Part shown: positions 1 through 64,000 of the stretch, piece by piece
Layout of the letters: every line of letters begins with the position of its first letter
How positions within the stretch are numbered: the stretch's first letter is position 1
The notes under the pieces: generated by a model
Told to the model about the DNA's origin: nothing
Databases searched by the model: none
Seen by the model: the letters and a program-made list of their open reading frames with translations, nothing else
NCBI RefSeq assembly: GCF_000003815.2
Contig: NC_049995.1
Location: 2,365,753-2,429,752, forward strand
Direction of reading: 5' to 3'
From: Branchiostoma floridae
Lineage: Eukaryota; Chordata; Leptocardii; Amphioxiformes; Branchiostomatidae
Length of the DNA stretch: 64,000 nt
Made by a program: the position numbers and the translations under genes

Positions 1-2030
1 GGACCGTACTGCAATTATTGCAAAACTTTAAGCTCAGTTATGAGATAGGTAGTATCTTGTCAGAAGTGCACTATGCGGCAAGAGCACTAAAAAACTGTGT
101 GACTGTTTATCTTTGGCTTTGTGGCATTGAATGCCCATGTAATGATAGAAAATAAGCTAAGCACAATGTTAGTCTGTTAAGGGGAAGGATTAGAAAAGAT
201 AAGGAAAATGTTACGGAAAATCATTGAGGACTACTAATTATTGGTTGTGGTATTTTCTGAGGTTTGGGTGGGCATTTCTGAGGGAGGGGGATGGGTTTGA
301 AAAATGGTTCAGTTTATTCAATTTTGAACAATTTGAGGCTCGTAATGCTTCAGATACAACTACATGTATCTTGAATACCACAGTCTAGTAATATCATCAT
401 ATGTGCTGCAATTGTGGTCAGTCTTTGGTGAGTTAAGGTTTCACCAAGCTTTAAAACCGAAGCAAAAGTTCTAATAGTACCATTCCTTCAGCCATGTTAC
501 AGTGAAGAACTTTCAAGTTATCGTGTGGTGTATGTTGCACTTGTATCGCTCAGACTTAGTGAAGGGCCACTGTGTTACTGTGGAAGGTTATGCAGTAGAT
601 TTATTGCTGTTCATGCGTACAAATATATTGGAAGATGCAATGCAACATAGAGTTTGTCTTCATTTTTTGATGTGTCGTCTGCAATTCAGCTCTGCCACAT
701 GCTACCGAAATAGGTTAAGATGTTACGTACATGCTGGCCAATGATTATACACTGTACTAGTTTGTTTGAACCTTTGTTTATTCAGGAAAGCTCAAATCGG
801 CCTGCAGGCCACTTTTCATTAAGGTCATGAAGGAAGAGGTATAAGGGTCAGACAAAGTACATCATAACAGAGATACAGTTTACATCACAAGTCCTAATGA
901 GTCTTATAAGTCTATAAGTTGACTGACATAGATGATAAATTATATAAAGACAAAGGCAAAGCACTGGTTTTTGCAATGCAAAACCTGTAATTATACAACC
1001 CTCATTTAATTTGTTGACATCTCAGTTGTTAATACTTACTATGGATTAGCTTGAAAGTTGCAATCAAAGACTTTGACATCAACTATTCTTCCTAAGAATG
1101 CCTCCTTGTGACATTGTTGAGTACTGCACTACAGAAATAGGTTTGCGATATGCACACAGAGTTGGCATTCGAGGTGGCACGTTGTGAGAAAGTGGGAAAA
1201 AAGTATAACCCTACATTGAGCAAGCTATGTGTTTCCATATGTACATGTATGAGATATTTGCGAAAATAAATAGTGAACATGCTATGTCCCTTGTTTGTTG
1301 TATTTTGTTGATTTTAGAGAAGCCGTTTTTATAAAAGTAAATGCATTGTCTTATTGCTAATTTGGATTTTATCATGATATGATGACTTTGCATACAGTAA
1401 ACATATATTATATGTTTCTTGTAGGCAAAGTTATATCCTGCATTTTATTGAAAATATGTAACAAGAAAACTAGAGTTTGGAAACCATACCTCCATGAAAT
1501 ACAATTTAGTTTAATTATGCAAATGAATTCCACATTTACATAATTTATGCCTGGATATGTATGCCTAACTTACACATGTCACAAGTATGAAATTCCTATC
1601 ATTTACCACTCAGACAAATTATGGCAATTCTGCCCATATTATGCAAAAGAGGTCTATATTTGCATAATAGGTAAAAACTAATTTTCATAATCGGTATATG
1701 CAAATGTTTCACTTGTATTAAGGCCCTATTATGGACGACATGAATTATAGAATTTTTTTTATCAAGTATACAAATTAATTGAACACATCTGTGTAATTAG
1801 CATGTCATTGTGTATATCCCTGTTTAAACTTGAAAATATTTCTGTCCGTTTTCCTTTTGCTGAATCGGTTACTGTACAGGTTACTAGCTTTAGTTAAATG
1901 CAAAATTTGGTAATACAGGTAATCCGCAACTGGGCCTATAAAGATATACTGTAAAGACAGGATTGTAGGTTGTTGTTGACGGAACTGTTACAATACTCCA
2001 CTTCTTCCCTCCAAAAGCCATCATTGATCT
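1..2030. other. AT-rich non-coding stretch, no gene recognised
   Basis: No open frame here has recognisable protein character or matching splice sites. Around 1500-1700 there are degenerate ATGCAAAT/ATTTGCAT motifs resembling the repeat arms found at 10945-14172. Around 780-850 is a sequence that could be the 3' end of a dispersed retroelement, but I cannot name it. Confidence 0.5.
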
Positions 2031-2032
2031 AA

Positions 2033-2177
2033 ATCACGTGATCAGGAAAACATCCAATGGGAGCGAAGTTCTCAATGACCGCGCGTAACTTGACTCTCTC
2101 GCCGATCTATAAATAAGTTTGGTCAGCGCAGACGACACCAATACAGGAACGTTACTGGCCTTCAATCCTCCAAAACG
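2033..2177 (+). promoter_or_regulatory. TATA promoter and non-coding first exon of the CUB/LDLa gene
   Basis: A palindromic E-box ATCACGTGAT lies at 2033-2042, a CCAAT box at 2054-2058 and TATAAATA at 2108-2115. These are spaced as in a classical Pol II core promoter, so transcription would start near 2138. A consensus donor follows (exon end 2177, GTAAGT from 2178). No ATG-led coding sequence lies between TATA and donor, so the exon would be 5' UTR. Joining it to the coding exon at 5569 is inferred from order and strand; no transcript was seen. Confidence 0.55.
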
Positions 2178-3198
2178 GTAAGTCAAAACCTTTTGATATC
2201 TCAACTTTATCGTTAAAGAAGCCTGTACAACTTAGTAGTGAAACTCGGTGCTGTTGGTGAATGTTTTAGTGGTATTTGACAACATCCAAAGACAGAGAAA
2301 GACGATTTCTTTTCTAACGAAAATCGACAGACGGACTGCGTGTTAGTTTTTCCCGCAGGTGCGTTTAGACGGAGTGTTTGTCCGGTTTGCTTATGGAGTT
2401 CAAGTCTGTATTAAGTACTTTTGAGAGGATGTTTTCGCGGATTTAGAGAAGAAAATCGCAACAACATGTTTTAGTATCACGTTCATCCTCATTCTTACGC
2501 GTATACGGTAAGAACACTCCTCCTCGTTTCCTATGGAAGGAATTTGTATTAATTATGATTCATGGCCTTTAGGGCGCGGTCAGATATACCTTGGACTGTT
2601 TTTGTCATGGTAGGATTTTCAACGAGTTTTGTGAGACCAGAACTGATTTTCAATTTAGACACGGATAAATACCTTACGATAAACTCGCGGCCGTCTAAAA
2701 TAGCCTCAATTTTATGTCGTACAACAGACGTACGACACATTTTGACCCACCTATTAAGTAGACAAGACTTCCAGTGGCAGTGAAAAAAAAGAGTTTTCAG
2801 AAGTTTAGAAAGAAACTAGTTCTTATGTCAATTTTACAGTATCACAAAAGGCCATTTTCTGTATGTCATGTTACCAGAGGATGCTATTACGTATTGCAGT
2901 GACATTATTCTCCAACTATTTCCGTACACACTGAAGTAAAATGCACGCCACTGTGGAAGATATGCGTGTGCGTGGGACCACAGACCTCTATACACCTACG
3001 ACTGTCTTGTTAGCTGTACTAATTGCAATTAGGCGAGCTTCCAAGACAAACACAGGAGTAGAAATGTTGTTGCAGAAACAAATGGATGTCGTAATAACCA
3101 CATGAATGACGCATTTGATAAATATACATTTTGTATCATGAGCATGAGAAAATGATTGCTAAATGTTAACCCAGCACATATATAGAGCTAGAATTCGT

Positions 3199-3345
3199 CG
3201 ATGAAGGTTAGACATCCAGGTAGAGACCGATACGCCAAAAAGCAGTTACTCAAGCAACTGGATATGATTTTGGACACGGTCAGACGTTTCAGATAGCATC
3301 CACTATCTTTCGTAGCTGAAGTGATCTCTGAAAAAACTGGAGATA
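3199..3345 (-). repeat. Dispersed repeat copy, minus orientation
   Basis: It begins with GATGAAGGTTAGACATCCAG and includes CAACTGGATATGATTTTGG and GGTCAGACGTTTCAGA. The reverse complement of the same modules appears at 6185-6306, and a diverged plus-strand copy at 52315-52495. The family is not named. The copies in introns 1 and 2 of this gene are inverted relative to each other and could pair in the pre-mRNA. Confidence 0.6.
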
Positions 3346-3913
3346 GAATTCGTTGTAAAATCCAGTACATAGTTTTAACGTATAAAAGACGTTTTATATT
3401 ACGAAGAAAGGACAGATTTGAGTACTAAGTTAAACTGAAAATGCCAATTTTAACTTCCCCTTACTGTAGGTAGACGAACACTGTTGCATTCATTTTTCCC
3501 ACACGAGCCCAATACCAAACCAATGACGCAATGCGGGGTACCGTTATATCGGAGCCCGCCAGAAAAAGGCGGGAACACGTAGCGAACAAAGGCGCGCCTC
3601 TGTTCTGAGCGAACTGTGTTTGTTGAGCGCTAAGTGCAGTTTGAGGTAACCTACTTATAACGTTCGCTACTCGTGTTGCATGGAGAAGTGTTTTTGTTAA
3701 GCCGCGCTCACATTCGATATTTCTATACCTCCATGAAAAATTGAGATATTGTTTTGGGTGTGCGGCGTGCGTGCATGTACGTATTCTTGCGTGTGTGTGT
3801 CTTGCGGAATATACGAGTATGTAGTCAGCAAAAAACCTCGATCTGAAAGGATTGTGATGACAGTGTGGTATGTGGGTAGTTGTGACAGTACAAAGGTCAA
3901 GGTCGGTTTGGGG

Positions 3914-4095
3914 TACTCTCCAAGCAGAGGTTCGGATCCGGTTTTTTCTTAAGTTTTAGGCGTTTTTATTGGCCTTTCTGTTTTGTACTATTTTCGTTAT
4001 GTCTCGCACCATAAAGATAACGGTACAATATAGAAATCCCGAAACGCCTAAAAGTTTTAGAAAACAGCCGTAGCCGAACCTCTGCTTGGAGAGTA
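3914..4095. mobile_element. Short TIR element (MITE), 182 bp
   Basis: The first 22 bases (3914-3935, TACTCTCCAAGCAGAGGTTC plus GG) are the exact reverse complement of the last 22 (4074-4095). Subterminal sequences (AAGTTTTAGGCGTTT and AAACGCCTAAAAGTTTT) also mirror each other. There is no room for a transposase, so this is a non-autonomous element. Fragments of the same terminal sequence recur near 22945, 25627 and 40058. Confidence 0.8.
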
Positions 4096-5568
4096 GATTT
4101 TGGCCCCCTTTGTGTGTGACCCTGGTACTGCAGCAGAACTTCCAATGCTACGTATTTATGACGACTAGCCCCGTGTATCCGCTTGGAGATACGTATATCA
4201 CTCAAAGATGTAGCCTGATTATACACAACATTTGTGATTTTCAAATGGAAGAATTTGCTTTGTTTTTCGTGACGCCTCTGGAAAGAGCCTTTTTGATTGC
4301 CGTAGCCTGGATATTGACCTTGATCATCTTACGATCTTATCTTTCTGTGACACAAGTTTAGACACATTTCATAGAATTCTTCGCCTTATTGGGGCAAATT
4401 AAGTCCAATGTGCGTACACAGCAAGTCAGTCACCAATCACTGCTATGCATTTAACCCAAAAATCACCATAGTGTTACAGGTCACAGTCACACGTAATGTA
4501 TACGTGTTGCACAGTTTAAAAAAATCTTGTGTGCGTCTATCAATAATAAAACCATCCAAAATAGTCCCTTGTCGATAAACATTGCCAACTGTTCCCCTTT
4601 CAACCTTTCTTGTGTGTTAGTACTTGCGTGTCCCAAAATAACCTGAATCCTTATTTTCCATGCTGTGTAACTACAATGAAATGCGATACTGCTTTAACGT
4701 CGATGTAACTGGCATTCGAGCGACAAAAGTACTAAATAGTCAGTCAAAATGTTCCCGAGGAAGGTGACAGACGTACTCTGCAAACAGAGCTCGAGGTTCA
4801 GCGTCGACTGTTTTTGACGTGTTTCAGGCGTTTTTGTCGGGCTTTCTGTTATGCACTGTTTTCTTTAAGGTCATATTGATGAGTTTCTTCTTCCCATAGA
4901 CTTCTATGTTATAATTCGTGGTTTAAATGGGCGCGTTTATAATGAAGCTACGTGAAATTTCAGCAGATTTTTCATTCTATGTCGAGCACATTTACCCTTT
5001 ATCGTGGGAAAAAATTGCCAACGTAAACTATACGTAGGAACTTTTTTTATAGCAATTACAAACTACGATTAGTCAATCCCCACAAAAGGCACTTTTTCGC
5101 TGCTAGTGTACAACCGCACCACTCAGAACCCACGACTGTGTACCTCCGACCTAGCGCGCGGCTGCAAAACTTCACCTGCTAATTTCTTCAGTTACAAATA
5201 AGCTTTCACCAATCTAACTTTTGAGATCAGTTCCGCTGGCTAAAAGGGAATTTCTCACCGCTAAAAACATGCGTCCGTGCAGCCGTTCATTTTTGGCTCG
5301 GATCTCTTTTAGGGGTACCCACTCGCGGAGTAATACATCAATGAGACCTTAAGTCTGCGAAACTACGGTTGAATAAAACACTTGCTAATTGGTTGTGTAA
5401 AGAATCTTGTTATTCAGTGATTTACCAGTCCGATGAAACCGATAACCGATACTGTACACAGAATCGCATATTAATAATATTATTTTTGCACTGACCACTG
5501 TAAATATTGATAACGTTAACGTTGTTGTACCGACTTTTTAGGATCACGCAACGCTTACAGAGGTCAAA

Positions 5569-8500
5569 ATGATGCTGATCAGTACCACCATTTTTGCCAC
5601 CTGCCTCTTGGCAGCCGGGCATGCTGCGGACTACCCTACAGGTTTGTGCTGATTCTCTATCATGACGTCGCCAAAAAGCAGTTAGGCCTAGGGGAAAAAA
5701 ATGTTGTGTTTCCTGTTTCAGTCCTGAAAAAATTAGGGTCGGTAGGTAGGGATTATCTTTTTTTTTTTTCTTGTTTTTTTTTAGGCTGGCCAAAATTCTA
5801 GTGATACATATTTACAATACAGTTGTACAAAGTAAACTGAAATGTATGATGACACTTGTCTTTCAATGTCATACTTTAATTTTGTGTATGATAGATACAT
5901 TTATCCTTCATTAGATGGGACAAGCAGTGTTTTACTTCAATAGGAAGCAGGCTAAATAAAAATTCTAACTGGAAGCTATGTGACTCCACCGCCCACCCAA
6001 AAAAAAGTCTAGGGTCGGCAGTTTTTTTTTAGGGTAGGTAGGGAAACAGGAAACACAACATTTTTTTCCTAGGCCTTACTCATACCCTCTACCAGGCTCA
6101 ATGGATCGCTGGTCAAATAATAGTTATTGGATGAATAATAGAGTCAATACTACGCTAGGCCGGGGAGTCAGTATGTGACCCTCGTCTGACGAAAGACATT
6201 GAATGGTTACGTTGTCTGAAACGTCTGACCGTTTCCAATATCATATCCAGTTGCTAGGGTAACTGCTTTTGTGGCGTATCTTATTACCTGGATGTCTAAC
6301 CTTCATCGACTCATCATGATGTAATTACACAGTCTCAATGTTGCAGTACATAGGAGGACCGTTAGGGGCGCTACTATCTCTAATTACCTTGTCATTGACC
6401 ATTCGTGTACTCACTACTCCACAGTGTACATGTCGGCCCATGAGAACCAGGCAGTGTCCGTGTCCCGGGCAGGGTACATAGAGTGGCACGAACGCTTCCA
6501 GTACCAGGATGATACTGACGTCACGCTCACCCTGCAGGCCGGAACCGGAAATAACGTCAGGCTGGACTTTCTCAGTCTCAACATCGAGGGGTCGCCCGGC
6601 GCATGCGTCGACAAACTCGAGGTCTGTATTTTCTTTCGTATTTTCTTTTTCTTTATTCATCCTTTCACTTAGCTAAAATTGAACAAAAATAGCCGAGAGG
6701 AAAACTGTCCCGTCAGTTTGGCAAACGTATTTCTATAAAGATCAATAATAGAACAGCTACAGCAAAAGAAACAAACACAAACACAAACACGCGCGCACAC
6801 ATACGCACACCATAAGTTAAAGAAAGCTTAAGGAGGAAAGAAAGAAAGAAGAAAAGAAAAAAGGGAAAAAAGAAAAGGGACAAGAAAAAATGCGAATGCG
6901 ATAATAGTTCAGCCCATTTAGCTTAGGGTAAAGTACTGCTAAGTTGAAAGACAACACAACAAATGAATTGATACTTACAGGTGTACGATGGTGAAGGGAC
7001 GCCCGTGGAGAACTCCACCCGGACAGTTTGCGGTACGAACGTGGCGGTGGCGGCCTTCACGTCCCGTACAGAGAACGTTGTCCTCCGTCTGCGGTCCGAT
7101 AACATGGTCCGGGGGGACTTCAGGATCCTCTACAACGTCTTCAGGCTAGTGGGCCCAAATGGTAAGACATTCAGTGTGTAAGTAGTTGTAGGGAAAAAAG
7201 TAAGAAAAGGAAAAAGTGATTTTAAACATGTAATGTGGGCAAATTCTTTGGAAGCTAGTAACATGTTTCATGTTATATTACATGTACACGGAACACGCAT
7301 GGTAGCTTTTCGTTGTCTCAAAGTAGTGTCCATGGCACATCTGCAAAAAAAGCAAAAACAAAATTGGACGATCTCTTTGCAATACTTCATTATGTGAAAT
7401 TCGTGAATGTCTATATCCGTAACACTTTGAAGTTGAAGGCCACTGTGGCACTTTGTACATGTAAATAAACGAACGAATGTTTCGATTGAAATTGATATTG
7501 ATGTAATAACTGTACATGTGGTATGTCTTCCATTGGACAGAAATGTGCCCACGTGACCATTTCAAATGCACCAATCAGCGCTGTATCCACGAGTCGCTGC
7601 TGTGTGACGGGATCGACAACTGCGGGGACAACTCGGAGGAGTCGCAGGCCGCATGCGTTGATCCTGAACTTACGCCTGTCAACGGTAAGCAGATTCCCGG
7701 CAACTTTCAATTATTTTAGCTTGATAGACAGATTCTTTTTTTTTTATAAGGTTTATTCCTTTGCCCCATCGGGAACACAGGGCCTCAGTAAGTAGTCTCC
7801 AGCTCCTTAGATCTCCGGCGGTCTTCTTCGCTCGTGCCATGAGGTTTTTGCGTGCTCTAGGTCCTTCTTCACACCTCTCCTCTATGACAGCCTGGGTTTT
7901 TAATAGCTTCCTCTCCTTCTCTTGCCCTAAGGGTTCTTTTGTTACAAAGGGGTGGTAAAATGCCTCACGGTCTATTACTTCATTTCTCAGTGACGATGAA
8001 GAACACTTGCGGCCGGACCCTTCCCATCGGCCACTCCGGTTACATCTACAGGGGTGACAGTTCACAGGACAAAGTTCACATCAACACCACGACGGTCTCT
8101 GATAGGCGGAGGGACTGTCACGTGACCCTGGACGCGCCTGCGGGGTACCACGTCAACCTCCATTTTGAATTCCTGGACATCCAGCGGAACTTCCCCTTCA
8201 ACTGTGCAGACCAGCTCCACATCTTCAACGGTCGCCATGGCAACGTGACGACAGCTGCCAGGACGGTCTGCGGCATCGACGAGAGGGATTTCACGTCCAC
8301 CGGAAGTGACGTCACTCTCCACATATCGTCAGCGTTCGGGCGGAGGGGCAGTTTCCGGATCATGTACACTCTCTTCCGACCTAGTAAGTTTTACTTTTAC
8401 TTAGGCTAAAGCGGTTCCCTTGTATCATTTTTCATGACTCCAAAAAACTTTAAATCAAAGACATTTAATAATTGTTTAGTTCTTAACTTAACTAGCTAGA

Positions 8501-11500
8501 TTCAATAACTGTAACTATGTGTAAAGTTGCTTTAGAGAAAAGTTGCATTAAAACACAGAAAAGTTTACGCCCGTTAAGCTTGTTCATTTCAGTTGTAAGC
8601 GCAGACTATACATTTCAGAAGTTGGACAGGTTTGCTGCCCTGCTCGCGCGGTTTTGATGAAACTAACTACTAGTAACTGTTAACCTGTGATTTCTCATCT
8701 CGAAACGAAACGTTTTCCCTAATTAGAAATACACGGGTATTTTCTTCTTCTTTTTTTCTTCTTTTTGATAGCGCACTACCTCCCCACATCCCTCCAAGAA
8801 GACTAGGCTAGTGTTACGATCTTCCATCAAATGCCCAAATGTTTTGCTCCTTTCCTGTAGGCAGCGGGTCCTGCTACAACTACGAGTTCCTGTGCCAGTC
8901 CGACCGCCGCTGTGTCCTTTCTGACGTCACCTGCGATGGCAAGGACAACTGCGGGGATGCCAGCGATGAGACCACAGGGGCTGGGTGTACAGGTAAGGTC
9001 GCAGAATCGTGACTGGACTATGTTTTCCAGAAACCCATAATCAGATGGGATACGCTACAAAGCGAAAGAGTGGCTCGCAAAAGTTCATCCAAGATTGTGC
9101 AATCGACTGCCAGCTTATCTGGACGGTCACTAAGTCAGGAAAGACATGAAGATACTATGTATTAACAGAAGGAAATCCTAATTATCTTCGCCAGCGAAGA
9201 TTATAAGATTGCTTACTTGGGTCTGTATGTAGGTCAACAGCATATAAGTCGAGAAATTGTGGATGGAACTTTTTGATTTTTTGTAGGTGTGTAGCGGTTG
9301 TCGAAAGGCATGCCTAGTTTGAAAATGGTTTACCTGGCGTTTTCCTACGGTACAGCAGCGACCTTTGTATTTTTTCGAGGTTTGTTTCGAGAAGCATAAC
9401 TCAAAATGCAGTTGGGCGATTTCTACGATATTTGGCAGGTGTGTAGCGGTTGTGTAAAGGATTGTCATGTGCGAGAATGGTTTAGCTAGCTTTTACCTAT
9501 GGTGCTGTAGCTGGCTTTGTATGTAATTGCGTTTGTCTGTTAACACGATAACTCGAGATGTTCTACATGGATGCTAATGATATTTTGTTGATAGGTAGGG
9601 GACACAGAAAGGAAGGTCAAGTTCGATAATGGGCCTCCTAGCGACTTGTTTTGGTACTGCAAGTGAGCGTCAAAGCTTGCGCCTAAATTTTCCAGAAGTG
9701 CCATGTTCATGATTTTTAAGTGGTGGATAGCTGTTGGGACTAGGAGTGAATGGTGTAAATTTGGGCCCCCTAGCAGCTTGTTTGGAACTGCAGTGGGTCT
9801 TATAGTTTGTAACTTTTAAAAAGGATAACTGCAGAGGGGATTGATGGATATTCTTTGCTTTTGGTAGGTAGGTACTTAGGGTGATTATCAATATAATGAG
9901 ATGCTAATTATGTAAATTGCGATCTACTTAATATGATTACTTTGGGATTCTTATCATGGAGAGAACCACATCCCTTACAAAAGTGGTGTGCAGTGCAACA
10001 TGACACTGGCACCATTGTCACCCTAGTCCAGCACTAATGTGTGGACCATTAATCTTCATTTATCATTCAAGCCCTTCAGACAGAAGCAGAAGCCTGATCT
10101 CCTTTCCCTGACAAGGGCCAGTCACACCAAATTAACCCCCTGCCCTCAGTCTCCGGGTCTTAGCACAGACAAATCAAAGGTGGAGCAGAACTAATCGTCA
10201 TGCCATGGCAGGGTGTTACACGCCCGCCCGTTTGAGGTATAAGACATGGTCACGTAAAAAAAGATTAAAACATCGCGGTGGGCCAAATCAGGCTGTCAAA
10301 GGTGCCAACGTAATCCTCATGAGTTGTCCGATCGCATACAGTACGCTTAATGATTCAAATACTATTTCGGGATGAGATTTGAAGAGTCAAAGTTGGCCTT
10401 CAAACTGGCTCTTTTTGCCTGATTTTGGCCTCGATTTCACACTGCATGGGGGTTTCCGTGCAACCGATTACGACAATATCATATACTTCCGGGTTGTACG
10501 AGTGCGGTCATAGAACGCGGGTGGTATCGTATCTTGTCTCGGTTTGTGCTAGGTTGTAGAGGAGGATCTAAGTAAGGCTTATGAATATACTAATACTTGG
10601 AGATTAGCAATTACTATGCCTGTCAATCAGCTATTTTGTCTTTGCGGGGCTATGAATGGGGGGATCTGAGTAGCCTGACGTGATAGCCAGGCCAGGTAGA
10701 CTGTGTAAAGTACCTCTGACTTAACTCGCGATTGCAAAACTTTACTTACTATTTTCATGAGATGGACACAAACATTCACCAAGGCGGGGCCGTAACAATC
10801 CTTACGTATGACCCTTAGGTAACCCTTAGATGACCTATTATCTAATATATAGGCCAGTCACTCAAAGTTTGTTTATTAGTTCTTTTTTTACGAAAAGACT
10901 GCAATGTACATTTTGTAGAGTGAAATCTTATATAAAACTAGAGTTCCACGAACACATACCTTTGCCAAATAAACCAGGTTTGTTATGTAGAATGTGTTAC
11001 TCATTACATTTTATTTTATATGCCTGGAGTTGGTTCCCATTGCTCATACAAATGAGATCCCTATTTACATAATAATATTAAATTGTATCAAGCATCACTT
11101 AAGTTATCAGCATACCAAAAATCATGATGATACTTTCATCCTTCTTGAAACCGGCTCCTGCAGTTCAAGGAAAGACGTTAGCGGACCCAAACATACACCT
11201 CTTACTCTCTGCCATCTTTTTCAGTTACATATGTGACAAATTTGAAAGTCCTATCACTGAATGCAGTGGATTTATCAACTTCTGTCATTAATTATGCAAA
11301 TTAACTGTTAATTTGCATAGCTAGTATCTCATTGTGTAAGTTTTTACTTAGGCTATCTACATACCAAAAATCATGACGATCCGTCACCATTGCTCATACA
11401 AATGAGATCCCTATTTACATAATAATATTAAATTGTATCAAGCATCACTTAAGTTATCAGCATACCAAAAATCATGATGATACTTTCATCCTTCTTGAAA

Positions 11501-14500
11501 CCGGCTCCTGCAGTTCAAGGAAAGACGTTAGCGGACCCAAACATACACCTCTTACTCTCTGCCATCTTTTTCAGTTACATATGTGACAAATTTGAAAGTC
11601 CTATCACTGAATGCAGTGGATTTATCAACTTCTGTCATTAATTATGCAAATTAACTGTTAATTTGCATAGCTAGTATCTCATTGTGTAAGTTTTTACTTA
11701 GGCTATCTACATACCAAAAATCATGACGATCCGTCAACACGTTCATATTTTCCCATTAATTATGCAAATGAGATCATCATCTGCATAATTAATAATGTAT
11801 TGATATTTCTTTCTTTCTCAGCTACAAATGTGACAAGTTTAAAAGTCCTATAAAGGAATGCAGTGGATTTACAAACTTTCCTCATTAATTATGCAAATTA
11901 GCTGTCGATTTGCATAATTATAATTCCATCATGTAAGTCTTCCCTTCGGCTATCTACAGATCAAAAATCATGACGATCCGTCAACACGTTCATATTTTCT
12001 CATTAATTATGCAAATGAGACCGTCATTTGCATAATTAATATGCATTGATATTTCTCTCTTTCTCATCTATATATGTGACAAGTTTGAAAGTCCTATCGT
12101 GAAATGCAGTGGAGTTATAAACTTTCCTCATTAATTATGCAAATTAGTTGCTGCTTTGCATAATCAGTATTCCATTATGTACATTGTTACCTGGGCTATC
12201 TACATACCAAAAATCATGACGATCCATCAACACGTTCTCCAGTTATTCTCGTCCAAAGTTTGAAAGGAAATCGGTGACTGCAGTTCCAAACAAGCCGCTA
12301 GGGGGTCCAAACTTACGGCACTTACTCTCTGCCCCAAGGGCTATCTACCACTAAAAAATCATAACCACAGCATGTCCAGAACACGAGATATCAAAAATTG
12401 AGGTTCTGCTGCAGTACCTTAGCAAGCCGCTAGGGGGCCCATTATCGAACTTGACCTTCGTTTTCCCGACCCCTACCCACCTACCAAATATAATCGGGAT
12501 ACATCAAAGGCTTCTCGAGTTATGCTGTTAACAGACACACAGACACACACACAGACAGACTCACAAGCCTAAAACATAACCTTATCATTCTGGCAAAGGT
12601 AACTAAAGACCTAGCCTAACCTAGGCTAACTAAAGACCTTACATCCAGCTTTGCTATATCAACATCTCGTATTAAGCTGTATTTGGTGCTTATCCGGCCC
12701 ATTATAGCCATAATTACATACATTAATCATTCAAAAACAACGACCTTCGATAAAGAATGTTTATTTGGCGAAGATGTGTGTTCGAGGAACTCTAGTTATT
12801 ATTACCTTTGCCAGAATGGCTAAGGTTATGTTTTAGGCTTGTGAGTCTGTCTGTGTGTCTGTTAACAGCATAACTCGAGAAGCCTTGGATGGATCCAGAT
12901 GATATTTGGTAGGTGGGTAGGGGTCGGGAAAACGAAGGTCAAGTTCGATAATGGGCCCCCTAGCGGCTTGCTAAGGTACTGCAGCAGAACCTCAATTTTT
13001 GATATCTCATGTTCTGGACATGCTGTGGTTATGATGTTCGAGTGGTAGATAGCCCTTGGGGCAGAGAGTAAGTGCGGTAAGTTTGGACCCCCTAGCGGCT
13101 TGTTTGGAACTGCAGTCGCCGATTTCCTTTCAAACTTTGGTCGAGAATAACTCCAGAACGTGTTGATGGATTGTCATGATTCTTGGTATGTAGATAGCCC
13201 AAGTAACAATGTACATAATAAAATACTAATTATGCAAATCAGCAGCTAATTTGCATAATTAATGACGAAATTTTATAAATCCACTGCATTTCATGATAGG
13301 GCTTTCAAACTTGTCACATATATAGATGAGAAAGAGAGAAATATAAATGCATGTTAATTATGCAAATGGTGGCCTCATTTGCATAATTAATGAGAAAATA
13401 TAGACGAGTTGACGGATCGTCATGATTTTTGGTATGTAGATAGCCAAAGGGAAGACTTACATGATGGAATTCTAATTATGCAAATCGACGGCTAATTTGC
13501 ATAATTAATGAGGAAAGTTTGTAAATCCACTGCATTCCTTTCTAGGACTTTCAAGCTTGTCATATTTGTAGCTGAGAAAGAAAGAAATATCAGTACATAT
13601 TAATTATGCAGATGATGATCTCATTTGCATAATTAATGGAAAATTATGAACGTGTTGACGAATCGTCATGATTTTCGGTATGTAGGTAGCCTAAGTAAAA
13701 ATTTACATAATGAGATACTAATTATGCAAATCAAATTAACGGCTAATTTGCATAGTTAATGCGGAAGGTTCATAAATCGACTGCATTCCGTGATAGGACT
13801 TTCAAACTTGTCACATGTACATACATGTATGCACATATGTAACTGAGAAAGATGGCAGAGAGTAAGAGGTGTATGTTTGGGTCCGGTAATATCTTTTCTT
13901 GAACTGCAGGAGCCGGTTTAGTTTCCTACTTTGAAAGAGAATAAGTCAAGAAGGGATGAAAGGATCATAATGATTTTTGGTATGCTGATAGCTTAAGTGA
14001 TGCTTGATACAATTTAATATTATTATGTTAATAGGGATCTAATTTGTATAAGCAATGGCGAAATGTTAAGAACCAACTCCAGGCATATAAAATAAAATGT
14101 AATGAGTAACACATTTATGTCTACAGACAACATTCTACATAACAAACCTGGTTTATTTGGCAAAGGTATGTTTTGTGATTTGATTTCTAATTTGAATGTA
14201 CTAAAGTAATGAATTTGAGAATTCTATGATCCCAGTGCCTTTTATAGTAGGACAGACACCATATTGTAATTATGGCAGGAGAAAGATTGATATATAGGTG
14301 CCAGTTATACAAATAAGGGCGAAAATGTAATGAATTTTTAGTGATAAATGATGTGAATTTCATACTTATGACATGTGTAATAGTAAAAGGTGTACATCAA
14401 TATGTAACGTTATAGGTAAGTTTGAATTCATAGCTTTCTTTGTTGCAGCTCTGGAATGTTTATCAATGATCGCTTGCAAAATGTAGAATGTTTTCTGACT

Positions 14501-14679
14501 TTCTTCCAGAGCGAGCCGGCGGGTCGGGGCTGGGTGTTGCCGGGATCGTGGGGATCTGTCTGGCGGGAGCGGCTCTGCTGTTCATCCTGGGCGGGCTCAT
14601 GGTCTACTTCAGCGGCGCCATCAAGGGTCGCATCACCGCCTGCCTCACTACGTCACAGACGTCTTACGATCCAAAATAA
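5569..14679 (+). CDS. CUB-LDLa-CUB-LDLa single-pass membrane protein
   Basis: Seven coding exons join in phase: 5569-5641, 6425-6621, 6981-7161, 7541-7684, 7991-8383, 8861-8992 and 14510-14679, giving 429 aa. Residues 1-20 are a signal peptide ([17 protein letters not shown]). CUB1 spans about 25-150 and LDLa1 about 152-188, with six Cys and [15 protein letters not shown]2 spans about 203-328 with four Cys, and LDLa2 about 333-371 with six Cys and [13 protein letters not shown] glycine-rich transmembrane helix covers about 379-405 and is followed by a tail of about 22 residues. The LDLa acidic clusters are those that bind calcium in the family. The architecture resembles the Neto and LRP3/10/12 co-receptors, but the strict alternation and short tail fit none of them exactly, so the ligand is unknown. 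CUB1 lacks the first of the two usual disulfides. The start is the first of two adjacent ATGs just before the hydrophobic segment. Confidence 0.86.
5683..6077. mobile_element. TIR element (MITE) in intron 2
   Basis: The left end (TAGGCCTAGGGGAAAAAAAT and on to about 5719) and the right end (about 6042-6077) are near-exact inverted copies of some 36 bp. Both ends are followed inward by AGGGTCGG- and GGTAGGTAGGG-type subterminal repeats. It has no coding capacity. It lies 42 bp after the donor of the signal-peptide exon of the CUB/LDLa gene. Confidence 0.72.
6185..6306 (+). repeat. Dispersed repeat copy, plus orientation
   Basis: Reverse-complement partner of the repeat at 3199-3345. It shares GAAACGTCTGACCGTTTCC, ATATCATATCCAGTTGCT and a 3' end CTGGATGTCTAACCTTCATC. 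It ends about 120 bp before the first CUB exon. Confidence 0.6.
6829..6890 (+). repeat. Polypurine (GA-rich) tract
   Basis: About 60 nearly uninterrupted purines (AAAGAAAGAAAGAAGAAAAG and similar) lie in intron 3, just after a CA/CG-rich simple repeat at 6773-6811. Such mirror-like purine runs can adopt triplex structure; no function can be assigned. Confidence 0.7.
9178..9895 (+). repeat. Dispersed repeat block sharing modules with the foldback arms
   Basis: It contains the modules AAGGTCAAGTTCGATAATGG, CCCCCTAGCAGCTTGTTTGG and CTGTTAACACGATAACTCGAG. These are also found, better preserved, at 12845-13130. Two internal subunits begin with GTAGCGGTTGT (9293 and 9445). It is probably an older copy of the same family. 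Confidence 0.6.
11038..11737 (+). repeat. 350-bp tandem duplication
   Basis: 11038-11387 is repeated at 11388-11737 with no difference that I can see. Both copies start CCATTGCTCATACAAATGAG and end with CATGACGATCCGTCA. The near-identity points to a recent event or an assembly duplication. Confidence 0.88.
11640..12170 (+). repeat. Array of ATGCAAAT/ATTTGCAT dyads
   Basis: ATGCAAAT starts at 11644, 11762, 11891, 12009 and 12127, giving spacings of 118, 129, 118 and 118. Most are followed within 10-20 bases by an inverted ATTTGCAT or TTTGCAT inside TTAATTATGCAAAT...ATTTGCATAATTAA. Between dyads lies a conserved spacer with GTGACAAGTTTGAAAGTCCT and AATGCAGTGGA. Mirror-image arrays occupy the right arm at about 13225-13760. 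Confidence 0.8.
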
Positions 14680-14774
14680 ATTCATATCCATGCGCCAATA
14701 CAACTCCTATCTAAATAGGCCAGGGTGTCATTTTCAAGATTTCTTGAAGTAAACCATTGAACTTCTTAAACTTG

Positions 14775-14780
14775 AATAAA
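14775..14780 (+). terminator. Polyadenylation signal AATAAA, CUB/LDLa gene
   Basis: AATAAA lies 96 bases after the TAA stop at 14677-14679. A second AATAAA overlaps the stop codon itself. Confidence 0.55.
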
Positions 14781-17273
14781 CCCTGTTTTTTCCCAAAAAT
14801 TTTAGTAAACACAGCATCAAAGCTAACACTAAAAGTTTGATTGATAGACTTTGGTATATTCAAATTGAAAATTACTTTCAGAATTTTCACCTTTCCCCTT
14901 TTCAGTATAGTACCTCCTTGGTTCATCTTTACTTTTATGTCATACCTGTGACGCGAAAACGTTCGATACTGGTGTTCCGGACCGTGTGATAACTTTCCGT
15001 ATCACATGGGCTCTACGTTGTATCAAACGGGCTCCATTCGAATAAATCGAACTATTTCGAGCGGGCCGAGTGGGGCGCCGTCGAAAATTCGAATACCTGA
15101 TTTTTATATCAACAACCCGACAACTTTGAAAACGTGAAAAGATAGATAATACCGCTCGTTGTTGAGAATGACAGGGACCATATAACCCGATGCCGTGAGC
15201 TTAGATTGTTAGAAAAAATGCAGAAGTCAGAAGACTGTCACCTTGAAGTCATGCTAGAGGTCAGAGCGACTTGTTGAGTGTTTTGAACAGGAAACATTCA
15301 CTCTTGTTTGTAAACCACTGATTCGATGGACGCAATCATTTGTTTAGTTCCAAAGGCTTATTTTGACTGAAAACATGTCTCAGTTTGATTTGAACGTTTC
15401 GATGTTTTGAACGTTTTATCTACAGATTTGTCCAACGTATTGCCACTGCATAGGCGTCTAAAACGCTTCACAGAAGTGCTTTAATCTTAACTTTGATTTA
15501 GTAGAGCCAGACTGTTTCCAGGGCCTACACAGGCAAGCTTCTCGTCTTCAGGGCCAACATGCCTTCCACTGAGGAAATTTTACCACAGCGCCCTTTGCCA
15601 ATGATGTTTCTCGTACGGTCTCGTTCAGAGGATATGTGGTGAAATTTTTATCAGTACATGTTATCCCTTGTGCCAAGGAGCTGACCCGTACTAAGGTCCA
15701 AGAAACAGGCTGGTATCTGTCTGACTTGATATTTGTCTTTTTGGTCGACCTGAAATGGTTTTTAAAAATAGCCCAGCTGTGTGTCACATGTGTGTCTTCT
15801 CGGCTGCGCATTTGGCAGGTGGTACGTTTAGTGACCTGCAACGTTTATTTAGCTACATTTATGGACGAGATAGTCAAGTCATAGACGAGATAAAGTTCGT
15901 TTTACTACAAACATTTGAAGTAGGGCGGTCCGCAGGCAGACTGCTTGGTTACATTTCTAGGCTTTGTGTCATAGTATGGTTGATTTTCCTGCTTTACCTA
16001 TAAAAAAGAAGAGACAAACTTGTTCCTGCCATTTTTTGGTGAGACAGCAGAAGTTACTGCTACGGGCGTTTTACTCTGGATGCTGTGATTTCTTTGCTAG
16101 ACTTGCTCAGTGCATTTCAATGTTAAGCTATATCTAAAAGTTCTACAAGTGAATGCACTTTGAAATAAAGCGAAGTCCCAAATGAAAACATTTATTTGTA
16201 TTTCCTTCCCATTGTATACATTGATGTATAACGTTAACATCGCCTTTATTCATCTTTATCACTACCAAAGAAAATTCCCAAAGAAATACATTATGCCGCA
16301 TATTTTGAAATGAAAGCATATATGTAACTCATTGTAAATGGCAAAGTGTACCGAAGTCACCATTCAAGAACAATTTGTAGGTTTCTCAACATTGTCATCA
16401 ATGCTTATAACACTTTCAACAGGAATTATAGAAAACAATCCAACTATAGATTGATCATATACAATGTAATAGCACGAACGTTCATCTTGCTCGTTATACA
16501 ACATTATTGACATAAAAGGAAAGTGGATTCGTCAATTTTTCGGAAAGTCTTCTTGTCTTCTTCAAGATAACGGAAAATATTTCTTGAACTAAGCCGGGGG
16601 CCGATACCGACTTCATATGACCCTTGACCCGTTATTGACGTCAGTCATTGGAAGGATGATTTGAGTCATAAAGGTCTCGGCTGTACTGTAGAATACTAAA
16701 TTTAGATAGCTTGTTGAAAATTTGGAGTGTCAATCTCAATTTGTGTCGGAAAAGATTATGTTAAATCCCCCTCCAAAACATTGACAGTCTTTTGACCTTA
16801 AGGCTTAAGTTGATACCAACATTATATATGATAGGGGGTCCAAGAAGAACCTTTGCAGGAACTGAGAAGACCAAACGGTACTCATAGAAAGGTCGCTTAG
16901 CTCATAAATGTCTTTTTTAACATCAGGAAAATAAACAAAGTATTAAAAGATCTTAAAAGCCTCTGTGCGAATTTATGTTATCAGACTTGTTAACCTTAAT
17001 AAACCTTAACCGTAACAAGATGTGCTCACATAGTACAGGAACGAGCTGTTAGTGAAAATATACAAAGTTCAGAATCATGTAAACAGGGTACGGGCTTGAG
17101 CGTCGTCCAGTTTTCAGTGACCCTATTTCTGGATTCTGATTTTTCTTCGAGACCTCCAAAGGGATAACCCTTACTGATCCTTTAATATCAGTACAAATAG
17201 GTATCTATGCCAGAGAATATTTAGCCAGTAGCTAGTGTAAACAATACGTTTAACTCCAGATTGCTTTTGTTGA
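14781..17273. other. Intergenic, no gene recognised
   Basis: This lies between the convergent 3' ends of the CUB/LDLa gene and the angiopoietin-like gene. Short open frames around 15550-16000 on both strands overlap each other, have no domain character and no splice support. 14990-15100 is CG-richer (GTGATAACTTTCCGTATCAC, inverted-looking) and may belong to a repeat I cannot name. Confidence 0.5.
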
Positions 17274-17279
17274 TTTATT
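17274..17279 (-). terminator. Polyadenylation signal, angiopoietin-like gene
   Basis: TTTATT on the plus strand reads AATAAA on the minus strand, 127 bases downstream of the TAG stop at 17406-17408. It is the first such signal past the stop and fits a short 3' UTR. Confidence 0.45.
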
Positions 17280-17405
17280 TTACACTCAAACCTGTTTGTA
17301 TCCACTTGTCTGATATAGATATAGATGAAAAATACTTTAATCGGAAAGCCGCTATTGTTCTGTTGTGTCAATGAAGATTACGATGACCTATATTTGCATT
17401 TTTCT

Positions 17406-20400
17406 CTAGCAGTGGCCAAAGTTGGCGGGCCGTATTTTCATCTCTTCGCTCTTGACGGAATAGAACATGCCCTTCCACTGTATCCACTCTATCCCGTCCC
17501 CCCTGCCGATGTGCTCCCCCAGAGGATGGTACAGTCCATTCAGGTTGCTATGGTGACAGTTGCCGTACCACCAGCCACCGCGGAACCGGTCTGCGCATGC
17601 GCTGGGGTCCGAGTCGTTGTCCTTGTCTGTCGTGCTGAAGGGTCGGCCGTCGTGGTAGGTCAGTGCGTCTCCTGAACACGTGACATCAAACAAACAAACA
17701 ACTGCAGATCCACAAAGGGTAGATAGGGGGCCAACATGTAATGATGATCGTTTCCCTTAGTGTGTCTAAGGCTACTCCGAAATTAGGACGATGGATGTTC
17801 ACATAGAAAGCTTCAAAGAAACAACTGTAGATCTACAGCCAGCCAGCAGCTAGAGGGCCAATATATGTAATGATATAGTTGATCATAGTTTCTTTTCATA
17901 TCATTACGCACATATACTGCCGCCGTGGTAGCTTTGATCTTTATTTGATATATTAAGATATGGCGTACCAAACCCTGAAAAAAGGATGTTCACAAAGTAG
18001 GATACATAGAAAGATAAAAACAGCTGCAGTTCAACAAACAGCAGCTAGGGGGCTCACGTTCTATAGTTTCTTTGATTACTATATCGGCTTACATACAATG
18101 TAACGTTTCATGTGTCAAAAGTGATGAAAGCTAAAATTACTGAAGTGCGAAACAATTATCGCTTCTCCGTAGAATCCCTAGTCCCTTTACCTGAAATGGT
18201 TCACCCATAAAGTTAATAAGAAATAAGTGTTACCTGCATTGCCATTGTACCATCCGAGCCTCAGGCGATACTTGTCACTTTCTGGTTCCAGGTGAAAGTA
18301 GGCGTAGTGCGCATGCGCTCGCCTATCGTCCCAGTCCGTCAGCGTCACCCGAAGCTCGTGTGGCTGCTGTGACGTCAGCAGTCGGATCTTGCCGTTGCCC
18401 AACCAGAACTCGCCCCGAACGTTGCCGAAGCCCCGTCGGTAGTCGTCCCAGTTCCGGAAAAAGTCGACCGTGCCGTTCAGACGACGCTGGATAACAGTCC
18501 AACCTATGACCGACATCAAAGATTATTATCATGTCATCATGTATTGGCCAATGAAAAGGCTATGCTTTTCATTGGCCAATACATGACTGTTAGCATGTTA
18601 TCATGTATTGGCAAATGAAAAGGCTCTGCTTTACCATAAACACCCGTCATTATTACTCTGTATGCATCATTACTCCACACCCACCGCTTCGCTCACTCGG
18701 TGGTTTATTTGGTGGTCATATCACCCATGTGAACTAAAAAGCATTTTTCTTGAAACTACTAGTATGTACATGTATAAGAATCGAAGTGATGGAGAAATCT
18801 ATCTAAGGGCACAACTAACGTAAAGTAAACGACGTCTGAGATATCTTGCACTGCAAAAATTTGTATTTTCCATCCTTTAGTTTAGCATTAATTAAAAATG
18901 TACAGAACGCACCTCCGCCGCTGTCGACCATGTCACAGTAGACAGGAAATGACGTAGTGTCCACCTGTACCGTGTACCGCCCGCTAACCGTGACGCCCTT
19001 CCGGTACATACCGGCACAACCTGGGGGTGAAAGAAAAGGGTGGAGATTTTGTAACCAGCTTTTGTTGCAAAAAGCACTCTTCTTTTTACATTCTGTATCA
19101 TGTAATATTTTCATTTTACAACAACATCTATTAACGTTACACATATTGGCCATTACGAAGTTTGTATTGATTTTCAATTCAAGACTTAAAGGGTATTTCA
19201 GAGCCCACTTCTTCGGGTGCAATCTTACATGTAAATGGTGAATATAAAGCTGATCATGATTCAATACGAATACAGCATTATTCAAGTGCTTGTTAAAAAA
19301 ACTTTCTTATGTACCCAGCAACAACCGAAATTCGGTTAATTAATCAATGGATTATACTGACATATGTTATAAAATCATCAGCTGGATAGCAGCAACGGTA
19401 ACGCAATTCCAACACTAGAAAGGCCGGTATTTGCTTAGGAGCAAATTCAGCTATTTTCACTCCGCTCTCCCCTTTATGCAAAAATGGACTTTTCCAAAAT
19501 TGAACTTGAAAAATCCAATGTGAGTACTGTACGGTAATCAAACTTTTATTTCTTTATTACAACACGCACACAGCATGCTAATGTTTCACACATTAACAAA
19601 GCAAGCACCGTTTTACTTCAAGAAAAAAAATAATGTCACAAACGGAAATTTTCTACTGATGCAACACGTTATGTGACCCTAAACGTTGGTATTACGTACC
19701 CACAGCAGACAATAGCGTGGTTATGATTAAAGTTTTCCTGCTTATTTACACAAGGCAAGGGCAATTACTGCACTTATTTAAGGTTGTCACAAGCATAACT
19801 AATCTTCATACAAGCAGACATCACCAAACTGCACTACACTTTTAACTCTTTACCAAGATATGCTTATTAGCCGTTTTTAGCGAAGTGCAATTTAAAAAAA
19901 ATCCAATTGGATATCATGGCTGCACTGCAATTACATTATCATTACAAATACATGTGGGACCGCGTGGCACGATCGGGAGCGCGTTGGTCTCAGGCCCGAG
20001 AGGTCCCGGGTTCAAATCCGCTTGCCGTGTCACCGATCTTGTGCCCTTGGGAAAGGCACTTTACACGACTTTCCTCACCTAACTCAGGTGTAAATGAGTA
20101 CATAGCTTCGGCTAGTGGCAGTAACAGGCCTTTGTTGTGGTGACAGGCCATAGGGGCATGTTCGGGCATGACGCCATGACACACGAGTCAGGGGTAGGAG
20201 GAACCCCTTACATCCTTGGTCGGAAGTCCTCCTAGGAGACGGAAACTCCAAATAACAAACCTGCATCTGCTGGGGCCGTCTTACACGTTGCAAACAATTG
20301 CCCCTGTAGGACTTAGTGCGCCAGTGGACGAGAGGGTGGTGGAGAAGGAAGTGCACACCCCTCCTTCACCTTAAAAAGTGCAGGCCAGGCAGACGGGTCG

Positions 20401-23400
20401 CCTTAAACCCACCCTGTCTGCCTACCATTGTCTTCCGAGACAGACGGATGCCAAAACAAATACATATAAATGTATGCACATTGTATTCAGACAAAAAGGA
20501 TCGCATTCTGTTTTTATACTAAGAGTTAATCAGCTAATACATTATATTGATGAACAAAGCTAATTAGCGACTGTATGTTTGCACGGAGTCTGTTTTGCAT
20601 ATCTAAATGTTTTGCATGCCTTTTGTCTGAAAAAAAGGATGCAGCAATTGCAGTTATTATACGTCTGTTATAAACTTAACGTCCCATTTATTTTCCACAT
20701 AAACTAATCAGTTTATGATTATCTAATTATTCTGATTAACTGTTTGTATTACAGTGCATTACTAAATTACACAGCATATACCATGACGTGGTGTCTGAAA
20801 AGTCATAAAAACGTATTCATGTCTGTCATGAAATACAATGTTTGAACTCATGGTTGGTATAATAATATCTCTAATTGTCACTTAGTTTAATAGTTACAAT
20901 ATTGTCCCAAATAGCCTAATCATACATAAAGCTGGTGTTTCTGTCACAGTAACACTTCTTGTACGTGACTTTGCTATCCTCTCCTTGGTGTCTGTTGATG
21001 CCACCTTTGTAGCCAGTTGACTATTGTGTTCTCTGACAGGCCAGACTTTGTGGAATTAGTTGAGTTCGAGCACCCGACCAATAATGAATTTAGCACTGTC
21101 AAATTGACACCCTCTATAAAGGCACAACCCCACCTGTCTGCACAACAGTCCTGGTGGTGTATCCTCTTCCTCCAGTAGAAAATAGAATAGAATACAATAA
21201 TTAGTATTTCCTTTGTGTAATTTCATGTACTGCCACCCAGAGTAAAAGGAAGATCCTTTTTGTTTGTTGATTAGAAAAAAAGCCACACCTGATTACATAT
21301 ATTCTTGTACAACCAACCTGAATGGACAATTCACAACATAGTGTAACGTTTGTACTAGTAGATTTGCCCTTGAAAATCTGTACTATCATATAACGTTACT
21401 ATGGAAGAGAACTACTGTACACTTTTCACCTATAATTAGTAGAATCATATCATAATGTTTAATTAGTAGAATTGTAAGATATACTCTGTATTCTTTCTTT
21501 TTTCGTTGCAGTTTAAAGTTGGCCATACAAAATTGACTGTACTTTTTGTCGTGTCAATAAAGCTTGATGATACAATACTAGTACTGTCTCATCAGTCACT
21601 GCAAAGCGCAACAATATTCCATGCATGCGCTCCCACTTACCGCGGCATTCTGACGCTACGGTATCGCTTATCCAGACACTCTAAACGTGGGTAAATCAAA
21701 CAAAAACTGCACAATAACGACGACAAGTTACCCAAACTTGTTACTGCATTTGTGTATTGTTGCCAATTTTAAGATAAACAGTACAATTTTTCACTTACTT
21801 TTAACGGACTTCTTCCCGGCGACATATATGTACTCCCAGCCGCTAAGTTGAAAAACCCTTCCTCATTGGCTGTACCCGAGCTGACCAATCAGGTCATCGC
21901 TTCCGCTAAGTGTCGGGCGCATATTGGTTCCCTTCTAAATTCAATTAGCCACAATGCACAGCTGCAGGTAAACAGCTTACGTCACGCCCGGAAACGTCCA
22001 TAACCATATATGGTGCAACGGACGCACGTGCAAACGTGACCATATATGGTTACACGCGCGAAACGCGAGCTCGGTGAAAATATGCGTAGATACCCCGCCA
22101 AATTGGCTTTTAAATGATTTTGAAGTGACGTTTGGCCAAAAATAATACCGGGGTCCTTTTAATAAGTATCTCACGCAGTATCATACCAACTTTCAAGTCA
22201 TCTGGACGTAATACCTGGGCACGGGAGACATGAATATACAGCCGGGCCAGAAAATGACCTTAAAACATCCCTAAAATCATTGTAAAGGTATCTATCAAAA
22301 AAATGAGAAAAACGGGTCTGGGTATCGGCCCACTGTACCCTTGTGCCAAATTTCAGGCCATTTGGTCCAGGAACGACGGAGAGGAATCACTTTAAAGGTC
22401 GCGACAGGAGAAAGAAAGAAAGAAAGAAAGAAGAAACCGTATGAAAACAATATTTTCACTCGAAGCGTACCTACGGTACGCGGAGTGAAAATAATAATTT
22501 GGCAAAGGACCTATCCAAACATTATCGTAGTGAAACTATCCACGTGTATGTATAACTCTTGACCTAACATTTTTACTATCACTGGGATACCGCGTTCCAC
22601 TCGACTTATCGTCCAGCTGGCCCTGTACAGTCCCGTTCTATGGGAGGATGTGTTTAACTTTTAAAGAAATCCTGATTAGACTTCAAAGAGCATAAAGTGC
22701 CGTTTCCTCTCGTGTAGTTGACACAAGTGGAAGACCACACACACATCGTTAACTTTATGGTACTCTCTTCAACCAAATGTTCAGTTCCGACTGTTTTTTG
22801 ACGTGTTTTTAGCCGTTTTTTGTAGGGCTTTTATGTTTTGTACCGTTTTCTTCATGTCCAGGTGGCCACTGGATTTCCAAAGCAACGGTCTATGTACTAG
22901 TGCATGTACTTCCTGTGTGTGTAGTATAGATTTTGCCTCTCTGAATTTGCTTGGAGATTAATACACGAGAGAATCCTCGCCAGTTACGACTGACAAAGAC
23001 GAGGGGTGATACCAACTCAGTCACTTATGGGACCACATTCTTGCAGCAACGCCGCCATGCGGAAATTAAAAGCCCTTTATTTGACGTCCGCATATCATTT
23101 CCATTTGTAATTGAATACCTAAAATTTCACTTTTCGAGTACATTTTAAAGTATTATCACACCAGAAATACCTCACATTTTATCGCCAGGAGAAGAACCTC
23201 TACAATCGTTTGAAAACCAGATAAGAGAACAACTTCAATTTTCGGTAAACTCAAATGAATTCGGTCGAAAATCTCCTACACAACAAAACACCTTTGTACT
23301 GTCCAGAGGATGCATATGCCATCCATGCAATGTACTGAAGTTTCCTTCTCACATGTCTCTGGTTTTCGTCAGGTGATATCTAACTTCAGGAAGGATCAGC

Positions 23401-24903
23401 AACAAACAGACGTCTCTTGTGCAGAATGGAATGAAGGGATTTCCGTAACCTCAAGGCATTATACCACATTCCGGACCCCCTTCACTGATAACATATGAAG
23501 TTTCTAGGCATTACTGCAAAGAGTTGTATACTAACATTATGACATATCAATTAGTTGGCGAAACGACTTTGGCAATTAACTTAGAGTTTTGTTTTTCAGA
23601 CACTTTCGAGCAACAAAGCTGTTTGCTGAACATGTCTAGCTCACAATTTTGTGAATCTTTGATTTTTGCACTCTCTAGATCTATTCTTATCACATTCTGC
23701 TATTATTGTATATAGCTTGTAAGAGCCTAAACGTACAAGAGAAATATCCTCATTCTTTGTTTCATTATCACGTCATGGCGATGGTTACTCTTAAGGAATT
23801 TTACTTGTGGAAAGAGTTTTAAGAAATTGGGTAGCCACTTTTAGATATCTGAAGCTATTTTTGAGCACTTGCCATGTTATTGGTATCTGAGAGTCAAGTG
23901 GGGGCCCACACATGGAGGACGTGTATCAGTGCTACAGCTGGCGGTGCTGGCACCACTTGATGTCGGATCTGCACGGTCACAGTGAATGAAAATAACCAGT
24001 GAAAAACCCCTCCAGCGGTCGGACATATGCTAGTAGACTATATGTGAATATACTACTGTGATGCCAATGTGACAGAAGCTACTTCATCGGGGATGCCACA
24101 AGAAGATGTTTTCTTCTGGCACAACTTCAGCAGTGATTCAAAAATGTAAATAACCACTTCCGAACACATGTTGCGATTATTTATTTCCATTTGATATCTG
24201 CTTCCAAAGAATGTTAAGTCTGGAATTTTTTTTCGATATCTCTTCCCCGTATTCTCTTATATCAACGAGAAAGAAGTTTGGCCAATATTCAATGCATTTC
24301 AATTATGATTTCTACTTTTACTTGGGTTTTATTTAGAAATGGAGTCCTGGCATATACAACGTTAATGTTTCATATAGAATGTCTTATTCATTCAATACTT
24401 ACGTAGTGTGGTGGATAAACATAAAATCAATTTCCACAATGAAATATTATCATCAAACTATCGTTACCTATGAATCCCGACGGCATACTCGTCGCCGTCG
24501 AACGGTCTTCGGTAATCCTCGGCACCTCGTCGGCCTGGACTCGCGCGTCCTCGGAAGCCGACGCGTTTCCGACGCGCCACTGCAACTCCATCAGCATTTT
24601 CCTCTGCGCTTGGGCCATCTTTTCCACCCTCTCTATCCTCCGGGAATTCTCGTTCGACTTCTTCTGTTGTTGTTCTCGCGCGAGCTCGAGATAGTTGATC
24701 CGCATGTCTATGGCTGGATCCGAGGGGCACATTCGGTCATCCTCGGGAACTATGAAGGTGTAGGTGCACCGGCCCTCCCTTACCGCTCGCTCGAACATGT
24801 TGAAACCGTAGTGTCCGCGAGGAACGTCGTTTAACGTACTCTGTGAACGACTTCTGGCCACAAATAACACTACAAACAGAAATAATTTCGTCTCCTGGAC
24901 CAT
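17406..24903 (-). CDS. Secreted angiopoietin-like protein with fibrinogen C-terminal domain
   Basis: Four exons on the minus strand, 24903-24468, 19020-18913, 18503-18234 and 17671-17406, join with phase-1 introns to give 359 aa. Residues 1-22 form a signal peptide (MVQETKLFLFVVLFVARSRS). The N-terminal motif GRCTYTFIVPEDDRMC closely matches the conserved motif of angiopoietins and ANGPTL1/2. A Lys/Glu/Arg-rich coiled-coil segment of about 45 residues follows, then a linker, then the FReD from G146 to C359. FReD landmarks are GGGWTVIQRR, FGNVRGEFWLGN, a DKDNDSD calcium site, GGWWYGNCHHSNLNG and a terminal C. In vertebrates the coiled coil oligomerises the protein and the FReD binds Tie or integrin receptors; here those roles are inferred. 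It is much shorter than vertebrate angiopoietins (about 500 aa) because the coiled coil is reduced. I chose the Met at 24903 over the one at 24936 because it directly precedes the signal peptide. Confidence 0.85.
17695..18075. repeat. Three degenerate CTGCAG/CTAGGGGGC modules in intron 3
   Basis: Modules near 17700, 17825 and 18020 each combine a CTGCAG-like word with a GGGGGCC- or GGGGGCTC-type word 20-30 bases on, then AATGTAATGAT-like text. They resemble the CTGCAG...CAAGCCGCTAGGGGG unit of the 10945-14172 element and are probably decayed copies. Confidence 0.4.
18538..18585. repeat. Perfect 21-bp stem hairpin
   Basis: 18538-18558 (CATGTATTGGCCAATGAAAA then G) is the exact reverse complement of 18565-18585, with a six-base loop. 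A third, slightly different copy of the arm follows at about 18600-18630. It lies in intron 2 of the angiopoietin-like gene, 35 bases upstream (minus sense) of the exon 3 acceptor. Confidence 0.85.
19955..20450 (+). mobile_element. tRNA-derived SINE
   Basis: The head has a Pol III A box (TGGCACGATCGG, 19965-19976) and a B box (GGTTCAAATCC, 20009-20019) with tRNA-like spacing. It is followed by a conserved-looking central part (TGTGCCCTTGGGAAAGGCAC, TTTACACGACTTTCCTCAC) of the kind found in animal SINE superfamilies such as the DeuSINEs. That family assignment is from memory and uncertain. The 3' boundary is approximate. It is inserted in intron 1 of the angiopoietin-like gene, opposite to transcription. 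Confidence 0.7.
21860..22060. promoter_or_regulatory. Motif-dense candidate regulatory module with twin CArG boxes
   Basis: CCATATATGG, a perfect SRF (CArG) site, occurs at 22004-22013 and 22040-22049. Between them is GCACGTGC (22024-22031). Upstream are TACGTCAC (CRE-like, 21978-21985) and three CCAAT/ATTGG boxes (21865, 21885, 21923). The density is unusual for this AT-rich window. It could be an intronic enhancer of the angiopoietin-like gene or an internal promoter. Function is inferred from motifs only. Confidence 0.45.
22452..22492. repeat. Short hairpin
   Basis: ATTTTCACT (22452) pairs with AGTGAAAAT (22484), and GCGTACC (22465) with GGTACGC (22475). It directly follows a (GAAA)n tract. 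Confidence 0.6.
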
Positions 24904-26289
24904 TTTGACACTTGAATTATGAAGGATGAGCGACATATGCTTTGCTGTAACAGTCTAGAACACTTTTAGAAGCGGCAAAAGTGAAGATAAGTGGCCAACA
25001 CTTGATCCGCAAATATCTGGAAGTGCTCGACGTTCTTAATACAATCTTTGAAGAGAAGAGGTTTTTGATACGGTGTGACTATACGTCATAACATTCAAGG
25101 TCTTTGATTGGCTAACGTCATCGCAAGCTCGTTCTGGATTGGTTGAAATAGTAATTAGATGTAAGCATTATCCAATGTTTCATAGGGAACTTCACAGATA
25201 ATAATAGCTGCGTGGAGATAGCCATCGCTGTTGAATTTATTTTAAGCTTGAACAACTAAGGGTCAAAATAAGGTCAAGAATTACAAAACGGAAGCGAGAA
25301 AGAAAGACATCCGTGTACTAAACTTAAAGATAAGCCAAGTGCCTCGGGTGCACTCACTTCGGTAAATCACTCGACTTTTACTGGTGTATGTGTGTGGGAA
25401 CATAGACCAGATGGTATTCAGGGAATGAAAATATATAGTACCCCTTTTGAGATACTGAAAAGAGGGTCAACATGCCTTTTTCCGTGAGGCAGAGTGAGCT
25501 ATTTTTGTTGACCGTTAATGATAATCTCCAACCAGATCCAGCGGCGGCATAGCAACATCAAAGGGCCAGCCTCACCTGTTGGATACTGTTTAGCCCTTTG
25601 GATACTGCGTGTCACCGATAGATCTGCTTGGAGAGTGCGTTAATCGTAGCTCAAATTTGACGTTAATTTTGGCAGGGCTGTCTCTTTTATCTGGCCCCAC
25701 TCATTGTTTTGGAGCCCATGTTGTCGATCATTCGCAATTATTGCTTTAAGATTTATCGTTAAGCATTATTGACAAATTAGTCGTATGGCGAAGTCTAGCG
25801 CAGATTATCCAAAATAGATAAAAGGCATGGAGCGTTATAATCATTGATATCATTATTGTTTGTTTGTTTAAATGTAAGTCCAGGACTGCCTGAAGTAAGC
25901 CAAGCTTCGATCTAAGTGTACCCTAAACAAATACTGAAGTGAAGTTAAGTGAAGCGTCCGGTTTAATTTTGTCGGTGTTCACAGACTAGATTTGCCAAAC
26001 GGCCTATGAATACAATAAAACAATCCAATGAATCGCCAACGTTTCCAAAACCTTTATTGCCATTCAATTTTGGCACAGCTTGAGCTGTAAGGTCTATGGA
26101 TCTATGATAACGTGACGATCTTGTCGTGTTTTGTGAAACGCTGTAATTTTGGTAGAAACCGCTAGGTAGGGCCATGTTAGTTTGATTATATGGATGACAT
26201 TCAAAACGGAACTTTAAAACTGATGCGAGTGTGCGAATAAAAAGTTCAACTTCTAAAAAACAGCTGGTTGTCTTCATTATGCAATTTAA
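24904..26289. other. Upstream region of the angiopoietin-like gene
   Basis: No coding sequence is recognised. Around 25105-25145 an ATTGG box (GATTGGCTAACGTCATCGC) adjoins a CRE-like ACGTCA and a second GATTGGTT; it could be the proximal promoter of the minus-strand gene. A partial copy of the 26290-27170 element lies at about 26170-26260. Confidence 0.4.
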
Positions 26290-27170
26290 GGCCATGTTGA
26301 TTTAATTATATGGATGACATCCGCGCTCGCACCAATTTTCGGCCTTTTCCAAAAAAAAAAAAGTTTTTGACCACACAATAAATTTTGCAAGGCAGCTGTA
26401 AAATGAGCACAAATATTCTGTAGATTGAAAAAAAAAGTATCAGAAAACAGATAACTAATGCCATAGAATGCCAAAATAAATCTAAAGTCAAAGAATAAAA
26501 TGTGAAAGGACAGAAAGAAAAAAAATCTTTGTACGGGGAGGTACCAGTACAGAAAATTCAGGTCCCATTCAGGTCCAGAGGATCATTTTCAGGTCCGGAT
26601 CTGAACCTGGACCTGATTGTCTGTGGAAACTTGAGAACTGGCAATACTCAAAACAATGGTAATTGGTCAGTTTTGCTACAAAGAAAACTGTTTGGTAGAT
26701 TATTGGACTCCCACTGGCATTTGAAAATCCCATCTCCATGTAATAAAGGCTAGCTGCCTCTGTACCTTTGACTATAGAAACTTGGTACAATTGACTATAA
26801 ACTCTACTTGACTTCCTCTTGTTGTCTGCTTGGCCCCCGCTAAGACCCCAAATGCCTGCCGACATAGTGCGTCCATTTTGTGATTGGCGAAACCTGTTCC
26901 TCTGATTTTGTCCAGGTCTGTTTTTTTTTCCGATTGGTCCAAGAAGAAAAAATGCCTTGCACCCGTATGATGTACTGGTCCCTACATCTAACTGTTGGTA
27001 TACCATATTATGTGTGTTATTAATAAAGTCCTATGTTCAACCTTCCTGGCCACTTTGATTTCATACTGGAGGCAACTTTTTTTTTGGCCAAACTTTTTTT
27101 TTATTCGCTCGCTCGCATCAGTTTTGGAGTTCCAAGGGGATGTCATCCATATAATCAAATCAACATGGCC
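26290..27170. mobile_element. TIR element of about 880 bp
   Basis: The left end (GGCCATGTTGATTTAATTAT, to 26322) and right end (27138-27170, ending AAATCAACATGGCC) are inverted copies of about 33 bp with one or two mismatches. Subterminal TTTTGGCC-type sequences mirror each other. A direct copy of the terminus precedes it at about 26170. The interior has no convincing transposase frame. Confidence 0.68.
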
Positions 27171-28530
27171 TATTAAAGTGGTCAGAAAGACAACCGACAG
27201 CCGGCCAATTCCTTGAGCATATTATGTATTATCCTGTGATTCCTGTCTATCCAGCTATCTACTCGGCCAGTTTCTATCATTTTTCCCGCGAAGTCTCCAT
27301 CATCCAAATGTCTCAGGGCGAAAATTTAACATGCGACATCGCCCGACTACGGATTGACCAATCAGCGTCAGCGTTACTCTCTGTGCTGGCATGGCGTAAA
27401 CTCGGTCAGCAACCTACCATAGGTTTCACAAAAATAAACATGATGAATAAAGTAAAATTCATACTTTACTGCTACAACTTATGTATATAAAATCAATTTT
27501 GTTCCTAAAATATGCTATTTATTATGTAAGGTTGGATTATATTAACGACAAGGGTCTAAATGTGAATTGTGTAGATCTTATAAAGTAAAATATCTATGAT
27601 CTTTGTGGTCTTGTTACTAACCTAGACATATTGCACAATGCGTTCTAGAGTGGTAATCAAAGGTCTACGTAGTTAGTTGGTGTGATATATTATCAAGAAT
27701 TGGTGCTTTTGAGAAAGGTAAGGATGTTCTGAGGGTTCTCAACATTGTGTTGTCATGTTTAACCTTATCTGTTGTACTCGTTGAGGTACGTATCAAGAAA
27801 TAACTGACAGCTCCTTGCTGACAGGGATGTGAGTTGGGAGGGGGGCGTTACTAAAACATTTGTCAGAAAATCATGCCGTCTTTTATAACTGTCAATCACA
27901 TGTACAATTTAGCGTTGTCTCAACTGATCAGATAGACCTGTCAAAAGCTAAGTACTGAAGATTTCTTTGTGCGAAAGGCTCTTGATTTTTCTCGGTATTT
28001 GATTTAGAATTCCCAAGACCGCTGTGTTACAAAATGATGTTTGTTTTGGAAATTCGTTCCACAGGTCGTTGACCCATTAGCCTAACATTAAATTTTATAG
28101 GTCATCAGGTTAATTTCATGAATTCAACTGATACTCCAGTACTAGTGTACTTCTTGTTCTTCTTGTTCTTGTTCTTGTTATGATACTGGGCAACACCCCT
28201 AGTTTGTTGGGGCAAACCACCCAGGGCGTACTGCTGTTGTGTTATTGGCTGTTCCTCATATGTTGTAATACCTCTTCCTTAAACTTAACGGGGTTAGCTT
28301 GAAGGGTGGTAGAGTATGGTAAAGTAAAGTAAAGTAACGCAGAAGAACAAGGAAATCTTGGTTTTGACAGCTTTTTTAAAAATTAGAATGGTATCCAGTC
28401 ATATTATAGCTACAAAGTCTCTTGTTGTACTTGTGGAGAGGACAGAAGAGACTCGGGTTGGGAGTTACAATTGTAACAGTGGGGGGGTTGAAGTAGTGCT
28501 AACTGACCATGCCAAACACCTGTCAGGCTT
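27171..28530. other. Intergenic, no gene recognised
   Basis: AT-rich sequence with small simple repeats (TTCTTG)n at about 28152-28180 and (GTAAA)n at about 28318-28337. Open frames here are short and lack domain character. Confidence 0.5.
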
Positions 28531-28598
28531 TTGGCTCAGTCATTTAGGCTGCTAGTGTTGTGATCCTGAGGACCCGGGTTCGATTCCCGGGTCGGTCA
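28531..28598 (+). repeat. tRNA-like sequence (SINE head or tRNA pseudogene)
   Basis: An A-box-like TGGCTCAGTCATTTAGG (28531-28547) and a perfect B box GGTTCGATTCC (28577-28587) sit inside a strong T-arm hairpin (GACCCGGG...CCCGGGTC). The bases upstream do not pair with the expected 3' acceptor strand, so this is unlikely to be a functional tRNA. Confidence 0.55.
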
Positions 28599-28970
28599 GG
28601 ATATTTGTATATATTGTTTCTTTCTGTTCTGCTCGCCCCTCTGACTTCTTACACAATACCAAGTCGACTCCAAAAAGCGGCATATTGTAAACACCCAACC
28701 AAACTAAGTAAAAAAAGTTGTAGAAGACCAAAGACCTTTCATTAACAAAGCTACCTGGGAGGACTGAAAAATATAGATTCCAGCTTATCGTAGATATTGA
28801 AATGTTTGTTCTGGTTTTATTTTCACAAATTGCCCTCCTACCATGAATTCATGAGTATCGCCTATTTCTGTCCATCTCCCAGTAAACCTGATGCATGAAA
28901 ATAGATTATCATCTGTTTGATGTCATTCAGTTTTCAGGACAAACTAAGGTATAGATTGGTCCAGGACATG

Positions 28971-29570
28971 TACCGTATATTCTCGAATAAAGTACGCACC
29001 TTTTTAACTTTTCAAAATTGAAAAGGTGCTACAAGTTGTTGCCAAAGTTGGGGTGCGTACTTTATTTGAGGTTACTGCACAGACAAATGGTAAGAAAAGC
29101 CTAAAATAAAGCAAGGTGGAGCTACACTTCTAGTAATGTTTCAAAAATACACATTGTTGTTGTCTTGAAGTTGTCTAAACATGAAACAAAGAAATTGTCT
29201 TAACATGATTTACAGTGGCATTTGCATACAATCCTTTTGAGTTAGTGACTTTGACTTGTACAACTGGTTTTGCCTGATTTCTTCTACCAGTTCTCAGTGA
29301 TTTTTGTAATTTGCAGCAGGCAATTCACAAGTTTATAGAGATAATGACAGTGTAAACCCAGGTTATTTTATGCAAAATGACCTGGGGAAAACATCATAAA
29401 TTCGAATTTATTTAGTTAAAGGTCTGTTCAAAACTGGTGGAGAAGGGGCGCGTACTTTATTTGAGTTTTTCCATTTTACCTTTCAGTCCCAAAGATCTGT
29501 CTAAGACTTGTCCAAAATCAGGGGTGCGTACTTTAATTGGGGTGCGTACTTTATTCGAGAATATACGGTA
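28971..29570. mobile_element. 600-bp MITE with perfect 30-bp TIRs and TA duplication
   Basis: 28971-29000 (TACCGTATATTCTCGAATAA and ten more) is the exact reverse complement of 29541-29570. The ends are TA...TA, as for a TA target-site duplication of Tc1/mariner-like elements. Internal copies of GTGCGTACTTTATTTGAG occur near 29049, 29449 and 29523. It ends 98 bp before the SC5D start codon. Confidence 0.88.
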
Positions 29571-29668
29571 TATCAATTATCAACACAGCCCAGGTATGAC
29601 ATAAATAATATAATGATAATTGAATGTCCCGTCTGATTTCCTCCCTTAGTTTTGACCTCTGACCCAGC

Positions 29669-31723
29669 ATGGATATCGTGCTGAACTACGCTGACCACTA
29701 CGTCTTCACGCCGTACGTGTACCCGGGGGGATGGGCGGAGTCGGACCCCCTGAGGCAGTACGTGAGTCTGTTCATCATCGTGACGCTGGGAGGATACCTC
29801 CTATACCTCGGCACCGCCAGTCTAGGATACCTCTTCCTGTTTGATAAAAGACTGCTTCAACATCCACAGATATTAAAGGTATATTTAATAATGTCTATGA
29901 CTAATATGAGTTTGACATGATTCAGTTGCAAAATCTAGTTCTGGATGTCTGATACATGATGTTTTAGTTTATGAAGGTTAGACATCCAGAAACTCTAATT
30001 GGAGATCAAAATAAACAAACAAACAAACATCCAGGTAAACAATATTCAAATACAATTCAATCTCTACTGGATATAAAAAATGGAGATTTTCCTCCAGACG
30101 TTTCGAGTGACATCCATCATTCTTCTTCAGCGTCACTATCGAATGAAATGGCAGAACAACTTTTCTGTCACTCGAAACGTCTAGAAGTAAATCTTTGTTT
30201 TCATCCAGTTGTAGGGATTGAATTTTATTTGAATGATGTTTTAGTGTGTGTGTGTGTAACAATGTTTCTTGCCTGTATTTCTACAGAACCAGGTACAACT
30301 AGAGATCCAGTATGCCTGTTGGTCAGTACCATACATGGCCATCCCGACATGCGTCATGTTCTTGTTCGAAGTACGGGGATACAGCAAGCTGTACGATGAA
30401 ATAGAGGGCACAAATCTAGGTATGTTTCTTCTTCATCTGCGTTATGTCCTTAGCTTTTAGCTAGGATTTTATTAAAGCGGGTCCAAATTTCTTGGTGAAT
30501 TATGGTAAGCAATATAGGCATGACTATTGTAGGGGTTCTGGGGGCATCCACCTTTTACAAAAAATAGATTAAAATGGTGCATTCTGAGGTATTCTGGGGG
30601 CCAGAATTACTGTTGGAGAGGTCACAGTAGGAGACTGACCACAAATGACCTAGTGGCAATCAGAATTTCATGCTTGTCAGAGGATCTCTCCCCAGTGCAA
30701 GTGCGTTCAGTGCCTCCAATTTCTTGTTAACTTTTAAGAAAAGCTAGTCTAAGTAGGCCATGAAGCATGCCTGGCTAAAGGCCTGATCAAGGTTTCTCTC
30801 TTGTGTCCCTGCCCAGGTTACCTGTCCCTTGTGCGTGACGCCCTCTTGTTCCTGTTCTTCACGGACATGTTGATCTACTGGATCCACCGCGGGCTCCACC
30901 ATCGCCTGCTGTACAAGACTCTCCACAAACCTCACCACAAGTGGAAGGTAATGCACTTCTTTGTTTATTTGTTTTGCTTTACGATAAGATTAGACATAGC
31001 ACACCAGTTTCAACAGTCCAATCTGCACAAGACAGGACTGTAATGTCTGATCCCCTTGCAATAGGATGGACCCTTACTCTTTTTGATAAGTGATGTGTGA
31101 TCTTTAGTTTAACTCGCTCAAGGTGTGGCACCCCTTAAACACAGGGCTTCTGGCTTTACGTTCCATGGCCATCAGAGAGGATTTTCTTAACCGATCCACC
31201 TCGCCTTGTCTAACTTTTCAGTTATGCAGCTAAATGTTGCTATATCATTGATGTATTCATTTATTAAATGAAAAGTCAAAATCTCAATCATACCAACACA
31301 GATATTAAATGTTCTTTAATAGATCGAGAGTCTTGACATTCCTGTTGTGTGTTTCAGGTGCCCACCCCGTTTGCCAGCCATGCGTTCCACCCCCTGGATG
31401 GTTTTGCCCAGTCCTTCCCGTACCACCTCTACCCTTTCCTCTTCCCTCTCCACAAGGGGCTGTACCTCGGTCTCTTCATCTTTGTCAACATCTGGACCGT
31501 GTCCATCCACGACGGCGACTTCCGCGTCCCTGACGCGCTCAAACCGATCGTCAACGGGTCGGCGCACCACACGGACCATCACTTGTTCTTCGACTACAAC
31601 TACGGGCAGTTTTTCACGCTGTGGGATCGGATCGGAGGGTCGTTCCGGGCCCCTTCTGCGTGGGAGGGCAAAGCGCCGATTGACGATATTAATAGAATGG
31701 GGGTTAAGGCCAAGAAGGGTTAG
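29669..31723 (+). CDS. SC5D: Lathosterol 5-desaturase (sterol C5-desaturase)
   Basis: Exons 29669-29878, 30287-30419, 30817-30947 and 31358-31723 join in phase to give 279 aa. The protein is an ER-membrane di-iron enzyme. In the family it introduces the C5-C6 double bond of lathosterol to give 7-dehydrocholesterol, using cytochrome b5. The three histidine boxes are present: HRGLHH (138-143), HKPHH (151-155) and HHTDHH (228-233). The N-terminus ([12 protein letters not shown]), [18 protein letters not shown] and [10 protein letters not shown] match vertebrate SC5D almost word for word. Hydrophobic segments lie at about 32-56, 80-98, 122-137 and 186-206. The tail ends KAKKG, a possible KxKxx ER-retrieval signal. 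The ATG at 29669 is the family start. An acceptor-like TTAG at 29647-29650 suggests a further 5' UTR exon upstream. It is shorter at the C-terminus than human SC5D (299 aa). Confidence 0.96.
30045..30236. repeat. Foldback repeat in SC5D intron 1
   Basis: CAATTCAATCTCTACTGGAT (from about 30053) mirrors ATCCAGTTGTAGGGATTGAA (from about 30203). CCAGACGTTTCGAGTGACA mirrors TGTCACTCGAAACGTCTAGA. This is an imperfect hairpin of about 190 bp, probably a small non-autonomous element. Confidence 0.65.
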
Positions 31724-33392
31724 ATTTTAGAATGAAAACTACTCTGTGTGAACATTGTAATATTTGCAGAACTAGTACTTGACTGTCACTTAAAGTGGCT
31801 AGATTTTGGGTTGTCAGATGTCTCAAGTACAGTTTTGTGAGTGAGAAATGTCTATTGGATAATTTTTATAAGTACTGGTGTTAAAAAAACAGGGTGAAAA
31901 GGATACATGTATGTCAAAATTCTATACCAATTTCTGCTAACTGGTCCCTTTGCAATTAAAATGGTCATGGAGGATGCTTTGCAGCTTCATCATCATTCAT
32001 TCATTCGGTTTTCACTGGTGAGGTACATTAGATAAAGTTTTCCAGTATGATTTGTCATTCATAGCAGACTTTAAAGCAGATCCTGACAGTCCAATGCCTC
32101 TTTCTATCATTATCTGTGCAGCTTCATGTACATAAGATCTCTTGTGGGCCTCTGTCTAGTTCACAGAATACAGTTGGTATCACACATGGTCTTGACAAGA
32201 ACTGTTAGGGGCCTTAACCTTTGACCTTTGAGCATGTGCATTTCAAACCATGACCCAGCCTATTTCACCTCATCACTGTATCATGCAGATTGTTTTTATT
32301 CCATGTACTAAAAAAAGTCTAATGTTATTGGTGCAATTTTTACCTCCTGGAAAGTTAAGTGTATTTACATGTAGTTTTCTCTGTAACAGTGAAGATGGTA
32401 GATGACTATGTACCATCAATATTATGATAAAGAATATCTCTATGTTATTAACAATTGTGGAGGGCGAGAAGACTGCAAAGTTCAAATGTGTCCACAAGGT
32501 AATTATTAGGCAGACTAATGTAAATATGGAATAAATTGACTGTTTAATAGGTAGACTACCAGAAAATAAATCTAATATTTTCTGATGCTTTCCTTGAAAT
32601 AAAAGGAATGTATGTCAGCTATCTAAGATGTGATGTGTGAAATTTATGCTTATGAGATATTGAAATCCGCACAAAAATCATAATATTTTATAAACAATAC
32701 AAATGTGATTGTATACTCTTACATTGTAATTTTTATGTATGTGTTACTTGTGTAATGTGTGCTTGTAACAATTGAAAAATAAGTCCAAACTCCTTTTGTC
32801 TGTTTACCATCTGAGTCTGCTCTACATTTAGGAAAATAAATTAAAAACTCATAGATTTTATAAAAATTGAAAGTATACAATATGTATTAGTGCTGTAACT
32901 TATCTGTGGATCCTAACATGTTGTCATCTAATTTATGTGCATTGTTACAGAGGAATATTGAAAAGATGGAATTGTATGAGTTACAAAGAAATAAGTGAAA
33001 CAGATATTAAACACAATTGGTCTTTGTCTTTTTCAGCTGATGGCTATTCCTTTAGTTTGTAAGGCCACATTGACTTGATTTATTAATGTATTGACGAGTT
33101 ATATATCATAAGTTTGAGTCCATTAAAAAAAGTTTTTATATGTGTGAGTGTGTGTGTGTGTGTTGTATATAACTTTAGAGAGAGATATTAAAAAAAGACC
33201 ACACAAATAGTTGCCATGAACAAGTCACCAGGCAGCCCAAAATATCATCAACTTTTCAATTGCTCAACGTGATAAGAAGTATCCAAACACAACACAACAA
33301 AGTATCCACACTTCTTGCTGCAGATACTGGAATGCTGTCACCCTATTTGAAACTAAAAAGGCCAACAGAACAAGTCCTTTGTGTGACATGCA
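31724..33392 (+). other. SC5D 3' UTR and downstream spacer
   Basis: Candidate AATAAA signals follow at 32530-32535 and 32565-32570, about 0.8 kb after the stop. The rest is AT-rich, with a (TG)n run at about 33143-33163. No other gene is recognised. Confidence 0.45.
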
Positions 33393-33432
33393 ATCAAGGA
33401 GGTTATATCACCCGTGATATAACCTCCTTGAT
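33393..33432. repeat. Perfect 19-bp palindrome with 2-base loop
   Basis: ATCAAGGAGGTTATATCAC (33393-33411) is exactly mirrored by GTGATATAACCTCCTTGAT (33414-33432). It lies in the spacer upstream of BRF2 and could extrude as a cruciform. Confidence 0.9.
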
Positions 33433-34131
33433 GCAATGTACCCCTCAAACACATGTTTTGTTCCCCACCTACCAGCATAATGGTACAGTCCGGTTGTAAC
33501 CTTTGACCCTTCATGTCCATCTAAGAGTTTCGCGCGTTTCTTCAGATATTTTCGGACTTTACGAAGAAACGTTCGTGTAATAAGTTACGAAATTGAAGGA
33601 GTGGGTCAGTAATACCTCCTATTTCGTACAGGTAATGTTGTAAGTTGTTTTCAGTTCCATGGGGCTACGTTTTTATGACGTTTTGGGTACTGTATGTTTC
33701 GTGGGGAGGGGGATGAAAACTTGTACTAACGTAGGTCCGACGTTAAATACCAAGAGAGACTCCTAACTCAAAAGCGAACCATGCGTTACTCAGCACCAAG
33801 AGACCACGTCTAGCGAAATAATAGACGTTAAATGAGGACAACAACAACAACAATATTCTTATGTACGTTAATGCAGTAGTTTGAATTTCCTTGAATCCAA
33901 CCCCTAATTAAAAGTCATAAAAGCTGCTACAGGTATTTTGGTACATTTCAGCCTTCTGTGCATATAATATTATAATTTTTTTTTCTGAAGTGAAGTCTGG
34001 ACCTTGAGAAAAGTTGGGTGGGTGTAACGTTACTTATTATAGAATGCATGCAAGAAATGATTGGTAATGTGGAAAATATTGTATTCTTTCTTTTAATAGG
34101 AAGGACTGGTGCACGTTCCAAAGTGAGAGCC

Positions 34132-35409
34132 ATGTCATCAGCAAGCGTGTGTACGCAATGTGGGAGTAACAACATCCAACTGGACCCGCACTTCTGCTTG
34201 GAGCAGCAGATTTGTACCGACTGTGGGTTCGTCTTGGAGGAGGGGAGCTTTCAGAATGATCCGACCCGTGCGTTTCAATCACAACAGTCGCAAATCGCCC
34301 TCCCGCTAAAGTACCGCCAGCATAACAATTTCCGGGAGCACGTCTCGAAGGCGCGAAGAGATGGAGCACTTAGAGTGGAAGAGATTTCTGCCATGTTGCG
34401 CGTCACGTCAGACGTCATGGTGGAAGAGGCGAAAACATTGTTCACTCAAGCGTTCAACCTGAAGGTGCTCAACAAGGCGAAAAGGGAGAAAAAACGCGTG
34501 CTGCCCGGATGTGTCGTGTACATCGTGTGTCGACAGCACGATTGGCCCATCCTTTTGTCCGACATGTGGGACCTGCTACAATGCAGAGATTCAGTCTTCT
34601 ACAGCGTGTACAAAGTCATACTAGCGGAGCTGGATATCACCATCACAGTGCCAGAGATAGAGACGGTTGTGCCCTCTGTTATTCAAAAGTGTGGCTTTAC
34701 ATTCGATCTTAGTGATGAACAGATGAAAGCAGTCACTCAAATTGTGTGCCTTGCGAAGAACACGTGGATTACTTGCGGACGCCGGTATGACCCGATCATA
34801 ATAGCGTCAGTTTTCCTCGTGTGGAAGGCCGAAGACTACGCCAAGAGGAAGAAGACGAGCATCCCAAAGTTCTGTCGGCAAATCAAATTTGGTACCCAAG
34901 TTCTGCCCATGGTACGGTCTCGTGTTCAAGAATTTGAGGGGCTTTTCTTAAAGCTTGTCTCAGAAATTCCTTGGGTTGAAACAGGACAGATCGACAAGAA
35001 AAACATCGTCTGCTACCTCTCGGACATTCTGAGGTATGAAAAGACGCTGCTCGCAGGAAAATACGGTGACTCAGACCTGGAAAGCGACGATGAAGAAAGA
35101 GAACTACAGGAGAAGATTCTTCCACCGAGTATGACAAACCGGAAGCCCAAATCAGATGTACGGGACACTGACAGTATGACAAGCAAAGTTTCTGTTGCAG
35201 TGTCATATTCCACAGAGCTGGATGAGAATGATATACCAGACTCAGAACTGCACAAGTACATCAGGAGCACCAAAGAAGTCATGATGGTAGAGGATGCCCA
35301 AAAATCTGCCCAAGAATATGAGGAAGAAAATCCTCTCAAGAGAAAGGATTCCAGCAGCAGCCGCAAGACGCGCAAAAGGAAAATATCAGATGTTGAAAAC
35401 ACTCCTTGA
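34132..35409 (+). CDS. BRF2: TFIIIB subunit BRF2 (TFIIB-related factor 2)
   Basis: A single exon encodes 425 aa (human about 419). BRF2 joins TBP and BDP1 to recruit RNA polymerase III to type 3 promoters such as U6. The N-terminal zinc ribbon has C7, C10, C28 and C31 (CTQCG...CTDCG). Two cyclin folds follow at about 65-300, with the family hallmark GCVVYIVCRQHDWPI. The C-terminal TBP anchor has ENDIPDSELHKYIRSTKEV, matching human ENISDSEIEQYLRTPQEV, and a basic tail (RKTRKRK) follows. The frame is open upstream to an ATG at 34018, but a 3' splice acceptor (TTTTAATAG, ending 34099) lies between. The first ATG after it is 34132, which puts the zinc ribbon at the usual distance. The coding part has no intron, unlike the human gene. 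Confidence 0.94.
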   Translation: MSSASVCTQCGSNNIQLDPHFCLEQQICTDCGFVLEEGSFQNDPTRAFQSQQSQIALPLKYRQHNNFREHVSKARRDGALRVEEISAMLRVTSDVMVEEAKTLFTQAFNLKVLNKAKREKKRVLPGCVVYIVCRQHDWPILLSDMWDLLQCRDSVFYSVYKVILAELDITITVPEIETVVPSVIQKCGFTFDLSDEQMKAVTQIVCLAKNTWITCGRRYDPIIIASVFLVWKAEDYAKRKKTSIPKFCRQIKFGTQVLPMVRSRVQEFEGLFLKLVSEIPWVETGQIDKKNIVCYLSDILRYEKTLLAGKYGDSDLESDDEERELQEKILPPSMTNRKPKSDVRDTDSMTSKVSVAVSYSTELDENDIPDSELHKYIRSTKEVMMVEDAQKSAQEYEEENPLKRKDSSSSRKTRKRKISDVENTP

Positions 35410-35548
35410 AGAGAAGAACTTTAAATGTTTGATTGATCTGTCAAACTTTTGTCAAAGTAGAAGGATTTGCAGTACTAACAAATTTGAAGATATTTCTTTA
35501 TTGACACGTAATGTTGGAGGATGATGTAACGAATACAAACATGCAGTG

Positions 35549-35554
35549 AATAAA
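35549..35554 (+). terminator. BRF2: Polyadenylation signal AATAAA, BRF2
   Basis: Canonical AATAAA 140 bases after the BRF2 stop codon. Confidence 0.6.
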
Positions 35555-35836
35555 ACAAGTCTTGGACAACAAATTTGTGTAGGCCAGTGTTGACTTTTCT
35601 TGAGATCTGGTATAGATTAAAATGAATTGATAAGTGACATTTCACATAATTCTACCCTTCCCATAACAGTTCCAAACAAATACCATGACATGATACATGT
35701 ATGTGTATTTCTCGGGTCTAAGTTGTTAGTTCTGTGTATGGGGAACCTCAGGTTGTTATTTGTATGTAGTGTAGTATGCTGTACTACAAATAACAAGTTC
35801 TCTGAAAAATAACTGATTTTTAAAGATTGTATTCAA

Positions 35837-35982
35837 ATGAAAATCAAAATATCGGACACCAATGATAATTGCAAGCAGAAGTACTTTAGGAGAGGCATGA
35901 AAGAGACTGTAAACATCAGATGCCATCAACCATCCTTCAACTGGGACGGGCAGATACTGACACTGACTGCCGAAAGCTTATT
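35837..35982 (+). other. Orphan open frame ending at a consensus donor
   Basis: An ATG at 35837 opens about 48 codons that include KQKYFRRGMKETVNIRCHQ and FNWDGQILTLTAESLL. The frame runs straight into TTG|GTAAGT at about 35982. The composition looks protein-like and the donor is perfect, but I recognise no family and found no partner exon. It could be an alternative first exon of the downstream gene, an exon of an unseen small gene, or chance. Confidence 0.25.
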
Positions 35983-36429
35983 GGTAAGTGATTTACTTGC
36001 TTATCGAAGTAGCTAAAGTTATAAATAATGATTGGGTTTTCTTCAATTTAGTTCCTGCTGTTTTTTGTAATACGTACATTTTATAGATGCATAGCAACAG
36101 GTGAACCAGAATGGCTTATACAAAGTTATGGGAGGAAATTAATGAAAGGATTGTACCCGGAGGGGGGAAAGAAAAGGTCCAATAATTAATTTGTTTAAGA
36201 AATGTGACAAGAATAAAGCAAATGCTTGTTTAATTGTACACAAATGAATATAAATCACAAAAAAAGCCTTTTCCCTCATATTCTCCTTGCATTCGTAAGA
36301 TGATGGCTTCAGGAAAAAGCTGACAACAGCTTTACAAGGTACTTTTGAAAATCAACTTCAGCTAGCAAGCACAATTAAGTAGCTGCTGCATCCATATCAA
36401 TTTCCGCCAGGCGTCGCTTTTAGACAATG

Positions 36430-36645
36430 GGATTTTAAACACCTGCGCAGAGCGGCTCATATTTCCGGCGGTCCCGCGCAGCTTGCGATCAGTTTCACCT
36501 GTTGTGTATTGTGTGTACCTTTCACCAAAGGTACGGCCTTTAAAAACACCCAAAATCCCGCGATTTCAACCCAAAAATGGGGTAGAATTCGCCAGTCAAG
36601 CCCTCCAAAGGTACCACAACACACCGCAAGAGTTTCAACTGAAAG
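36430..36645 (+). promoter_or_regulatory. GC-rich promoter and non-coding first exon of the DNER-like gene
   Basis: CTGCGCAGAGCGG (NRF1-like), TTTCCGGCGG (ETS-like) and CCCGCGCAG cluster at 36440-36490. A transcribed-looking stretch then ends in the perfect donor AAAG|GTGAGT (exon end 36645). The only ATG in it is closed at once (ATG GGG TAG), so it is 5' UTR. Linking it to the coding exon at 40503 is inferred from strand, order and the lack of another gene between. Confidence 0.5.
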
Positions 36646-39600
36646 GTGAGTGTTATTTCGTGTGTAATTTCTGAAATTACGTCGCAATTTGAAGAATTAG
36701 GGGACCGTTATTTGGGGCATGCTAACGTTACCTGTAAAATGGCGTTACGTGTTATATGATATCTTGTACTTTATATGTTAAGGGCGGTGGTCGACAAGTT
36801 TAAATGTCCGCAATCTCAGAAAGGTTACAGTTATCCCCTTTCTTAGTATTTCAGTAGGACTGTTTAAGGTTTTAGTCTTGGATGAGTTTGTTTTAGGCAC
36901 GTGAGAAGAGGACTTTACAGGTGTAAGTTAGGTGTACCGTAATGTTCTTACCGTTAACGTTGTTTACATTTTACTAATTTAATCGACATTTTAAAAATGT
37001 CTAGTTGGGAAAAGCATTAGTGTAAAACTATGGGTGTATTTCAGTTGCACTATTTGTACACAAAGGTTTAGTTTTGTTCGATTTTTACCATTTATTTGCA
37101 GAATTCTAGATGTTGAGATTTCGAAAAACTGAGAATTTTGAACAGGCAAAACTTGTTTAGCTGTTGAAGTACATTTTAAGATAGTTAAGGGGTTTAACAG
37201 TGCCTTTTATGTCTTAAGATGAGGCATCAGTTTTACTATAAATGGCTCAAAGCTCACACAGGTGTGTTTACTACTAATCAGAAACAGGTGTAACTTTAAC
37301 ATACCTAACCTTAGGTTTTTTAAGACATGTGTTTGGGCTCTCATATAAGGTGAAGCAGACTGTAGTTAACAGTTATGTATAGGTTATTTTTAACTCTTAG
37401 GTATGACTCATAGGTAAGATATGTTGGCATGTTCAACTCCGGTAAAAAAATTAAACTAATTTTCCGTGTTTGTTAATAGCAACAGTGCCTTTATGAAGTT
37501 TATGATGTTATTCGCTTTCCTTTATTTGTACACATGTTATGGTCTAAGTCTGTATGGCAGCAATACTTTGAACGGGTATCGTTGACTCTTTTCCTTAACA
37601 GGTGGTTGTGAATGCATTGGCTTGATCTGTTTTCTTCTACTCAACTCAACACAACACAACTCTTAATAGAATATTCTCCGATCAGTGACTCATGAAAACA
37701 CTTAAGAAAAGTATCTCCAAGTTTTCGATGTCTGTTGAGAACATCTTGATCACAGAATGACCTAGTCTTGAGAGATCACGAGTCTAGGTCTGAAACTAGC
37801 ATATATATATAGAACAGGCTTCGAACATTTGGAGGTACATGTTTTCAAGAGTCCCTACTGTTGTAAGTCAAATTAAGATAAACCTTACGCTAATCTACTC
37901 ACAGTGTTTTATTCTGACGTTACAATTATGGCAAAAATTTGACCCAGTTTCATTCTAAATCCACCATTTCCATTTTTAAATCCACCGTCTATTTCAGTAG
38001 GAGACCAGACTGTAACATAACCCTTCCATGCTAAATCACATTTCCTATTTATAGGACGTATGTAACATTAACGTTGGACAAACTTCTAATGTAAACCATC
38101 TCACTACTACCTACAAGTCCACAAGTAAGTCCACAATCCACACAAGTTTGATATCTGAGGAATAAGATCAAATCGGCATCAATTTACATAGAAGAAAAAC
38201 CTACTTTGTCCAGGTACCCAGACCCAACCAACCCTAGCAAAAATCTGCTGATGTTTTGATGGATCAGTTGCTGGCAATGGACTTAAATTTTCAATTAGAC
38301 ATTTTGATTTGAATGATGAAAACATTGTAGAATCATTTTCCAACATATTCTTATTTCTTTAAAAAGAGGTTTGCCTGTCTCAAATTTTGTTAACAGGTGG
38401 TTGTGAATGCACATTTGCTTGACCTGTTTTATTCTGCACAAAACAACATAACTCTTAATGTACTTAAATTTTCAATTAGACATTTTGATTTGAATGATGA
38501 AAACATTGTAGAATCATTTTCCAACATATTCTTATTTCTTTAAAAAGAGGTTTGCCTGTCTCAAATTTTGTTAACAGGTGGTTGTGAATGCACATTTGCT
38601 TGACCTGTTTTATTCTGCACAAAACAACATAACTCTTAATGTACTTAATGACTAAACATGATGCTTAAGCTGTTTGGCATCAGAATATTATCATCAGAAT
38701 ATTACTCTCTCTGGAAACCGCAAAATGCCAAAAACACTAATTATACATGGTCATACTGATTGACAAATGAGGTACATTTCATACTGGTCAGTAATTTTCT
38801 TTAGGAATTAGCAATTAATCTTTATAAGAGTTCCTATCTACTGGCCCTAATTTTTAGCACCATTACCAGAAACAAAGCAATAACTTTCCTTGGCCCTATA
38901 CCGAACACCTGTTTCCAATATGTCCTTACTGTATGAATATGTTGCCATGAATTTTTTTCCAACGTGTTCTTTATGTCTATGGCCAAATCTTTTTCAAAAA
39001 GAAGAAAAAAAAGAGAGAGAGATCCCATCTACTGGCCCTAATTTTTTCAGGACTAGCAACAGCTAGCTATCAACAAAACATTAACTTTCCCTGGCCCTAC
39101 CCCAACACCTGTTTCCACTATGTCTATACTATAAGAATATGTTTCCTTGAAAGTTGTATAAGCATAGAGCCTGTGGGGAGGATTCGGCTCATTGTTTGCG
39201 CAGTGATATTGATTGGTACTTTGGTTACCGTGGTGATGGCTTGTAGTACCAGGAGGCATGATGTCATGTGGGCGTGGTTTGACTGACACGTCTATATATG
39301 GTGTGTGTACAGTTTGTATGATCAATTTCAACTTGTCAAGTAGGGACGTGTACATAGGGCCTATACCTGTAAAATTTTTCGGTAGTCAGTATACAAATAA
39401 TACCTGGACCTGAAAAACTTAGCGCTGTCCTGTGGACACCCACATTTCTTTAAATCTATCACTTGAGAATTACTGAAAATTGTAAATACTTTAATCAGTC
39501 TAGATCTTGTTTTGCAGTATTTTTCATGTCGTTCAACTACAACCAATCTCTTTATACAAATATGTTCAAAGTCTGACTACATCCACCCCCAGAAATAAAT

Positions 39601-40502
39601 TCGAAACAGAACTAACTTTGATGAAAGAATTTTTCCCAAATTAAATGAAATGCTTTCTTAAGTACATGTATTAGTGAGACCCTAAAAATTAAAGCAGTGA
39701 ATCTTCATGCAAGGCGCCAAAAAATCTAGTTATGATATCATACATTTTATTTGTGATTTCCATCTGTCATGAGGGCAATCCATTTTGTGTAATTAATAAT
39801 TTATGTCAGCTGAACAATAGGAACACTGTGTTTCCATATGTACAAAAAGCATCAAGGGATTCAGGACTATCTAGATTGAAATTTTAAGAGTCGTATTTTT
39901 TTACCTGTGTGGAAACTGAGGTATTTATTTTGCGTTGTTTTTTTGTCTTGGTGTATGTCTGCAGTTATTTGAATATTGTCAGTGAGGCCTCAAGGTGGGG
40001 AGGCTGGTCAAGAAAAATACAGCAAATAAGGAAAAACTCACAATTTTTCCCATCAACCTCTGCTTGGAGAGTATATAACAGGTACAAGGCAGGCTTTTTA
40101 GTATCAACACCTGTGATCCCAGGTGGATTCTGTGTTGTTCTTTGAGTAGAGTGGCATCTTTGGAGAAAAAGTAATTTGTCCTGCGGGACTCATAAACTTG
40201 TGAAAGATTAAATATACAATGTCCCTCATGGGAACATTCAGTGGCCAAAACTGGATGCTGAAAAATCACAAAAAGAAAAGATTCTCAAATTTCAAATCAG
40301 CACAAACTTAAATGATCCTGGTGGTGTCAATAGGGTATATGATACATGATTTAGGTTGTTTGTCAAAATTCATGCAATTCTAAAAGTAAAAGTGTCATAA
40401 TGACCATATGTTATAGACACGTTTGGCTCAGTATCTAGGTAATACTTTGATGTTATTACAGCCTTGATGTTAAAGAAAACTAAACTCTACTCTATTTTCC
40501 AG
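36646..40502 (+). other. Presumed first intron of the DNER-like gene
   Basis: It holds the 181-bp tandem duplication at 38281-38642 and a diverged partial copy at about 37600-37670 (GGTGGTTGTGAATGCATTGG). It also holds two related units starting CTACTGGCCCTAATTTTT at about 38839 and 39030, and a TIR-element fragment at 40058. No exon is recognised. Confidence 0.55.
38281..38642 (+). repeat. 181-bp exact tandem duplication
   Basis: 38281-38461 is repeated at 38462-38642 with no visible difference (both begin ACTTAAATTTTCAATTAGAC). Part of the unit also occurs, diverged, near 37600. Confidence 0.9.
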
Positions 40503-40536
40503 GGCCGTCCTCCCTGACCACACAGAGTTTTCCACT

Positions 40537-43500
40537 ATGCAACCGTCCAGATGTAAGTGCCATTGTCCAACTACTGCTGCCCTGGGACCAAGACTTGTGC
40601 ATCCAAGAACACTGGGTACAAGAACAGCAAGCATCATGGGAAGCCTACACTACATTCCTCATTCGAATGTTCAGTCCACGAATAAGGGACCAACAAATTT
40701 CCTCCCCTCAGTCAGAACTCCGCCAGGTTTTTCTTGGTTGGTGACGATCATGTCGATATGGCTTGTTCTGGTTGCCATAGCAACCCCGTCGAGCGGCGTG
40801 GAATGTAACGTTCCGAGCGAAACCCCCTGGAGGGGATTTGCGGTGAGTTTTTCGCGGGAATGGCGGATTGATGCCGCGTGCAGTACATACTTCGATTGTT
40901 ACGGCGTCAACGCAACACTGGAGAACATTGCACAACTCTGTCCTGTAGAAATGCAAGAAGGCGACTCCCTGTATTTGAATTCTTCATCAAACCCCTTTTT
41001 CCCGGAGGTAAAAGCTGTCAACGTGTCAGAAACTGACTTCGTCAACTGCCCTACTGATTATACACAAGACCAGCTCCTATTTGGCAACACTTCTACAGCA
41101 GGAATGTCGCTGCTCGTAGATTCAAGATTCCTCGCAGTCGGAGTGAACTATTTCGCACAAGTTCCAGACGACAGTTCTCTTTTCGGCCGATGCGATTTGG
41201 GGTTGAGACTTAATGTCACGGTAAAAACGAGAGATTGTGAACCGACGAGTGCAGACCCGGAATGCAGCAGGAACGGTCGTTGCGTGACACGGCCTCAAGA
41301 GGCGACGTACAGCTGTGCGTGTGAGGACGGTTTTCTCGGAGTCTACTGTGGGGAGCAGGATGGTTGCTATGGCAACCCGTGCCTGTACGGTACATGTGAG
41401 GATGTGCAGGAAGGACTGAGCGGAAATGACTACACCTGTGTCTGTGAGGAGGGGTTTACAGGTGGTTGTTTTCAGTTTGTCTCGATGTTTGTGTTCTTCT
41501 GAATTTAAAGGGTGTACTGACAGAGACCCTTTATCATACTCTATGATTATCTTCGTTTACGAAGCTTTTGTTTTTGGTTTGTCTGTTTGTATTCTTGTGT
41601 ATCTATAGTTATTTCAATGCACCATCAGCAGGGTGAGAGAAAGTGAGTGGGAAGATAGTGTCATTGCCTTGTGGGAGTGACAGGAAGTAGAGTTTGGAGT
41701 TGGTAGAACTAGCCATAATCAGACATGACAAACAGTCCAGGTCATGGGGTCAATGGAAGAGGCTACTAATAGATGTTGTTTCATTGGTCTGATTTTTATC
41801 CATATTTTTGCAGTATTATGTTTTCCATATGCTTGTTTCTTGAACTACGGTATCATCTTTTTAGAAGTTGATACAGTAATTCATCAGATCAATAGTTAAC
41901 CTGCAGGCACGTTTACAGTATTGTGAATACTGATGTGACTTTTTATGTCCATTTCTAGGTAAGAACTGTTCAGAGCTGATAGACTTGTGCACAGAGGGCG
42001 TGTGTAACAACGGCACCTGTGTGAACGGTACTACTACAGACAGCCACTACTGCGTCTGCCACCCAGGCTATACTGGTAAGGCATCCTCACAATAGATAAT
42101 TTTTATGTGTTTAAAGTCCTTGTTGAGAAATCTTGTTGGTGATTTGTGTGGACGTTTGTTTTCATTGTGTCTAGACTTCAGAAATGGTTTAGCCTGTGTA
42201 CCATCCTACATAGTGACCGCTGGCTCATTAGCAGGCAAAAATATTGAGCCAGTGGTCACTACAGAGGATGGTACTCAGGCTTAACTTAAGATTGTTGCCT
42301 TTTGCAGTGCAAACAATTTTTATAGGATTCTCAGATTTAGATGACTTTTATGCACCAGTAAGCTTGAAACTTTAAGAACAGTAATTTAAAAGGAATTAAA
42401 GGAATTTCCTGTGGAATATTGGACAAAAGAATTTTTTAAAAATCTGTTGTTTTTATTCCATGACAGGTCCTACTTGCAACATCATCATCGACTTGTGCGA
42501 ATCATCCCCCTGCGAAAACAGTGCTACCTGTACTCCTGTCATACCACTGGACTACAGCTGCGAATGTGTGGCTGGTTTTACAGGCAAGGATTGCGAGGTG
42601 GACATAAACGAGTGCGGGTCCAACCCGTGTAGTAACCGCGCCACGTGCGTTGACCTCGTCGACGGTTACAACTGCGTTTGCACGGAAGGTTACTCGGGAG
42701 AAGAGTGTGACGTCGAAATCAACTTCTGCGAGTCACAACCCTGCAAGAACGAGGGAACATGCAACCGTGTACTGAACGGCTACACGTGTACGTGTGCGTC
42801 GGGTTTCACCGGGCCAACATGCGAAATACCGGACCATCAGTGTGAGAGCGACACGTGCCAAAATGGCGGACAGTGCTTCCCGGTCCCTAACGGATTCGAG
42901 TGTCTTTGTCAGCCGGGCTGGACAGGAGATTTGTGAGTCACAATTACATGTCTGTAAACATAGTTTGTGGACAGGTAGGCCAATTTGCTAAATTCTAAAT
43001 TCTAAAAAATGATAATTATTGTACTTTTAATAGACGACTTTTTATTCACAAAATACTATATCGGAGACAGACTTACACACCTATGTTCCAACATACCCAG
43101 GTTTCTGACCGCACCTAACACTAACTCCTAGGTTTGTGCCTTAACATATAGGCATTGGAAAATATTGTGTTGGAACATAGGGGTGTCGGACAATATAAGT
43201 GTCAGGACATACATAAGCCATAGGGGAGTCCCCATGGAAATTGTGCTCTCACTGTCTCTATTGTTTGTTACTCTGTGACTGGAGGGTAACCTCCAGCGAA
43301 AGAGTGTTAGCGGTTTATGGGTTGAGTGTTCGCACCAATATCTCGATGTTCCATTTGCCGCAATTGTATGTGGTTTGGTATGTCATCTGTACTCTGTTGT
43401 GAAATGATGCACGTTCTTTTTTTTTCGCGGTAGCTGTTTTTATTATGGATGTAATTTCAGTTTCCACCTTTATGCCGTCCGGTATAGTGGTCCAGGTCTT

Positions 43501-46500
43501 TGTTATGATTGCGCCTTAAGCCTTGTTATATTTCTGCATACTTTAATAGACATATTCTATGAAAATTGAACATTCTTCTATCGTCTTTTCCTGTTCCAGT
43601 TGTGATGAACGTCAGAACTACTGTGTGGACATTAACCCTGACGTGTGTCAGAACGGAGGAATATGTCAGGATACGAGCCTGCCGGATGGACCGCCCAGCT
43701 ACAACTGCACCTGTTTGCCTGGGTGGCAGGGTAAGATATGCAAATGTTTATTCAAATGGTGTCATAATTTGCATAATCTATAACTTATGATATCACTAAA
43801 CCTTCATACAAAATATTTCATACATACACTTTTTAGAGTGTTACTAGAAGTTTCGTTATTAGTGTAAATTGTCATGTTGTTATTTGCAATACACTGTATC
43901 CTGTACAGTTGTTCAAAAAGCCATCCATGGACTGTACCACATTACTTTCAGGAAGGAGTATCTTCCTGTAATGCTGTAGTACCTTAAAGCGGCATCTTAA
44001 ATAATCTTAAATTGCCTTGTTTTATGGGGGGGGGGGGGCTGCATCAACTTTCTCACTATCCCACTATCGAAAATATCTTGAGTTATGGCACAAACACAAC
44101 CAACAACAACATCTTTCTTGCATCAGCAGAGAACCTCTGTCCTGAAGGAAACAAATAAAGTTTTACTTAAATAAATTTTTACTTTGCTCCTTACAGGTAG
44201 AGACTGTGAGGTGGAGACAGATGAGTGTGAATCGGACCCCTGCTTAAATGGAGGAACTTGCTTCGAGGCTTTCAACTACTTCAACTGTACATGTGTGCTT
44301 GGTATGTAGCACTCATATTCACTACTTTTTGGTAGCAAAATGATAATGTTTATTGTAGATCATACAATGATAGACTGGTCCTGAATGGCCATCACAATTC
44401 TCAGTCCAACCAATGTTGGCATGGTTGTCAATTAGCAGTTTGACCATTGGAAAACTGGTGGCATGTTTGCCAAATATTTGTGCATTCATGTTTTTATTTT
44501 GCATTTCTATGTTACTTTTCATTTAAATGGACAGTGACTATTTGATTGGTCTATTAGCTAAAGATGTGTTTATTAAGGCAAAATTTGAAAAAATGAAGTT
44601 TGAGTTGATCAAAATTTGTTTTCCAGTAAACAATATTTATAATGTATATAGTGCTAACAGCAACAGTGCTATGTTGTAGTAAGACTTAATTTGGTTGTGT
44701 TATAGAAAACTCCTATATCCTATCAACTTTTTTATTTGTTTGTTGTCTCCTAGGTTACAATGGAACCCAGTGTGAGAACAACATCGATGCCTGCGAGCTC
44801 GGCGGTACACCGGAGGAGAAATGTCTGAACGGCGCGACGTGTCTGGACTCAGACATCGGGCTGGAGTACACCTGTCTGTGTGTCCCAGGGTTCATAGGTC
44901 AGGACAATTTTAACAACCCTGTACGGTCCACAGTTGATACAATGTTGTAACCTTAGGCCATGGAAAGCTGTCTCCAGCAAATTAAAATCTTTTTTTCGTC
45001 CCGCTTATTGGTTATACTTCTTAAGGTAATATTTGACTTGATTGGTAAACAGCTTGATGAGTTGAGTTTATTTAGATACCCTTTAGCTCAAATTGAGCTA
45101 ATCTTCCAGGGCTCGTACAAATAAGAGGCATACAATATATACAAATACAATACAAATGTATATACAAATCCTATGCAAGACTTAATCATTAATTGGAGAA
45201 AGCAAGAAACTTATAATGAAAATTCCAAATAAAATGGCTGACATCGTAAGATCAAGATGAAGTAATTCGAGTATTGAAATATGAGACAATTTTCCTTTGC
45301 TCCGTATGAGCTCTTGGATATGTCAATCCACTGTACTTATTATTGCTAGTTGAATAGAGAACCAAGTAACAATGAATGATACTAAATGACAAATTTAAAA
45401 CATTTCATTATTTGTTATTTGTACATACTTTATCAGGTTCCAACTGTAGCGAGGAGGTTTTGGAATGTGAGTCGGAACCGTGCCAGAATAGCGCCACCTG
45501 CCTGGATCTGATTGGTCGATACGAGTGTAACTGTACTGACGGGTTCTACGGTGTCAACTGTGAGAGCGACAAGGACTGGTGCGAAGATGAGGTCAGTTAA
45601 GATAATGTTAGAAATGTTGCAAATTCAAATGTTCGTTGTATTTACATGTGTCCTGACTCTAAACATCCATCATGATTGTTTTCTGTCATCATCATTTGAA
45701 CAACGTAGATAGAATTAAAATTGTGAGAGTTGAAAATATCAGCTTTTAGTAGTTTTACAACAATTGAAACATTAACATTAACTGTCATAATTTTTCCGGG
45801 TAGAGTAAGTTTGAATGTGTAATATACTTTAAAGAGGACAGGACAATGTCTCTGACAATAAAGGGACAGGCCAAGTTTCGTCCAAAGCAGTCTCAGGCGA
45901 CCAGAAACACCATTTCCTGTCGGAGCACAGCAGCATTAGTGAACCTCCCCTCCTTCCCTGATTATTCCCATCCTCCACCTACCCGCTCTAATTCCTCATG
46001 GTAGCATCTGTCTTTTAGGCAGTCGGGTGTGTTATGGAGTTGCCACTGACCCATATTTGTGTTTGTGCTATTTGTGAGTAGACAGAAAATGGAATTCTTT
46101 CATAACTTGTGGAGAAGAGAATTCACGTCTCTATCATTCTACACTGCAGCCCTGCTACAACAGTGGTACCTGTATCACAGTGCTGGGCTGGTACCGTTGC
46201 GAGTGCGCCCCTGGCTGGTCGGGCGAGAACTGCACCGAGAACATCGACGAGTGTGTGAACAACACCTGCCAGAACGGAGCCACCTGCCAAGACCAGATAG
46301 CCTCCTACAGGTGAGTAACAGGTGCTACAGGAGTGAACAGGTGCTCAAGGTGGGCTCCACTGCTACCACCTGTTAGCTAAGATATACATGTACGAATGTC
46401 TGCACAGAGCCGTGTCTTAGGTGAGACTGAATGTGGGTCCCTCTCCTTTTATTGGAACAACAGATGTCTTCCTCATTACACAATACTGTCAGGACTTACT

Positions 46501-49500
46501 GGCAACGTATGTCTAAGTTGTAAAGATTGTTTATAGAATCTTTAGTTCAAAATAGTCTAGAGTAACAGCGTTGTTTGGATGAAACATGCTTATTCTGCAC
46601 CCCATCAAACAATTTATGTTAGTAGAAAATTGACATTTTAAGTTCTAGAGTTGATCAAATCTCCCTTTTTGTTGTTTTGTGATTTCCAGCTGTGAATGTG
46701 CTGTGGGTTTCAACGGTACGTACTGCGAGAACAACATCGACGACTGTGTCTCCGTTCCGTGTCAAAATGGCGGCACTTGCCACGATCAAGTCAACGACTT
46801 CAGCTGCACTTGCGCTCCTGGTTTCACGGGGAAGGATTGCTCCACTGACATCGATGATTGCGAATCTTCGCCATGTGAAAACGGCGCCACCTGTACGGAC
46901 TTGGTCAACGACTACAACTGCACTTGTGCTCCAGGGTACGAGGGGAAGAACTGTACCGTTGACATCGACGATTGTTTGTCCTCGCCATGTGAACATGGCG
47001 GCACCTGCATTGATGCTGTGAACGACTTTAGTTGCACGTGTTCGGCCGGGTATACAGGAAAAAACTGCTCGCTAAACATCGATGAGTGCGAAGCGTTGCC
47101 TTGTGAAAATGGTGCGACTTGTTCTGATGCTGTCAATGATTACATCTGCACATGTGCTCCCGGTTATGCCGGAAAGAACTGTTCGGTAAACATAGACAAT
47201 TGCGCGTCCATGCCGTGTGAAAATGGAGGCACATGTTTTGACGAAGTCAACGATTTCAGGTGTACCTGTATGCCTGGGTATACTGGCAAAAACTGTTCCG
47301 TCGACATAAACGAATGCGAATCATCACCATGTGAGAACGGTGCTACCTGTACAGACCTCATCAACGACTATGCATGTAACTGCACAGCTGGTTTTGATGG
47401 AAAGAACTGCTCTAATAATATCGATGACTGTGAGTCCTCCCCTTGTGAGAATGACGGAACATGCGTGGATCTTGTGGATGACTTTGAATGCCGCTGCACT
47501 CCCGGGTTTGAGGGAAACAACTGCTCAGTGAACGTTGACGAGTGTTCTTCCAACCCTTGTGCAAACGGAGGCCTGTGTGTGGATGAGATCAATGGATATC
47601 AGTGCTTCTGTGTACCAGGTAAGCGAAGGAGTGGTGGTGTAAAAATGGTCAGGGACTTTATACTCCTATGATGTTTATCAACCTCTAGCCCTAACCAGGG
47701 ATAGCTCCAGGACCTGTCTTTCTGTCCCAGGATGGAAATTCGCTTCTTGGGACAGTAATTTTTTTTTACCTCATCCATGACATAAAAATTTTTGACAGAT
47801 AAGCCTAATTGACAGATTTAAGAACAAAAACAAACATTGGGGTCCTAAATACTCAGTGGGACAAAAAAAATTTAAGCTGGAAAGAGCCCTGTCCTAAATC
47901 CACAAACATTACAACATAGGAGTGTCACCCAAGTGGTCAAAGTTCTAAAGTGCAACGTAAAATAAAGTGTGCAAAGTGCAAAATATTACTATTAAAAGTC
48001 ATAAGTATGGTTGATATGGAGATCTAGGAGATCTAAGCTATGATCAAACATCTAAGCTGACTAAAGCTAGCAGTCAGGCCCCAGAGCCTTAGGAAACAAT
48101 GGTAAGTAACTTAGCCTCTTCATGGGTGATTAGTAAAGACAACATGGGCACACCATGCTAATCCCTTGGTGTGGTAGGGACCACCCTGACCCCATTAAAA
48201 ACTCATCAGGCTCAATCAAAGACTCATTAGGCCAGTATTGGCTTCCTCCTAGGGGTAAGGATACACTGGGAGAGTGGGTTGAAAAATAAATAGAAATCTT
48301 CAACAGACAGACTATCCATTAGGGAACTGTTACAGAAAATTTATGTAGAAAGTTCTACAATTCATAAATAGTTCATTTTGGGCAGAACTTATTCTGCAAA
48401 GGGATCACTTCTAGAATCAGGGCTGTGTCTAAGTTTGAATTTTTTCTGCCCCTCTCATAGTTTAGCACCACTCTTGATTTTCAAATAATTGCAAAATCTG
48501 TCATTTTAAGGTTATTAAAGATTCATTTTCATCCATTTCATGTCATAAAGTTAAGATTTTAGGACAGACGGTAACATTTTTACTTTTTTCATTGTTGTAC
48601 AATGTGACAATGTTTTATCATTGAATGTACTTTAGTTGATTTGCACTGTTTTATGTTTTGTTTGTGTATGCAGGGTACTTTGAAAAGCGCCCTAGTGGCC
48701 ATATGTTGCATTTAGATACTAAGTACTAAATGAAATGAAATCTTTCCTGTTTAGGATTTATTGGTGAGAACTGCAGTATCGACATTGATGAGTGTCTGAC
48801 GGCGGCATGTGAAAACGGCGCCACCTGTACAGACCTGATTGATGACTACAACTGCACCTGTGCTCCAGGTAACTTCTTCAATTTTCTATTGGGCAAAATT
48901 ATATCAAAGTGCATTCTTTCCATGGCATTTTTGGCCTAACGAAAATAGATTGTGACATTCAGATGTACTATTTGCAACTTGAGATCAATTGTTTTGGTGT
49001 ATATGAATGCTTGTCTTTTTTTTTCTTCTTCTTCGATACCCTTGAACCACCCCTACTAGGGTATCACTGAGGGATACTTTTATATGTTTTTCTATATGTA
49101 TGTAGTTGTATGAATACAGTACAGCGAGGGGGAAGATGGTATAATTACTAGACCAGAAAAATAGTGGTCAAATATCAATGATTGACAGGCAGGAAGTGGT
49201 AGAACATATGAGAGTCCCATTCAGTTGAGAGTGACAGGAAGTGACCAACGGACACGACTGTAAACATTGATCAAAATCTTATTTGCATAATAGATGAACT
49301 AGAATCAAACAAGTCATATGAGAAATTCAGAGACCTTCAAACTCTTGTTCACTTTCAAAAGTTTGAATGTTTGTATTTTCCTTCAAGGCTGGAGTGGAGA
49401 GAACTGCACAGAGAATATCGACGAATGCCTGTCCAGTCCGTGTGGTGTCGGCACCTGTGTTGACGACATCAACGGGTACAACTGTTCGTGTCCACAAGAC

Positions 49501-52500
49501 ATCTACACTTACGACAACCACTGTAACATCATCGAGCCATGCAGTTCCAACCCTTGCCAGGCAAACACAACAACAACATGCAACAACACCATTGTAAACA
49601 ACATCTATACGTACATCTGTGTCTGCATCGCAGGGTCTGAAGGGCAAAACTGTGAACAGAACATCGAAGAATGTGTTGTCAACAATGTTCTGTGTGAAAA
49701 TGGAGGGACTTGTCAGGATCTTGTTAACAACTACACATGCGAATGTGCTGCTGGGTTCACTGGACAGCACTGTGAGGTGAACGTAGACGAATGTGAGGCT
49801 AACTTCTGTCAGAACGGCAGCACCTGTGTTGATGGTATCAATGGTTACACTTGCAGCTGTGCTCCAGGGTTCAAAGGTCAGTACTGTAACGAGACCATTG
49901 ACAGGTGTGAGGATTCGCCTTGCTTGAATGGTGCGACGTGCACTGATACACCAAATAGTGTCACAGGTTTACCGTTCACATGTCAGTGCGCGACCGGCTT
50001 CAACGGCACATTCTGCGAAGTAAACATTGACGAATGCGTGTCCTTTCCTTGCCAAAATGGCGGAATCTGCCAAGACGGCATCAACGAATATCGGTGCGTA
50101 TGCCAGCCTGGTTTCAACGGAACCAACTGTGAAATCGACATTGACGAGTGCGCAACCGACTTTTGCGAGAACGGTGCCACCTGTCGCGACGAAGTTAACA
50201 ACTATACCTGTATCTGCGCAGCGGGATTTGAAGGAGGAAACTGTGAAATCAACACGGACGAATGTGCATCAAACCCCTGTAACCCACAGACTGGGATATG
50301 TGTAGACCAGACCAATGGCTACACCTGTTTCTGTTCAAACGGTTGGACTGGAAGTGACTGTAGCGAAAATATTGACGACTGCGAAAGTCTCCCGTGCGTG
50401 AACGGTGCAACCTGTATCGATGGCCTTGGAAGCTACAATTGCTCGTGCTTGCCGGGATATGAGGGGACGGACTGTGAGGTTGAAATTGACGAGTGCGAAT
50501 CTGATCCGTGTCAAAATGGTGCGGCGTGTAACAATGGCATTGACGAGTACACTTGCAGTTGTGTGCCAGGCTTTGCTGGTTAGTGGTGTTTCCTTTTCAA
50601 AATCTCTGAGTCTAAGACCGTAATTTAGTAGCCTGTGTTTTCACAATCTGTCACTGGCTGAGGTTAATGATCCCTAGGGGGTAGTAACTGTTGGGCTGGC
50701 CGCTAGAAGCATGATTTAGTCAGGCTAGCAATTTAGCAACTGTTCTTTTTTGTTGTACCTTAGTCCTAACTCTGAATTACATGTAGCTCACATATCTCTG
50801 ATGTTTGCAAGATTGTTCGCAAATATTGCTGATGTCTGATGATGGTTTCATGTGGAAGATGTCACTGCAAAATTAGTAAGTCAGAGATCTCAGCAGCAGT
50901 ATAATCAAACAATGGATAGTGATGGTGAGTGAGTTCAAACGAGCACGTGAACCCACTCCTTAATTCGCTCATGTACATATAGCTAGGGACCAACTGGGGC
51001 ACTCGTCCCAAATTTGGACGATTCCAGATGTTACAGATGTTAAGGTTCCCAGACAGAATAGTAGAGAAGTAACTGTATAGAGTGTATAATAAAAGTCAGA
51101 GCGAACTACATGTACTACCTAGATTGTACCCAGGCTGCCATATGCATGAATGTAGTGAAACAGTTCTACAAGACTCTAGAACAATGCAAGTCAAAACTGT
51201 GACAAGTTGTCCTATTTTGTTTCCAGGGACCAACTGTGAGATCAACATCGACGATTGCGATCCTCAACCCTGTCAAAATGGCGGCACTTGTCTGGATGGC
51301 GTAAACGACTACTTCTGCCTCTGCACGTTCCCATATGTCGGTCGGAACTGCTCCCAGCTTCCGTGTGAACAGTCGCCGTGTCAGAACGGGGGAAACTGCA
51401 CGCACACGGACTTTGCAGTGAACGATGGGTATGGTTATACCTGTAGCTGTCCCGCTGGTTTCATAGGTGAGATCATTTGGTTCTTCCTATTTTAGATCTC
51501 TAACATCAACTGTCATAATTCCACCAGGTACCACAATACCGCCACATCAAACATTCTTATAAGAGGCCTTCTCAAGATTGTCTTGAACACCTAAATACTG
51601 GAAGTGTATATACCTCAGGATTACTCAGATGCTGCATTGGTTACATCTCTTTTAAATCATGTATTTTTTGTCATGTGGCAGTATTATGATATCCGGTTGA
51701 ATTATGAGAGTCGGTGTTACACTTTGCTGTACTTTTATTGGGCGTATGGCCGAGACCTTATATTCAGTGTGTGAAATCATATATTAACAAAGTTTTGTTC
51801 TGGAGTTACTTTGATAATACAGTAGTATGAATTATAAATCGGTCTTTTATTTCCAGGTCGTAACTGTGAGCTGAACTTTAACGACTGTTGGACCCGGCCA
51901 TGTGTGAACGGATTTTGTCAGGACGGCATCAACAGCTTCATCTGCTTGTGTGATCCTGGTTAGTACATCTACTGTATAATGGTTTACTTTAAAATTTGTA
52001 GCAGTGTTGTTTTGCAGTAGAAGGGGAAAGGGAAGTTTTCTCAGTGTTTGAAATTTGCGATTGAAACAATTCTATAGTTATGTAATACATTTGGAAATGC
52101 ATATTTGCGATGTCATAAATTCACCACCAAAACTGTGACAGTAAAATAAAAGCACTATAAGAAACTCTTTCTATTCCTACTGGACAATCCAAAAAAACGT
52201 TTTCTGCTCCTTTGCATATCAATTAATAAGTTACGGTATAAAACCTGTTTTTATCAGATCTGTTCTGTGCCACTGACACTGAAAGATAGTGGATGCAATC
52301 TGAAACGACCGACCATTTTCAATGCACCTTTCTCACGTGTCAGCCATGATAAATAAAAAATGAGGTCAATGAGGCAGACAAACTGACCGTTTTCAATACA
52401 CCTTTCTCACGTTTCAGCCATGATAGATAAAAAACGAGGTCATTGAGGCCAACTGCTTTTTGGTGTATCTTATTACCCAAATGTCTACTTTCCTTGATGT

Positions 52501-55500
52501 AAGAAACAAACTGTTACTTTCCAGGATGGGCCGGTACCTTGTGTGATCAGCCCATAGATGACTGTATAGACAACATGTGTAGGAACGGCTCTACTTGCGT
52601 GGACAGGCACATGGGATACATCTGTGTCTGCATGTACACCCTAAAATAATCAACAATGTTATCAAACCAAATGTTGTGTTCCAGGGTGGGCCGGAGCCTT
52701 GTGTGATCAGCCCATAGATGACTGTATAGACAACATGTGTAGGAACGGCTCTACTTGTGTGGACAGGCACATGGGCTACATCTGCATCTGTCCGCCTGGG
52801 CTGGAGGGGACGTTCTGCGAGGTCAACATCGACGAATGTCTGACAGCAAACTGTCAGAACAACGCTACATGCGTGGACTTGTTCAACGACTACAGGTTGG
52901 TGACACCGTCTTGGAAGTCTGTACAATTTTCAATTGGCAAAATGTAGAATGATTATCGTAATGTTTTGAACACTTCCTGCGTAGACTTATGAAGACAGAT
53001 GAAGGTGAACTAGCGTTACTAAACCTCTCTCCTCAGGTGTGACTGCTTGCCTGGCTGGACTGGGAAAGACTGTGAATCGGACATCCCAGAATGCAGCTCC
53101 AACCCCTGCCTCAACAACGGTACCTGTTTCGACAACGTGGACGGATTCGTGTGCAACTGTCCGCCATTTTACACCGGCCAGAACTGCTCCCTGTCCTTTG
53201 ACCCTTGTGATCCGACCTATGACCCCTGTGAGAATGGTGCCACCTGTTTGACCAATCAGGATGGGACATACAGTTGCAGTTGCATTCCAGGTAATCAGTG
53301 TTTTTCTAGCACGACGAAGAAAAGAATTTTTCAGTATTCTAATTTTATAACATTTACATTCACGTATAACAAAATGATTAATGTCCTCTATAAAAGTGTG
53401 CAAAAGCTTAATACTACTTGTAGGTGAAATGCTTGTTTTAGGAGGTTCAAAGCCTATCTGGCTCATAGAAGATGATACCTACACTGCTTTCTCTCTTCAG
53501 AACTGTGCACTTATGAGAAAGAGTATGTACTACTGCCACCAGACTAGCCCCCTGCTTTAGTGCTTGCAAAACTGTGTGGCCCAAGGGCTATAGAGACAGA
53601 GATGGGCATCACCCTATGCACCAAAAGGTGGAAAGTCTCTTTTTCTGTAAAATTTTTTGGATTACTTACTAGAACATCTTTGTGTACCCTAGGTTTCACG
53701 GGGATGAACTGTGAAACCAACATGGACGACTGTGTCCCCGACCCGTGTCAGAATGGAGCTCGCTGTGAGGACCAGGTGAACGATTACGTCTGCCACTGCC
53801 TCCCAGGGTTCACCGGGAAGAACTGTCAAACCGACATCGACGACTGTCTGCCTGGGATCTGTCAGAATGGAGCCACTTGTCTTGATCTTGTGGATGGGTA
53901 GGTTCTTAATTTTTTTGGCAACACCACAAGGGCGGAGGCCCTTTTTTTGTTATTGATGACTCTGAAATTCAGTCTTATTATCAATCTATTATGTTTTTTT
54001 TGCTCGCAACTTTATATACTTCATACCAGTTCAGTATGTTTTGTTCACAGTTAACGTAACAGTTTATTGTTTTTCATACTCATTACTGTATTTTATGAAG
54101 TGCTGTTACATCTTGATTTAATTAAGAAGTTTCCACTCCATGATTTTTCAATTATTCTATGAACATTAAGTCTGCATTGTGGCAAGAATTACACTTTGAG
54201 TTACAATATCATCAAAACCATCCTATTTCATCCCATCCCATTCTGAATCTGATTCTTTTACAGGTACAATTGTAGCTGTGCACCTGGCTATACAGGACAG
54301 AACTGCAGTGAAGATATTGACGAGTGTGCCTCGTCACCCTGTGAGAACGGTGCCACATGCAGGGATCTGATTGGTCAATACGAGTGTGACTGCTTTCCTG
54401 GATTTGAAGGTGATTGGTCAAATCAAATTCCAATCCACAGTCTTAAATTGGATTTCAGAATTAAGGTTGGAACTGTTACACTATATGCAGGAACGCTATT
54501 TAAATGTGAACGTGAAATGATTACTTTAATTGACAGACCAATGCAAACAAGTACAACTTTTAAGACTAATAAGTTAAACTATTTGATGCTTTCAAAAAGG
54601 TTCAGGGCCTTTTCCTCATAATTTGCTCAAACTGTACTTTTTGATTCCAGATTTTTTTGTGAAAACAAGACCCAGTAGTGATTTTCTCATAGCACATTTC
54701 AAAGATTTGTCTCTAAAATAACTTCAGGCCAGAACTGTGCCTCAGAGGTGGATGAGTGCAGCAGCGCCCCCTGTGTCAATGGTGCGACCTGCAGAGACCT
54801 GCTGAATGGCTATGACTGCACCTGTGCGGAGGGGTTCACTGGCACTGACTGTGAGGTCAACATAGACGACTGTGTTCCTGATCCTTGTGTCAATGGAGTG
54901 TAAGTTTTTCATCTATTCTACGAAAATTTATGTAAAATACTGTATGTGATTTTTCCCGTATTAGACTTGGGAGGCTTCAAACTATTTCCTGTATTAATAA
55001 AATTATGTAGGTTTGGGGTTTGTTTGAGTGAGTTTATGTAGATCCAAAATTAGCCTCATAAGAGGCTATTCTTCCTGTGGTCTACACATTTGTGAAATAA
55101 ATGAAAATAAAAATCTATTACCTCCCCGTGAATTTAGTAGTGTTGACTCTTCTGTTGACCCCATGACCTGGAATGTCTGTCATGTCTGATAAACAACTAA
55201 ATCTATATTACCGGAATTTTACTTTCTTTCACTCCCACTCAATTTCCGTCTATACTGACTTTGTCTTGAAATGATTGAGAACACACAAGAGCACACAAGA
55301 AACATCCAAACACACGAAAACAAATTTTCTTAGTACAGAGGCAAATATTGACTATTTTGTTCTTTTTTAGCTGTCAGGATTCGGTGAATTCGTACAACTG
55401 TGTGTGCGCCCCTGGCTGGACTGGAGAGAACTGCACCGTTGACATTGATGAATGTTCCAACAACCCTTGTCAGAATGGTGGCACCTGTACTGACAGGGTC

Positions 55501-58500
55501 AACGGATTCACCTGTGCATGTTCACCCGGATATACAGGTGAGATAGAATTCATAATTACATAGAAAGTACATGGAATTGTAATGTAATGGCATCCCTTAC
55601 AAATAAGTCTGACGTGTGAGAATTGCTGCTGGTGTCATTGTCGTACACTCAAACAATACAGGAGCCATGCTACGTTTGATGCTTGTATTCATGAATCACT
55701 AACAGTATCCAAGGCTTAACTGACGTCGCCTGGGTACAGTAGTGCTACTCTACTCTTCATTTAGGTTTTCCTATCTATTTCCTATGTATGTATACATCCC
55801 TATCTAATTGCCATTTGTTTTACCATAAAATTTTGTCAGGACCCAACTGCACATTTGACATCAATGTCTGTGAGGCTCCTGGCTTCTCCCAGTGCCAAAA
55901 TGGTGGCTCCTGTGTCGATGGACCAGGGAATAACTTCACATGCAGGTAACATACTGTACTAAATCAAAACAAGACAAAGTTAACACTGAATTCTTGTAGA
56001 CTAAAAGTATTTGTGTGGTGTTGAATGATCAAGTGGTCACAGGTTTCATTCCTGGCATTTGTAGCTACACGATGTGTCCTTTGGAATGTCCTCACTCCAC
56101 CCAAGTGTCATCATGGGTGGCTAACTTTTTGGTTTGGGATGTGAATTAGGAAGAAAGGATGCCTCCCTCTTCCATACATATATAATATATATACCATGCC
56201 CTAGACACAGTGAATGAAAGTCCCCTTTGCAGCCTCAAAAAGGTTACAGGACTATACTTGACCAACTTCACTGAAGCAGGGCTCGAAATACCACCTGCAC
56301 ATGCAGGTTAGTGCAGGTAAGATTGGAGCTGTGCAGGTATTTCTGATGTCTACCTGCACCTAACCTGCACTGGTCCATCTACTGGGTATATAGTATATCG
56401 TATGATGTAGGTGCATGTGGATTGTTATTAGCTGCATTGACTGTTACCACCTATTAAGTACAGTGAAACCTGTCTATAGCGGCCACTCAAGGGACTGGTC
56501 AAAATTGGCCACTATAGAGAGGTGGCCACTATAGAGAATATGCTAATTAATTTACCACAAGCAATAAGTTACACATGGTTTTAGTACCCACTGATCTTTA
56601 TTCACATAATACAGTACTGTACATGTACTGCAATGATTTTTACACTATGTGTATTAAGAAAACAATAGCTATGAAAAGTTTTAAATGTTCTACAGCTGAT
56701 ATTGTCTGAAGAGACCGGTATCGTCATATTTCTTTGATCTTTCGTCTTGTATCCTTTGATACTTCGCTGTTCGTGGGTTCCCGCTCGCGTTCACACGTCA
56801 GATTCGCCCATTATGCTAATGTGGTACTCACAAGAAAAGTCTCGTCATTTTAGGTTTATCTCTTAATAAATGTAAGAATAAAATCCACCATAGTCTGAAG
56901 TTCATATCATTTTGTCTTTGTAACAATTTATTTAGAAAGTTTTTGTGATGTAAATTTACCTAAGCGATAGCGTATTAGAACGTAACTTTAACACAATTTA
57001 CCTCCGTAATAGTGGTGTCGTCTATTGACCTTATATGACCTAGTTTGTCAGCGGGTATGGGTAGACCAGTTTACGTAGTTTTGTTTTGAAAATAAATCAA
57101 AGAGGTTTTAAATCCGGCCTAGGGTGACGATGCGGCCGCTGTATATGGCCGAACGCGTGCCGAAACATAGATCAGCGGTCCGCGTGGCCGTAATCGACAG
57201 TGTTTTTGTACCTACGGGACCGGAAATCTTGTGGCCGTGGTCGCGTTGGACAGGTGGCTGCTAAGCCTATTTCTTAATCATTACGAATCCAAGGGACCGA
57301 CAAAAAGTGGCCACTATGGGCAGGTGGCCGGCATGCAAAGGTGGCCGCTAATACAGGTTTGACTCATAATATAAGATAATGGTTCCTGAACAATTTCAGC
57401 ATGATCGATACTTCCTAAATTCAGAGTGGTGCAGGTAAAATTTGTCAGGTGCAGGTAATTTTTAATGTTGCCTGCACCAGTGCAGGTATGCAGAAAAAAG
57501 TATTTCGAGCCCTGACTTGTTCCTCATCATGACGATGACAAATGACATGACCATATTTTGTCCCCTCCCCTTTACAGCTGCATGCCAGGCTATGCTGGTC
57601 CCTACTGTGAGGTAGATGTGAATGAGTGTAACTCTGACCCATGTCAGAACGGTGCCACCTGTCAAGATCTCATCAACGGCTTTAACTGCAACTGCACAAC
57701 AGGTAGGGACAATCAGAAACTGCAGTTTGTTTAGATTTATTACTTGCCACTGAAGAAGTTGTACGCAACAAATCCGGTTTGGCAGGCTGAATAAAAAATT
57801 AAAGATCCAGAAACTTAAGCTATGTAGCTCCAGGTTTCTTACTGAGGGATGACTGTGGTGCAATAGATGTCAGTTAGCTGAGGAATGAGTCAACTCTACT
57901 ATGTTGACTATGTACTGCAGTGTGCTTAGATGTATTGTTTCCCCTGAGTTTGATGATAAAAAAATGAAGCCCCTGTCACATGACCAAGGCCTTCCGACCT
58001 TCTCCAGACCATTGTTAGGAATTAGTCCTTAGCAAGTCTGTGGTTGGGAGTTTAGTAATTTAAAAAAATCAAAGTTATGAAAGTCATATTGTTAGATGCA
58101 ATCAGAGGAGTGAACTGGAGTTTCAATAGGATGGAGTCCAGGCTACTCCCAACCCAGTGCCAACCTTGGCAGAGGAGTGGTTGGGAGCAAAGTTTCCAGT
58201 CCGATTTTGAACTTATTTCAGTCGTAACATTTTAAAACTAACCTCATTGTATACCGAAACCATACTGGACTTCCTGTGGTGTATGATGGCCATGTTTATA
58301 AAAGTTACGTCACTATGTCTAACAGCTTATTTTCTTTTTCTAGGTTGGACTGGAGAAACCTGTGCAGATGACACTGACGAGTGCAGCTCCGACCCCTGTC
58401 AGAACAATGGAGTGTGCCAACAGCTGGCCCCAGGATCAGGCTACCGCTGCTTCTGTCCTCCGGGCATCCAGGGCGACAACTGCGAGGTCAACTTTGACGA

Positions 58501-60802
58501 CTGCTTCAGCGATCCTTGTCAAAACGGCGCCACCTGCGTAGACGCCATCAACGGATACGCCTGCAGCTGTGCCCCTGGCTACAATGGGACTCACTGTGAG
58601 ATCGACATTGATGAATGCAGCAGCTCCCCCTGTCAGAATGGAGCAAACTGCACCCAGCCGTACCCTGGTGTCTACGAGTGCCTGTGCTTGGACGGCTTTG
58701 CTGGAATAAACTGCGAACACAATGACACCTGTATCAATAATTTGTGCCAAAATGGAGCAACATGCGTGGCCTACCCAACCAACTACACATGCGTGTGTGC
58801 AGCCGGTTTCACAGGGACGTTCTGTGACGTGGTCACCACGACACCAGGTACAAGCACTGCCGTGTGGATCAGTAGTAGCACAAGTAGTGTAGATAGAACT
58901 AGCACGCTATTCAGCACCCAAATAACACCGGTTGATGTGATGAGTGTGACTTCGATAACTGCATTTCTAACCCCGACCAGCGTTCACCTTCCAGCAAGTA
59001 CAGATGATTTACTAACATCACCACTTGTCTCTGTAGCGACAATAACACCAGAGTCAACCATGGAGCAGTCACTCATAACAATGTCATCCTCTGTTACCAC
59101 CTTACCATCAATAACAACTAACGCATACCCGACATCAGCACTGTCACTTAGCATCTCATCCACTGCAACATCTAACCCATCAGCTTCTGTAGAACTGTCT
59201 GAAGTAACCATGGCAACCCAAACTGTCTCCATAGCAACAAGCATACAGCCTACCCTGCAACCCACCTCCACCAACCTGCAGCTGGCTAGCACTCCACCAC
59301 TGCTGCTAACAACATCTCTCAATGCATCAGACATTCAAACTTCAGTNNNNNNNNNNNNNNNNNNNNNNNNNNNNNNNNNNNNNNNNNNNNNNNNNNNNNN
59401 NNNNNNNNNNNNNNNNNNNNNNNNNNNNNNNNNNNNNNNNNNNNNNTTTTAGAAAGTGGCATTGTGTCAGAAAGTCAGCTACAGCCAACTCCTATGTTAT
59501 CTTCAATGGCATCAACATTAGTAGAAACATCAGAAAGTACAATACAGTTCAGTACTGGTACCTCATTTATCTATCCAACAAGTACACTAAGTCTGGAAAT
59601 GACCTCAGAATCTTCAACAGTCTCCTACAGTGAAGATGTATCTGTGCCTGTTGGTACGTCAATTTCTCCTTCCTTGCAAACGAGTCAGTCATCACTTTCA
59701 CTTGGATCCGTTCCGGCTTCTCAGACAATACTTGAAACATACAGCTCTACAGTTGGACCTTCAGTCCCATCTCTTGTTATATCTTCAACAGAGGTTACAA
59801 CTACACAAATCACAGCTGAAAGTTCAGCAGGACAACAGAGTACACTATCTATTCCGGTATCAACAACTGTAATGCCTAGTGTCTTGCCACCAACAAGCAC
59901 TGTGCAGCTGAGTTCAACATCTCTTCCAGCATCAACTGCAGCAACATCTAGTGTCTTGCTGCCAACAAGAAGTGTACCGGTTGCTGTTACCAACACATTG
60001 TCAACAACCATGTCCTTTGCCACAACTTCAATGATGAGTGAAACAACAGAGATATTTCCGGAACCTTCAATATTTGTGACTGAAACAGTTTTTGAAACCG
60101 TTGCCCCATCCACAGTCCTTGAAACGTCTGTTGTATTAACCAGTACACCTGTTGGTTCCAGTACCTTGGTGTCTCCAGTGATGGCTATGAGCTCGACATC
60201 ATCTTCTTTGCCAACTACTACTGTTACAACTACTGTGGCTCAAATACCAGTATCTACCAGTCAACTCGATACTACCATTTCAGAAAGTTTGGCCCCATCA
60301 ACAGAAACACTTTCTGTAACAATGGTAGTTCCAGAGTCAGCCACTACACAACTACCATCTTTCACAGGAACATTCTCTCCTGTCCTGCATACATCCACAA
60401 GTCAAATGCCACAATTTTCATTCACCCAATCTGTATCATTGCCTCAGTCTTCAACAACAAGACTGACTGACTTGACCACTACACAACAGGCCCCTTTGAC
60501 AAGGACACTCACGGCAATATTGCCTGCTTCTGCCAGTCAAGTGTCAACCAGTCAGCCCACCATTTTGCCTCAGCCTACATCAATGGCTGCTACGCAAACA
60601 GCAATAACCACAGAACTGATCACAGTTTTAGCTTCAGAATCAGCGCAAACCTCTGTTATACCATCATCAATGACTATGGTTCCTGAACCAGCTTCAAAGT
60701 GTTATTGTGACCAGCATGCCATCAAGTGGTTCTCCCACAGCTTTTCCGACTTTGGAAATATCCAGCTCAACAGAAATACTGGAAACTACAACTGAAGTCT
60801 TG
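40537..60802 (+). CDS. Giant DNER-like protein: about 51 EGF domains plus mucin-like region, 3' end in gap
   Basis: Coding exons: 40503(ATG 40537)-41461, 41959-42075, 42467-42932, 43600-43730, 44197-44301, 44754-44897, 45437-45591, 46150-46310, 46690-47618, 48755-48868, 49388-50578, 51227-51466, 51857-51958, 52685-52895, 53037-53290, 53693-53897, 54264-54409, 54728-54899, 55371-55537, 55840-55945, 57578-57702 and 58344-gap-60802. All junctions keep frame. About 2,390 aa precede the first gap. The signal peptide is [16 protein letters not shown], so ATG 40750 is an alternative start. The N-terminal domain ends [12 protein letters not shown], then [17 protein letters not shown], closely matching the human DNER LRLTLVVKVSTC/EATFSCTCEEQYVGTFC segment. 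EGF repeats and a Ser/Thr-rich region follow. No DSL, LNR or LamG domain is seen. No transmembrane segment is visible; it may lie beyond the gap. Adhesion or Notch-pathway roles are inferred. Confidence 0.82.
42191..42284. repeat. Hairpin element in an intron of the DNER-like gene
   Basis: AGCCTGTGTACCATCCTACA...TAGTGACCGCTGGCTCA pairs with TGAGCCAGTGGTCACTA...GAGGATGGTACTCAGGCT. The stem is about 37 bp with a few mismatches and a loop of about 18 bases. It is a mini-MITE or a microRNA-like hairpin. Confidence 0.7.
43075..43192. repeat. Inverted-repeat element in an intron of the DNER-like gene
   Basis: CACACCTATGTTCCAACATA near 43076 mirrors TGTTGGAACATAGGGGTGT near 43171. This is a small foldback unit with no coding content. 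Confidence 0.5.
46690..47618 (+). repeat. Coding tandem array: eight EGF units in one exon
   Basis: EGF units repeat every 114 bases. Their core pattern is [18 protein letters not shown] followed by [17 protein letters not shown], with two alternating flavours (GGTC...NDF and GATC...NDY). The flavours suggest duplication as pairs. This is the most homogeneous part of the gene and is contained in a single phase 2 to phase 1 exon. Confidence 0.9.
47619..48754 (+). other. Intron of the DNER-like gene
   Basis: Apart from the hAT-like MITE at 47695, it holds AT-rich sequence and a second CAGGGCTGTGTC word near 48419 without a clear partner. No exon is recognised. Confidence 0.5.
47695..47895. mobile_element. 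Possible hAT-type MITE
   Basis: The left end CAGGGATAGCTCCAGGACCT is roughly mirrored by the right end AGCTGGAAAGAGCCCTG, and GTCCCA/TGGGAC pairs lie inside. CAGGG...CCCTG ends are typical of hAT elements. The terminal repeats are imperfect. Confidence 0.4.
52315..52495 (+). repeat. Diverged copy of the 3199/6185 repeat family, internally duplicated
   Basis: ACCGTTTTCAATACACCTTT and GTGTATCTTATTACCCAAATG correspond to CCGTTTCCAATATC and GTATCTTATTACCTGGATG at 6185-6306. A block beginning ACCATTTTCAATGCACC is repeated about 75 bases on. Confidence 0.5.
52525..52631 (+). pseudogene. Truncated duplicate of an EGF exon
   Basis: This stretch starts after a good acceptor (CTTTCCAG) and repeats the first 105 or so bases of the true exon at 52685 (GCCTTGTGTGATCAGCCCAT and following) with about eight differences. 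It then breaks into unrelated sequence and reaches TAA in frame (ATG TAC ACC CTA AAA TAA) with no consensus donor. Including it would truncate the protein, so it is probably a dead exon or a haplotype mis-assembly. Confidence 0.75.
56277..57514. mobile_element. hAT-like non-autonomous element, interrupted
   Basis: The ends CAGGGCTCGAAATA and TATTTCGAGCCCTG are perfect 14-bp inverted repeats with the CAGGG signature of hAT transposons. Subterminal TGCAGGT/ACCTGCA words are repeated many times. No clear 8-bp target duplication is visible. It is inserted in the intron before the 57578 exon and contains the element at 56461-57366. Confidence 0.75.
56461..57366. mobile_element. Pogo/mariner-like non-autonomous element nested in the hAT-like element
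   Basis: The left end CAGTGAAACCTGTCTATAGC (GGCCAC follows) and right end GTGGCCGCTAATACAGGTTT (GACTCA follows) are inverted copies with small differences. It is flanked by TA on both sides. GTGGCCACTATAG-type subterminal repeats are present. CAGTGAAACCT-type ends are typical of pogo/Tigger relatives. No transposase frame is seen. Confidence 0.75.
58844..60802 (+). other. Ser/Thr-rich mucin-like segment of the DNER-like protein
   Basis: After the last EGF domain (ending GFTGTFC) the frame turns into Ser/Thr/Pro-rich sequence ([11 protein letters not shown]..., [20 protein letters not shown]...) for over 600 residues on both sides of the 100-N gap. It would be densely O-glycosylated and form an extended stalk. 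A one-base frame change near 60696 separates the last 35 or so residues ([19 protein letters not shown]) from the rest. Confidence 0.8.
59347..59446. other. Assembly gap of 100 N
   Basis: Exactly 100 N, so the size is probably a placeholder. Ser/Thr-rich coding sequence is open on both sides but in different window frames, so the true length is unknown. Confidence 0.95.
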
Positions 60803-61733
60803 NNNNNNNNNNNNNNNNNNNNNNNNNNNNNNNNNNNNNNNNNNNNNNNNNNNNNNNNNNNNNNNNNNNNNNNNNNNNNNNNNNNNNNNNNNNNNNNNNN
60901 NNNNNNNNNNNNNNNNNNNNNNNNNNNNNNNNNNNNNNNNNNNNNNNNNNNNNNNNNNNNNNNNNNNNNNNNNNNNNNNNNNNNNNNNNNNNNNNNNNNN
61001 NNNNNNNNNNNNNNNNNNNNNNNNNNNNNNNNNNNNNNNNNNNNNNNNNNNNNNNNNNNNNNNNNNNNNNNNNNNNNNNNNNNNNNNNNNNNNNNNNNNN
61101 NNNNNNNNNNNNNNNNNNNNNNNNNNNNNNNNNNNNNNNNNNNNNNNNNNNNNNNNNNNNNNNNNNNNNNNNNNNNNNNNNNNNNNNNNNNNNNNNNNNN
61201 NNNNNNNNNNNNNNNNNNNNNNNNNNNNNNNNNNNNNNNNNNNNNNNNNNNNNNNNNNNNNNNNNNNNNNNNNNNNNNNNNNNNNNNNNNNNNNNNNNNN
61301 NNNNNNNNNNNNNNNNNNNNNNNNNNNNNNNNNNNNNNNNNNNNNNNNNNNNNNNNNNNNNNNNNNNNNNNNNNNNNNNNNNNNNNNNNNNNNNNNNNNN
61401 NNNNNNNNNNNNNNNNNNNNNNNNNNNNNNNNNNNNNNNNNNNNNNNNNNNNNNNNNNNNNNNNNNNNNNNNNNNNNNNNNNNNNNNNNNNNNNNNNNNN
61501 NNNNNNNNNNNNNNNNNNNNNNNNNNNNNNNNNNNNNNNNNNNNNNNNNNNNNNNNNNNNNNNNNNNNNNNNNNNNNNNNNNNNNNNNNNNNNNNNNNNN
61601 NNNNNNNNNNNNNNNNNNNNNNNNNNNNNNNNNNNNNNNNNNNNNNNNNNNNNNNNNNNNNNNNNNNNNNNNNNNNNNNNNNNNNNNNNNNNNNNNNNNN
61701 NNNNNNNNNNNNNNNNNNNNNNNNNNNNNNNNN
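60803..61733. other. Assembly gap of 931 N
   Basis: It interrupts the mucin-like coding region. The C-terminus, and any membrane anchor, of the DNER-like protein cannot be read here. Confidence 0.95.
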
Positions 61734-62860
61734 AATCAAGTTTCAATACCATGACTTCAATATCATGACTATCATAACTGGTCTCACTGATGTTCACAAC
61801 TAAACTCACACCGATGTTTACATCAACAAAGTCACAAGTGCGACAAAGCTTCCCGACATCATTACCCTCAATGGATGCCATGGCGTTAGGAAACAACAAC
61901 ATTGAAACTTATGAAGTCAGAATTTCTCTCCGAGAGTGTCCAAAATAATCTGCCATCATTGGAGTCGATGAACAGATGGCAACTGAAAAGAAGTTTAAAG
62001 CATGTCACCTGCCAGAGTTCCGTTGCCAACCGCGGCAAAGATGTCCTTGTCAATTTTTATGTGAGTTCCCTGTAACAACCACGGCATTCCTTACATCAAG
62101 TAAACAGAGTATTACATTGCCACCTTCATACTCTGACTTGTATGAAATAGAGCCGGTTTTCAAGAATAATGACCTTTGAGAAGGAGTATTCAAGTGCCAC
62201 AAAAGAAGCAAGAACAGTTCCTGGGCTGAGCAATGTGATTACAGGTAATTTTTTGTTATTGATATTTCCGATATGCTTTGGTCAATAATGTTTTACAGTT
62301 ATCATATGTAACTTTGTAGTAGTATTTATTTCATCATTTTTTTGTCTGAAATTTTGTTTTCGTTGCAGGATTTTATTGGTTTTTCAAAGATATTTTTTGC
62401 TTTTATTTCTTGAATTTATTTTTGTGTATTGCCATTTCATTAGAATGTTTTTATGACTTGCATATTTTATTCATTTTAGACCAGACATGCAAATATATCT
62501 TTTGTTTCAGAGTCAAGACTTCAACTGTTATTGCTACATCCAACTTTGGAGTCAGAATATCACCCATAAGTGGTCCAAACTTTTTAAAACAGGAAGACGG
62601 CAAAAACAGTAACGCATGGAACTGAATACCAATCAAAGATGGCAATGCAAAGATCAAGCTCACATGATCGTGTCCTGTCATCGACAAACGTTCTCTCCAG
62701 CCAAGACAGTGCAATATTCAAGACAAAGGCAAAACATTGTGGTGATAATGAATCATTAGGAAAATTTGCAGGAGAAAGGATTGCAAATCTGTTTTCCACA
62801 GATTTTCTAGTGATATCGCAGGCTCACTCACTCACTCGCAAACCTCCACAATAACTACCA
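61734..62860 (+). other. Possible remains of the DNER-like 3' coding region, frames broken
   Basis: Ser/Thr-biased pieces appear in several frames: SSFNTMTSIS then TGA (61766) and TAA (61775); then TTKLTPMFTSTKSQV to TAA at 61946; then VTTTAFLTSSKQSITLPPSY to 62179; then MQRSSSHDRVLSSTNVLSSQ to about 62852. Either sequence errors next to the gap break one frame, or this is decayed or non-coding DNA. No transmembrane segment with a following basic stop-transfer is evident. Confidence 0.35.
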
Positions 62861-64000
62861 TACAACTGGCTTATTTCTGATGGAACCTTCAGAAATTGCA
62901 CAGGCTAGTCTGAATTTAGAAGATGGCATGCAAGTCTGCTTTATTATCAGGGACTCCAGACCCAGCTATGACAAGAAAGAGTTCTGAAAACCTTTCATGA
63001 CTTGTTCCAATGTGTTTGGGAACGGACCTCTCCTTGGTGCTGAATGCACAGATATTGCAGTTTACTAGTTATAAAGAAAGTTTTTTGTCTCAGGACACCA
63101 GGCATTCTTTGCTTAGCTTTCCTCGCAGCTCTGAAGATATTGCTTCTGCACTATCAGTGGTGGTTGGCTCTAGGCTGGTAAAAACCACCAGGATATATTG
63201 GGATATTTTGAAATATTTTGAAAGTTTCTGCTTCCATTGAATTTTGCACCATTTTCATTGAAATCATGAATTTTTTTCACATGTGTAAAACAAACAAGAT
63301 TTTGGTTTTGTAAAAAAAAAATGTTTTAGAATGTTTTTTTACATGTATTTTGTTGGTAATTTCACCAATATTTTTCATGAGTTTCGTTTCAAGTTACTCC
63401 ACTCACCCCAAATAAAGGAATACTAGTAAGAGCTTTAGGAGGTATGTTATATCCACATATAGGCATGGCTCAAGCATGGTTTGTAGTAGAGAAGTGTGTA
63501 TCCTAACCTAATGGCTTCATTCTCCTGTCATCCTCACTTTTCATTACATGTTGATGCTGTCTCATTCCCTTTTACCAATGCTATTTATGGGACAGTCAAC
63601 AATGTGTACAACATACTGTTTTCAGAAAATACTTTCAAATGCAATAGAAACCTATCTTTATATAAATTTTGAATGCATTTTTCTCTGCCGTTGAGAATTT
63701 AAGTATTGTTGACTGTTCCTGATTGATACCTGTCAACCTAGCATCATGTCAGATGTTCTTAACCCTCTACTAAATGAATGTGATTCTATGCTGTTTGTTG
63801 TGACCATATTATGCATGTTTGTACCCTGTGTTGGTCTGTGATGCATGTAAGGTTTCATGTACTGTACTATATTAGATTAGTATTCTGAAATGTATGTTTT
63901 GATTTATGATAGTTGATATTTACAGATTTGTAGTACAGTGTGCACCATTTTTCTTAATGTAAAAACTTAAGCCTTTTGTTTTTTAAACGACATACATATA
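62861..64000. other. AT-rich sequence, no gene recognised
   Basis: Likely 3' UTR or spacer. An AATAAA near 63412 is the only feature of note. Confidence 0.45.

What the first reader, a model, noticed from the sequence alone, without database searches (positions are those of the whole stretch)
40537..60802. DNER-type N-terminus on an array of about 51 EGF domains with a mucin-like stalk
The domain before EGF1 and the first EGFs align with vertebrate DNER, a Notch-related neuronal protein with about 10 EGFs: [41 protein letters not shown]. Here I count about 51 EGFs followed by more than 600 Ser/Thr-rich residues. This would be an unusual lineage-specific enlargement of a conserved developmental gene, or a separate family that kept the DNER head.
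Basis: partly seen in the sequence, partly recalled or inferred. Interest (0 to 1): 0.75.

Follow-up and report, generated by a model that had tools for sequence, protein, structure and literature searches.

The report
Lancelet EYS gene with 51 EGFs
The long EGF-rich gene is best read as a lancelet-type eyes shut (EYS) gene, the matrix protein whose loss causes a form of human blindness, and its resemblance to the neuronal receptor DNER comes from a shared front-end domain for which no Pfam match was found.

Summary
A splice-aware model of 40537-58828 gives 22 exons and exactly 51 six-cysteine EGFs, followed by about 620 visible Ser/Thr-rich residues; model score 2942 against at most 24 in four controls.

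The DNER reading is only partly right. The head resembles DNER but matches eyes shut homolog (EYS) much better. A human EYS N-terminus, recalled but agreeing with published residues at 8 of 8 positions, finds the window exon at E 5e-37 in the whole genome, the next place being 7e-6. Downstream, across a 3,420-N gap, the same strand carries five laminin-G domains and eight EGFs in the EYS order. A separate gene on contig C12 has the DNER plan: head, eight EGFs, membrane span.

So this is most likely EYS with an enlarged EGF array: 51 before the stalk and about 59 in all, against 27 in human and 39 in zebrafish. The unexpected part is that EYS and DNER share a roughly 150-residue head, without Pfam match, found here clearly at only these two loci.

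Not shown: transcription across the gaps, and expression.

The parts
40537..41461 (+). First coding exon: leader with a hydrophobic stretch ([15 protein letters not shown], residues 68-82), head domain (about residues 88-233), EGF1 and most of EGF2
   Evidence: Open frame from 40474, first ATG 40537; hydropathy peak; donor 41462
40798..41235 (+). Head domain shared by EYS and DNER; no Pfam match
41236..41349 (+). EGF1, atypical, counterpart of DNER EGF3 and the first EGF of human EYS
41462..41958 (+). Intron 1, phase 1 within EGF2
41959..42075 (+). Exon 2, end of EGF2 and most of EGF3; the following intron is at the position and phase of human EYS intron 5 (c.863-)
42467..42932 (+). Exon 3, end of EGF3, EGFs 4-6 and most of EGF7
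43600..46310 (+). Exons 4-8 (43600-43730, 44197-44301, 44754-44897, 45437-45591, 46150-46310), end of EGF7 to most of EGF13
46690..47618 (+). Exon 9, end of EGF13, EGFs 14-20 and most of EGF21; holds the most alike EGF pairs of the array
48755..48868 (+). Exon 10, end of EGF21 and most of EGF22
49388..50578 (+). Exon 11, end of EGF22 to most of EGF32
51227..57702 (+). Exons 12-21 (51227-51466, 51857-51958, 52685-52895, 53037-53290, 53693-53897, 54264-54409, 54728-54899, 55371-55537, 55840-55945, 57578-57702), end of EGF32 to most of EGF47
58344..59346 (+). Exon 22: end of EGF47, EGFs 48-51, start of Ser/Thr-rich stalk
59347..59446 (.). Assembly gap, 100 N, inside the stalk exon
59447..60802 (+). 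Stalk continued, 416 residues 42% Ser+Thr, then a one-base frame change near 60697 and 34 more residues
60803..61733 (.). Assembly gap, 931 N; end of the stalk exon unseen
61734..64000 (+). Probably intron of the same gene (inference); no Pfam match above cut-off in the frames tested. The C-terminal part (8 EGFs, 5 laminin-G) lies beyond the window at C17:2433406-2449687 (window numbering about 67654-83935)

Best explanation
The gene is the genome's eyes shut (EYS, spacemaker) gene. It encodes a secreted matrix protein: leader, EYS/DNER head, 51 EGFs, a Ser/Thr-rich stalk, then EGF-LG1-EGF-LG2-EGF2-LG3-EGF2-LG4-EGF2-LG5. Shown here from sequence: the head, the 51 EGFs and the stalk start in one frame-consistent exon series; the EGF/laminin-G block follows on the same strand. 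Inferred: that both halves form one transcript; that the EGF array is a long calcium-stiffened, O-glucosylated rod; that the stalk is a hydrated O-glycosylated spacer; and that the laminin-G domains dock on O-mannosyl glycans (matriglycan) at the cell surface, so that the protein holds an extracellular space open around photoreceptor or other sensory cells, as EYS does in flies and fish. The DNER likeness is shared descent of the head and first EGFs.
For: Whole-genome search with recalled human EYS residues 22-260: window exon E 5.3e-37, 42% over query 16-234; next place 7e-6 and EGF only. Recalled EYS letters agree with published residues at 8 of 8 positions: Q27, L60, V112, T120, T135, N137, E176, G288 (check in 74). 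Head-only alignment with EYS 209 against a shuffled maximum of 57. Human EYS Q27, V112, T120 and E176 are listed under exon 4, and the window head is likewise in one exon; human intron 5 (c.863-) falls at the same place and phase as window intron 2. Five laminin-G domains downstream, each over a Pfam cut-off, with 7 EGFs from LG1 on (read by eye), as in the published human 5 LG + 7 EGF piece. O-glucose motif in 25 of 51 EGFs; O-glucosylation of EGFs is needed for fly Eys. No second close copy of head or LG4.
Against: The laminin-G block is outside the window, beyond gaps of 931 and 3,420 N, and no RNA joins it to the EGF array. I had no EYS laminin-G sequence to compare; the closest solved structure for LG4 is agrin. 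Four of the five LG domains passed only on fragments that I joined with X, apart from one LG1 half. The human EYS and DNER letters come from memory, recalled after I had read the window; the DNER letters are unchecked. One paper writes the human intron as c.862-, which would shift the intron match by one base. The coiled-coil that a paper reports in the middle of human EYS was not looked for here.
Confidence: 0.93

Rival explanations
1. Two neighbouring genes: a DNER-headed, mucin-stalked EGF protein ending near 62-63 kb, and a separate agrin/neurexin-like laminin-G gene downstream.
For: Three N gaps (59347-59446, 60803-61733, 64001-67420); LG4 is closest to agrin among solved structures; an AATAAA lies near 63411.
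Against: Head matches EYS over nearly its full length; the EGF/LG order and count downstream equal those published for EYS; no membrane anchor or tail of DNER type found in the window; no Pfam match above cut-off in three frames of 61735-62061 and one frame each of 62062-62850 and 62500-62850 (the other frames there were not scanned).
Confidence: 0.05
2. A true DNER orthologue enlarged in this lineage.
For: DNER EGF3 and window EGF1 are far closer than any other pair; DNER query finds this exon first, E 7e-21; the C12 head scores higher with the window (117) than with human DNER (99).
Against: The window scores far higher with EYS than with DNER. The C12 gene has the DNER plan: head, 8 EGFs, membrane span alignable to human DNER, and of the two human heads it prefers DNER (99 against 74). 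The window shows no DNER-like membrane span or tail.
Confidence: 0.02

Closest known systems
EYS / eyes shut homolog / spacemaker (human Q5T1H1, 3165 aa)
   Same: Head domain, first EGFs, intron after EGF3, long EGF array, then five laminin-G domains with interspersed EGFs
   Different: 51 EGFs before the stalk and about 59 in all, against 27 in human and 39 in zebrafish; long Ser/Thr-rich stalk; compact gene (about 43 kb with gaps as drawn, against 450 kb in zebrafish)
DNER (Delta and Notch-like EGF-related receptor, 10 EGFs, listed as cell-membrane)
   Same: Head domain and the atypical first EGF
   Different: No two EGFs before the head, no membrane span found, five times as many EGFs, a stalk and a laminin-G block
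Agrin, perlecan, pikachurin (EGF/laminin-G matrix proteins)
   Same: Laminin-G and EGF modules; agrin is the best solved-structure match of LG4
   Different: No such head or 51-EGF array (their layouts recalled)
Notch and its ligands
   Same: Long EGF arrays with O-fucose and O-glucose motifs
   Different: No DSL, LNR or MNNL match was reported in the five stretches scanned with Pfam

Membership tests
EYS (eyes shut homolog) | N-terminal head of EYS type in the first coding part | tested here: met
   E 5.3e-37 over head and EGF1-2; head-only alignment 209 against null maximum 57; human letters recalled, 8 of 8 published positions agree
EYS (eyes shut homolog) | Signal peptide, secreted | tested here: inconclusive
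   Hydrophobic stretch at residues 68-82 just before the head; no signal predictor at hand; start codon not proved
EYS (eyes shut homolog) | Long array of EGFs in the N-terminal half | tested here: met
   51
EYS (eyes shut homolog) | Five laminin-G domains alternating with EGFs at the C-terminal end | tested here: met
   Five over a Pfam cut-off; 8 EGFs read by eye, of which two reach the Pfam cut-off; order EGF-LG-EGF-LG-2EGF-LG-2EGF-LG-2EGF-LG; joined to the window part only by position and strand
EYS (eyes shut homolog) | Conserved intron position after EGF3, phase 1 | tested here: met
   Human intron 5 at c.863- (another paper writes c.862-); window intron at 42076
EYS (eyes shut homolog) | Coiled-coil in the middle region | not tested
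   Reported for human; the end of the stalk is in a gap
EYS (eyes shut homolog) | Expression in photoreceptors or other sensory cells | not testable with these tools
   No expression data
DNER | Two EGFs before the head | tested here: not met
   First coding exon goes from leader to head; no complete-EGF pattern hit before 41236 in the window. That DNER has two there is recalled
DNER | About 10 EGFs in all | tested here: not met
   51 before the stalk; DNER 10
DNER | Single membrane span and short cytoplasmic tail after the last EGF | tested here: not met
   A Ser/Thr stalk follows EGF51; recalled DNER span and tail give nothing better than E 0.13 in the window but align in C12 at E 0.004, in a database of just these two stretches. 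Gaps leave a small doubt
DNER | Head domain of DNER type | tested here: met
   Shared with EYS

The most novel reading that the evidence does not exclude
EYS, a matrix protein of photoreceptors, and DNER, a neuronal membrane receptor, are sister gene families that arose from one ancestral gene before the chordate lineages split. Both keep an undescribed head domain of about 150 residues fused to an atypical EGF. The head probably carries a common binding function that may be at work in both sensory-cell lumen formation and neuron-glia contact.
Probability: 0.7. Interest if true: 0.6.

Novelty: new member of a known kind. Interest (0 to 1): 0.45.

Why it matters
EYS is mutated in a common recessive blindness (RP25), is missing in mouse and in Xenopus laevis and in hagfish, and a paper calls the functions of its domains unknown. 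An EYS gene in a compact chordate genome gives an outgroup for how the EGF array grew. The head link to DNER offers a testable idea of what the EYS N-terminus binds. Published frameshifts at residues 27, 60, 135 and 137 fall before or inside that head.

Tried and rejected
Enlarged DNER orthologue: rejected because EYS fits better and C12 has the DNER plan. Membrane-anchored mucin ending in the window: three frames of 61735-62061 and one frame each of 62062-62850 and 62500-62850, stops read as X, gave no Pfam match above cut-off. Recent or pairwise EGF expansion: the offset-2 signal in EGFs 14-20 is not significant (permutation p 0.09) and synonymous sites are near saturation. Retroposed head: considered because the C12 region matching window exon 1 is split by introns, but human EYS residues 27-176 are also listed in one exon, so it is the EYS state. 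More head-bearing loci: the DNER query also gave C4:24729909 (q67-169, E 1.5e-4) and C4:23191614 (q78-169, E 4.7e-4), which reach into the end of the head; the first, read, precedes its EGFs with a different sequence and ends in a membrane span, so I take it as chance; the second was not read. Structure of the head: single-sequence AlphaFold gave mean pLDDT 34, useless. Relatives in viral contigs: 20 pattern matches, none confirmed. Independent print of a DNER peptide: none found. Papers naming two of 'eyes shut', DNER, Branchiostoma: 5 listed; 3 seen by passage, 2 in the listing only; none concerned these genes' relation as far as seen. DNER with amphioxus, invertebrate, sea urchin, or its full name with mollusc: listings only, none by title or abstract about such a gene. 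Opened without use: PMC7099090, PMC5541311, PMC9581949.

Full report
Observation. The window is animal DNA. A scan of all six frames for complete EGF patterns finds 33 on the + strand, at least two of them running into an intron, and 0 on the - strand. I wrote a cyclic EGF-profile Viterbi, trained on 17 EGF units of this array, that reads DNA with GT-AG introns in three phases. It gives a path from 41236 to 58828 with 21 introns. Open frame and GT-AG ends are built into the method; the controls are the scores: 2941.9 here, 23.9 on the reverse strand, 8.9 on another stretch of the window, -7.4 and 4.9 on two shuffles. With the first coding exon extended to its first ATG at 40537, the model holds exactly 51 six-cysteine EGFs. 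EGFs 48-51 and the stalk start share one exon. The stalk shows 173 residues (43% Ser+Thr) before a 100-N gap, 416 residues (42%) after it, and 34 more after a one-base frame change near 60697, before a 931-N gap. The frame change may be an assembly error; no reads were at hand. Tandem EGFs 14-20 have mean pS 0.84 and pN 0.21, pN<pS in 21 of 21 pairs.

Where it lies. The held genome G000 has 513,431,437 bases in 431 contigs, and the window is C17:2365753-2429752. No relatives are held with it.

Is the head DNER? Partly. DNER EGF3 (recalled) scores 116 with window EGF1; the next best of the 51 is 59 and the median 32. Recalled DNER head plus EGF3-4 finds the window exon first in the whole genome, E 7.0e-21, then C12:1281786 at 3.2e-11, then C8:7444672 at 3.7e-8, which is EGF (163 matches from the best 150 of 735 candidates). 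The head alone fits DNER only weakly (score 49, shuffle p about 7e-4).

A second locus. Of nine matches to the window head plus EGF1, one is itself, one is C12:1281204 (E 5e-6), and seven are weak (E 0.06 to 0.61) and lie mostly in EGF1. The C12 head, without EGFs, finds only its own three exons and the window exon (4 matches, E 3.4e-4 for the window). C12 encodes head, 8 EGFs (read by eye from exon fragments) and a membrane span alignable to human DNER, E 0.004 in a database of just the two stretches, with a short tail. This is the DNER plan after its first two EGFs; those two were not seen upstream, where there is a 584-N gap.

EYS. Human EYS residues 22-260 (recalled) find the window exon at E 5.3e-37, 42% identity, query 16-234. 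The next of 82 matches is 7.0e-6 and covers EGFs only (the best 150 of 647 candidates scored). Because the letters were recalled I checked them against residues printed in papers: Q27 and G288 (PMC3045506, passages and one section), Q27, L60, T135 and N137 (PMC5155541, passages), V112, T120 and E176 (PMC3281914, passages); N137 again in PMC13194756 (passage). All 8 of 8 agree. Head-only alignment scores: window-EYS 209, window-C12 117, C12-DNER 99, C12-EYS 74, window-DNER 49, EYS-DNER 43. So the window clearly pairs with EYS. C12 prefers DNER to EYS among the human pair, but scores highest with the window (117; with EGF1-2, 322 against 321 for DNER), so its place rests also on the DNER plan and the membrane span. 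The window-C12 link (p 6e-12) rests on this genome alone and shows that the two heads are related. The direct EYS-DNER head score is weak (43, p 0.004). In one search the C12 exon ends were approximate; searches use one corrected junction, and there identities to the window are 36% or 34% (C12), 38% or 39% (EYS) and 32% or 26% (DNER).

The rest of the gene. I fetched 30 kb beyond the window. After a 3,420-N gap at 64001-67420 the same strand encodes, in order, EGF, LG1, EGF, LG2, two EGFs, LG3, two EGFs, LG4, two EGFs, LG5, ending near window position 83935 (read by eye; no splice model). LG4 is a single exon, Pfam E 6e-23. LG1, LG2, LG3 and LG5, read from fragments joined with X, each pass a Pfam cut-off, E 1e-6 to 5e-13. 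Scored singly, of the ten stretches only LG4 and one half of LG1 passed; a longer reading of that half fell just below (20.4 against 22.9 bits). The first two EGFs of the block pass their cut-off. From LG1 on there are 7 EGFs; the published human construct of residues 1862-3165 has 5 LG and 7 EGF (PMC7210881, passages). LG4 has no close second copy in this genome, the next match being 1.7e-7.

Introns. Human Q27, V112, T120 and E176 are listed under exon 4, and intron 5 is written c.863-, after the first base of the G288 codon. The window head likewise lies in one exon, and its second intron follows the first base of the matching Gly codon. PMC3045506 writes one deletion as starting at c.862- instead, which would shift this by one base. 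The C12 region matching window exon 1 is split by at least three introns (read by eye, one donor unclear).

Function. EYS is secreted. In flies it opens the inter-rhabdomeral space and needs O-glucose on its EGFs; fish mutants lose ciliary-pocket integrity and photoreceptors (PMC5155541). The human laminin-G part binds matriglycan (PMC7210881). Here 25 of 51 EGFs carry an O-glucose motif, 34 an O-fucose motif, 22 an O-GlcNAc-like motif, 33 the hydroxylation motif and 28 a rough calcium pattern (motifs recalled, my patterns). Human EYS is listed with 11 O-fucose sites in 27 EGFs and DNER with 6 in 10 (PMC11990869, passages). I infer a rod-and-spacer matrix protein docked through laminin-G domains. 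Nothing here shows where it is expressed.

What is new. The gene is a member of a known family with a larger array: 51 EGFs before the stalk and about 59 in all, against 27 in human and 39 in zebrafish. Three heads were scanned with Pfam, window, C12 and human EYS, and none has a convincing match; the weak window hits, E 0.16, are unrelated. No solved structure matches the window head up to E 10; a four-sequence profile gives only an antibody chain at E 0.45. A search for papers naming two of 'eyes shut', DNER and Branchiostoma listed 5, none on their relation as far as I saw: three by passage, two in the listing only. That covers open-licence papers only, so the EYS-DNER link may be in print elsewhere.

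Noticed in passing
C12:1280177-1285416 (L010, L019): A DNER-like gene with two partial EGF copies just upstream of their intact counterparts (around 1283600 and 1284538), each running into a stop in frame.
   Followed up: partly
window 33994-35409 +: Single-exon BRF2-like gene (TFIIB repeat and BRF2 C-terminal cyclin repeat).
   Followed up: partly
window 30753-31726 +: Sterol desaturase-like gene; fatty acid hydroxylase domain at 31337-31720.
   Followed up: partly
window 18190-18522 and 24427-24954 -: Fibrinogen C-terminal domain exon at 18190-18522 (E 1e-35) and a secreted coiled-coil-like reading frame at 24427-24954 (by eye).
   Followed up: partly
window 6325-8409 +: CUB domain exon at 7888-8406; a neighbouring frame at 6325-6669 looks similar but gave no match.
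   Followed up: partly
window 57171-57362; window numbering 69538-69785 and 81240-81535: Very similar non-EGF reading frames ([12 protein letters not shown]...) recur within this gene's span, probably a dispersed repeat.
   Followed up: no
C17:2429753-2433172: A 3,420-N gap begins exactly at the window edge, so the window cuts the gene there.
   Followed up: yes
L034 (C4:24729909): A different membrane protein with EGFs and another extracellular domain before them, weakly hit by the DNER query.
   Followed up: partly
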